From the NCBI GenBank assembly GCA_943736015.1, contig OX031061.1:11541290-11605289 (forward strand): DNA of 64,000 nucleotides. The letters are read 5' to 3'. Made by a program: the position numbers and the translations under genes. Source of the DNA: Tridacna crocea. Taxonomy: Eukaryota; Mollusca; Bivalvia; Cardiida; Cardiidae. Below are positions 1 to 64,000 of this stretch, in pieces (positions within the stretch are counted from its first letter, which is position 1; each line of letters begins with the position of its first letter). The notes below the pieces were generated by a model. It saw only the letters and a program-made list of their open reading frames with translations, was not told where the DNA came from and made no database searches.

Positions 1-49
1 TATTTTTATGGCCTATTTTTTTAATTCTTCAAATGAAAACAAGATTTTT
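1..49. other. AT-rich lead-in of the unit
   Basis: T-rich stretch before the first recognisable subrepeat. It joins the 3' linker of the preceding unit without a break and carries the 6-bp deletion in units 15 and 28. No motif recognised. Confidence 0.6.
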
Positions 50-194
50 TTTCATCAGAAAAAGTTTCTGCAACAGCAAACAGTTGCTTCTGAATTCTAT
101 TTTTTTGAGCAGCGGTTAAACATAACATTGACTTTTGACACGCACGGTCACCAAAACTGACCCTGGTATGAAAACAGGGAAATGTTCGATTTAC
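50..194. repeat. Subrepeat a (most diverged)
   Basis: First of seven related subrepeats. Identified by GCAACAG at 70-76 followed by CAGTTGCTTCTGAA, which matches the start of subrepeat e with few changes. The rest, including the stretch around GACACGCACGGTCACC, aligns poorly to the others, so it is the oldest or least homogenised member. Its 3' part lies within the 126 bp missing from short units. Confidence 0.6.
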
Positions 195-349
195 CTTTCT
201 TTGATTTGTGCAACAGGTATCAGTTGCCTCCGAAAGTGTCTAAGTTGATTTTACGATTTCATGCGCAGCACGTAACCGTCTCATATGGGTGAGATAGTCA
301 TCGCAACCGAATCAATGGCCCTAGTGAGAGAAAACGAAAATAGAAAAAT
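195..349. repeat. Subrepeat b
   Basis: Starts with CTTTCTTTGATTTG, then GCAACAGG at 210 and CAGTTGCCTCCGAAAG. Its core reads CGCAGCACGTAACCGTC and it ends in an A-rich tract (331-347). The first half is deleted in short units. Confidence 0.75.
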
Positions 350-523
350 CCCTATATTTGACTTGAGAAACAGGTGTTGTCTGCTATGAAATGTCCCATA
401 AGTCGATTTTTTTCATGTTTTCGCAGATACGTAACTGGCACCTACGAGGCGGTAGTCAGCGTAAATGGGTTTGTCGTCACGGCATAAAGAGATTGGAGGA
501 AAAAAAAAAATAGAAATTTAGTT
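350..523. repeat. Subrepeat c
   Basis: Starts CCCTATATTTGACTTGAG. Core CAGATACGTAACTGGCACC, then GGCGGTAGTCAGCGTAAATG, then an A-tract at about 500-510. Closest to subrepeat d, which looks like a recent neighbouring duplicate. The site that is GAGAAAC or GACAAAC in different units lies near 365. Confidence 0.85.
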
Positions 524-704
524 CCCTATATTTGACTTGAGAAACAGGTGTCGTCTGCTATGAAATGTCCCGTAAGTCGATTTTTCATGTTTTCGCAGAT
601 ACGTAACCGGCACCCAGGAGACGGTAGTCAACGTAAATGGGTTTGTTGTCACGTACGATATATAGAGATTGGAGAAAAAAAAAAAAAATAAATAAAAGAT
701 TCAG
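524..704. repeat. Subrepeat d
   Basis: Near-copy of subrepeat c with core CAGATACGTAACCGGCACCC. Ends in a long, length-variable A-tract followed by AATAAATAAA. Units 2, 11, 12, 17, 18, 31 and 33-35 have a shorter A-run and one more AAAT. Confidence 0.85.
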
Positions 705-888
705 CTCTCTTTGTTTGACTTATGCAACAGGAAGCAGTTGCTACTGAAAGAGTCTTCAAGTCTTTTTTTAGCCACTTGTCACATCATTTTCTGGTGTTCT
801 CGCATGTGCGTAACTGGCATGTATGAAACGGTAGTCAATGTAACTGGGTTTCTTGTTGCGGTTTGAAGATATTAGAAAAATTATGCTT
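705..888. repeat. Subrepeat e
   Basis: Starts CTCTCTTTGTTTGACTTATG, then GCAACAGG at 724. Core CGCATGTGCGTAACTGGCAT, then ACGGTAGTCAATGTAACTGG. Ends ATTAGAAAAATTATGC rather than in a pure A-tract, a feature shared with f. Confidence 0.85.
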
Positions 889-1047
889 CAATTCCTTGCT
901 ACTGAAAGAGTTTTCAGTCTTTTTTTAGCCACTTGTCACATTGTTTTCTGTGCTTTTCGCATGTGCGTAACTGGCACGTATGAGACGGTAAGCAACGTAA
1001 CTGGGTTTCTTGTCGTGGTTTGAAGCGATTAGAAAAAATTACATTTC
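889..1047. repeat. Subrepeat f (5'-shortened)
   Basis: Closest to e, but lacks about 25 bp at its start and begins directly at CCTTGCTACTGAAAGAG. Core CGCATGTGCGTAACTGGCAC, then ACGGTAAGCAACGTAACTGG. Units 21 and 25 carry a GC-to-TT change in GGTAAGCAACG. Confidence 0.85.
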
Positions 1048-1230
1048 AGTTCCCTTTGTTTGATTTATGCAATAGGAAACAATTGCTACAGAAAGAGTTT
1101 CCAGTCTCTTTTTTAGCAACTTGTCACATTAATTTCTGTGTGTTTTTTTTACACTGTACATTGATCATTTTGGCTTCTATGAATTTGATGTGGCCCGAGT
1201 CAGAAAATCCAATTAAAGGGTAAAGGGCGG
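1048..1230. repeat. Subrepeat g (3' half diverged)
   Basis: Starts CCCTTTGTTTGATTTATGCA and follows subrepeat e through TTGCTACAGAAAGAG and CAACTTGTCACATTAATTTC. After the T-run at about 1144-1151 the similarity fades and the usual TAACTGG core is not recognisable. Confidence 0.7.
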
Positions 1231-1247
1231 GGGTGGGGGATCAAGGG
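1218..1247 (+). promoter_or_regulatory. G-quadruplex motif with embedded GC box
   Basis: Five G-runs (GGG, GGG, GGGGG, GGGGG, GGG) are separated by loops of 4, 1, 1 and 5 bases, which fits the canonical G3+N1-7 rule. GGGCGGGG at 1225-1232 is an Sp1/KLF-type GC box. The motif sits at the border between the subrepeats and the single-copy part and appears unchanged in the units I compared, unlike the unstable G-run downstream. Folding or binding is inferred. Confidence 0.6.
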
Positions 1248-1450
1248 TTTACTTTAAGGGAAGTAACTCTTGCAAGGGGCTTGAAAAGACCAAAACAAGG
1301 TCTTCTGCCACCTTGTTTTCTTGAAATTTGGCCCTTTTTCAGTGAAATCTGGCATATGTGGATGGTGCATGCCCGGCAGTTTGCCAAGGACTGCACAGAA
1401 GCCTTTAAAAAAGACTTTAAATCCACTTTTATGCCGTTTTTTGTTCACTG
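1231..1450. other. Single-copy core of the unit
   Basis: This stretch is not related to the subrepeats on either side. It contains a perfect 10-bp hairpin (1292-1319) and an NF-I-like pair of half sites (CCGGC, 5 bases, GCCAA; 1373-1387, the left half imperfect). An A-rich zone at 1407-1421 is followed by CATAAAAG on the minus strand (1434-1427), a possible TATA-like box for leftward transcription. No RNA gene was recognised. Short open frames on both strands cross it. Confidence 0.55.
1292..1319. repeat. Perfect 10-bp inverted repeat with 8-base loop
   Basis: AAAACAAGGT at 1292-1301 is the exact reverse complement of ACCTTGTTTT at 1310-1319, with loop CTTCTGCC. No arm change was noticed in other units. 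It could be a protein site or an RNA hairpin; function unknown. Confidence 0.8.
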
Positions 1451-1656
1451 TGATTGGATCGATATATAAGGGCGCCATTTTGAAGCCCTCTGATTGGCTG
1501 ACTGGGCCCATTTTGATTTCTCAAAGCCTTTCTGACTGCAAGACCGGGCCCATTTTGAATTTCTCACAGCCTCTCTGATTGGCTGTTGGCACCCATTCTC
1601 ATTTCCTAAAAGCTTCTGTGATTGGCTGATTTCACAGAGGGATGAGATTTGATTGG
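1451..1656 (-). promoter_or_regulatory. Cluster of inverted CCAAT (NF-Y-type) boxes in 43-bp short repeats
   Basis: TGATTGG occurs at 1451, 1491, 1576, 1619 and 1650, with a decayed TGACTGC at 1533. Steps are 40, 42, 43, 43 and 31 bp. On the minus strand the boxes at 1491 and 1576 read CAGCCAATCAGAG, matching the known NF-Y preference. The boxes lie in a short tandem repeat with cassette GGGCCCATTTTGA, a C/T-rich piece and CTGATTGGCTG. The 42-43 bp step is about four DNA helix turns, placing sites on one face. NF-Y boxes work in both orientations, so direction is uncertain. Confidence 0.65.
1463..1470 (+). promoter_or_regulatory. TATA-like box (TATATAAG)
   Basis: TATATAAG fits the TATA consensus on the plus strand and is followed by GGCGCC. 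Most CCAAT boxes lie downstream of it for rightward transcription, which is atypical. For leftward transcription they lie upstream, but the minus-strand reading TTATATATC is weaker. No start site can be assigned. Confidence 0.4.
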
Positions 1657-1661
1657 ATGAT

Positions 1662-1672
1662 GGGGGGGGGGG
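1662..1672 (+). repeat. Length-variable poly-G run
   Basis: Uninterrupted G-run just after the last CCAAT box, 11 G here and 8 to 12 G among units. It is far more variable than the surrounding sequence. Confidence 0.9.
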
Positions 1673-1748
1673 AGTATATGTTTATCCTTATTGACCCATT
1701 ACCATACAATGACGCCTTTTTTTAACACACATTAAAGAGAAGGCATTG
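1673..1748. other. Spacer between G-run and large hairpin
   Basis: Contains ATTAAA at 1731-1736, a common variant of the animal polyadenylation signal on the plus strand, and a T-run just before it. No GT-rich downstream element is evident, so a real poly(A) site is unproven. Confidence 0.4.
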
Positions 1749-1815
1749 GAAAATAATCTGAGAAAAGGAGACAATGCAGGTTACCAGCATTTTCTCCTTT
1801 TCCCACAATGTTTTC
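1749..1815. repeat. 67-bp near-palindrome (29-bp arms, 9-base loop)
   Basis: Left arm 1749-1777 and right arm 1787-1815 are complementary at 24 of 29 positions. The inner 16 bp (GAAAAGGAGACAATGC against GCATTTTCTCCTTTTC) has a single mismatch. The loop AGGTTACCA contains a small GGT-ACC palindrome. It is present in every complete unit. Known structures of this kind include 3' hairpins of Helitron-like elements, small-RNA precursors and cruciform-forming satellites; none can be chosen from sequence alone. Confidence 0.85.
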
Positions 1816-1864
1816 TACCCTATGAAAGAAAATTTTGATTATTAGTTATTCTTACATCTTACTG
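1816..1864. other. AT-rich linker at unit end
   Basis: Contains AATTTTGA at 1831-1838, which fits the Sm-site pattern but also arises easily by chance in AT-rich DNA. No snRNA structure precedes it apart from the near-palindrome. Nothing else recognised. Confidence 0.4.
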
Positions 1865-3727
1865 TATTTTTATGGCCTATTTTTTTAATTCTTCAAATGA
1901 AAACAAGATTTTTTTTCATCAGAAAAAGTTTCTGCAACAGCAAACAGTTGCTTCTGAATTCTATTTTTTTGAGCAGCGGTTAAACATAACATTGACTTTT
2001 GACACGCACGGTCACCAAAACTGACCCTGGTATGAAAACAGGGAAATGTTCGATTTACCTTTCTTTGATTTGTGCAACAGGTATCAGTTGCCTCCGAAAG
2101 TGTCTAAGTTGATTTTACGATTTCATGCGCAGCACGTAACCGTCTCATATGGGTGAGATAGTCATCGCAACCGAATCAATGGCCCTAGTGAGAGAAAACG
2201 AAAAAAGAAAAATCCCTATATTTGACTTGAGAAACAGGTGTTGTCTGCTATGAAATGTCCCATAAGTCGATTTTTTTCATGTTTTCGCAGATACGTAACT
2301 GGCACCTACGAGGCGGTAGTCAGCGTAAATGGGTTTGTCGTCACGGCATAAAGAGATTGGAGGAAAAAAAAAAATAGAAATTTAGTTCCCTATATTTGAC
2401 TTGAGAAACAGGTGTCGTCTGCTATGAAATGTCCCGTAAGTTGATTTTTCATGTTTTCGCAGATACGTAACCGGCACCCAGGAGACGGTAGTCAACGTAA
2501 ATGGGTTTGTTGTCACGTACGATATATAGAGATTGGAGAAAAAAAAAATAAATAAATAAAAGATTCAGCTCTCTTTGTTTGACTTATGCAACAGGAAGCA
2601 GTTGCTACTGAAAGAGTCTTCAAGTCTTTTTTTAGCCACTTGTCACATCATTTTCTGGTGTTCTCGCATGTGCGTAACTGGCATGTATGAAACGGTAGTC
2701 AATGTAACTGGGTTTCTTGTTGCGGTTTGAAGATATTAGAAAAATTATGCTTCAATTCCTTGCTACTGAAAGAGTTTTCAGTCTTTTTTTAGCCACTTGT
2801 CACATTGTTTTCTGTGCTTTTCGCATGTGCGTAACTGGCACGTATGAGACGGTAAGCAACGTAACTGGGTTTCTTGTCGTGGTTTGAAGCGATTAGAAAA
2901 AATTACATTTCAGTTCCCTTTGTTTGATTTATGCAATAGGAAACAATTGCTACAGAAAGAGTTTCCAGTCTCTTTTTTAGCAACTTGTCACATTAATTTC
3001 TGTGTGTTTTTTTTACACTGTACATTGATCATTTTGGCTTTTATGAATTTGATGTGGCCCGAGTCAGAAAATCCAATTAAAGGGTAAAGGGCGGGGGTGG
3101 GGGATCAAGGGTTTACTTTAAGGGAAGTAACTCTTGCAAGGGGCTTGAAAAGACCAAAACAAGGTCTTCTGCCACCTTGTTTTCTTGAAATTTGGCCCTT
3201 TTTCAGTGAAATCTGGCATATGTGGATGGTGCATGCCCGGCAGTTTGCCAAGGACTGCACAGAAGCCTTTAAAAAAGACTTTAAATCCACTTTTATGCCG
3301 TTTTTTGTTCACTGTGATTGGATCGATATATAAGGGCGCCATTTTGAAGCCCTCTGATTGGCTGACTGGGCCCATTTTGATTTCTCAAAGCCTTTCTGAC
3401 TGCAAGACCGGGCCCATTTTGAATTTCTCACAGCCTCTCTGATTGGCTGTTGGCACCCATTCTCATTTCCTAAAAGCTTCTGTGATTGGCTGATTTCACA
3501 GAGGGATGAGATTTGATTGGATGATGGGGGGGGGGAGTATATGTTTATCCTTATTGACCCATTACCATACAATGACGCCTTTTTTTAACACACATTAAAG
3601 AGAAGGCATTGGAAAATAATCTGAGAAAAGGAGACAATGCAGGTTACCAGCATTTTCTCCTTTTCCCACAATGTTTTCTACCCTATGAAAGAAAATTTTG
3701 ATTATTAGTTATTCTTACATCTTACTG
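1865..3727. repeat. Repeat unit 2 (long, 1863 bp)
   Basis: Complete long unit, G-run of 10. C-to-T at CpG 2442. T at 3041 (others C) is shared only with units 11 and 17. The A-tract near 2540 is of the form with an extra AAAT. Confidence 0.95.
1988..2113. repeat. 126-bp segment absent from short units (shown in unit 2)
   Basis: In long units TAAACAT is followed by this segment and then TTTACGATTTC. In units 5, 6, 7, 22, 23, 24 and 27 TAAACAT joins TTTACG directly. The sequence left of the break and the deleted segment both end in AT, so a two-base microhomology could have guided the deletion. An identical breakpoint in all seven short units implies one origin. Confidence 0.9.
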
Positions 3728-5590
3728 TATTTTTATGGCCTATTTTTTTAATTCTTCAAATGAAAACAAGATTTCTTTTCATCAGAAAAAGTTTCTGCAA
3801 CAGCAAACAGTTGCTTCTGAATTCTATTTTTTTGAGCAGCGGTTAAACATAACATTGACTTTTGACACGCACGGTCACCAAAACTGACCCTGGTATGAAA
3901 ACAGGGAAATGTTCGATTTACCTTTCTTTGATTTGTGCAACAGGTATCAGTTGCCTCCGAAAGTGTCTAAGTTGATTTTACGATTTCATGCGCAGCACGT
4001 AACCGTCTCATATGGGTGAGATAGTCATCGCAACCGAATCAATGGCCCTAGTGAGAGAAAACGAAAAAAGAAAAATCCCTATATTTGACTTGACAAACAG
4101 GTGTTGTCTGCTATGAAATGTCCCATAAGTCGATTTTTTTCATGTTTTCGCAGATACGTAACTGGCACCTACGAGGCGGTAGTCAGCGTAAATGGGTTTG
4201 TCGTCACGGCATCAAGAGATTGGAGGAAAAAAAAAAATAGAAATTTAGTTCCCTATATTTGACTTGAGAAACAGGTGTCGTCTGCTATGAAATGTCCCGT
4301 AAGTCGATTTTTCATGTTTTCGCAGATACGTAACCGGCACCCAGGAGACGGTAGTCAACGTAAATGGGTTTGTTGTCACGTACGATATATAGAGATTGGA
4401 GAAAAAAAAAAAAAATAAATAAAAGATTCAGCTCTCTTTGTTTGACTTATGCAACAGGAAGCAGTTGCTACTGAAAGAGTCTTCAAGTCTTTTTTTAGCC
4501 ACTTGTCACATCATTTTCTGGTGTTCTCGCATGTGCGTAACTGGCATGTATGAAACGGTAGTCAATGTAACTGGGTTTCTTGTTGCGGTTTGAAGATATT
4601 AGAAAAATTATGCTTCAATTCCTTGCTACTGAAAGAGTTTTCAGTCTTTTTTTAGCCACTTGTCACATTGTTTTCTGTGCTTTTCGCATGTGCGTAACTG
4701 GCACGTATGAGACGGTAAGCAACGTAACTGGGTTTCTTGTCGTGGTTTGAAGCGATTAGAAAAAATTACATTTCAGTTCCCTTTGTTTGATTTATGCAAT
4801 AGGAAACAATTGCTACAGAAAGAGTTTCCAGTCTCTTTTTTAGCAACTTGTCACATTAATTTCTGTGTGTTTTTTTTACACTGTACATTGATCATTTTGG
4901 CTTCTATGAATTTGATGTGGCCCGAGTCAGAAAATCCAATTAAAGGGTAAAGGGCGGGGGTGGGGGATCAAGGGTTTACTTTAAGGGAAGTAACTCTTGC
5001 AAGGGGCTTGAAAAGACCAAAACAAGGTCTTCTGCCACCTTGTTTTCTTGAAATTTGGCCCTTTTTCAGTGAAATCTGGCATATGTGGATGGTGCATGCC
5101 CGGCAGTTTGCCAAGGACTGCACAGAAGCCTTTAAAAAAGACTTTAAATCCACTTTTATGCCGTTTTTTGTTCACTGTGATTGGATCGATATATAAGGGC
5201 GCCATTTTGAAGCCCTCTGATTGGCTGACTGGGCCCATTTTGATTTCTCAAAGCCTTTCTGACTGCAAGACCGAGCCCATTTTGAATTTCTCACAGCCTC
5301 TCTGATTGGCTGTTGGCACCCATTCTCATTTCCTAAAAGCTTCTGTGATTGGCTGATTTCACAGAGGGATGAGATTTGATTGGATGATGGGGGGGGGGAG
5401 TATATGTTTATCCTTATTGACCCATTACCATACAATGACGCCTTTTTTTAACACACATTAAAGAGAAGGCATTGGAAAATAATCTGAGAAAAGGAGACAA
5501 TGCAGGTTACCAGCATTTTCTCCTTTTCCCACAATGTTTTCTACCCTATGAAAGAAAATTTTGATTATTAGTTATTCTTACATCTTACTG
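3728..5590. repeat. Repeat unit 3 (long, 1863 bp)
   Basis: Complete long unit, G-run of 10. C at 3775 interrupts a T-run and is shared only with units 12 and 18. C at 4094 (GACAAAC type). Private changes at 4213 (A to C) and 5274 (G to A). Confidence 0.95.
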
Positions 5591-7454
5591 TATTTTTATG
5601 GCCTATTTTTTTAATTCTTCAAATGAAAACAAGATTTTTTTTCATCAGAAAAAGTTTCTGCAACAGCAAACAGTTGCTTCTGAATTCTATTTTTTTGAGC
5701 AGCGGTTAAACATAACATTGACTTTTGACACGCACGGTCACCAAAACTGACCCTGGTATGAAAACAGGGAAATGTTCGATTTACCTTTCTTTGATTTGTG
5801 CAACAGGTATCAGTTGCCTCCGAAAGTGTCTAAGTTGATTTTACGATTTCATGCGCAGCACGTAACCGTCTCATATGGGTGAGATAGTCATCGCAACCGA
5901 ATCAATGGCCCTAGTGAGAGAAAACGAAAAAAGAAAAATCCCTATATTTGACTTGAGAAACAGGTGTTGTCTGCTATGAAATGTCCCATAAGTCGATTTT
6001 TTTCATGTTTTCGCAGATACGTAACTGGCACCTACGAGGCGGTAGTCAGCGTAAATGGGTTTGTCATCACGGCATAAAGAGATTGGAGGAAAAAAAAAAA
6101 ATAGAAATTTAGTTCCCTATATTTGACTTGAGAAACAGGTGTCGTCTGCTATGAAATGTCCCGTAAGTCGATTTTTCATGTTTTCGCAGATACGTAACCG
6201 GCACCCAGGAGACGGTAGTCAACGTAAATGGGTTTGTTGTCACGTACGATATATAGAGATTGGAGAAAAAAAAAAAAATAAATAAAAGATTCAGCTCTCT
6301 TTGTTTGACTTATGCAACAGGAAGCAGTTGCTACTGAAAGAGTCTTCAAGTCTTTTTTTAGCCACTTGTCACATCATTTTCTGGTGTTCTCGCATGTGCG
6401 TAACTGGCATGTATGAAACGGTAGTCAATGTAACTGGGTTTCTTGTTGCGGTTTGAAGATATTAGAAAAATTATGCTTCAATTCCTTGCTACTGAAAGAG
6501 TTTTCAGTCTTTTTTTAGCCACTTGTCACATTGTTTTCTGTGCTTTTCGCATGTGCGTAACTGGCACGTATGAGACGGTAAGCAACGTAACTGGGTTTCT
6601 TGTCGTGGTTTGAAGCGATTAGAAAAAATTACATTTCAGTTCCCTTTGTTTGATTTATGCAATAGGAAACAATTGCTACAGAAAGAGTTTCCAGTCTCTT
6701 TTTTAGCAACTTGTCACATTAATTTCTGTGTGTTTTTTTTACACTGTACATTGATCATTTTGGCTTCTATGAATTTGATGTGGCCCGAGTCAGAAAATCC
6801 AATTAAAGGGTAAAGGGCGGGGGTGGGGGATCAAGGGTTTACTTTAAGGGAAGTAACTCTTGCAAGGGGCTTGAAAAGACCAAAACAAGGTCTTCTGCCA
6901 CCTTGTTTTCTTGAAATTTGGCCCTTTTTCAGTGAAATCTGGCATATGTGGATGGTGCATGCCCGGCAGTTTGCCAAGGACTGCACAGAAGCCTTTAAAA
7001 AAGACTTTAAATCCACTTTTATGCCGTTTTTTGTTCACTGTGATTGGATCGATATATAAGGGCGCCATTTTGAAGCCCTCTGATTGGCTGACTGGGCCCA
7101 TTTTGATTTCTCAAAGCCTTTCTGACTGCAAGACCGGGCCCATTTTGAATTTCTCACAGCCTTTCTGATTGGCTGTTGTCACCCATTCTCATTTCCTAAA
7201 AGCTTCTGTGATTGGCTGATTTCACAGAGGGATGAGATTTGATTGGATGATGGGGGGGGGGGAGTATATGTTTATCCTTATTGACCCATTACCATACAAT
7301 GACGCCTTTTTTTAACACACATTAAAGAGAAGGCATTGGAAAATAATCTGAGAAAAGGAGACAATGCAGGTTACCAGCATTTTCTCCTTTTCCCACAATG
7401 TTTTCTACCCTATGAAAGAAAATTTTGATTATTAGTTATTCTTACATCTTACTG
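5591..7454. repeat. Repeat unit 4 (long, 1864 bp)
   Basis: Complete long unit, G-run of 11. G-to-A at CpG 6066, G-to-T at 7179. Carries T at 7163, the change that always precedes a short unit; unit 5 is short. Confidence 0.95.
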
Positions 7455-9191
7455 TATTTTTATGGCCTATTTTTTTAATTCTTCAAATGAAAACAAGATT
7501 TTTTTTCATCAGAAAAAGTTTCTGCAACAGCAAACAGTTGCTTCTAAATTCTATTTTTTTGAGCAGCGGTTAAACATTTTACGATTTCATGCGCAGCACG
7601 TAACCGTCTCATATGGGTGAGATAGTCATCGCAACCGAATCAATGGCCCTAGTGAGAGAAAACGAAAAAAGAAAAATCCCTATATTTGACTTGAGAAACA
7701 GGTGTTGTCTGCTATGAAATGTCCCATAAGTCGATTTTTTTCATGTTTTCGCAGATACGTAACTGGCACCTACGAGGCGGTAGTCAGCGTAAATGGGTTT
7801 GTCGTCACGGCATAAAGAGATTGGAGGAAAAAAAAAAATAGAAATTTAGTTCCCTATATTTGACTTGAGAAACAGGTGTCGTCTGCTATGAAATGTCCCG
7901 TAAGTCGATTTTTCATGTTTTCGCAGATACGTAACCGGCACCCAGGAGACGGTAGTCAACGTAAATGGGTTTGTTGTCACGTACGATATATAGAGATTGG
8001 AGAAAAAAAAAAAAAATAAATAAAAGATTCAGCTCTCTTTGTTTGACTTATGCAACAGGAAGCAGTTGCTACTGAAAGAGTCTTCAAGTCTTTTTTTAGC
8101 CACTTGTCACATCATTTTCTGGTGTTCTCGCATGTGCGTAACTGGCATGTATGAAACGGTAGTCAATGTAACTGGGTTTCTTGTTGCGGTTTGAAGATAT
8201 TAGAAAAATTATGCTTCAATTCCTTGCTACTGAAAGAGTTTTCAGTCTTTTTTTAGCCACTTGTCACATTGTTTTCTGTGCTTTTCGCATGTGCGTAACT
8301 GGCACGTATGAGACGGTAAGCAACGTAACTGGGTTTCTTGTCGTGGTTTGAAGCGATTAGAAAAAATTACATTTCAGTTCCCTTTGTTTGATTTATGCAA
8401 TAGGAAACAATTGCTACAGAAAGAGTTTCCAGTCTCTTTTTTAGCAACTTGTCACATTAATTTCTGTGTGTTTTTTTTACACTGTACATTGATCATTTTG
8501 GCTTCTATGAATTTGATGTGGCCCGAGTCAGAAAATCCAATTAAAGGGTAAAGGGCGGGGGTGGGGGATCAAGGGTTTACTTTAAGGGAAGTAACTCTTG
8601 CAAGGGGCTTGAAAAGACCAAAACAAGGTCTTCTGCCACCTTGTTTTCTTGAAATTTGGCCCTTTTTCAGTGAAATCTGGCATATGTGGATGGTGCATGC
8701 CCGGCAGTTTGCCAAGGACTGCACAGAAGCCTTTAAAAAAGACTTTAAATCCACTTTTATGCCGTTTTTTGTTCACTGTGATTGGATCGATATATAAGGG
8801 CGCCATTTTGAAGCCCTCTGATTGGCTGACTGGGCCCATTTTGATTTCTCAAAGCCTTTCTGACTGCAAGACCGGGCCCATTTTGAATTTCTCACAGCCT
8901 TTCTGATTGGCTGTTGGCACCCATTCTCATTTCCTAAAAGCTTCTGTGATTGGCTGATTTCACAGAGGGATGAGATTTGATTGGATGATGGGGGGGGGGA
9001 GTATATGTTTATCCTTATTGACCCATTACCATACAATGACGCCTTTTTTTAACACACATTAAAGAGAAGGCATTGGAAAATAATCTGAGAAAAGGAGACA
9101 ATGCAGGTTACCAGCATTTTCTCCTTTTCCCACAATGTTTTCTACCCTATGAAAGAAAATTTTGATTATTAGTTATTCTTACATCTTACTG
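7455..9191. repeat. Repeat unit 5 (short, 1737 bp)
   Basis: First short unit: 126 bp missing at about 7577, spanning the end of subrepeat a and much of b. G-run of 10. Private G-to-A at 7546. Carries T at 8901, the linked change before the next short unit. Confidence 0.95.
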
Positions 9192-10926
9192 TATTTTTAT
9201 GGCCTATTTTTTTAATTCTTCAAATGAAAACAAGATTTTTTTTCATCAGAAAAAGTTTCTGCAACAGCAAACAGTTGCTTCTGAATTCTATTTTTTTGAG
9301 CAGCGGTTAAACATTTTACGATTTCATGCGCAGCACGTAACCGTCTCATATGGGTGAGATAGTCATCGCAACCGAATCAATGGCCCTAGTGAGAGAAAAC
9401 GAAAAAAGAAAAATCCCTATATTTGACTTGAGAAACAGGTGTTGTCTGCTATGAAATGTCCCATAAGTCGATTTTTTTCATGTTTTCGCAGATACGTAAC
9501 TGGCACCTACGAGGCGGTAGTCAGCGTAAATGGGTTTGTCGTCACGGCATAAAGAGATTGGAGGAAAAAAAAAAATAGAAATTTAGTTCCCTATATTTGA
9601 CTTGAGAAACAGGTGTCGTCTGCTATGAAATGTCCCGTAAGTCGATTTTTCATGTTTTCGCAGATACGTAACCGGCACCCAGGAGACGGTAGTCAACGTA
9701 AATGGGTTTGTTGTCACGTACGATATATAGAGATTGGAGAAAAAAAAAAATAATAAATAAAAGATTCAGCTCTCTTTGTTTGACTTATGCAACAGGAAGC
9801 AGTTGCTACTGAAAGAGTCTTCAAGTCTTTTTTTAGCCACTTGTCACATCATTTTCTGGTGTTCTCGCATGTGCGTAACTGGCATGTATGAAACGGTAGT
9901 CAATGTAACTGGGTTTCTTGTTGCGGTTTGAAGATATTAGAAAAATTATGCTTCAATTCCTTGCTACTGAAAGAGTTTTCAGTCTTTTTTTAGCCACTTG
10001 TCACATTGTTTTCTGTGCTTTTCGCATGTGCGTAACTGGCACGTATGAGACGGTAAGCAACGTAACTGGGTTTCTTGTCGTGGTTTGAAGCGATTAGAAA
10101 AAATTACATTTCAGTTCCCTTTGTTTGATTTATGCAATAGGAAACAATTGCTACAGAAAGAGTTTCCAGTCTCTTTTTTAGCAACTTGTCACATTAATTT
10201 CTGTGTGTTTTTTTTACACTGTACATTGATCATTTTGGCTTCTATGAATTTGATGTGGCCCGAGTCAGAAAATCCAATTAAAGGGTAAAGGGCGGGGGTG
10301 GGGGATCAAGGGTTTACTTTAAGGGAAGTAACTCTTGCAAGGGGCTTGAAAAGACCAAAACAAGGTCTTCTGCCACCTTGTTTTCTTGAAATTTGGCCCT
10401 TTTTCAGTGAAATCTGGCATATGTGGATGGTGCATGCCCGGCAGTTTGCCAAGGACTGCACAGAAGCCTTTAAAAAAGACTTTAAATCCACTTTTATGCC
10501 GTTTTTTGTTCACTGTGATTGGATCGATATATAAGGGCGCCATTTTGAAGCCCTCTGATTGGCTGACTGGGCCCATTTTGATTTCTCAAAGCCTTTCTGA
10601 CTGCAAGACCGGGCCCATTTTGAATTTCTCACAGCCTTTCTGATTGGCTGTTGGCACCCATTCTCATTTCCTAAAAGCTTCTGTGATTGGCTGATTTCAC
10701 AGAGGGATGAGATTTGATTGGATGATGGGGGGGGAGTATATGTTTATCCTTATTGACCCATTACCATACAATGACGCCTTTTTTTAACACACATTAAAGA
10801 GAAGGCATTGGAAAATAATCTGAGAAAAGGAGACAATGCAGGTTACCAGCATTTTCTCCTTTTCCCACAATGTTTTCTACCCTATGAAAGAAAATTTTGA
10901 TTATTAGTTATTCTTACATCTTACTG
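9192..10926. repeat. Repeat unit 6 (short, 1735 bp)
   Basis: Short unit with the same deletion junction at about 9313. G-run of only 8. A-tract near 9740 is rearranged to an A10-TAATAAATAAA form. Carries the linked T at 10638. Confidence 0.95.
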
Positions 10927-12659
10927 TATTTTTATGGCCTATTTTTTTAATTCTTCAAATGAAAACAAGATTTTTTTTCATCAGAAAAAGTTTCTGCAAC
11001 AGCAAACAGTTGCTTCTGAATTCTATTTTTTTGAGCAGCGGTTAAACATTTTACGATTTCATGCGCAGCACGTAACCGTCTCATATGGGTGAGATAGTCA
11101 TCGCAACCGAATCAATGGCCCTAGTGAGAGAAAACGAAAAAAGAAAAATCCCTATATTTGACTTGACAAACAGGTGTTGTCTGCTATGAAATGTCCCATA
11201 AGTCGATTTTTTTCATGTTTTCGCAGATACGTAACTGGCACCTACGAGGCGGTAGTCAGCGTAAATGGGTTTGTCGTCACGGCATAAAGAGATTGGAGGA
11301 AAAAAAAATAGAAATTTAGTTCCCTATATTTGACTTGAGAAACAGGTGTCGTCTGCTATGAAATGTCCCGTAAGTCGATTTTTCATGTTTTCGCAGATAC
11401 GTAACCGGCACCCAGGCGACGGTAGTCAACGTAAATGGGTTTGTTGTCACGTACGATATATAGAGATTGGAGAAAAAAAAAAAAATAAATAAAAGATTCA
11501 GCTCTCTTTGTTTGACTTATGCAACAGGAAGCAGTTGCTACTGAAAGAGTCTTCAAGTCTTTTTTTAGCCACTTGTCACATCATTTTCTGGTGTTCTCGC
11601 ATGTGCGTAACTGGCATGTATGAAACGGTAGTCAATGTAACTGGGTTTCTTGTTGCGGTTTGAAGATATTAGAAAAATTATGCTTCAATTCCTTGCTACT
11701 GAAAGAGTTTTCAGTCTTTTTTTAGCCACTTGTCACATTGTTTTCTGTGCTTTTCGCATGTGCGTAACTGGCACGTATGAGACGGTAAGCAACGTAACTG
11801 GGTTTCTTGTCGTGGTTTGAAGCGATTAGAAAAAATTACATTTCAGTTCCCTTTGTTTGATTTATGCAATAGGAAACAATTGCTACAGAAAGAGTTTCCA
11901 GTCTCTTTTTTAGCAACTTGTCACATTAATTTCTGTGTGTTTTTTTTACACTGTACATTGATCATTTTGGCTTCTATGAATTTGATGTGGCCCGAGTCAG
12001 AAAATCCAATTAAAGGGTAAAGGGCGGGGGTGGGGGATCAAGGGTTTACTTTAAGGGAAGTAACTCTTGCAAGGGGCTTGAAAAGACCAAAACAAGGTCT
12101 TCTGCCACCTTGTTTTCTTGAAATTTGGCCCTTTTTCAGTGAAATCTGGCATATGTGGATGGTGCATGCCCGGCAGTTTGCCAAGGACTGCACAGAAGCC
12201 TTTAAAAAAGACTTTAAATCCACTTTTATGCCGTTTTTTGTTCACTGTGATTGGATCGATATATAAGGGCGCCATTTTGAAGCCCTCTGATTGGCTGACT
12301 GGGCCCATTTTGATTTCTCAAAGCCTTTCTGACTGCAAGACCGGGCCCATTTTGAATTTCTCACAGCCTCTCTGATTGGCTGTTGGCACCCATTCTCATT
12401 TCCTAAAAGCTTCTGTGATTGGCTGATTTCACAGAGGGATGAGATTTGATTGGATGATGGGGGGGGGAGTATATGTTTATCCTTATTGACCCATTACCAT
12501 ACAATGACGCCTTTTTTTAACACACATTAAAGAGAAGGCATTGGAAAATAATCTGAGAAAAGGAGACAATGCAGGTTACCAGCATTTTCTCCTTTTCCCA
12601 CAATGTTTTCTACCCTATGAAAGAAAATTTTGATTATTAGTTATTCTTACATCTTACTG
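10927..12659. repeat. Repeat unit 7 (short, 1733 bp)
   Basis: Short unit, junction at about 11049. Has the GACAAAC form near 11166, a shortened A-tract (9 A near 11299) like unit 24, and private A-to-C at 11417. G-run of 9. Does not carry the linked T, and unit 8 is long. Confidence 0.95.
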
Positions 12660-14522
12660 TATTTTTATGGCCTATTTTTTTAATTCTTCAAATGAAAACA
12701 AGATTTTTTTTCATCAGAAAAAGTTTCTGCAACAGCAAACAGTTGCTTCTGAATTCTATTTTTTTGAGCAGCGGTTAAACATAACATTGACTTTTGACAC
12801 GCACGGTCACCAAAACTGACCCTGGTATGAAAACAGGGAAATGTTCGATTTACCTTTCTTTGATTTGTGCAACAGGTATCAGTTGCCTCCGAAAGTGTCT
12901 AAGTTGATTTTACGATTTCATGCGCAGCACGTAACCGTCTCATATGGGTGAGATAGTCATCGCAACCGAATCAATGGCCCTAGTGAGAGAAAACGAAAAA
13001 AGAAAAATCCCTATATTTGACTTGACAAACAGGTGTTGTCTGCTATGAAATGTCCCATAAGTCGATTTTTTTCATGTTTTCGCAGATACGTAACTGGCAC
13101 CTACGAGGCGGTAGTCAGCGTAAATGGGTTTGTCGTCACGGCATAAAGAGATTGGAGGAAAAAAAAAAATAGAAATTTAGTTCCCTATATTTGACTTGAG
13201 AAACAGGTGTCGTCTGCTATGAAATGTCCCGTAAGTCGATTTTTCATGTTTTCGCAGATACGTAACCGGCACCCAGGAGACGGTAGTCAACGTAAATGGG
13301 TTTGTTGTCACGTACGATATATAGAGATTGGAGAAAAAAAAAAAAAATAAATAAAAGATTCAGCTCTCTTTGTTTGACTTATGCAACAGGAAGCAGTTGC
13401 TACTGAAAGAGTCTTCAAGTCTTTTTTTAGCCACTTGTCACATCATTTTCTGGTGTTCTCGCATGTGCGTAACTGGCATGTATGAAACGGTAGTCAATGT
13501 AACTGGGTTTCTTGTTGCGGTTTGAAGATATTAGAAAAATTATGCTTCAATTCCTTGCTACTGAAAGAGTTTTCAGTCTTTTTTTAGCCACTTGTCACAT
13601 TGTTTTCTGTGCTTTTCGCATGTGCGTAACTGGCACGTATGAGACGGTAAGCAACGTAACTGGGTTTCTTGTCGTGGTTTGAAGCGATTAGAAAAAATTA
13701 CATTTCAGTTCCCTTTGTTTGATTTATGCAATAGGAAACAATTGCTACAGAAAGAGTTTCCAGTCTCTTTTTTAGCAACTTGTCACATTAATTTCTGTGT
13801 GTTTTTTTTACACTGTACATTGATCATTTTGGCTTCTATGAATTTGATGTGGCCCGAGTCAGAAAATCCAATTAAAGGGTAAAGGGCGGGGGTGGGGGAT
13901 CAAGGGTTTACTTTAAGGGAAGTAACTCTTGCAAGGGGCTTGAAAAGACCAAAACAAGGTCTTCTGCCACCTTGTTTTCTTGAAATTTGGCCCTTTTTCA
14001 GTGAAATCTGGCATATGTGGATGGTGCATGCCCGGCAGTTTGCCAAGGACTGCACAGAAGCCTTTAAAAAAGACTTTAAATCCACTTTTATGCCGTTTTT
14101 TGTTCACTGTGATTGGATCGATATATAAGGGCGCCATTTTGAAGCCCTCTGATTGGCTGACTGGGCCCATTTTGATTTCTCAAAGCCTTTCTGACTGCAA
14201 GACCGGGCCCATTTTGAATTTCTCACAGCCTCTCTGATTGGCTGTTGGCACCCATTCTCATTTCCTAAAAGCTTCTGTGATTGGCTGATTTCACAGAGGG
14301 ATGAGATTTGATTGGATGATGGGGGGGGGGAGTATATGTTTATCCTTATTGACCCATTACCATACAATGACGCCTTTTTTTAACACACATTAAAGAGAAG
14401 GCATTGGAAAATAATCTGAGAAAAGGAGACAATGCAGGTTACCAGCATTTTCTCCTTTTCCCACAATGTTTTCTACCCTATGAAAGAAAATTTTGATTAT
14501 TAGTTATTCTTACATCTTACTG
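12660..14522. repeat. Repeat unit 8 (long, 1863 bp)
   Basis: Complete long unit with the GACAAAC form and a G-run of 10. No private substitution noticed. Confidence 0.95.
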
Positions 14523-16386
14523 TATTTTTATGGCCTATTTTTTTAATTCTTCAAATGAAAACAAGATTTTTTTTCATCAGAAAAAGTTTCTGCAACAGCA
14601 AACAGTTGCTTCTGAATTCTATTTTTTTGAGCAGCGGTTAAACATAACATTGACTTTTGACACGCACGGTCACCAAAACTGACCCTGGTATGAAAACAGG
14701 GAAATGTTCGATTTACCTTTCTTTGATTTGTGCAACAGGTATCAGTTGCCTCCGAAAGTGTCTAAGTTGATTTTACGATTTCATGCGCAGCACGTAACCG
14801 TCTCATATGGGTGAGATAGTCATCGCAACCGAATCAATGGCCCTAGTGAGAGAAAACGAAAAAAGAAAAATCCCTATATTTGACTTGACAAACAGGTGTT
14901 GTCTGCTATGAAATGTCCCATAAGTCGATTTTTTTCATGTTTTCGCAGATACGTAACTGGCACCTACGAGGCGGTAGTCAGCGTAAATGGGTTTGTCGTC
15001 ACGGCATAAAGAGATTGGAGGAAAAAAAAAAATAGAAATTTAGTTCCCTATATTTGACTTGAGAAACAGGTGTCGTCTGCTATGAAATGTCCCGTAAGTC
15101 GATTTTTCATGTTTTAGCAGATACGTAACCGGCACCCAGGAGACGGTAGTCAACGTAAATGGGTTTGTTGTCACGTACGATATATAGAGATTGGAGAAAA
15201 AAAAAAAAAATAAATAAAAGATTCAGCTCTCTTTGTTTGACTTATGCAACAGGAAGCAGTTGCTACTGAAAGAGTCTTCAAGTCTTATTTTAGCCACTTG
15301 TCACATCATTTTCTGGTGTTCTCGCATGTGCGTAACTGGCATGTATGAAACGGTAGTCAATGTAACTGGGTTTCTTGTTGCGGTTTGAAGATATTAGAAA
15401 AATTATGCTTCAATTCCTTGCTACTGAAAGAGTTTTCAGTCTTTTTTTAGCCACTTGTCACATTGTTTTCTGTGCTTTTCGCATGTGCGTAACTGGCACG
15501 TATGAGACGGTAAGCAACGTAACTGGGTTTCTTGTCGTGGTTTGAAGCGATTAGAAAAAATTACATTTCAGTTCCCTTTGTTTGATTTATGCAATAGGAA
15601 ACAATTGCTACAGAAAGAGTTTCCAGTCTCTTTTTTAGCAACTTGTCACATTAATTTCTGTGTGTTTTTTTTACACTGTACATTGATCATTTTGGCTTCT
15701 ATGAATTTGATGTGGCCCGAGTCAGAAAATCCAATTAAAGGGTAAAGGGCGGGGGTGGGGGATCAAGGGTTTACTTTAAGGGAAGTAACTCTTGCAAGGG
15801 GCTTGAAAAGACCAAAACAAGGTCTTCTGCCACCTTGTTTTCTTGAAATTTGGCCCTTTTTCAGTGAAATCTGGCATATGTGGATGGTGCATGCCCGGCA
15901 GTTTGCCAAGGACTGCACAGAAGCCTTTAAAAAAGACTTTAAATCCACTTTTATGCCGTTTTTTGTTCACTGTGATTGGATCGATATATAAGGACGCCAT
16001 TTTGAAGCCCTCTGATTGGCTGACTGGGCCCATTTTGATTTCTCAAAGCCTTTCTGACTGCAAGACCGGGCCCATTTTGAATTTCTCACAGCCTCTCTGA
16101 TTGGCTGTTGGCACCCATTCTCATTTCCTAAAAGCTTCTGTGATTGGCTGATTTCACAGAGGGATGAGATTTGATTGGATGATGGGGGGGGGGGAGTATA
16201 TGTTTATCCTTATTGACCCATTACCATACAATGACGCCTTTTTTTAACACACATTAAAGAGAAGGCATTGGAAAATAATCTGAGAAAAGGAGACAATGCA
16301 GGTTACCAGCATTTTCTCCTTTTCCCACAATGTTTTCTACCCTATGAAAGAAAATTTTGATTATTAGTTATTCTTACATCTTACTG
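14523..16386. repeat. Repeat unit 9 (long, 1864 bp)
   Basis: Complete long unit with GACAAAC form and G-run of 11. Private C-to-A at CpG 15116. A at 15287 and A at 15994 are shared only with unit 15, six units downstream. Confidence 0.95.
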
Positions 16387-18250
16387 TATTTTTATGGCCT
16401 ATTTTTTTAATTCTTCAAATGAAAACAAGATTTTTTTTCATCAGAAAAAGTTTCTGCAACAGCAAACAGTTGCTTCTGAATTCTATTTTTTTGAGCAGCG
16501 GTTAAACATAACATTGACTTTTGACACGCACGGTCACCAAAACTGACCCTGGTATGAAAACAGGGAAATGTTCGATTTACCTTTCTTTGATTTGTGCAAC
16601 AGGTATCAGTTGCCTCCGAAAGTGTCTAAGTTGATTTTACGATTTCATGCGCAGCACGTAACCGTCTCATATGGGTGAGATAGTCATCGCAACCGAATCA
16701 ATGGCCCTAGTGAGAGAAAACGAAAAAAGAAAAATCCCTATATTTGACTTGAGAAACAGGTGTTGTCTGCTATGAAATGTCCCATAAGTCGATTTTTTTC
16801 ATGTTTTCGCAGATACGTAACTGGCACCTACGAGGCGGTAGTCAGCGTAAATGGGTTTGTCGTCACGGCATAAAGAGATTGGAGGAAAAAAAAAAATAGA
16901 AATTTAGTTCCCTATATTTGACTTGAGAAACAGGTGTCGTCTGCTATGAAATGTCCCGTAAGTCGATTTTTCATGTTTTCGCAGATACGTAACCGGCACC
17001 CAGGAGACGGTAGTCAACGTAAATGGGTTTGTTGTCACGTACGATATATAGAGATTGGAGAAAAAAAAAAAAAATAAATAAAAGATTCAGCTCTCTTTGT
17101 TTGACTTATGCAACAGGAAGCAGTTGCTACTGAAAGAGTCTTCAAGTCTTTTTTTAGCCACTTGTCACATCATTTTCTGGTGTTCTCGCATGTGCGTAAC
17201 TGGCATGTATGAAACGGTAGTCAATGTAACTGGGTTTCTTGTTGCGGTTTGAAGATATTAGAAAAATTATGCTTCAATTCCTTGCTACTGAAAGAGTTTT
17301 CAGTCTTTTTTTAGCCACTTGTCACATTGTTTTCTGTGCTTTTCGCATGTGCGTAACTGGCACGTATGAGACGGTAAGCAACGTAACTGGGTTTCTTGTC
17401 GTGGTTTGAAGCGATTAGAAAAAATTACATTTCAGTTCCCTTTGTTTGATTTATGCAATAGGAAACAATTGCTACAGAAAGAGTTTCCAGTCTCTTTTTT
17501 AGCAACTTGTCACATTAATTTCTGTGTGTTTTTTTTACACTGTACATTGATCATTTTGGCTTCTATGAATTTGATGTGGCCCGAGTCAGAAAATCCAATT
17601 AAAGGGTAAAGGGCGGGGGTGGGGGATCAAGGGTTTACTTTAAGGGAAGTAACTCTTGCAAGGGGCTTGAAAAGACCAAAACAAGGTCTTCTGCCACCTT
17701 GTTTTCTTGAAATTTGGCCCTTTTTCAGTGAAATCTGGCATATGTGGATGGTGCATGCCCGGCAGTTTGCCAAGGACTGCACAGAAGCCTTTAAAAAAGA
17801 CTTTAAATCCACTTTTATGCCGTTTTTTGTTCACTGTGATTGGATCGATATATAAGGGCGCCATTTTGAAGCCCTCTGATTGGCTGACTGGGCCCATTTT
17901 GATTTCTCAAAGCCTTTCTGACTGCAAGACCGGGCCCATTTTGAATTTCTCACAGCCTCTCTGATTGGCTGTTGGCACCCATTCTCATTTCCTAAAAGCT
18001 TCTGTGATTGGCTGATTTCACAGAGGGATGAGATTTGATTGGATGATGGGGGGGGGGGAGTATATGTTTATCCTTATTGACCCATTACCATACAATGACG
18101 CCTTTTTTTAACACACATTAAAGAGAAGGCATTGGAAAATAATCTGAGAAAAGGAGACAATGCAGGTTACCAGCATTTTCTCCTTTTCCCACAATGTTTT
18201 CTACCCTATGAAAGAAAATTTTGATTATTAGTTATTCTTACATCTTACTG
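16387..18250. repeat. Repeat unit 10 (long, 1864 bp)
   Basis: Complete long unit close to consensus, G-run of 11. Its partner six units on is unit 16, also G11. Confidence 0.95.
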
Positions 18251-20113
18251 TATTTTTATGGCCTATTTTTTTAATTCTTCAAATGAAAACAAGATTTTTT
18301 TTCATCAGAAAAAGTTTCTGCAACAGCAAACAGTTGCTTCTGAATTCTATTTTTTTGAGCAGCGGTTAAACATAACATTGACTTTTGACACGCACGGTCA
18401 CCAAAACTGACCCTGGTATGAAAACAGGGAAATGTTCGATTTACCTTTCTTTGATTTGTGCAACAGGTATCAGTTGCCTCCGAAAGTGTCTAAGTTGATT
18501 TTACGATTTCATGCGCAGCACGTAACCGTCTCATATGGGTGAGATAGTCATCGCAACCGAATCAATGGCCCTAGTGAGAGAAAACGAAAAAAGAAAAATC
18601 CCTATATTTGACTTGAGAAACAGGTGTTGTCTGCTATGAAATGTCCCATAAGTCGATTTTTTTCATGTTTTCGCAGATACGTAACTGGCACCTACGAGGC
18701 GGTAGTCAGCGTAAATGGGTTTGTCGTCACGGCATAAAGAGATTGGAGGAAAAAAAAAAATAGAAATTTAGTTCCCTATATTTGACTTGAGAAACAGGTG
18801 TCGTCTGCTATGAAATGTCCCGTAAGTCGATTTTTCATGTTTTCGCAGATACGTAACCGGCACCCAGGAGACGGTAGTCAACGTAAATGGGTTTGTTGTC
18901 ACGTACGATATATAGAGATTGGAGAAAAAAAAAATAAATAAATAAAAGATTCAGCTCTCTTTGTTTGACTTATGCAACAGGAAGCAGTTGCTACTGAAAG
19001 AGTCTTCAAGTCTTTTGTTAGCCACTTGTCACATCATTTTCTGGTGTTCTCGCATGTGCGTAACTGGCATGTATGAAACGGTAGTCAATGTAACTGGGTT
19101 TCTTGTTGCGGTTTGAAGATATTAGAAAAATTATGCTTCAATTCCTTGCTACTGAAAGAGTTTTCAGTCTTTTTTTAGCCACTTGTCACATTGTTTTCTG
19201 TGCTTTTCGCATGTGCGTAACTGGCACGTATGAGACGGTAAGCAACGTAACTGGGTTTCTTGTCGTGGTTTGAAGCGATTAGAAAAAATTACATTTCAGT
19301 TCCCTTTGTTTGATTTATGCAATAGGAAACAATTGCTACAGAAAGAGTTTCCAGTCTCTTTTTTAGCAACTTGTCACATTAATTTCTGTGTGTTTTTTTT
19401 ACACTGTACATTGATCATTTTGGCTTTTATGAATTTGATGTGGCCCGAGTCAGAAAATCCAATTAAAGGGTAAAGGGCGGGGGTGGGGGATCAAGGGTTT
19501 ACTTTAAGGGAAGTAACTCTTGCAAGGGGCTTGAAAAGACCAAAACAAGGTCTTCTGCCACCTTGTTTTCTTGAAATTTGGCCCTTTTTCAGTGAAATCT
19601 GGCATATGTGGATGGTGCATGCCCGGCAGTTTGCCAAGGACTGCACAGAAGCCTTTAAAAAAGACTTTAAATCCACTTTTATGCCGTTTTTTGTTCACTG
19701 TGATTGGATCGATATATAAGGGCGCCATTTTGAAGCCCTCTGATTGGCTGACTGGGCCCATTTTGATTTCTCAAAGCCTTTCTGACTGCAAGACCGGGCC
19801 CATTTTGAATTTCTCACAGCCTCTCTGATTGGCTGTTGGCACCCATTCTCATTTCCTAAAAGCTTCTGTGATTGGCTGATTTCACAGAGGGATGAGATTT
19901 GATTGGATGATGGGGGGGGGGAGTATATGTTTATCCTTATTGACCCATTACCATACAATGACGCCTTTTTTTAACACACATTAAAGAGAAGGCATTGGAA
20001 AATAATCTGAGAAAAGGAGACAATGCAGGTTACCAGCATTTTCTCCTTTTCCCACAATGTTTTCTACCCTATGAAAGAAAATTTTGATTATTAGTTATTC
20101 TTACATCTTACTG
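18251..20113. repeat. Repeat unit 11 (long, 1863 bp)
   Basis: Complete long unit, G-run of 10. G at 19017 is shared only with unit 17; T at 19427 with units 2 and 17. A-tract has the extra AAAT. Confidence 0.95.
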
Positions 20114-21974
20114 TATTTTTATGGCCTATTTTTTTAATTCTTCAAATGAAAACAAGATTTCTTTTCATCAGAAAAAGTTTCTGCAACAGCAAACAGTTGC
20201 TTCTGAATTCTATTTTTTTGAGCAGCGGTTAAACATAACATTGACTTTTGACACGCACGGTCACCAAAACTGACCCTGGTATGAAAACAGGGAAATGTTC
20301 GATTTACCTTTCTTTGATTTGTGCAACAGGTATCAGTTGCCTCCGAAAGTGTCTAAGTTGATTTTACGATTTCATGCGCAGCACGTAACCGTCTCATATG
20401 GGTGAGATAGTCATCGCAACCGAATCAATGGCCCTAGTGAGAGAAAACGAAAAAAGAAAAATCCCTATATTTGACTTGACAAACAGGTGTTGTCTGCTAT
20501 GAAATGTCCCATAAGTCGATTTTTTTCATGTTTTCGCAGATACGTAACTGGCACCTACGAGGCGGTAGTCAGCGTAAATGGGTTTGTCGTCACAGCATAA
20601 AGAGATTGGAGGAAAAAAAAAAATAGAAATTTAGTTCCCTATATTTGACTTGAGAAACAGGTGTCGTCTGCTATGAAATGTCCCGTAAGTCGATTTTTCA
20701 TGTTTTCGCAGATACGTAACCGGCACCCAGGAGACGGTAGTCAACGTAAATGGGTTTGTTGTCACGTACGATATATAGAGATTGGAGAAAAAAAAAATAA
20801 ATAAATAAAAGATTCAGCTCTCTTTGTTTGACTTATGCAACAGGAAGCAGTTGCTACTGAAAGAGTCTTCAAGTCTTTTTTTAGCCACTTGTCACATCAT
20901 TTTCTGGTGTTCTCGCATGTGCGTAACTGGCATGTATGAAACGGTAGTCAATATAACTGGGTTTCTTGTTGCGGTTTGAAGATATTAGAAAAATTATGCT
21001 TCAATTCCTTGCTACTGAAAGAGTTTTCAGTCTTTTTTTAGCCACTTGTCACATTGTTTTCTGTGCTTTTCGCATGTGCGAAACTGGCACGTATGAGACG
21101 GTAAGCAACGTAACTGGGTTTCTTGTCGTGGTTTGAAGCGATTAGAAAAAATTACATTTCAGTTCCCTTTGTTTGATTTATGCAATAGGAAACAATTGCT
21201 ACAGAAAGAGTTTCCAGTCTCTTTTTTAGCAACTTGTCACATTAATTTCTGTGTGTTTTTTTTACACTGTACATTGATCATTTTGGCTTCTATGAATTTG
21301 ATGTGGCCCGAGTCAGAAAATCCAATTAAAGGGTAAAGGGCGGGGGTGGGGGATCAAGGGTTTACTTTAAGGGAAGTAACTCTTGCAAGGGGCTTGAAAA
21401 GACCAAAACAAGGTCTTCTGCCACCTTGTTTTCTTGAAATTTGGCCCTTTTTCAGTGAAATCTGGCATATGTGGATGGTGCATGCCCGGCAGTTTGCCAA
21501 GGACTGCACAGAAGCCTTTAAAAAAGACTTTAAATCCACTTTTATGCCGTTTTTTGTTCACTGTGATTGGATCGATATATAAGGGCGCCATTTTGAAGCC
21601 CTCTGATTGGCTGACTGGGCCCATTTTGATTTCTCAAAGCCTTTCTGACTGCAAGACCGGGCCCATTTTGAATTTCTCACAGCCTCTCTGATTGGCTGTT
21701 GGCACCCATTCTCATTTCCTAAAAGCTTCTGTGATTGGCTGATTTCACAGAGGGATGAGATTTGATTGGATGATGGGGGGGGAGTATATGTTTATCCTTA
21801 TTGACCCATTACCATACAATGACGCCTTTTTTTAACACACATTAAAGAGAAGGCATTGGAAAATAATCTGAGAAAAGGAGACAATGCAGGTTACCAGCAT
21901 TTTCTCCTTTTCCCACAATGTTTTCTACCCTATGAAAGAAAATTTTGATTATTAGTTATTCTTACATCTTACTG
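20114..21974. repeat. Repeat unit 12 (long, 1861 bp)
   Basis: Complete long unit, G-run of 8. C at 20161, A at 20594 (CpG loss) and A at 21081 are all shared with unit 18. GACAAAC form. Private G-to-A at 20953. Confidence 0.95.
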
Positions 21975-23837
21975 TATTTTTATGGCCTATTTTTTTAATT
22001 CTTCAAATGAAAACAAGATTTTTTTTCATCAGAAAAAGTTTCTGCAACAGCAAACAGTTGCTTCTGAATTCTATTTTTTTGAGCAGCGGTTAAACATAAC
22101 ATTGACTTTTGACACGCACGGTCACAAAAACTGACCCTGGTATGAAAACAGGGAAATGTTCGATTTACCTTTCTTTGATTTGTGCAACAGGTATCAGTTG
22201 CCTCCGAAAGTGTCTAAGTTGATTTTACGATTTCATGCGCAGCACGTAACCGTCTCATATGGGTGAGATAGTCATCGCAACCGAATCAATGGCCCTAGTG
22301 AGAGAAAACGAAAAAAGAAAAATCCCTATATTTGACTTGACAAACAGGTGTTGTCTGCTATGAAATGTCCCATAAGTCGATTTTTTTCATGTTTTCGCAG
22401 ATACGTAACTGGCACCTACGAGGCGGTAGTCAGCGTAAATGGGTTTGTCGTCACGGCATAAAGAGATTGGAGGAAAAAAAAAAATAGAAATTTAGTTCCC
22501 TATATTTGACTTGAGAAACAGGTGTCGTCTGCTATGAAATGTCCCGTAAGTCGATTTTTCATGTTTTCGCAGATACGTAACCGGCACCCAGGAGACGGTA
22601 GTCAACGTAAATGGGTTTGTTGTCACGTACGATATATAGAGATTGGAGAAAAAAAAAAAAAATAAATAAAAGATTCAGCTCTCTTTGTTTGACTTATGCA
22701 ACAGGAAGCAGTTGCTACTGAAAGAGTCTTCAAGTCTTTTTTTAGCCACTTGTCACATCATTTTCTGGTGTTCTCGCATGTGCGTAACTGGCATGTATGA
22801 AACGGTAGTCAATGTAACTGGGTTTCTTGTTGCGGTTTGAAGATATTAGAAAAATTATGCTTCAATTCCTTGCTACTGAAAGAGTTTTCAGTCTTTTTTT
22901 AGCCACTTGTCACATTGTTTTCTGTGCTTTTCGCATGTGCGTAACTGGCACGTATGAGACGGTAAGCAACGTAACTGGGTTTCTTGTCGTGGTTTGAAGC
23001 GATTAGAAAAAATTACATTTCAGTTCCCTTTGTTTGATTTATGCAATAGGAAACAATTGCTACAGAAAGAGTTTCCAGTCTCTTTTTTAGCAACTTGTCA
23101 CATTAATTTCTGTGTGTTTTTTTTACACTGTACATTGATCATTTTGGCTTCTATGAATTTGATGTGGCCCGAGTCAGAAAATCCAATTAAAGGGTAAAGG
23201 GCGGGGGTGGGGGATCAAGGGTTTACTTTAAGGGAAGTAACTCTTGCAAGGGGCTTGAAAAGACCAAAACAAGGTCTTCTGCCACCTTGTTTTCTTGAAA
23301 TTTGGCCCTTTTTCAGTGAAATCTGGCATATGTGGATGGTGCATGCCCGGCAGTTTGCCAAGGACTGCACAGAAGCCTTTAAAAAAGACTTTAAATCCAC
23401 TTTTATGCCGTTTTTTGTTCACTGTGATTGGATCGATATATAAGGGCGCCATTTTGAAGCCCTCTGATTGGCTGACTGGGCCCATTTTGATTTCTCAAAG
23501 CCTTTCTGACTGCAAGACCGGGCCCATTTTGAATTTCTCACAGCCTCTCTGATTGGCTGTTGGCACCCATTCTCATTTCCTAAAAGCTTCTGTGATTGGC
23601 TGATTTCACAGAGGGATGAGATTTGATTGGATGATGGGGGGGGGGAGTATATGTTTATCCTTATTGACCCATTACCATACAATGACGCCTTTTTTTAACA
23701 CACATTAAAGAGAAGGCATTGGAAAATAATCTGAGAAAAGGAGACAATGCAGGTTACCAGCATTTTCTCCTTTTCCCACAATGTTTTCTACCCTATGAAA
23801 GAAAATTTTGATTATTAGTTATTCTTACATCTTACTG
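21975..23837. repeat. Repeat unit 13 (long, 1863 bp)
   Basis: Complete long unit, GACAAAC form, G-run of 10, private C-to-A at 22126. Confidence 0.95.
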
Positions 23838-25697
23838 TATTTTTATGGCCTATTTTTTTAATTCTTCAAATGAAAACAAGATTTTTTTTCATCAGAAAAA
23901 GTTTCTGCAACAGCAAACAGTTGCTTCTGAATTCTATTTTTTTGAGCAGCGGTTAAACATAACATTGACTTTTGACACGCACGGTCACCAAAACTGACCC
24001 TGGTATGAAAACAGGGAAATGTTCGATTTACCTTTCTTTGATTTGTGCAACAGGTATCAGTTGCCTCCGAAAGTGTCTAAGTTGATTTTACGATTTCATG
24101 CGCAGCACGTAACCGTCTCATATGGGTGAGATAGTCATCGCAACCGAATCAATGGCCCTAGTGAGAGAAAACGAAAAAAGAAAAATCCCTATATTTGACT
24201 TGACAAACAGGTGTTGTCTGCTATGAAATGTCCCATAAGTCGATTTTTTTCATGTTTTCGCAGATACGTAACTGGCACCTACGAGGCGGTAGTCAGCGTA
24301 AATGGGTTTGTCGTCACGGCATAAAGAGATTGGAGGAAAAAAAAAAATAGAAATTTAGTTCCCTATATTTGACTTGAGAAACAGGTGTCGTCTGCTATGA
24401 AATGTCCCGTAAGTCGATTTTTCATGTTTTCGCAGATACGTAACCGGCACCCAGGAGACGGTAGTCAACGTAAATGGGTTTGTTGTCACGTACGATATAT
24501 AGAGATTGGAGAAAAAAAAAAAAAATAAATAAAAGATTCAGCTCTCTTTGTTTGACTTATGCAACAGGAAGCAGTTGCTACTGAAAGAGTCTTCAAGTCT
24601 TTTTTTAGCCACTTGTCACATCATTTTCTGGTGTTCTCGCATGTGCGTAACTGGCATGTATGAAACGGTAGTCAATGTAACTGGGTTTCTTGTTGCGGTT
24701 TGAAGATATTAGAAAAATTATGCTTCAATTCCTTGCTACTGAAAGAGTTTTCAGTCTTTTTTTAGCCACTTGTCACATTGTTTTCTGTGCTTTTCGCATG
24801 TGCGTAACTGGCACGTATGAGACGGTAAGCAACGTAACTGGGTTTCTTGTCGTGGTTTGAAGCGATTAGAAAAAATTACATTTCAGTTCCCTTTGTTTGA
24901 TTTATGCAATAGGAAACAATTGCTACAGAAAGAGTTTCCAGTCTCTTTTTTAGCAACTTGTCACATTAATTTCTGTGTGTTTTTTTTACACTGTACATTG
25001 ATCATTTTGGCTTCTATGAATTTGATGTGGCCCGAGTCAGAAAATCCAATTAAAGGGTAAAGGGCGGGGGTGGGGGATCAAGGGTTTACTTTAAGGGAAG
25101 TAACTCTTGCAAGGGGCTTGAAAAGACCAAAACAAGGTCTTCTGCCACCTTGTTTTCTTGAAATTTGGCCCTTTTTCAGTGAAATCTGGCATATGTGGAT
25201 GGTGCATGCCCGGCAGTTTGCCAAGGACTGCACAGAAGCCTTTAAAAAAGACTTTAAATCCACTTTTATGCCGTTTTTTGTTCACTGTGATTGGATCGAT
25301 ATATAAGGGCGCCATTTTGAAGCCCTCTGATTGGCTGACTGGGCCCATTTTGATTTCTCAAAGCCTTTCTGACTGCAAGACCGGGCCCATTTTGAATTTC
25401 TCACAGCCTCTCTGATTGGCTGTTGGCACCCATTCTCATTTCCTAAAAGCTTCTGTGATTGGCTGATTTCACAGAGGGATGAGATTTGATTGGATGATGG
25501 GGGGGGGAGTATATGTTTATCCTTATTGACCCATTACCATACAATGACGCCTTTTTTTAACACACATTAAAGAGAAGGCATTGGAAAATAATCTGAGAAA
25601 AGGAGACAATGCAGGTTACCAGCATTTTCTCCTTTTCCCACAATGTTTTCTACCCTATGAAAGAAAATTTTGATTATTAGTTATTCTTACATCTTAC
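23838..25697. repeat. Repeat unit 14 (long, 1860 bp)
   Basis: Complete long unit, GACAAAC form, G-run of 9. Its 3' end runs into the 6-bp linker deletion at the junction with unit 15. Confidence 0.95.
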
Positions 25698-27555
25698 TTT
25701 ATGGCCTATTTTTTTAATTCTTCAAATGAAAACAAGATTTTTTTTCATCAGAAAAAGTTTCTGCAACAGCAAACAGTTGCTTCTGAATTCTATTTTTTTT
25801 AACAGCGGTTAAACATAACATTGACTTTTGACACGCACGGTCACCAAAACTGACCCTGGTATGAAAACAGGGAAATGTTCGATTTACCTTTCTTTGATTT
25901 GTGCAACAGGTATCAGTTGCCTCCGAAAGTGTCTAAGTTGATTTTACGATTTCATGCGCAGCACGTAACCGTCTCATATGGGTGAGATAGTCATCGCAAC
26001 CGAATCAATGGCCCTAGTGAGAGAAAACGAAAAAAGAAAAATCCCTATATTTGACTTGAGAAACAGGTGTTGTCTGCTATGAAATGTCCCATAAGTCGAT
26101 TTTTTTCATGTTTTCGCAGATACGTAACTGGCACCTACGAGGCGGTAGTCAGCGTAAATGGGTTTGTCGTCACGGCATAAAGAGATTGGAGGAAAAAAAA
26201 AAATAGAAATTTAGTTCCCTATATTTGACTTGAGAAACAGGTGTCGTCTGCTATGAAATGTCCCGTAAGTCGATTTTTCATGTTTTCGCAGATACGTAAC
26301 CGGCACCCAGGAGACGGTAGTCAACGTAAATGGGTTTGTTGTCACGTACGATATATAGAGATTGGAGAAAAAAAAAAAAAATAAATAAAAGATTCAGCTC
26401 TCTTTGTTTGACTTATGCAACAGGAAGCAGTTGCTACTGAAAGAGTCTTCAAGTCTTATTTTAGCCACTTGTCACATCATTTTCTGGTGTTCTCGCATGT
26501 GCGTAACTGGCATGTATGAAACGGTAGTCAATGTAACTGGGTTTCTTGTTGCGGTTTGAAGATATTAGAAAAATTATGCTTCAATTCCTTGCTACTGAAA
26601 GAGTTTTCAGTCTTTTTTTAGCCACTTGTCACATTGTTTTCTGTGCTTTTCGCATGTGCGTAACTGGCACGTATGAGACGGTAAGCAACGTAACTGGGTT
26701 TCTTGTCGTGGTTTGAAGCGATTAGAAAAAATTACATTTCAGTTCCCTTTGTTTGATTTATGCAATAGGAAACAATTGCTACAGAAAGAGTTTCCAGTCT
26801 CTTTTTTAGCAACTTGTCACATTAATTTCTGTGTGTTTTTTTTACACTGTACATTGATCATTTTGGCTTCTATGAATTTGATGTGGCCCGAGTCAGAAAA
26901 TCCAATTAAAGGGTAAAGGGCGGGGGTGGGGGATCAAGGGTTTACTTTAAGGGAAGTAACTCTTGCAAGGGGCTTGAAAAGACCAAAACAAGGTCTTCTG
27001 CCACCTTGTTTTCTTGAAATTTGGCCCTTTTTCAGTGAAATCTGGCATATGTGGATGGTGCATGCCCGGCAGTTTGCCAAGGACTGCACAGAAGCCTTTA
27101 AAAAAGACTTTAAATCCACTTTTATGCCGTTTTTTGTTCACTGTGATTGGATCGATATATAAGGACGCCATTTTGAAGCCCTCTGATTGGCTGACTGGGC
27201 CCATTTTGATTTCTCAAAGCCTTTCTGACTGCAAGACCGGGCCCATTTTGAATTTCTCACAGCCTCTCTGATTGGCTGTTGGCACCCATTCTCATTTCCT
27301 AAAAGCTTCTGTGATTGGCTGATTTCACAGAGGGATGAGATTTGATTGGATGATGGGGGGGGGAGTATATGTTTATCCTTATTGACCCATTACCATACAA
27401 TGACGCCTTTTTTTAACACACATTAAAGAGAAGGCATTGGAAAATAATCTGAGAAAAGGAGACAATGCAGGTTACCAGCATTTTCTCCTTTTCCCACAAT
27501 GTTTTCTACCCTATGAAAGAAAATTTTGATTATTAGTTATTCTTACATCTTACTG
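25698..27555. repeat. Repeat unit 15 (long, 1858 bp)
   Basis: Starts with a 6-bp deletion in the linker, also seen in unit 28. Two changes at 25800 and 25802 alter the end of the T-run. A at 26458 and A at 27165 match unit 9. G-run of 9. Confidence 0.95.
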
Positions 27556-29418
27556 TATTTTTATGGCCTATTTTTTTAATTCTTCAAATGAAAACAAGAT
27601 TTTTTTTCATCAGAAAAAGTTTCTGCAACAGCAAACAGTTGCTTCTGAATTCTATTTTTTTGAGCAGCGGTTAAACATAACATTGACTTTTGACACGCAC
27701 GGTCACCAAAACTGACCCTGGTATGAAAACAGGGAAATGTTCGATTTACCTTTCTTTGATTTGTGCAACAGGTATCAGTTGCCTCCGAAAGTGTCTAAGT
27801 TGATTTTACGATTTCATGCGCAGCACGTAACCGTCTCATATGGGTGAGATAGTCATCGCAACCGAATCAATGGCCCTAGTGAGAGAAAACGAAAAAAGAA
27901 AAATCCCTATATTTGACTTGAGAAACAGGTGTTGTCTGCTATGAAATGTCCCATAAGTCGATTTTTTTCATGTTTTCGCAGATACGTAACTGGCACCTAC
28001 GAGGCGGTAGTCAGCGTAAATGGGTTTGTCGTCACGGCATAAAGAGATTGGAGGAAAAAAAAAAATAGAAATTTAGTTCCCTATATTTGACTTGAGAAAC
28101 AGGTGTCGTCTGCTATGAAATGTCCCGTAAGTCGATTTTTCATGTTTTCGCAGATACGTAACCGGCACCCAGGAGACGGTAGTCAACGTAAATGGGTTTG
28201 TTGTCACGTACGATATATAGAGATTGGAGAAAAAAAAAAAAATAAATAAAAGATTCAGCTCTCTTTGTTTGACTTATGCAACAGGAAGCAGTTGCTACTG
28301 AAAGAGTCTTCAAGTCTTTTTTTAGCCACTTGTCACATCATTTTCTGGTGTTCTCGCATGTGCGTAACTGGCATGTATGAAACGGTAGTCAATGTAACTG
28401 GGTTTCTTGTTGCGGTTTGAAGATATTAGAAAAATTATGCTTCAATTCCTTGCTACTGAAAGAGTTTTCAGTCTTTTTTTAGCCACTTGTCACATTGTTT
28501 TCTGTGCTTTTCGCATGTGCGTAACTGGCACGTATGAGACGGTAAGCAACGTAACTGGGTTTCTTGTCGTGGTTTGAAGCGATTAGAAAAAATTACATTT
28601 CAGTTCCCTTTGTTTGATTTATGCAATAGGAAACAATTGCTACAGAAAGAGTTTCCAGTCTCTTTTTTAGCAACTTGTCACATTAATTTCTGTGTGTTTT
28701 TTTTACACTGTACATTGATCATTTTGGCTTCTATGAATTTGATGTGGCCCGAGTCAGAAAATCCAATTAAAGGGTAAAGGGCGGGGGTGGGGGATCAAGG
28801 GTTTACTTTAAGGGAAGTAACTCTTGCAAGGGGCTTGAAAAGACCAAAACAAGGTCTTCTGCCACCTTGTTTTCTTGAAATTTGGCCCTTTTTCAGTGAA
28901 ATCTGGCATATGTGGATGGTGCATGCCCGGCAGTTTGCCAAGGACTGCACAGAAGCCTTTAAAAAAGACTTTAAATCCACTTTTATGCCGTTTTTTGTTC
29001 ACTGTGATTGGATCGATATATAAGGGCGCCATTTTGAAGCCCTCTGATTGGCTGACTGGGCCCATTTTGATTTCTCAAAGCCTTTCTGACTGCAAGACCG
29101 GGCCCATTTTGAATTTCTCACAGCCTCTCTGATTGGCTGTTGGCACCCATTCTCATTTCCTAAAAGCTTCTGTGATTGGCTGATTTCACAGAGGGATGAG
29201 ATTTGATTGGATGATGGGGGGGGGGGAGTATATGTTTATCCTTATTGACCCATTACCATACAATGACGCCTTTTTTTAACACACATTAAAGAGAAGGCAT
29301 TGGAAAATAATCTGAGAAAAGGAGACAATGCAGGTTACCAGCATTTTCTCCTTTTCCCACAATGTTTTCTACCCTATGAAAGAAAATTTTGATTATTAGT
29401 TATTCTTACATCTTACTG
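27556..29418. repeat. Repeat unit 16 (long, 1863 bp)
   Basis: Complete long unit near consensus, G-run of 11, matching unit 10. Confidence 0.95.
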
Positions 29419-31281
29419 TATTTTTATGGCCTATTTTTTTAATTCTTCAAATGAAAACAAGATTTTTTTTCATCAGAAAAAGTTTCTGCAACAGCAAACA
29501 GTTGCTTCTGAATTCTATTTTTTTGAGCAGCGGTTAAACATAACATTGACTTTTGACACGCACGGTCACCAAAACTGACCCTGGTATGAAAACAGGGAAA
29601 TGTTCGATTTACCTTTCTTTGATTTGTGCAACAGGTATCAGTTGCCTCCGAAAGTGTCTAAGTTGATTTTACGATTTCATGCGCAGCACGTAACCGTCTC
29701 ATATGGGTGAGATAGTCATCGCAACCGAATCAATGGCCCTAGTGAGAGAAAACGAAAAAAGAAAAATCCCTATATTTGACTTGACAAACAGGTGTTGTCT
29801 GCTATGAAATGTCCCATAAGTCGATTTTTTTCATGTTTTCGCAGATACGTAACTGGCACCTACGAGGCGGTAGTCAGCGTAAATGGGTTTGTCGTCACGG
29901 CATAAAGAGATTGGAGGAAAAAAAAAAATAGAAATTTAGTTCCCTATATTTGACTTGAGAAACAGGTGTCGTCTGCTATGAAATGTCCCGTAAGTCGATT
30001 TTTCATGTTTTCGCAGATACGTAACCGGCACCCAGGAGACGGTAGTCAACGTAAATGGGTTTGTTGTCACGTACGATATATAGAGATTGGAGAAAAAAAA
30101 AATAAATAAATAAAAGATTCAGCTCTCTTTGTTTGACTTATGCAACAGGAAGCAGTTGCTACTGAAAGAGTCTTCAAGTCTTTTGTTAGCCACTTGTCAC
30201 ATCATTTTCTGGTGTTCTCGCATGTGCGTAACTGGCATGTATGAAACGGTAGTCAATGTAACTGGGTTTCTTGTTGCGGTTTGAAGATATTAGAAAAATT
30301 ATGCTTCAATTCCTTGCTACTGAAAGAGTTTTCAGTCTTTTTTTAGCCACTTGTCACATTGTTTTCTGTGCTTTTCGCATGTGCGTAACTGGCACGTATG
30401 AGACGGTAAGCAACGTAACTGGGTTTCTTGTCGTGGTTTGAAGCGATTAGAAAAAATTACATTTCAGTTCCCTTTGTTTGATTTATGCAATAGGAAACAA
30501 TTGCTACAGAAAGAGTTTCCAGTCTCTTTTTTAGCAACTTGTCACATTAATTTCTGTGTGTTTTTTTTACACTGTACATTGATCATTTTGGCTTTTATGA
30601 ATTTGATGTGGCCCGAGTCAGAAAATCCAATTAAAGGGTAAAGGGCGGGGGTGGGGGATCAAGGGTTTACTTTAAGGGAAGTAACTCTTGCAAGGGGCTT
30701 GAAAAGACCAAAACAAGGTCTTCTGCCACCTTGTTTTCTTGAAATTTGGCCCTTTTTCAGTGAAATCTGGCATATGTGGATGGTGCATGCCCGGCAGTTT
30801 GCCAAGGACTGCACAGAAGCCTTTAAAAAAGACTTTAAATCCACTTTTATGCCGTTTTTTGTTCACTGTGATTGGATCGATATATAAGGGCGCCATTTTG
30901 AAGCCCTCTGATTGGCTGACTGGGCCCATTTTGATTTCTCAAAGCCTTTCTGACTGCAAGACCGGGCCCATTTTGAATTTCTCACAGCCTCTCTGATTGG
31001 CTGTTGGCACCCATTCTCATTTCCTAAAAGCTTCTGTGATTGGCTGATTTCACAGAGGGATGAGATTTGATTGGATGATGGGGGGGGGGAGTATATGTTT
31101 ATCCTTATTGACCCATTACCATACAATGACGCCTTTTTTTAACACACATTAAAGAGAAGGCATTGGAAAATAATCTGAGAAAAGGAGACAATGCAGGTTA
31201 CCAGCATTTTCTCCTTTTCCCACAATGTTTTCTACCCTATGAAAGAAAATTTTGATTATTAGTTATTCTTACATCTTACTG
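29419..31281. repeat. Repeat unit 17 (long, 1863 bp)
   Basis: Complete long unit, G-run of 10. G at 30185 and T at 30595 match unit 11, but it has the GACAAAC form near 29783 where unit 11 has GAGAAAC, so the duplicate is mosaic. Confidence 0.95.
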
Positions 31282-33145
31282 TATTTTTATGGCCTATTTT
31301 TTTAATTCTTCAAATGAAAACAAGATTTCTTTTCATCAGAAAAAGTTTCTGCAACAGCAAACAGTTGCTTCTGAATTCTATTTTTTTGAGCAGCGGTTAA
31401 ACATAACATTGACTTTTGACACGCACGGTCACCAAAACTGACCCTGGTATGAAAACAGGGAAATGTTCGATTTACCTTTCTTTGATTTGTGCAACAGGTA
31501 TCAGTTGCCTCCGAAAGTGTCTAAGTTGATTTTACGATTTCATGCGCAGCACGTAACCGTCTCATATGGGTGAGATAGTCATCGCAACCGAATCAATGGC
31601 CCTAGTGAGAGAAAACGAAAAAAGAAAAATCCCTATATTTGACTTGACAAACAGGTGTTGTCTGCTATGAAATGTCCCATAAGTCGATTTTTTTCATGTT
31701 TTCGCAGATACGTAACTGGCACCTACGAGGCGGTAGTCAGCGTAAATGGGTTTGTCGTCACAGCATAAAGAGATTGGAGGAAAAAAAAAAATAGAAATTT
31801 AGTTCCCTATATTTGACTTGAGAAACAGGTGTCGTCTGCTATGAAATGTCCCGTAAGTCGATTTTTCATGTTTTCGCAGATACGTAACCGGCACCCAGGA
31901 GACGGTAGTCAACGTAAATGGGTTTGTTGTCACGTACGATATATAGAGATTGGAGAAAAAAAAATAAATAAATAAAAGATTCAGCTCTCTTTGTTTGACT
32001 TATGCAACAGGAAGCAGTTGCTACTGAAAGAGTCTTCAAGTCTTTTTTTAGCCACTTGTCACATCATTTTCTGGTGTTCTCGCATGTGCGTAACTGGCAT
32101 GTATGAAACGGTAGTCAATGTAACTGGGTTTCTTGTTGCGGTTTGAAGATATTAGAAAAATTATGCTTCAATTCCTTGCTACTGAAAGAGTTTTCAGTCT
32201 TTTTTTAGCCACTTGTCACATTGTTTTCTGTGCTTTTCGCATGTGCGAAACTGGCACGTATGAGACGGTAAGCAACGTAACTGGGTTTCTTGTCGTGGTT
32301 TGAAGCGATTAGAAAAAATTACATTTCAGTTCCCTTTGTTTGATTTATGCAATAGGAAACAATTGCTACAGAAAGAGTTTCCAGTCTCTTTTTTAGCAAC
32401 TTGTCACATTAATTTCTGTGTGTTTTTTTTACACTGTACATTGATCATTTTGGCTTCTATGAATTTGATGTGGCCCGAGTCAGAAAATCCAATTAAAGGG
32501 TAAAGGGCGGGGGTGGGGGATCAAGGGTTTACTTTAAGGGAAGTAACTCTTGCAAGGGGCTTGAAAAGACCAAAACAAGGTCTTCTGCCACCTTGTTTTC
32601 TTGAAATTTGGCCCTTTTTCAGTGAAATCTGGCATATGTGGATGGTGCATGCCCGGCAGTTTGCCAAGGACTGCACAGAAGCCTTTAAAAAAGACTTTAA
32701 ATCCACTTTTATGCCGTTTTTTGTTCACTGTGATTGGATCGATATATAAGGGCGCCATTTTGAAGCCCTCTGATTGGCTGACTGGGCCCATTTTGATTTC
32801 TCAAAGCCTTTCTGACTGCAAGACCGGGCCCATTTTGAATTTCTCACAGCCTCTCTGATTGGCTGTTGGCACCCATTCTCATTTCCTAAAAGCTTCTGTG
32901 ATTGGCTGATTTCACAGAGGGATGAGATTTGATTGGATGATGGGGGGGGGGGGAGTATATGTTTATCCTTATTGACCCATTACCATACAATGACGCCTTT
33001 TTTTAACACACATTAAAGAGAAGGCATTGGAAAATAATCTGAGAAAAGGAGACAATGCAGGTTACCAGCATTTTCTCCTTTTCCCACAATGTTTTCTACC
33101 CTATGAAAGAAAATTTTGATTATTAGTTATTCTTACATCTTACTG
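31282..33145. repeat. Repeat unit 18 (long, 1864 bp)
   Basis: Complete long unit. C at 31329, A at 31762 and A at 32248 match unit 12, yet the G-run is 12 against 8 in unit 12. It is the last unit with the GACAAAC form. Confidence 0.95.
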
Positions 33146-35007
33146 TATTTTTATGGCCTATTTTTTTAATTCTTCAAATGAAAACAAGATTTTTTTTCAT
33201 CAGAAAAAGTTTCTGCAACAGCAAACAGTTGCTTCTGAATTCTATTTTTTTGAGCAGCGGTTAAACATAACATTGACTTTTGACATGCACGGTCACCAAA
33301 ACTGACCCTGGTATGAAAACAGGGAAATGTTCGATTTACCTTTCTTTGATTTGTGCAACAGGTATCAGTTGCCTCCGAAAGTGTCTAAGTTGATTTTACG
33401 ATTTCATGCGCAGCACGTAACCGTCTCATATGGGTGAGATAGTCATCGCAACCGAATCAATGGCCCTAGTGAGAGAAAACGAAAAAAGAAAAATCCCTAT
33501 ATTTGACTTGAGAAACAGGTGTTGTCTGCTATGAAATGTCCCATAAGTCGATTTTTTTCATGTTTTCGCAGATACGTAACTGGCACCTACGAGGCGGTAG
33601 TCAGCGTAAATGGGTTTGTCGTCACGGCATAAAGAGATTGGAGGAAAAAAAAAAATAGAAATTTAGTTCCCTATATTTGACTTGAGAAACAGGTGTCGTC
33701 TGCTATGAAATGTCCCGTAAGTCGATTTTTCATGTTTTCGCAGATACGTAACCGGCACCCAGGAGACGGTAGTCAACGTAAATGGGTTTGTTGTCACGTA
33801 CGATATATAGAGATTGGAGAAAAAAAAAAAAATAAATAAAAGATTCAGCTCTCTTTGTTTGACTTATGCAACAGGAAGCAGTTGCTACTGAAAGAGTCTT
33901 CAAGTCTTTTTTTAGCCACTTGTCACATCATTTTCTGGTGTTCTCGCATGTGCGTAACTGGCATGTATGAAACGGTAGTCAATGTAACTGGGTTTCTTGT
34001 TGCGGTTTGAAGATATTAGAAAAATTATGCTTCAATTCCTTGCTACTGAAAGAGTTTTCAGTCTTTTTTTAGCCACTTGTCACATTGTTTTCTGTGCTTT
34101 TCGCATGTGCGTAACTGGCACGTATGAGACGGTAAGCAACGTAACTGGGTTTCTTGTCGTGGTTTGAAGCGATTAGAAAAAATTACATTTCAGTTCCCTT
34201 TGTTTGATTTATGCAATAGGAAACAATTGCTACAGAAAGAGTTTCCAGTCTCTTTTTTAGCAACTTGTCACATTAATTTCTGTGTGTTTTTTTTACACTG
34301 TACATTGATCATTTTGGCTTCTATGAATTTGATGTGGCCCGAGTCAGAAAATCCAATTAAAGGGTAAAGGGCGGGGGTGGGGGATCAAGGGTTTACTTTA
34401 AGGGAAGTAACTCTTGCAAGGGGCTTGAAAAGACCAAAACAAGGTCTTCTGCCACCTTGTTTTCTTGAAATTTGGCCCTTTTTCAGTGAAATCTGGCATA
34501 TGTGGATGGTGCATGCCCGGCAGTTTGCCAAGGACTGCACAGAAGCCTTTAAAAAAGACTTTAAATCCACTTTTATGCCGTTTTTTGTTCACTGTGATTG
34601 GATCGATATATAAGGGCGCCATTTTGAAGCCCTCTGATTGGCTGACTGGGCCCATTTTGATTTCTCAAAGCCTTTCTGACTGCAAGACCGGGCCCATTTT
34701 GAATTTCTCACAGCCTCTCTGATTGGCTGTTGGCACCCATTCTCATTTCCTAAAAGCTTCTGTGATTGGCTGATTTCACAGAGGGATGAGATTTGATTGG
34801 ATGATGGGGGGGGGGAGTATATGTTTATCCTTATTGACCCATTACCATACAATGACGCCTTTTTTTAACACACATTAAAGAGAAGGCATTGGAAAATAAT
34901 CTGAGAAAAGGAGACAATGCAGGTTACCAGCATTTTCTCCTTTTCCCACAATGTTTTCTACCCTATGAAAGAAAATTTTGATTATTAGTTATTCTTACAT
35001 CTTACTG
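33146..35007. repeat. Repeat unit 19 (long, 1862 bp)
   Basis: Complete long unit, G-run of 10, C-to-T at CpG 33286. Confidence 0.95.
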
Positions 35008-36869
35008 TATTTTTATGGCCTATTTTTTTAATTCTTCAAATGAAAACAAGATTTTTTTTCATCAGAAAAAGTTTCTGCAACAGCAAACAGTTGCTTCTGA
35101 ATTCTATTTTTTTGAGCAGCGGTTAAACATAACATTGACTTTTGACACGCACGGTCACCAAAACTGACCCTGGTATGAAAACAGGGAAATGTTCGATTTA
35201 CCTTTCTTTGATTTGTGCAACAGGTATCAGTTGCCTCCGAAAGTGTCTAAGTTGATTTTACGATTTCATGCGCAGCACGTAACCGTCTCATATGGGTGAG
35301 ATAGTCATCGCAACCGAATCAATGGCCCTAGTGAGAGAAAACGAAAAAAGAAAAATCCCTATATTTGACTTGAGAAACAGGTGTTGTCTGCTATGAAATG
35401 TCCCATAAGTCGATTTTTTTCATGTTTTCGCAGATACGTAACTGGCACCTACGAGGCGGTAGTCAGCGTAAATGGGTTTGTCGTCACGGCATAAAGAGAT
35501 TGGAGGAAAAAAAAAAATAGAAATTTAGTTCCCTATATTTGACTTGAGAAACAGGTGTCGTCTGCTATGAAATGTCCCGTAAGTCGATTTTTCATGTTTT
35601 CGCAGATACGTAACCGGCACCCAGGAGACGGTAGTCAACGTAAATGGGTTTGTTGTCACGTACGATATATAGAGATTGGAGAAAAAAAAAAAAATAAATA
35701 AAAGATTCAGCTCTCTTTGTTTGACTTATGCAACAGGAAGCAGTTGCTACTGAAAGAGTCTTCAAGTCTTTTTTTAGCCACTTGTCACATCATTTTCTGG
35801 TGTTCTCGCATGTGCGTAACTGGCATGTATGAAACGGTAGTCAATGTAACTGGGTTTCTTGTTGCGGTTTGAAGATATTAGAAAAATTATGCTTCAATTC
35901 CTTGCTACTGAAAGAGTTTTCAGTCTTTTTTTAGCCACTTGTCACATTGTTTTCTGTGCTTTTCGCATGTGCGTAACTGGCACGTATGAGACGGTAAGCA
36001 ACGTAACTGGGTTTCTTGTCATGGTTTGAAGCGATTAGAAAAAATTACATTTCAGTTCCCTTTGTTTGATTTATGCAATAGGAAACAATTGCTACAGAAA
36101 GAGTTTCCAGTCTCTTTTTTAGCAACTTGTCACATTAATTTCTGTGTGTTTTTTTTACACTGTACATTGATCATTTTGGCTTCTATGAATTTGATGTGGC
36201 CCGAGTCAGAAAATCCAATTAAAGGGTAAAGGGCGGGGGTGGGGGATCAAGGGTTTACTTTAAGGGAAGTAACTCTTGCAAGGGGCTTGAAAAGACCAAA
36301 ACAAGGTCTTCTGCCACCTTGTTTTCTTGAAATTTGGCCCTTTTTCAGTGAAATCTGGCATATGTGGATGGTGCATGCCCGGCAGTTTGCCAAGGACTGC
36401 ACAGAAGCCTTTAAAAAAGACTTTAAATCCACTTTTATGCCGTTTTTTGTTCACTGTGATTGGATCGATATATAAGGGCGCCATTTTGAAGCCCTCTGAT
36501 TGGCTGACTGGGCCCATTTTGATTTCTCAAAGCCTTTCTGACTGCAAGACCGGGCCCATTTTGAATTTCTCACAGCCTCTCTGATTGGCTGTTGGCACCC
36601 ATTCTCATTTCCTAAAAGCTTCTGTGATTGGCTGATTTCACAGAGGGATGAGATTTGATTGGATGATGGGGGGGGGGAGTATATGTTTATCCTTATTGAC
36701 CCATTACCATACAATTACGCCTTTTTTTAACACACATTAAAGAGAAGGCATTGGAAAATAATCTGAGAAAAGGAGACAATGCAGGTTACCAGCATTTTCT
36801 CCTTTTCCCACAATGTTTTCTACCCTATGAAAGAAAATTTTGATTATTAGTTATTCTTACATCTTACTG
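35008..36869. repeat. Repeat unit 20 (long, 1862 bp)
   Basis: Complete long unit, G-run of 10. G-to-A at CpG 36021 (also in unit 35) and G-to-T at 36716. Confidence 0.95.
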
Positions 36870-38731
36870 TATTTTTATGGCCTATTTTTTTAATTCTTCA
36901 AATGAAAACAAGATTTTTTTTCATCAGAAAAAGTTTCTGCAACAGCAAACAGTTGCTTCTGAATTCTATTTTTTTGAGCAGCGGTTAAACATAACATTGA
37001 CTTTTGACACGCACGGTCACCAAAACTGACCCTGGTATGAAAACAGGGAAATGTTCGATTTACCTTTCTTTGATTTGTGCAACAGGTATCAGTTGCCTCC
37101 GAAAGTGTCTAAGTTGATTTTACGATTTCATGCGCAGCACGTAACCGTCTCATATGGGTGAGATAGTCATCGCAACCGAATCAATGGCCCTAGTGAGAGA
37201 AAACGAAAAAAGAAAAATCCCTATATTTGACTTGAGAAACAGGTGTTGTCTGCTATGAAATGTCCCATAAGTCGATTTTTTTCATGTTTTCGCAGATACG
37301 TAACTGGCACCTACGAGGCGGTAGTCAGCGTAAATGGGTTTGTCGTCACGGCATAAAGAGATTGGAGGAAAAAAAAAATAGAAATTTAGTTCCCTATATT
37401 TGACTTGAGAAACAGGTGTCGTCTGCTATGAAATGTCCCGTAAGTCGATTTTTCATGTTTTCGCAGATACGTAACCGGCACCCAGGAGACGGTAGTCAAC
37501 GTAAATGGGTTTGTTGTCACGTACGATATATAGAGATTGGAGAAAAAAAAAAAAAATAAATAAAAGATTCAGCTCTCTTTGTTTGACTTATGCAACAGGA
37601 AGCAGTTGCTACTGAAAGAGTCTTCAAGTCTTTTTTTAGCCACTTGTCACATCATTTTCTGGTGTTCTCGCATGTGCGTAACTGGCATGTATGAAACGGT
37701 AGTCAATGTAACTGGGTTTCTTGTTGCGGTTTGAAGATATTAGAAAAATTATGCTTCAATTCCTTGCTACTGAAAGAGTTTTCAGTCTTTTTTTAGCCAC
37801 TTGTCACATTGTTTTCTGTGCTTTTCGCATGTGCGTAACTGGCACGTATGAGACGGTAATTAACGTAACTGGGTTTCTTGTCGTGGTTTGAAGCGATTAG
37901 AAAAAATTACATTTCAGTTCCCTTTGTTTGATTTATGCAATAGGAAACAATTGCTACAGAAAGAGTTTCCAGTCTCTTTTTTAGCAACTTGTCACATTAA
38001 TTTCTGTGTGTTTTTTTTACACTGTACATTGATCATTTTGGCTTCTATGAATTTGATGTGGCCCGAGTCAGAAAATCCAATTAAAGGGTAAAGGGCGGGG
38101 GTGGGGGATCAAGGGTTTACTTTAAGGGAAGTAACTCTTGCAAGGGGCTTGAAAAGACCAAAACAAGGTCTTCTGCCACCTTGTTTTCTTGAAATTTGGC
38201 CCTTTTTCAGTGAAATCTGGCATATGTGGATGGTGCATGCCCGGCAGTTTGCCAAGGACTGCACAGAAGCCTTTAAAAAAGACTTTAAATCCACTTTTAT
38301 GCCGTTTTTTGTTCACTGTGATTGGATCGATATATAAGGGCGCCATTTTGAAGCCCTCTGATTGGCTGACTGGGCCCATTTTGATTTCTCAAAGCCTTTC
38401 TGACTGCAAGACCGGGCCCATTTTGAATTTCTCACAGCCTCTCTGATTGGCTGTTGGCACCCATTCTCATTTCCTAAAAGCTTCTGTGATTGGCTGATTT
38501 CACAGAGGGATGAGATTTGATTGGATGATGGGGGGGGGGAGTATATGTTTATCCTTATTGACCCATTACCATACAATGACGCCTTTTTTTAACACACATT
38601 AAAGAGAAGGCATTGGAAAATAATCTGAGAAAAGGAGACAATGCAGGTTACCAGCATTTTCTCCTTTTCCCACAATGTTTTCTACCCTATGAAAGAAAAT
38701 TTTGATTATTAGTTATTCTTACATCTTACTG
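36870..38731. repeat. Repeat unit 21 (long, 1862 bp)
   Basis: Complete long unit, G-run of 10. GC-to-TT double change at 37860-37861, shared only with unit 25. It precedes a short unit but lacks the linked T, the only such exception. Confidence 0.95.
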
Positions 38732-40466
38732 TATTTTTATGGCCTATTTTTTTAATTCTTCAAATGAAAACAAGATTTTTTTTCATCAGAAAAAGTTTCT
38801 GCAACAGCAAACAGTTGCTTCTGAATTCTATTTTTTTGAGCAGCGGTTAAACATTTTACGATTTCATGCGCAGCACGTAACCGTCTCATATGGGTGAGAT
38901 AGTCATCGCAACCGAATCAATGGCCCTAGTGAGAGAAAACGAAAAAAGAAAAATCCCTATATTTGACTTGAGAAACAGGTGTTGTCTGCTATGAAATGTC
39001 CCATAAGTCGATTTTTTTCATGTTTTCGCAGATACGTAACTGGCACCTACGAGGCGGTAGTCAGCGTAAATGGGTTTGTCGTCACGGCATAAAGAGATTG
39101 GAGGAAAAAAAAAAATAGAAATTTAGTTCCCTATATTTGACTTGAGAAACAGGTGTCGTCTGCTATGAAATGTCCCGTAAGTCGATTTTTCATGTTTTCG
39201 CAGATACGTAACCGGCACCCAGGAGACGGTAGTCAACGTAAATGGGTTTGTTGTCACGTACGATATATAGAGATTGGAGAAAAAAAAAAAAAATAAATAA
39301 AAGATTCAGCTCTCTTTGTTTGACTTATGCAACAGGAAGCAGTTGCTACTGAAAGAGTCTTCAAGTCTTTTTTTAGCCACTTGTCACATCATTTTCTGGT
39401 GTTCTCGCATGTGCGTAACTGGCATGTATGAAACGGTAGTCAATGTAACTGGGTTTCTTGTTGCGGTTTGAAGATATTAGAAAAATTATGCTTCAATTCC
39501 TTGCTACTGAAAGAGTTTTCAGTCTTTTTTTAGCCACTTGTCACATTGTTTTCTGTGCTTTTCGCATGTGCGTAACTGGCACGTATGAGACGGTAAGCAA
39601 CGTAACTGGGTTTCTTGTCGTGGTTTGAAGCGATTAGAAAAAATTACATTTCAGTTCCCTTTGTTTGATTTATGCAATAGGAAACAATTGCTACAGAAAG
39701 AGTTTCCAGTCTCTTTTTTAGCAACTTGTCACATTAATTTCTGTGTGTTTTTTTTACACTGTACATTGATCATTTTGGCTTCTATGAATTTGATGTGGCC
39801 CGAGTCAGAAAATCCAATTAAAGGGTAAAGGGCGGGGGTGGGGGATCAAGGGTTTACTTTAAGGGAAGTAACTCTTGCAAGGGGCTTGAAAAGACCAAAA
39901 CAAGGTCTTCTGCCACCTTGTTTTCTTGAAATTTGGCCCTTTTTCAGTGAAATCTGGCATATGTGGATGGTGCATGCCCGGCAGTTTGCCAAGGACTGCA
40001 CAGAAGCCTTTAAAAAAGACTTTAAATCCACTTTTATGCCGTTTTTTGTTCACTGTGATTGGATCGATATATAAGGGCGCCATTTTGAAGCCCTCTGATT
40101 GGCTGACTGGGCCCATTTTGATTTCTCAAAGCCTTTCTGACTGCAAGACCGGGCCCATTTTGAATTTCTCACAGCCTTTCTGATTGGCTGTTGGCACCCA
40201 TTCTCATTTCCTAAAAGCTTCTGTGATTGGCTGATTTCACACAGGGATGAGATTTGATTGGATGATGGGGGGGGAGTATATGTTTATCCTTATTGACCCA
40301 TTACCATACAATGACGCCTTTTTTTAACACACATTAAAGAGAAGGCATTGGAAAATAATCTGAGAAAAGGAGACAATGCAGGTTACCAGCATTTTCTCCT
40401 TTTCCCACAATGTTTTCTACCCTATGAAAGAAAATTTTGATTATTAGTTATTCTTACATCTTACTG
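38732..40466. repeat. Repeat unit 22 (short, 1735 bp)
   Basis: Short unit, junction at about 38853. Carries the linked T at 40178, C at 40242 (shared only with unit 23) and a G-run of 8. Confidence 0.95.
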
Positions 40467-42201
40467 TATTTTTATGGCCTATTTTTTTAATTCTTCAAAT
40501 GAAAACAAGATTTTTTTTCATCAGAAAAAGTTTCTGCAACAGCAAACAGTTGCTTCTGAATTCTATTTTTTTGAGCAGCGGTTAAACATTTTACGATTTC
40601 ATGCGCAGCACGTAACCGTCTCATATGGGTGAGATAGTCATCGCAACCGAATCAATGGCCCTAGTGAGAGAAAACGAAAAAAGAAAAATCCCTATATTTG
40701 ACTTGAGAAACAGGTGTTGTCTGCTATGAAATGTCCCATAAGTCGATTTTTTTCATGTTTTCGCAGATACGTAACTGGCACCTACGAGGCGGTAGTCAGC
40801 GTAAATGGGTTTGTCGTCACGGCATAAAGAGATTGGAGGAAAAAAAAAAATAGAAATTTAGTTCCCTATATTTGACTTGAGAAACAGGTGTCGTCTGCTA
40901 TGAAATGTCCCGTAAGTCGATTTTTCATGTTTTCGCAGATACGTAACCGGCACCCAGGAGACGGTAGTCAACGTAAATGGGTTTGTTGTCACGTACGATA
41001 TATAGAGATTGGAGAAAAAAAAAAAAAATAAATAAAAGATTCAGCTCTCTTTGTTTGACTTATGCAACAGGAAGCAGTTGCTACTGAAAGAGTCTTCAAG
41101 TCTTTTTTTAGCCACTTGTCACATCATTTTCTGGTGTTCTCGCATGTGCGTAACTGGCATGTATGAAACGGTAGTCAATGTAACTGGGTTTCTTGTTGCG
41201 GTTTGAAGATATTAGAAAAATTATGCTTCAATTCCTTGCTACTGAAAGAGTTTTCAGTCTTTTTTTAGCCACTTGTCACATTGTTTTCTGTGCTTTTCGC
41301 ATGTGCGTAACTGGCACGTATGAGACGGTAAGCAACGTAACTGGGTTTCTTGTCGTGGTTTGAAGCGATTAGAAAAAATTACATTTCAGTTCCCTTTGTT
41401 TGATTTATGCAATAGGAAACAATTGCTACAGAAAGAGTTTCCAGTCTCTTTTTTAGCAACTTGTCACATTAATTTCTGTGTGTTTTTTTTACACTGTACA
41501 TTGATCATTTTGGCTTCTATGAATTTGATGTGGCCCGAGTCAGAAAATCCAATTAAAGGGTAAAGGGCGGGGGTGGGGGATCAAGGGTTTACTTTAAGGG
41601 AAGTAACTCTTGCAAGGGGCTTGAAAAGACCAAAACAAGGTCTTCTGCCACCTTGTTTTCTTGAAATTTGGCCCTTTTTCAGTGAAATCTGGCATATGTG
41701 GATGGTGCATGCCCGGCAGTTTGCCAAGGACTGCACAGAAGCCTTTAAAAAAGACTTTAAATCCACTTTTATGCCGTTTTTTGTTCACTGTGATTGGATC
41801 GATATATAAGGGCGCCATTTTGAAGCCCTCTGATTGGCTGACTGGGCCCATTTTGATTTCTCAAAGCCTTTCTGACTGCAAGACCGGGCCCATTTTGAAT
41901 TTCTCACAGCCTTTCTGATTGGCTGTTGGCACCCATTCTCATTTCCTAAAAGCTTCTGTGATTGGCTGATTTCACACAGGGATGAGATTTGATTGGATGA
42001 TGGGGGGGGAGTATATGTTTATCCTTATTGACCCATTACCATACAATGACGCCTTTTTTTAACACACATTAAAGAGAAGGCATTGGAAAATAATCTGAGA
42101 AAAGGAGACAATGCAGGTTACCAGCATTTTCTCCTTTTCCCACAATGTTTTCTACCCTATGAAAGAAAATTTTGATTATTAGTTATTCTTACATCTTACT
42201 G
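40467..42201. repeat. Repeat unit 23 (short, 1735 bp)
   Basis: Short unit, junction at about 40588. Shares C at 41977, linked T at 41913 and G-run of 8 with unit 22, so the two are very recent sister copies. Confidence 0.95.
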
Positions 42202-43934
42202 TATTTTTATGGCCTATTTTTTTAATTCTTCAAATGAAAACAAGATTTTTTTTCATCAGAAAAAGTTTCTGCAACAGCAAACAGTTGCTTCTGAATTCTA
42301 TTTTTTTGAGCAGCGGTTAAACATTTTACGATTTCATGCGCAGCACGTAACCGTCTCATATGGGTGAGATAGTCATCGCAACCGAATCAATGGCCCTAGT
42401 GAGAGAAAACGAAAAAAGAAAAATCCCTATATTTGACTTGAGAAACAGGTGTTGTCTGCTATGAAATGTCCCATAAGTCGATTTTTTTCATGTTTTCGCA
42501 GATACGTAACTGGCACCTACGAGGCGGTAGTCAGCGTAAATGGGTTTGTCGTCACGGCATAAAGAGATTGGAGGAAAAAAAAATAGAAATTTAGTTCCCT
42601 ATATTTGACTTGAGAAACAGGTGTCGTCTGCTATGAAATGTCCCGTAAGTCGATTTTTCATGTTTTCGCAGATACGTAACCGGCACCCAGGAGACGGTAG
42701 TCAACGTAAATGGGTTTGTTGTCACGTACGATATATAGAGATTGGAGAAAAAAAAAAAAATAAATAAAAGATTCAGCTCTCTTTGTTTGACTTATGCAAC
42801 AGGAAGCAGTTGCTACTGAAAGAGTCTTCAAGTCTTTTTTTAGCCACTTGTCACATCATTTTCTGGTGTTCTCGCATGTGCGTAACTGGCATGTATGAAA
42901 CGGTAGTCAATGTAACTGGGTTTCTTGTTGCGGTTTGAAGATATTAGAAAAATTATGCTTCAATTCCTTGCTACTGAAAGAGTTTTCAGTCTTTTTTTAG
43001 CCACTTGTCACATTGTTTTCTGTGCTTTTCGCATGTGCGTAACTGGCACGTATGAGACGGTAAGCAACGTAACTGGGTTTCTTGTCGTGGTTTGAAGCGA
43101 TTAGAAAAAATTACATTTCAGTTCCCTTTGTTTGATTTATGCAATAGGAAACAATTGCTACAGAAAGAGTTTCCAGTCTCTTTTTTAGCAACTTGTCACA
43201 TTAATTTCTGTGTGTTTTTTTTACACTGTACATTGATCATTTTGGCTTCTATGAATTTGATGTGGCCCGAGTCAGAAAATCCAATTAAAGGGTAAAGGGC
43301 GGGGGTGGGGGATCAAGGGTTTACTTTAAGGGAAGTAACTCTTGCAAGGGGCTTGAAAAGACCAAAACAAGGTCTTCTGCCACCTTGTTTTCTTGAAATT
43401 TGGCCCTTTTTCAGTGAAATCTGGCATATGTGGATGGTGCATGCCCGGCAGTTTGCCAAGGACTGCACAGAAGCCTTTAAAAAAGACTTTAAATCCACTT
43501 TTATGCCGTTTTTTGTTCACTGTGATTGGATCGATATATAAGGGCGCCATTTTGAAGCCCTCTGATTGGCTGACTGGGCCCATTTTGATTTCTCAAAGCC
43601 TTTCTGACTGCAAGACCGGGCCCATTTTGAATTTCTCACAGCCTCTCTGATTGGCTGTTGGCACCCATTCTCATTTCCTAAAAGCTTCTGTGATTGGCTG
43701 ATTTCACAGAGGGATGAGATTTGATTGGATGATGGGGGGGGGAGTATATGTTTATCCTTATTGACCCATTACCATACAATGACGCCTTTTTTTAACACAC
43801 ATTAAAGAGAAGGCATTGGAAAATAATCTGAGAAAAGGAGACAATGCAGGTTACCAGCATTTTCTCCTTTTCCCACAATGTTTTCTACCCTATGAAAGAA
43901 AATTTTGATTATTAGTTATTCTTACATCTTACTG
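42202..43934. repeat. Repeat unit 24 (short, 1733 bp)
   Basis: Short unit, junction at about 42323, with the 9-A tract (near 42575) also seen in unit 7. G-run of 9. No linked T; unit 25 is long. Confidence 0.95.
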
Positions 43935-45796
43935 TATTTTTATGGCCTATTTTTTTAATTCTTCAAATGAAAACAAGATTTTTTTTCATCAGAAAAAGTT
44001 TCTGCAACAGCAAACAGTTGCTTCTGAATTCTATTTTTTTGAGCAGCGGTTAAACATAACATTGACTTTTGACACGCACGGTCACCAAAACTGACCCTGG
44101 TATGAAAACAGGGAAATGTTCGATTTACCTTTCTTTGATTTGTGCAACAGGTATCAGTTGCCTCCGAAAGTGTCTAAGTTGATTTTACGATTTCATGCGC
44201 AGCACGTAACCGTCTCATATGGGTGAGATAGTCATCGCAACCGAATCAATGGCCCTAGTGAGAGAAAACGAAAAAAGAAAAATCCCTATATTTGACTTGA
44301 GAAACAGGTGTTGTCTGCTATGAAATGTCCCATAAGTCGATTTTTTTCATGTTTTCGCAGATACGTAACTGGCACCTACGAGGCGGTAGTCAGCGTAAAT
44401 GGGTTTGTCGTCACGGCATAAAGAGATTGGAGGAAAAAAAAAAATAGAAATTTAGTTCCCTATATTTGACTTGAGAAACAGGTGTCGTCTGCTATGAAAT
44501 GTCCCGTAAGTCGATTTTTCATGTTTTCGCAGATACGTAACCGGCACCCAGGAGACGGTAGTCAACGTAAATGGGTTTGTTGTCACGTACGATATATAGA
44601 GATTGGAGAAAAAAAAAAAAAATAAATAAAAGATTCAGCTCTCTTTGTTTGACTTATGCAACAGGAAGCAGTTGCTACTGAAAGAGTCTTCAAGTCTTTT
44701 TTTAGCCACTTGTCACATCATTTTCTGGTGTTCTCGCATGTGCGTAACTGGCATGTATGAAACGGTAGTCAATGTAACTGGGTTTCTTGTTGCGGTTTGA
44801 AGATATTAGAAAAATTATGCTTCAATTCCTTGCTACTGAAAGAGTTTTCAGTCTTTTTTTAGCCACTTGTCACATTGTTTTCTGTGCTTTTCGCATGTGC
44901 GTAACTGGCACGTATGAGACGGTAATTAACGTAACTGGGTTTCTTGTCGTGGTTTGAAGCGATTAGAAAAAATTACATTTCAGTTCCCTTTGTTTGATTT
45001 ATGCAATAGGAAACAATTGCTACAGAAAGAGTTTCCAGTCTCTTTTTTAGCAACTTGTCACATTAATTTCTGTGTGTTTTTTTTACACTGTACATTGATC
45101 ATTTTGGCTTCTATGAATTTGATGTGGCCCGAGTCAGAAAATCCAATTAAAGGGTAAAGGGCGGGGGTGGGGGATCAAGGGTTTACTTTAAGGGAAGTAA
45201 CTCTTGCAAGGGGCTTGAAAAGACCAAAACAAGGTCTTCTGCCACCTTGTTTTCTTGAAATTTGGCCCTTTTTCAGTGAAATCTGGCATATGTGGATGGT
45301 GCATGCCCGGCAGTTTGCCAAGGACTGCACAGAAGCCTTTAAAAAAGACTTTAAATCCACTTTTATGCCGTTTTTTGTTCACTGTGATTGGATCGATATA
45401 TAAGGGCGCCATTTTGAAGCCCTCTGATTGGCTGACTGGGCCCATTTTGATTTCTCAAAGCCTTTCTGACTGCAAGACCGGGCCCATTTTGAATTTCTCA
45501 CAGCCTCTCTGATTGGCTGTTGGCACCCATTCTCATTTCCTAAAAGCTTCTGTGATTGGCTGATTTCACAGAGGGATGAGATTTGATTGGATGATGGGGG
45601 GGGGAGTATATGTTTATCCTTATTGACCCATTACCATACAATGACGCCTTTTTTTAACACACATTAAAGAGAAGGCATTGGAAAATAATCTGAGAAAAGG
45701 AGACAATGCAGGTTACCAGCATTTTCTCCTTTTCCCACAATGTTTTCTACCCTATGAAAGAAAATTTTGATTATTAGTTATTCTTACATCTTACTG
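43935..45796. repeat. Repeat unit 25 (long, 1862 bp)
   Basis: Complete long unit, G-run of 9, with the TT double change at 44926-44927 otherwise found only in unit 21. Confidence 0.95.
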
Positions 45797-47661
45797 TATT
45801 TTTATGGCCTATTTTTTTAATTCTTCAAATGAAAACAAGATTTTTTTTCATCAGAAAAAGTTTCTGCAACAGCAAACAGTTGCTTCTGAATTCTATTTTT
45901 TTGAGCAGCGGTTAAACATAACATTGACTTTTGACACGCACGGTCACCAAAACTGACCCTGGTATGAAAACAGGGAAATGTTCGATTTACCTTTCTTTGA
46001 TTTGTGCAACAGGTATCAGTTGCCTCCGAAAGTGTCTAAGTTGATTTTACGATTTCATGCGCAGCACGTAACCGTCTCATATGGGTGAGATAGTCATCGC
46101 AACCGAATCAATGGCCCTAGTGAGAGAAAACGAAAAAAGAAAAATCCCTATATTTGACTTGAGAAACAGGTGTTGTCTGCTATGAAATGTCCCATAAGTC
46201 GATTTTTTTCATGTTTTCGCAGATACGTAACTGGCACCTACGAGGCGGTAGTCAGCGTAAATGGGTTTGTCGTCACGGCATAAAGAGATTGGAGGAAAAA
46301 AAAAAATAGAAATTTAGTTCCCTATATTTGACTTGAGAAACAGGTGTCGTCTGCTATGAAATGTCCCGTAAGTCGATTTTTCATGTTTTCGCAGATACGT
46401 AACCGGCACCCAGGAGACGGTAGTCAACGTAAATGGGTTTGTTGTCACGTACGATATATAGAGATTGGAGAAAAAAAAAAAAAATAAATAAAAGATTCAG
46501 CTCTCTTTGTTTGACTTATGCAACAGGAAGCAGTTGCTACTGAAAGAGTCTTCAAGTCTTTTTTTAGCCACTTGTCACATCATTTTCTGGTGTTCTCGCA
46601 TGTGCGTAACTGGCATGTATGAAACGGTAGTCAATGTAACTGGGTTTCTTGTTGCGGTTTGAAGATATTAGAAAAATTATGCTTCAATTCCTTGCTACTG
46701 AAAGAGTTTTCAGTCTTTTTTTAGCCACTTGTCACATTGTTTTCTGTGCTTTTCGCATGTGCGTAACTGGCACGTATGAGACGGTAAGCAACGTAACTGG
46801 GTTTCTTGTCGTGGTTTGAAGCGATTAGAAAAAATTACATTTCAGTTCCCTTTGTTTGATTTATGCAATAGGAAACAATTGCTACAGAAAGAGTTTCCAG
46901 TCTCTTTTTTAGCAACTTGTCACATTAATTTCTGTGTGTTTTTTTTACACTGTACATTGATCATTTTGGCTTCTATGAATTTGATGTGGCCCGAGTCAGA
47001 AAATCCAATTAAAGGGTAAAGGGCGGGGGTGGGGGATCAAGGGTTTACTTTAAGGGAAGTAACTCTTGCAAGGGGCTTGAAAAGACCAAAACAAGGTCTT
47101 CTGCCACCTTGTTTTCTTGAAATTTGGCCCTTTTTCAGTGAAATCTGGCATATGTGGATGGTGCATGCCCGGCAGTTTGCCAAGGACTGCACAGAAGCCT
47201 TTAAAAAAGACTTTAAATCCACTTTTATGCCGTTTTTTGTTCACTGTGATTGGATCGATATATAAGGGCGCCATTTTGAAGCCCTCTGATTGGCTGACTG
47301 GGCCCATTTTGATTTCTCAAAGCCTTTCTGACTGCAAGACCGGGCCCATTTTGAATTTCTCACAGCCTTTCTGATTGGCTGTTGGCACCCATTCTCATTT
47401 CCTAAAAGCTTCTGTGATTGGCTGATTTCACAGAGGGATGAGATTTGATTGGATGATGGGGGGGGGGGGAGTATATGTTTATCCTTATTGACCCATTACC
47501 ATACAATGACGCCTTTTTTTAACACACATTAAAGAGAAGGCATTGGAAAATAATCTGAGAAAAGGAGACAATGCAGGTTACCAGCATTTTCTCCTTTTCC
47601 CACAATGTTTTCTACCCTATGAAAGAAAATTTTGATTATTAGTTATTCTTACATCTTACTG
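45797..47661. repeat. Repeat unit 26 (long, 1865 bp)
   Basis: Complete long unit, G-run of 12. Carries the linked T at 47369 and is followed by a short unit. Confidence 0.95.
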
Positions 47662-49395
47662 TATTTTTATGGCCTATTTTTTTAATTCTTCAAATGAAAA
47701 CAAGATTTTTTTTCATCAGAAAAAGTTTCTGCAACAGCAAACAGTTGCTTCTGAATTCTATTTTTTTGAGCAGCGGTTAAACATTTTACGATTTCATGCG
47801 CAGCACGTAACCGTCTCATATGGGTGAGATAGTCATCGCAACCGAATCAATGGCCCTAGTGAGAGAAAACGAAAAAAGAAAAATCCCTATATTTGACTTG
47901 AGAAACAGGTGTTGTCTGCTATGAAATGTCCCATAAGTCGATTTTTTTCATGTTTTCGCAGATACGTAACTGGCACCTACGAGGCGGTAGTCAGCGTAAA
48001 TGGGTTTGTCGTCACGGCATAAAGAGATTGGAGGAAAAAAAAAAATAGAAATTTAGTTCCCTATATTTGACTTGAGAAACAGGTGTCGTCTGCTATGAAA
48101 TGTCCCGTAAGTCGATTTTTCATGTTTTCGCAGATACGTAACCGGCACCCAGGAGACGGTAGTCAACGTAAATGGGTTTGTTGTCACGTACGATATATAG
48201 AGATTGGAGAAAAAAAAAAAAATAAATAAAAGATTCAGCTCTCTTTGTTTGACTTATGCAACAGGAAGCAGTTGCTACTGAAAGAGTCTTCAAGTCTTTT
48301 TTTAGCCACTTGTCACATCATTTTCTGGTGTTCTCGCATGTGCGTAACTGGCATGTATGAAACGGTAGTCAATGTAACTGGGTTTCTTGTTGCGGTTTGA
48401 AGATATTAGAAAAATTATGCTTCAATTCCTTGCTACTGAAAGAGTTTTCAGTCTTTTTTTAGCCACTTGTCACATTGTTTTCTGTGCTTTTCGCATGTGC
48501 GTAACTGGCACGTATGAGACGGTAAGCAACGTAACTGGGTTTCTTGTCGTGGTTTGAAGCGATTAGAAAAAATTACATTTCAGTTCCCTTTGTTTGATTT
48601 ATGCAATAGGAAACAATTGCTACAGAAAGAGTTTCCAGTCTCTTTTTTAGCAACTTGTCACATTAATTTCTGTGTGTTTTTTTTACACTGTACATTGATC
48701 ATTTTGGCTTCTATGAATTTGATGTGGCCCGAGTCAGAAAATCCAATTAAAGGGTAAAGGGCGGGGGTGGGGGATCAAGGGTTTACTTTAAGGGAAGTAA
48801 CTCTTGCAAGGGGCTTGAAAAGACCAAAACAAGGTCTTCTGCCACCTTGTTTTCTTGAAATTTGGCCCTTTTTCAGTGAAATCTGGCATATGTGGATGGT
48901 GCATGCCCGGCAGTTTGCCAAGGACTGCACAGAAGCCTTTAAAAAAGACTTTAAATCCACTTTTATGCCGTTTTTTGTTCACTGTGATTGGATCGATATA
49001 TAAGGGCGCCATTTTGAAGCCCTCTGATTGGCTGACTGGGCCCATTTTGATTTCTCAAAGCCTTTCTGACTGCAAGACCGGGCCCATTTTGAATTTCTCA
49101 CAGCCTCTCTGATTGGCTGTTGGCACCCATTCTCATTTCCTAAAAGCTTCTGTGATTGGCTGATTTCACAGAGGGATGAGATTTGATTGGATGATGGGGG
49201 GGGGGAGTATATGTTTATCCTTATTGACCCATTACCATACAATGACGCCTTTTTTTAACACACATTAAAGAGAAGGCATTGGAAAATAATCTGAGAAAAG
49301 GAGACAATGCAGGTTACCAGCATTTTCTCCTTTTCCCACAATGTTTTCTACCCTATGAAAGAAAATTTTGATTATTAGTTATTCTTACATCTTAC
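47662..49395. repeat. Repeat unit 27 (short, 1734 bp)
   Basis: Isolated short unit, junction at about 47783, G-run of 10. Followed by the 6-bp linker deletion. Confidence 0.95.
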
Positions 49396-51252
49396 TTTAT
49401 GGCCTATTTTTTTAATTCTTCAAATGAAAACAAGATTTTTTTTCATCAGAAAAAGTTTCTGCAACAGCAAACAGTTGCTTCTGAATTCTATTTTTTTGAG
49501 CAGCGGTTAAACATAACATTGACTTTTGACACGCACGGTCACCAAAACTGACCCTGGTATGAAAACAGGGAAATGTTCGATTTACCTTTCTTTGATTTGT
49601 GCAACAGGTATCAGTTGCCTCCGAAAGTGTCTAAGTTGATTTTACGATTTCATGCGCAGCACGTAACCGTCTCATATGGGTGAGATAGTCATCGCAACTG
49701 AATCAATGGCCCTAGTGAGAGAAAACGAAAAAAGAAAAATCCCTATATTTGACTTGAGAAACAGGTGTTGTCTGCTATGAAATGTCCCATAAGTCGATTT
49801 TTTTCATGTTTTCGCAGATACGTAACTGGCACCTACGAGGCGGTAGTCAGCGTAAATGGGTTTGTCGTCACGGCATAAAGAGATTGGAGGAAAAAAAAAA
49901 ATAGAAATTTAGTTCCCTATATTTGACTTGAGAAACAGGTGTCGTCTGCTATGAAATGTCCCGTAAGTCGATTTTTCATGTTTTCGCAGATACGTAACCG
50001 GCACCCAGGAGACGGTAGTCAACGTAAATGGGTTTGTTGTCACGTACGATATATAGAGATTGGAGAAAAAAAAAAAAATAAATAAAAGATTCAGCTCTCT
50101 TTGTTTGACTTATGCAACAGGAAGCAGTTGCTACTGAAAGAGTCTTCAAGTCTTTTTTTAGCCACTTGTCACATCATTTTCTGGTGTTCTCGCATGTGCG
50201 TAACTGGCATGTATGAAACGGTAGTCAATGTAACTGGGTTTCTTGTTGCGGTTTGAAGATATTAGAAAAATTATGCTTCAATTCCTTGCTACTGAAAGAG
50301 TTTTCAGTCTTTTTTTAGCCACTTGTCACATTGTTTTCTGTGCTTTTCGCATGTGCGTAACTGGCACGTATGAGACGGTAAGCAACGTAACTGGGTTTCT
50401 TGTCGTGGTTTGAAGCGATTAGAAAAAATTACATTTCAGTTCCCTTTGTTTGATTTATGCAATAGGAAACAATTGCTACAGAAAGAGTTTCCAGTCTCTT
50501 TTTTAGCAACTTGTCACATTAATTTCTGTGTGTTTTTTTTACACTGTACATTGATCATTTTGGCTTCTATGAATTTGATGTGGCCCGAGTCAGAAAATCC
50601 AATTAAAGGGTAAAGGGCGGGGGTGGGGGATCAAGGGTTTACTTTAAGGGAAGTAACTCTTGCAAGGGGCTTGAAAAGACCAAAACAAGGTCTTCTGCCA
50701 CCTTGTTTTCTTGAAATTTGGCCCTTTTTCAGTGAAATCTGGCATATGTGGATGGTGCATGCCCGGCAGTTTGCCAAGGACTGCACAGAAGCCTTTAAAA
50801 AAGACTTTAAGTCCACTTTTATGCCGTTTTTTGTTCACTGTGATTGGATCGATATATAAGGGCGCCATTTTGAAGCCCTCTGATTGGCTGACTGGGCCCA
50901 TTTTGATTTCTCAAAGCCTTTCTGACTGCAAGACCGGGCCCATTTTGAATTTCTCACAGCCTCTCTGATTGGCTGTTGGCACCCATTCTCATTTCCTAAA
51001 AGCTTCTGTGATTGGCTGATTTCACAGAGGGATGAGATTTGATTGGATGATGGGGGGGGGAGTATATGTTTATCCTTATTGACCCATTACCATACAATGA
51101 CGCCTTTTTTTAACACACATTAAAGAGAAGGCATTGGAAAATAATCTGAGAAAAGGAGACAATGCAGGTTACCAGCATTTTCTCCTTTTCCCACAATGTT
51201 TTCTACCCTATGAAAGAAAATTTTGATTATTAGTTATTCTTACATCTTACTG
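49396..51252. repeat. Repeat unit 28 (long, 1857 bp)
   Basis: Begins with the same 6-bp linker deletion as unit 15. C-to-T at CpG 49699, A-to-G at 50811, G-run of 9. Confidence 0.95.
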
Positions 51253-53114
51253 TATTTTTATGGCCTATTTTTTTAATTCTTCAAATGAAAACAAGATTTT
51301 TTTTCATCAGAAAAAGTTTCTGCAACAGCAAACAGTTGCTTCTGAATTCTATTTTTTTGAGCAGCGGTTAAACATAACATTGACTTTTGACACGCACGGT
51401 CACCAAAACTGACCCTGGTATGAAAACAGGGAAATGTTCAATTTACCTTTCTTTGATTTGTGCAACAGGTATCAGTTGCCTCCGAAAGTGTCTAAGTTGA
51501 TTTTACGATTTCATGCGCAGCACGTAACCGTCTCATATGGGTGAGATAGTCATCGCAACCGAATCAATGGCCCTAGTGAGAGAAAACGAAAAAAGAAAAA
51601 TCCCTATATTTGACTTGAGAAACAAGTGTTGTCTGCTATGAAATGTCCCATAAGTCGATTTTTTTCATGTTTTCGCAGATACGTAACTGGCACCTACGAG
51701 GCGGTAGTCAGCGTAAATGGGTTTGTCGTCACGGCATAAAGAGATTGGAGGAAAAAAAAAAATAGAAATTTAGTTCCCTATATTTGACTTGAGAAACAGG
51801 TGTCGTCTGCTATGAAATGTCCCGTAAGTCGATTTTTCATGTTTTCGCAGATACGTAACCGGCACCCAGGAGATGGTAGTCAACGTAAATGGGTTTGTTG
51901 TCACGTACGATATATAGAGATTGGAGAAAAAAAAAAAAATAAATAAAAGATTCAGCTCTCTTTGTTTGACTTATGCAACAGGAAGCAGTTGCTACTGAAA
52001 GAGTCTTCAAGTCTTTTTTTAGCCACTTGTCACATCATTTTCTGGTGTTCTCGCATGTGCGTAACTGGCATGTATGAAACGGTAGTCAATGTAACTGGGT
52101 TTCTTGTTGCGGTTTGAAGATATTAGAAAAATTATGCTTCAATTCCTTGCTACTGAAAGAGTTTTCAGTCTTTTTTTAGCCACTTGTCACATTGTTTTCT
52201 GTGCTTTTCGCATGTGCGTAACTGGCACGTATGAGACGGTAAGCAACGTAACTGGGTTTCTTGTCGTGGTTTGAAGCGATTAGAAAAAATTACATTTCAG
52301 TTCCCTTTGTTTGATTTATGCAATAGGAAACAATTGCTACAGAAAGAGTTTCCAGTCTCTTTTTTAGCAACTTGTCACATTAATTTCTGTGTGTTTTTTT
52401 TTACACTGTACATTGATCATTTTGGCTTCTATGAATTTGATGTGGCCCGAGTCAGAAAATCCAATTAAAGGGTAAAGGGCGGGGGTGGGGGATCAAGGGT
52501 TTACTTTAAGGGAAGTAACTCTTGCAAGGGGCTTGAAAAGACCAAAACAAGGTCTTCTGCCACCTTGTTTTCTTGAAATTTGGCCCTTTTTCAGTGAAAT
52601 CTGGCATATGTGGATGGTGCATGCCCGGCAGTTTGCCAAGGACTGCACAGAAGCCTTTAAAAAAGACTTTAAATCCACTTTCATGCCGTTTTTTGTTCAC
52701 TGTGATTGGATCGATATATAAGGGCGCCATTTTGAAGCCCTCTAATTGGCTGACTGGGCCCATTTTGATTTCTCAAAGCCTTTCTGACTGCAAGACCGGG
52801 CCCATTTTGAATTTCTCACAGCCTCTCTGATTGGCTGTTGGCACCCATTCTCATTTCCTAAAAGCTTCTGTGATTGGCTGATTTCACAGAGGGATGAGAT
52901 TTGATTGGATGATGGGGGGGGGGAGTATATGTTTATCCTTATTGACCCATTACCATACAATGACGCCTTTTTTTAACACACATTAAAGAGAAGGCATTGG
53001 AAAATATCTGAGAAAAGGAGACAATGCAGGTTACCAGCATTTTCTCCTTTTCCCACAATGTTTTCTACCCTATGAAAGAAAATTTTGATTATTAGTTATT
53101 CTTACATCTTACTG
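51253..53114. repeat. Repeat unit 29 (long, 1862 bp); most diverged copy
   Basis: Carries the most scattered private changes: CpG losses at 51440 and 51874, G-to-A at 51625, T-to-C at 52682, G-to-A at 52744, one extra T in the T-run near 52395, and a one-base loss near 53005 in the left arm of the large hairpin. G-run of 10. Confidence 0.95.
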
Positions 53115-54976
53115 TATTTTTATGGCCTATTTTTTTAATTCTTCAAATGAAAACAAGATTTTTTTTCATCAGAAAAAGTTTCTGCAACAGCAAACAGTTG
53201 CTTCTGAATTCTATTTTTTTGAGCAGCGGTTAAACATAACATTGACTTTTGACACGCACGGTCACCAAAACTGACCCTGGTATGAAAACAGGGAAATGTT
53301 CGATTTACCTTTCTTTGATTTGTGCAACAGGTATCAGTTGCCTCCGAAAGTGTCTAAGTTGATTTTACGATTTCATGCGCAGCACGTAACCGTCTCATAT
53401 GGGTGAGATAGTCATCGCAACCGAATCAATGGCCCTAGTGAGAGAAAACGAAAAAAGAAAAATCCCTATATTTGACTTGAGAAACAGGTGTTGTCTGCTA
53501 TGAAATGTCCCATAAGTCGATTTTTTTCATGTTTTCGCAGATACGTAACTGGCACCTACGAGGCGGTAGTCAGCGTAAATGGGTTTGTCGTCACGGCATA
53601 AAGAGATTGGAGGAAAAAAAAAAATAGAAATTTAGTTCCCTATATTTGACTTGAGAAACAGGTGTCGTCTGCTATGAAATGTCCCGTAAGTCGATTTTTC
53701 ATGTTTTCGCAGATACGTAACCGGCACCCAGGAGACGGTAGTCAACGTAAATGGGTTTGTTGTCACGTACGATATATAGAGATTGGAGAAAAAAAAAAAA
53801 AATAAATAAAAGATTCAGCTCTCTTTGTTTGACTTATGCAACAGGAAGCAGTTGCTACTGAAAGAGTCTTCAAGTCTTTTTTTAGCCACTTGTCACATCA
53901 TTTTCTGGTGTTCTCGCATGTGCGTAACTGGCATGTATGAAACGGTAGTCAATGTAACTGGGTTTCTTGTTGCGGTTTGAAGATATTAGAAAAATTATGC
54001 TTCAATTCCTTGCTACTGAAAGAGTTTTCAGTCTTTTTTTAGCCACTTGTCACATTGTTTTCTGTGCTTTTCGCATGTGCGTAACTGGCACGTATGAGAC
54101 GGTAAGCAACGTAACTGGGTTTCTTGTCGTGGTTTGAAGCGATTAGAAAAAATTACATTTCAGTTCCCTTTGTTTGATTTATGCAATAGGAAACAATTGC
54201 TACAGAAAGAGTTTCCAGTCTCTTTTTTAGCAACTTGTCACATTAATTTCTGTGTGTTTTTTTTACACTGTACATTGATCATTTTGGCTTCTATGAATTT
54301 GATGTGGCCCGAGTCAGAAAATCCAATTAAAGGGTAAAGGGCGGGGGTGGGGGATCAAGGGTTTACTTTAAGGGAAGTAACTCTTGCAAGGGGCTTGAAA
54401 AGACCAAAACAAGGTCTTCTGCCACCTTGTTTTCTTGAAATTTGGCCCTTTTTCAGTGAAATCTGGCATATGTGGATGGTGCATGCCCGGCAGTTTGCCA
54501 AGGACTGCACAGAAGCCTTTAAAAAAGACTTTAAATCCACTTTTATGCCGTTTTTTGTTCACTGTGATTGGATCGATATATAAGGGCGCCATTTTGAAGC
54601 CCTCCGATTGGCTGACTGGGCCCATTTTGATTTCTCAAAGCCTTTCTGACTGCAAGACCGGGCCCATTTTGAATTTCTCACAGCCTCTCTGATTGGCTGT
54701 TGGCACCCATTCTCATTTCCTAAAAGCTTCTGTGATTGGCTGATTTCACAGAGGGATGAGATTTGATTGGATGATGGGGGGGGGAGTATATGTTTATCCT
54801 TATTGACCCATTACCATACAATGACGCCTTTTTTTAACACACATTAAAGAGAAGGCATTGGAAAATAATCTGAGAAAAGGAGACAATGCAGGTTACCAGC
54901 ATTTTCTCCTTTTCCCACAATGTTTTCTACCCTATGAAAGAAAATTTTGATTATTAGTTATTCTTACATCTTACTG
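53115..54976. repeat. Repeat unit 30 (long, 1862 bp)
   Basis: Complete long unit, G-run of 9, T-to-C at 54605 next to a CCAAT box (creates a CpG). Confidence 0.95.
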
Positions 54977-56837
54977 TATTTTTATGGCCTATTTTTTTAA
55001 TTCTTCAAATGAAAACAAGATTTTTTTTCATCAGAAAAAGTTTCTGCAACAGCAAACAGTTGCTTCTGAATTCTATTTTTTTGAGCAGCGGTTAAACATA
55101 ACATTGACTTTTGACACGCACGGTCACCAAAACTGACCCTGGTATGAAAACAGGGAAATGTTCGATTTACCTTTCTTTGATTTGTGCAACAGGTATCAGT
55201 TGCCTCCGAAAGTGTCTAAGTTGATTTTACGATTTCATGCGCAGCACGTAACCGTCTCATATGGGTGAGATAGTCATCGCAACCGAATCAATGGCCCTAG
55301 TGAGAGAAAACGAAAAAAGAAAAATCCCTATATTTGACTTGAGAAACAGGTGTTGTCTGCTATGAAATGTCCCATAAGTCGATTTTTTTCATGTTTTCGC
55401 AGATACGTAACTGGCACCTACGAGGCGGTAGTCAGCGTAAATGGGTTTGTCGTCACGGCATAAAGAGATTGGAGGAAAAAAAAAATAGAAATTTAGTTCC
55501 CTATATTTGACTTGAGAAACAGGTGTCGTCTGCTATGAAATGTCCCGTAAGTCGATTTTTCATGTTTTCGCAGATACGTAACCGGCACCCAGGAGACGGT
55601 AGTCAACGTAAATGGGTTTGTTGTCACGTACGATATATAGAGATTGGAGAAAAAAAAAATAAATAAATAAAAGATTCAGCTCTCTTTGTTTGACTTATGC
55701 AACAGGAAGCAGTTGCTACTGAAAGAGTCTTCAAGTCTTTTTTTAGCCACTTGTCACATCATTTTCTGGTGTTCTCGCATGTGCGTAACTGGCATGTATG
55801 AAACGGTAGTCAATGTAACTGGGTTTCTTGTTGCGGTTTGAAGATATTAGAAAAATTATGCTTCAATTCCTTGCTACTGAAAGAGTTTTCAGTCTTTTTT
55901 TAGCCACTTGTCACATTGTTTTCTGTGCTTTTCGCATGTGCGTAACTGGCACGTATGAGACGGTAAGCAACGTAACTGGGTTCTTGTCGTGGTTTGAAGC
56001 GATTAGAAAAAATTACATTTCAGTTCCCTTTGTTTGATTTATGCAATAGGAAACAATTGCTACAGAAAGAGTTTCCAGTCTCTTTTTTAGCAACTTGTCA
56101 CATTAATTTCTGTGTGTTTTTTTTACACTGTACATTGATCATTTTGGCTTCTATGAATTTGATGTGGCCCGAGTCAGAAAATCCAATTAAAGGGTAAAGG
56201 GCGGGGGTGGGGGATCAAGGGTTTACTTTAAGGGAAGTAACTCTTGCAAGGGGCTTGAAAAGACCAAAACAAGGTCTTCTGCCACCTTGTTTTCTTGAAA
56301 TTTGGCCCTTTTTCAGTGAAATCTGGCATATGTGGATGGTGCATGCCCGGCAGTTTGCCAAGGACTGCACAGAAGCCTTTAAAAAAGACTTTAAATCCAC
56401 TTTTATGCCGTTTTTTGTTCACTGTGATTGGATCGATATATAAGGGCGCCATTTTGAAGCCCTCTGATTGGCTGACTGGGCCCATTTTGATTTCTCAAAG
56501 CCTTTCTGACTGCAAGACCGGGCCCATTTTGAATTTCTCACAGCCTCTCTGATTGGCTGTTGGCACCCATTCTCATTTCCTAAAAGCTTCTGTGATTGGC
56601 TGATTTCACAGAGGGATGAGATTTGATTGGATGATGGGGGGGGGGAGTATATGTTTATCCTTATTGACCCATTACCATACAATGACGCCTTTTTTTAACA
56701 CACATTAAAGAGAAGGCATTGGAAAATAATCTGAGAAAAGGAGACAATGCAGGTTACCAGCATTTTCTCCTTTTCCCACAATGTTTTCTACCCTATGAAA
56801 GAAAATTTTGATTATTAGTTATTCTTACATCTTACTG
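54977..56837. repeat. Repeat unit 31 (long, 1861 bp)
   Basis: Complete long unit, G-run of 10, one T lost at about 55981 in subrepeat f, and the A-tract with the extra AAAT. Confidence 0.95.
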
Positions 56838-58699
56838 TATTTTTATGGCCTATTTTTTTAATTCTTCAAATGAAAACAAGATTTTTTTTCATCAGAAAAA
56901 GTTTCTGCAACAGCAAACAGTTGCTTCTGAATTCTATTTTTTTGAGCAGCGGTTAAACATAACATTGACTTTTGACACGCACGGTCACCAAAACTGACCC
57001 TGGTATGAAAACAGGGAAATGTTCGATTTACCTTTCTTTGATTTGTGCAACAGGTATCAGTTGCCTCCGAAAGTGTCTAAGTTGATTTTACGATTTCATG
57101 CGCAGCACGTAACCGTCTCATTTGGGTGAGATAGTCATCGCAACCGAATCAATGGCCCTAGTGAGAGAAAACGAAAAAAGAAAAATCCCTATATTTGACT
57201 TGAGAAACAGGTGTTGTCTGCTATGAAATGTCCCATAAGTCGATTTTTTTCATGTTTTCGCAGATACGTAACGGGCACCTACGAGGCGGTAGTCAGCGTA
57301 AATGGGTTTGTCGTCACGGCATAAAGAGATTGGAGGAAAAAAAAAAATAGAAATTTAGTTCCCTATATTTGACTTGAGAAACAGGTGTCGTCTGCTATGA
57401 AATGTCCCGTAAGTCGATTTTTCATGTTTTCGCAGATACGTAACCGGCACCCAGGAGACGGTAGTCAACGTAAATGGGTTTGTTGTCACGTACGATATAT
57501 AGAGATTGGAGAAAAAAAAAAAAAATAAATAAAAGATTCAGCTCTCTTTGTTTGACTTATGCAACAGGAAGCAGTTGCTACTGAAAGAGTCTTCAAGTCT
57601 TTTTTTAGCCACTTGTCACATCATTTTCTGGTGTTCTCGCATGTGCGTAACTGGCATGTATGAAACGGTAGTCAATGTAACTGGGTTTCTTGTTGCGGTT
57701 TGAAGATATTAGAAAAATTATGCTTCAATTCCTTGCTACTGAAAGAGTTTTCAGTCTTTTTTTAGCCACTTGTCACATTGTTTTCTGTGCTTTTCGCATG
57801 TGCGTAACTGGCACGTATGAGACGGTAAGCAACGTAACTGGGTTTCTTGTCGTGGTTTGAAGCGATTAGAAAAAATTACATTTCAGTTCCCTTTGTTTGA
57901 TTTATGCAATAGGAAACAATTGCTACAGAAAGAGTTTCCAGTCTCTTTTTTAGCAACTTGTCACATTAATTTCTGTGTGTTTTTTTTACACTGTACATTG
58001 ATCATTTTGGCTTCTATGAATTTGATGTGGCCCGAGTCAGAAAATCCAATTAAAGGGTAAAGGGCGGGGGTGGGGGATCAAGGGTTTACTTTAAGGGAAG
58101 TAACTCTTGCAAGGGGCTTGAAAAGACCAAAACAAGGTCTTCTGCCACCTTGTTTTCTTGAAATTTGGCCCTTTTTCAGTGAAATCTGGCATATGTGGAT
58201 GGTGCATGCCCGGCAGTTTGCCAAGGACTGCACAGAAGCCTTTAAAAAAGACTTTAAATCCACTTTTATGCCGTTTTTTGTTCACTGTGATTGGATCGAT
58301 ATATAAGGGCGCCATTTTGAAGCCCTCTGATTGGCTGACTGGGCCCATTTTGATTTCTCAAAGCCTTTCTGACTGCAAGACCGGGCCCATTTTGAATTTC
58401 TCACAGCCTCTCTGATTGGCTGTTGGCACCCATTCTCATTTCCTAAAAGCTTCTGTGATTGGCTGATTTCACAGAGGGATGAGATTTGATTGGATGATGG
58501 GGGGGGGAGTATATGTTTATCCTTATTGACCCATTACCATACAATGACGCCTTTTTTTAACACACATTAAAGAGAAGGCATTGGAAAATAATCTGAGAAA
58601 AGGAGACAATGCAGGTTACCAGCATTTTCTCCTTTTCCCACAATGTTTTCTACCCTATGAAAGAAAATTTTGATTATTAGTTATTCTTACATCTTACTG
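56838..58699. repeat. Repeat unit 32 (long, 1862 bp)
   Basis: Complete long unit, G-run of 9, A-to-T at 57122 and T-to-G at 57273; the second alters the TAACTG core of subrepeat c. Confidence 0.95.
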
Positions 58700-60562
58700 T
58701 ATTTTTATGGCCTATTTTTTTAATTCTTCAAATGAAAACAAGATTTTTTTTCATCAGAAAAAGTTTCTGCAACAGCAAACAGTTGCTTCTGAATTCTATT
58801 TTTTTGAGCAGCGGTTAAACATAACATTGACTTTTGACACGCACGGTCACCAAAACTGACCCTGGTATGAAAACAGGGAAATGTTCGATTTACCTTTCTT
58901 TGATTTGTGCAACAGGTATCAGTTGCCTCCGAAAGTGTCTAAGTTGATTTTACGATTTCATGCGCAGCACGTAACCGTCTCATATGGGTGAGATAGTCAT
59001 CGCAACCGAATCAATGGCCCTAGTGAGAGAAAACGAAAAAAGAAAAATCCCTATATTTGACTTGAGAAACAGGTGTTGTCTGCTATGAAATGTCCCATAA
59101 GTCGATTTTTTTCATGTTTTCGCAGATACGTAACTGGCACCTACGAGGCGGTAGTCAGCGTAAATGGGTTTGTCGTCACGGCATAAAGAGATTGGAGGAA
59201 AAAAAAAAATAGAAATTTAGTTCCCTATATTTGACTTGAGAAACAGGTGTCGTCTGCTATGAAATGTCCCGTAAGTCGATTTTTCATGTTTTCGCAGATA
59301 CGTAACCGGCACCCAGGAGACGGTAGTCAACGTAAATGGGTTTGTTGTCACGTACAATATATAGAGATTGGAGAAAAAAAAAATAAATAAATAAAAGATT
59401 CAGCTCTCTTTGTTTGACTTATGCAACAGGAAGCAGTTGCTACTGAAAGAGTCTTCAAGTCTTTTTTTAGCCACTTGTCACATCATTTTCTGGTGTTCTC
59501 GCATGTGCGTAACTGGCATGTATGAAACGGTAGTCAATGTAACTGGGTTTCTTGTTGCGGTTTGAAGATATTAGAAAAATTATGCTTCAATTCCTTGCTA
59601 CTGAAAGAGTTTTCAGTCTTTTTTTAGCCACTTGTCACATTGTTTTCTGTGCTTTTCGCATGTGCGTAACTGGCACGTATGAGACGGTAAGCAACGTAAC
59701 TGGGTTTCTTGTCGTGGTTTGAAGCGATTAGAAAAAATTACATTTCAGTTCCCTTTGTTTGATTTATGCAATAGGAAACAATTGCTACAGAAAGAGTTTC
59801 CAGTCTCTTTTTTAGCAACTTGTCACATTAATTTCTGTGTGTTTTTTTTACACTGTACATTGATCATTTTGGCTTCTATGAATTTGATGTGGCCCGAGTC
59901 AGAAAATCCAATTAAAGGGTAAAGGGCGGGGGTGGGGGATCAAGGGTTTACTTTAAGGGAAGTAACTCTTGCAAGGGGCTTGAAAAGACCAAAACAAGGT
60001 CTTCTGCCACCTTGTTTTCTTGAAATTTGGCCCTTTTTCAGTGAAATCTGGCATATGTGGATGGTGCATGCCCGGCAGTTTGCCAAGGACTGCACAGAAG
60101 CCTTTAAAAAAGACTTTAAATCCACTTTTATGCCGTTTTTTGTTCACTGTGATTGGATCGATATATAAGGGCGCCATTTTGAAGCCCTCTGATTGGCTGA
60201 CTGGGCCCATTTTGATTTCTCAAAGCCTTTCTGACTGCAAGACCGGGCCCATTTTGAATTTCTTACAGCCTCTCTGATTGGCTGTTGGCACCCATTCTCA
60301 TTTCCTAAAAGCTTCTGTGATTGGCTGATTTCACAGAGGGATGAGATTTGATTGGATGATGGGGGGGGGGAGTATATGTTTATCCTTATTGACCCATTAC
60401 CATACAATGACGCCTTTTTTTAACACACATTAAAGAGAAGGCATTGGAAAACATTGTGAGAAAAGGAGACAATGCAGGTTACCAGCATTTTCTCCTTTTC
60501 CCACAATGTTTTCTACCCTATGAAAGAAAATTTTGATTATTAGTTATTCTTACATCTTACTG
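58700..60562. repeat. Repeat unit 33 (long, 1863 bp); template-switch variant
   Basis: G-to-A at CpG 59356, C-to-T at 60264, G-run of 10. Three clustered changes at 60452, 60454 and 60456 all make the left hairpin arm match the right arm. Confidence 0.95.
60447..60513. repeat. Improved near-palindrome in unit 33 (27 of 29 paired)
   Basis: This is the unit 33 copy of the 67-bp near-palindrome. Changes at 60452 (T to C), 60454 (A to T) and 60456 (C to G) replace AATAATCTG with AACATTGTG, exactly complementary to CACAATGTT of the right arm. Mismatches fall from five to two. Confidence 0.9.
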
Positions 60563-62425
60563 TATTTTTATGGCCTATTTTTTTAATTCTTCAAATGAAA
60601 ACAAGATTTTTTTTCATCAGAAAAAGTTTCTGCAACAGCAAACAGTTGTTTCTGAATTCTATTTTTTTGAGCAGCGGTTAAACATAACATTGACTTTTGA
60701 CACGCACGGTCACCAAAACTGACCCTGGTATGAAAACAGGGAAATGTTCGATTTACCTTTCTTTGATTTGTGCAACAGGTATCAGTTGCCTCCGAAAGTG
60801 TCTAAGTTGATTTTACGATTTCATGCGCAGCACGTAACCGTCTCATATGGGTGAGATAGTCATCGCAACCGAATCAATGGCCCTAGTGAGAGAAAACGAA
60901 AAAAGAAAAATCCCTATATTTGACTTGAGAAACAGGTGTTGTCTGCTATGAAATGTCCCATAAGTCGATTTTTTTCATGTTTTCGCAGATACGTAACTGG
61001 CACCTACGAGGCGGTAGTCAGCGTAAATGGGTTTGTCGTCACGGCATAAAGAGATTGGAGGAAAAAAAAAAATAGAAATTTAGTTCCCTATATTTGACTT
61101 GAGAAACAGGTGTCGTCTGCTATGAAATGTCCCGTAAGTCGATTTTTCATGTTTTCGCAGATACGTAACCGGCACCCAGGAGACGGTAGTCAACGTAAAT
61201 GGGTTTGTTGTCACATATGATATATAGAGATTGGAGAAAAAAAAAATAAATAAATAAAAGATTCAGCTCTCTTTGTTTGACTTATGCAACAGGAAGCAGT
61301 TGCTACTGAAAGAGTCTTCAAGTCTTTTTTTAGCCTTTTGTCACATCATTTTCTGGTGTTCTCGCATGTGCGTAACTGGCATGTATGAAACGGTAGTCAA
61401 TGTAACTGGGTTTCTTGTTGCGGTTTGAAGATATTAGAAAAATTATGCTTCAATTCCTTGCTACTGAAAGAGTTTTCAGTCTTTTTTTAGCCACTTGTCA
61501 CATTGTTTTCTGTGCTTTTCGCATGTGCGTAACTGGCACGTATGAGACGGTAAGCAACGTAACTGGGTTTCTTGTCGTGGTTTGAAGCGATTAGAAAAAA
61601 TTACATTTCAGTTCCCTTTGTTTGATTTATGCAATAGGAAACAATTGCTACAGAAAGAGTTTCCAGTCTCTTTTTTAGCAACTTGTCACATTAATTTCTG
61701 TGTGTTTTTTTTACACTGTACATTGATCATTTTGGCTTCTATGAATTTGATGTGGCCCGAGTCAGAAAATCCAATTAAAGGGTAAAGGGCGGGGGTGGGG
61801 GATCAAGGGTTTACTTTAAGGGAAGTAACTCTTGCAAGGGGCTTGAAAAGACCAAAACAAGGTCTTCTGCCACCTTGTTTTCTTGAAATTTGGCCCTTTT
61901 TCAGTGAAATCTGGCATATGTGGATGGTGCATGCCCGGCAGTTTGCCAAGGACTGCACAGAAGCCTTTAAAAAAGACTTTAAATCCACTTTTATGCCGTT
62001 TTTTGTTCACTGTGATTGGATCGATATATAAGGGCGCCATTTTGAAGCCCTCTGATTGGCTGACTGGGCCCATTTTGATTTCTCAAAGCCTTTCTGACTG
62101 CAAGACCGGGCCCATTTTGAATTTCTCACAGCCTCTCTGATTGGCTGTTGGCACCCATTCTCATTTCCTAAAAGCTTCTGTGATTGGCTGATTTCACAGA
62201 GGGATGAGATTTGATTGGATGATGGGGGGGGGGAGTATATGTTTATCCTTATTGACCCATTACCATACAATGACGCCTTTTTTTAACACACATTAAAGAG
62301 AAGGCATTGGAAAATAATCTGAGAAAAGGAGACAATGCAGGTTACCAGCATTTTCTCCTTTTCCCACAATGTTTTCTACCCTATGAAAGAAAATTTTGAT
62401 TATTAGTTATTCTTACATCTTACTG
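60563..62425. repeat. Repeat unit 34 (long, 1863 bp)
   Basis: C-to-T at 60649, CpG losses at 61215 and 61218, adjacent AC-to-TT at 61336-61337, G-run of 10, A-tract with the extra AAAT. Confidence 0.95.
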
Positions 62426-64000
62426 TATTTTTATGGCCTATTTTTTTAATTCTTCAAATGAAAACAAGATTTTTTTTCATCAGAAAAAGTTTCTGCAACA
62501 GCAAACAGTTGCTTCTGAATTCTATTTTTTTGAGCAGCGGTTAAACATAACATTGACTTTTGACACGCACGGTCACCAAAACTGACCCTGGTATGAAAAC
62601 AGGGAAATGTTCGATTTACCTTTCTTTGATTTGTGCAACAGGTATCAGTTGCCTCCGAAAGTGTCTAAGTTGATTTTACGATTTCATGCGCAGCACGTAA
62701 CCGTCTCATATGGGTGAGATAGTCATCGCAACCGAATCAATGGCCCTAGTGAGAGAAAACGAAAAAAGAAAAATCCCTATATTTGACTTGAGAAACAGGT
62801 GTTGTCTGCTATGAAATGTCCCATAAGTCAATTTTTTTCATGTTTTCGCAGATACGTAACTGGCACCTACGAGGCGGTAGTCAGCGTAAATGGGTTTGTC
62901 GTCACGGCATAAAGAGATTGGAGGAAAAAAAAAAATAGAAATTTAGTTCCCTATATTTGACTTGAGAAACAGGTGTCGTCTGCTATGAAATGTCCCGTAA
63001 GTCGATTTTTCATGTTTTCGCAGATACGTAACCGGCACCCAGGAGACGGTAGTCAACGTAAATGGGTTTGTTGTCACGTATGATATATAGAGATTGGAGA
63101 AAAAAAAAATAAATAAATAAAAGATTCAGCTCTCTTTGTTTGACTTATGCAACAGGAAGCAGTTGCTACTGAAAGAGTCTTCAAGTCTTTTTTTAGCCAC
63201 TTGTCACATCATTTTCTGGTGTTCTCGCATGTGCGTAACTGGCATGTATGAAACGGTAGTCAATGTAACTGGGTTTCTTGTTGCGGTTTGAAGATATTAG
63301 AAAAATTATGCTTCAATTCCTTGCTACTGAAAGAGTTTTCAGTCTTTTTTTAGCCACTTGTCACATTGTTTTCTGTGCTTTTCGCATGTGCGTAACTGGC
63401 ACGTATGAGACGGTAAGCAACGTAACTGGGTTTCTTGTCATGGTTTGAAGCGATTAGAAAAAATTACATTTCAGTTCCCTTTGTTTGATTTATGCAATAG
63501 GAAACAATTGCTACAGAAAGAGTTTCCAGTCTCTTTTTTAGCAACTTGTCACATTAATTTCTGTGTGTTTTTTTTACACTGTACATTGATCATTTTGGCT
63601 TCTATGAATTTGATGTGGCCCGAGTCAGAAAATCCAATTAAAGGGTAAAGGGCGGGGGTGGGGGATCAAGGGTTTACTTTAAGGGAAGTAACTCTTGCAA
63701 GGGGCTTGAAAAGACCAAAACAAGGTCTTCTGCCACCTTGTTTTCTTGAAATTTGGCCCTTTTTCAGTGAAATCTGGCATATGTGGATGGTGCATGCCCG
63801 GCAGTTTGCCAAGGACTGCACAGAAGCCTTTAAAAAAGACTTTAAATCCACTTTTATGCCGTTTTTTGTTCACTGTGATTGGATCGATATATAAGGGCGC
63901 CATTTTGAAGCCCTCTGATTGGCTGACTGGGCCCATTTTGATTTCTCAAAGCCTTTCTGACTGCAAGACCGGGCCCATTTTGAATTTCTCACAGCCTCTC
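62426..64000. repeat. Repeat unit 35 (partial, 1575 bp, cut by window edge)
   Basis: Truncated by the window end inside the CCAAT block. CpG losses at 62830, 63081 and 63440; the last is shared with unit 20. Confidence 0.95.

Follow-up and report, generated by a model that had tools for sequence, protein, structure and literature searches.

How has one copy of a near-palindrome that is repeated throughout a long tandem array come to carry three base changes within five bases, all of which bring one of its arms closer to the complement of the other? The window, which is the whole analysed stretch of 64,000 nucleotides, is one tandem array of units of about 1.86 kb and gives the impression of a eukaryotic satellite or another long tandem repeat. 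It contains 34 copies of the near-palindrome, with two 33-nt arms and a 1-nt gap, and no longer inverted repeat was detected in the unit when arms up to 200 nt apart were considered. For the comparison, the units were cut at a fixed point ahead of each near-palindrome copy, the first unit (1-882) being partial; the variant counts omit the window end past about position 63313 or alignment column 1870, and homopolymer indels are not scored in them as events. Full units have 1855 to 1865 bases, seven units without a certain stretch of 126 bases have 1733 to 1737, and the consensus unit has 1863 bases, with a longest stop-free stretch of 97 codons. The aligned units differ in 85 substitution cells over 51 columns, and adjacent units differ from each other by about 4 substitutions on average. 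The coordinates of the features are compiled in Table 1.

Table 1. Positions of unit 33, of its near-palindrome with recipient and donor tracts, and of a deletion that recurs in the array
Feature	Position	Strand	Remark
Unit 33 (U33)	59581..61443	+	1863 bases, as cut
Near-palindrome of unit 33	60447..60513	.	arms 60447-60479 and 60481-60513, 1-nt gap
Three private substitutions = shortest possible copied tract, 5 nt	60452..60456	+	
Longest possible copied tract, 12 nt	60447..60458	+	identical to the reverse complement of 60502-60513
Donor = outer 12 nt of right arm	60502..60513	+	unchanged in 34/34 copies
126-base deletion sites	7575, 9312, 11047, 38852, 40587, 42322, 47782		

Apart from the near-palindrome, the unit has an internal structure of its own. 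About half of each unit consists of diverged subrepeats of approximately 157 to 207 bases that have a common core CGTAACTGGCAC...GTAACTGGG (60911-61246 and 59400-59840), and as these subrepeats fill about half of the unit, the long unit is a higher-order repeat. Ahead of the hairpin, each unit has a TATATAAGG motif together with tandem repeats of about 43 bases that contain GATTGGCTG (60160-60329); the motif and GATTGGCTG, which reads CCAAT on the other strand, are elements that we take to be promoter-like, as predicted from the sequence alone.

In unit 33, the left arm of the near-palindrome starts with GAAAACATTGTG in place of the consensus GAAAATAATCTG, the differences being T60452C, A60454T and C60456G. 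The right-arm partners by position are G60508, A60506 and C60504, and all three changes are to the respective complement. The original prediction had named these three substitutions, had seen them in no other unit, and had regarded the hairpin as perfected by them. Positions and bases are correct, and the triple is indeed private to unit 33: on the plus strand of the whole window, the consensus 12-mer is found 32 times and the converted 12-mer once, and the six 12-mers in which one or two of the three positions are converted are found 0 times each. The hairpin, however, has been improved rather than perfected, as three of its six mismatches are left (60459, 60470 and 60476). The outer 12 bp are now fully paired, and there are Watson-Crick pairs at 30 of the 33 positions after the event versus 27 of 33 in the consensus, which amounts to an arm complementarity of 91% in unit 33 versus 82% in both adjacent units (58584-58650 and 62310-62376). 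The predicted single-strand energy changes from -13.8 kcal/mol in a consensus copy (58584-58650) to -24.9 kcal/mol in unit 33 on the plus strand, and from -17.4 to -28.3 kcal/mol on the minus strand. The right arm is identical in all 34 copies, and the sole left-arm change seen in these copies beyond unit 33 is a 1-nt deletion in U29. There, one A is missing from the outer part of the left arm of the hairpin (52999-53065; GAAAATATCTG), and the conversion of unit 33 affects this very stretch. With these two changes only, a role of the hairpin as a mutational hot spot has little support.

It has to be asked whether the three substitutions could have been acquired one by one. When changes up to five columns apart in one unit are merged, 33 private substitution events are counted in about 63 kb, and 5.4e-5 cases of three independent private hits within five bases are then expected in the array, in agreement with the original view that independent mutation is unlikely. 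An acquisition of the three changes one by one, whether or not a stronger hairpin was selected for, would go along with the fact that the predicted stem is strengthened by all three of them, but such a cluster is hardly expected by chance, neither single nor double intermediates are found among the 34 copies, and the other 33 copies manage without the triple, and this explanation is extremely improbable.

The significance of the match between the triple and the right arm was derived from a simulation of random clusters, in place of a template-switch pair HMM, and the null consisted of 20,000 random triples that had the same spacing but a random position and random bases. An inverted match of at least 12 nt was reached within 100 bases by 4 of these 20,000, and within half a unit by 38 of them. 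In direct orientation, the observed triple matches at best 5 nt within 100 bases and 7 nt within half a unit, and the null reaches these lengths in 2,979 and 4,469 of 20,000 cases, respectively. A direct-repeat donor inside the consensus unit was rejected, since there is no direct copy of more than 7 nt that covers the triple, and also an in-place microinversion was rejected, since TAATC would thereby become GATTA, and not CATTG as observed.

The same approach bears on a further possibility, namely an untemplated multinucleotide mutation, made for example by an error-prone polymerase, that resembles the partner arm by coincidence. Three further multi-base clusters in the array are without an inverted template (GC>TT in U21 and U25, AC>TT in U33, and G.G>T.A in U14), and it follows that untemplated multi-base mutations do occur here; the inverted matches of these clusters have 5 to 8 nt, as are reached by 3,137 to 15,528 of 20,000 random clusters. 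For the triple, such an origin is nevertheless quite improbable, considering that 4 of 20,000 random triples match as well within 100 bases and that the triple sits in the longest inverted repeat detected in the unit with arms up to 200 nt apart. For the U14 cluster, direct matches reach 9 nt within 100 bases (188/20,000) and 11 nt within half a unit (230/20,000), which is not convincing across 16 tests. As to the single changes, none of the 51 distinct ones has an inverted match of at least 9 nt (null fraction 0.014), and one of the 51 has an inverted match of at least 8 nt (null 0.039). As none of the 51 looks like a palindrome correction, there is no recurrence in the window beyond unit 33. 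Template switching as a general source of the variation in the array is unsupported, as the other clusters and the single changes are without a comparable inverted template.

The three other clusters can be described as follows. GC>TT is located at 37860-37861 and at 44926-44927, is common to U21 and U25, and has no local template; GC>TT/AA changes are a signature of polymerase zeta. In U14, a G>T and a G>A change are found two bases apart after a T run (25800-25802). The AC>TT change at 61336-61337, within AGCCACTTGTC, is the second private multi-base change of unit 33, and neither an inverted nor a direct template stands out for it. AC>TT has been described as an ultraviolet-induced change in yeast (PMC10160025).

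Unit 33 has 8 private substitutions, which make up 5 events (60264; 60452/60454/60456; 60649; 61215; 61336-61337), and thereby the highest share of all units, i.e. 5 of the 33 private events. The chance that any unit reaches 5 is about 0.087, and with this P value the idea of a mutation shower in unit 33 was rejected. Since unit 33 has the most private events, a local sequence error or another local cause may be involved, and the unit may be a locally mutable or poorly assembled stretch. An artefact, be it an error of reading, polishing or assembly or a template switch in an amplification prior to sequencing, would be in line with this load of private events and with the difficulty of assembling near-identical units, and fold-back errors can arise in vitro too. 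But a unit with 5 private events is not striking, the usual long-read error differs from three exact substitutions without any indel, and the remaining hairpin including the right arm of unit 33 is consensus, and an artefact is therefore regarded as unlikely. A reading of the hairpin as a recurrent template-switch site, with the event in unit 33 as part of a local mutation burst that also produced AC>TT and three single changes inside 1.1 kb, is rather improbable as well. Break-induced replication in the array might leave such a pattern, and if this reading were true, the dozens of near-identical sites next to each other would make the array a natural recorder of errors in repair synthesis.

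Another aspect is the direction of the change. As judged from one assembled sequence, the triple would most simply be the newer state, with one of the 34 copies converted. Unit 33 has variants in common with its neighbours, namely a T at column 1643, for which U34 is the sole other carrier, and a T at column 1672, which is present also in U32, U34 and six other units, and these common variants favour the triple as derived. At the three other arm mismatches, the consensus base has been kept, and unit 33 is thus no relic of a perfect palindrome. Searches for outgroup copies, made with one exact pattern per collection, found no match in viral_contigs or in genome_contigs, collections that hold viruses and prokaryotes, and a search with one unit against plasmids also gave 0 matches, which says little on a probable eukaryotic repeat.

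The array also has traces of exchange between its units. A block duplication is recognizable within the array (13541-22855 versus 24718-34025), where rare variants are common to U08-U12 and U14-U18, and at this lag of six units the differences fall to 0 to 4 for several pairs. The 126-base deletion has identical ends in all seven units that carry it (U04-U06, U21-U23 and U26, i.e. two runs of three and one single), and the fact that seven units have it in common is a sign of unequal exchange. An identical deletion of 6 bases lies downstream of the hairpin, at a distance of about 80 bases, in the non-adjacent units U14 (25697) and U27 (49395). The triple might have been brought in by unequal exchange or ordinary gene conversion, on a variant unit of another array or chromosome, or it might be an older state that has been kept only here; the block-wise exchange, as evident from the likeness of U08-U12 to U14-U18 and from the 126-base deletion, agrees with this, and the comparison spans this window alone. 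However, a second converted 12-mer in direct orientation was not found in the window, and the variants common to unit 33 and its neighbours as well as the consensus bases at the other three arm mismatches speak against such an origin, which is highly improbable.

It is thus very likely that the triple results from one short-range template switch, i.e. from a quasi-palindrome correction, in which a tract of 5 to 12 nt was copied from the right arm into the left arm. A single switch is the best explanation because an inverted donor is adjacent, the tract is bounded, there are no intermediates in 34 copies, direct copies do not exceed 7 nt, and only 4 of 20,000 random triples do as well within 100 bases. 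The 12-nt tract is flanked by unconverted differences at 60446 and 60459. Most plausibly, the consensus was the older state, and the change was made in a single event during replication or repair.

In DNA synthesis across the near-palindrome, the polymerase would leave its template between 60459 and 60456, would then use 5 to 12 bases from the right arm as its template (within 60502-60513), and would return in or just ahead of the GAAAA that is common to both templates (60447-60451). Arm differences within the tract would thereby be rewritten jointly, and the three outside the tract would stay untouched. If there was such a switch, a fold-back of the nascent minus strand is the likeliest route, with a probability somewhat above even. 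The right arm would in this case be synthesised first, the inner stem would form, and the strand would be extended on its own 5' arm. In the intrastrand model, the nascent strand is the minus strand, because the altered arm must be made last. The inner stem is predicted to fold already before the switch point, with -15.5 kcal/mol for a 55-nt minus-strand intermediate, and -13.8 kcal/mol are predicted for the mirror-image plus-strand intermediate. As the latter is nearly as stable, the stability does not choose the strand. At 60459, A and C are opposed on the plus strand and T and G on the minus strand, and the wobble in the predicted minus-strand fold would fit the minus strand, which is no proof. 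Otherwise, the nascent strand would have switched to the opposite template strand, or to a right arm in the sister or in another unit.

It had originally been proposed that template switching within one strand explains all three changes in one step, and that this implies a folding of the near-palindrome in vivo. A single template switch indeed fits the triple best, but the intrastrand route and the fold in vivo do not follow, because an interstrand jump, or the use of the right arm of another unit, which is identical in 34 of 34 copies, gives the same sequence. If the switch was intrastrand, a fold is required at most momentarily on nascent single-stranded DNA.

The hairpin has also been considered as a known RNA gene, which is not supported, as there is no Rfam family at the gathering score and as the hairpin matches in U33 are weak throughout. 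Rfam matches at the gathering score amount to 0 in the window, the best weak match in unit 33 being mir-9457 with 33.4 bits versus a gathering score of 90, and no tRNA was detected in the scanned stretch (57000-64000).

As is characteristic of quasi-palindrome correction, all three changes are to the partner arm, the donor is unchanged, the tract is bounded, and the match is better than chance. A fully perfect palindrome has not resulted, with three mismatches left, but perfection is taken here as a typical and not as the defining outcome, as a short tract mends what it spans. The near-identity of the units makes the parent sequence nearly certain, and a switch of 5 to 12 nt can therefore be read without any alignment of species. 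Such an array, if used genome-wide, could serve to measure the frequency and the strand of switches, and the one event alone adds an example to a well-described process. Among the articles listed for template switching together with satellites, none is plainly on such an event in a satellite, as judged by titles and the beginnings of abstracts.

Related events are known from several systems. In rad27-delta yeast, quasi-palindrome correction has been reported, one of the cases having arms of 16 bp and a spacer of 1 bp, and the authors prefer a nascent-strand fold-back model (PMC5677150). Like in that case, the substitution cluster matches one arm of an imperfect inverted repeat to the other, but the yeast events were seen arising in mutants and gave perfect palindromes, and here it is one inferred event with three mismatches left (PMC5677150). 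Loss of RNase H2 in yeast has also been associated with such mutations (PMC3820800). In natural strains of Saccharomyces cerevisiae, a homogenization of inverted-repeat arms has been described, and the simulation was exceeded in all 10 cases that had 9-11 bp arms (PMC8604942). There, too, multinucleotide changes are found on one arm, with the yeast arms becoming perfect, but coding genes were compared on a strain tree, and not tandem units of one array (PMC8604942). In great apes, 4017 significant template-switch events have been reported; in the best-placed set, the copied stretch has a median of 12 nt, just 5.5% of the events leave the length as it was, and a cluster has 10 differences in the median (PMC7954356). 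The short reverse-complement copy is like that in unit 33 (median 12 nt versus 5 to 12 nt), but here three bases are changed at the same length, whereas most ape events change the length, and the ape events were called by a pair-HMM threshold and not by a simulation of random clusters (PMC7954356). Template switching can also create or mend RNA stems, and one intrastrand event can mend several pairs (PMC8794818). Like in such RNA stems, several pairs of an existing stem would have been mended in one event, although the hairpin of the array has no support as an RNA gene (PMC8794818). Alongside these systems, the event in unit 33 is a clean, small and ordinary new example of a well-documented process.
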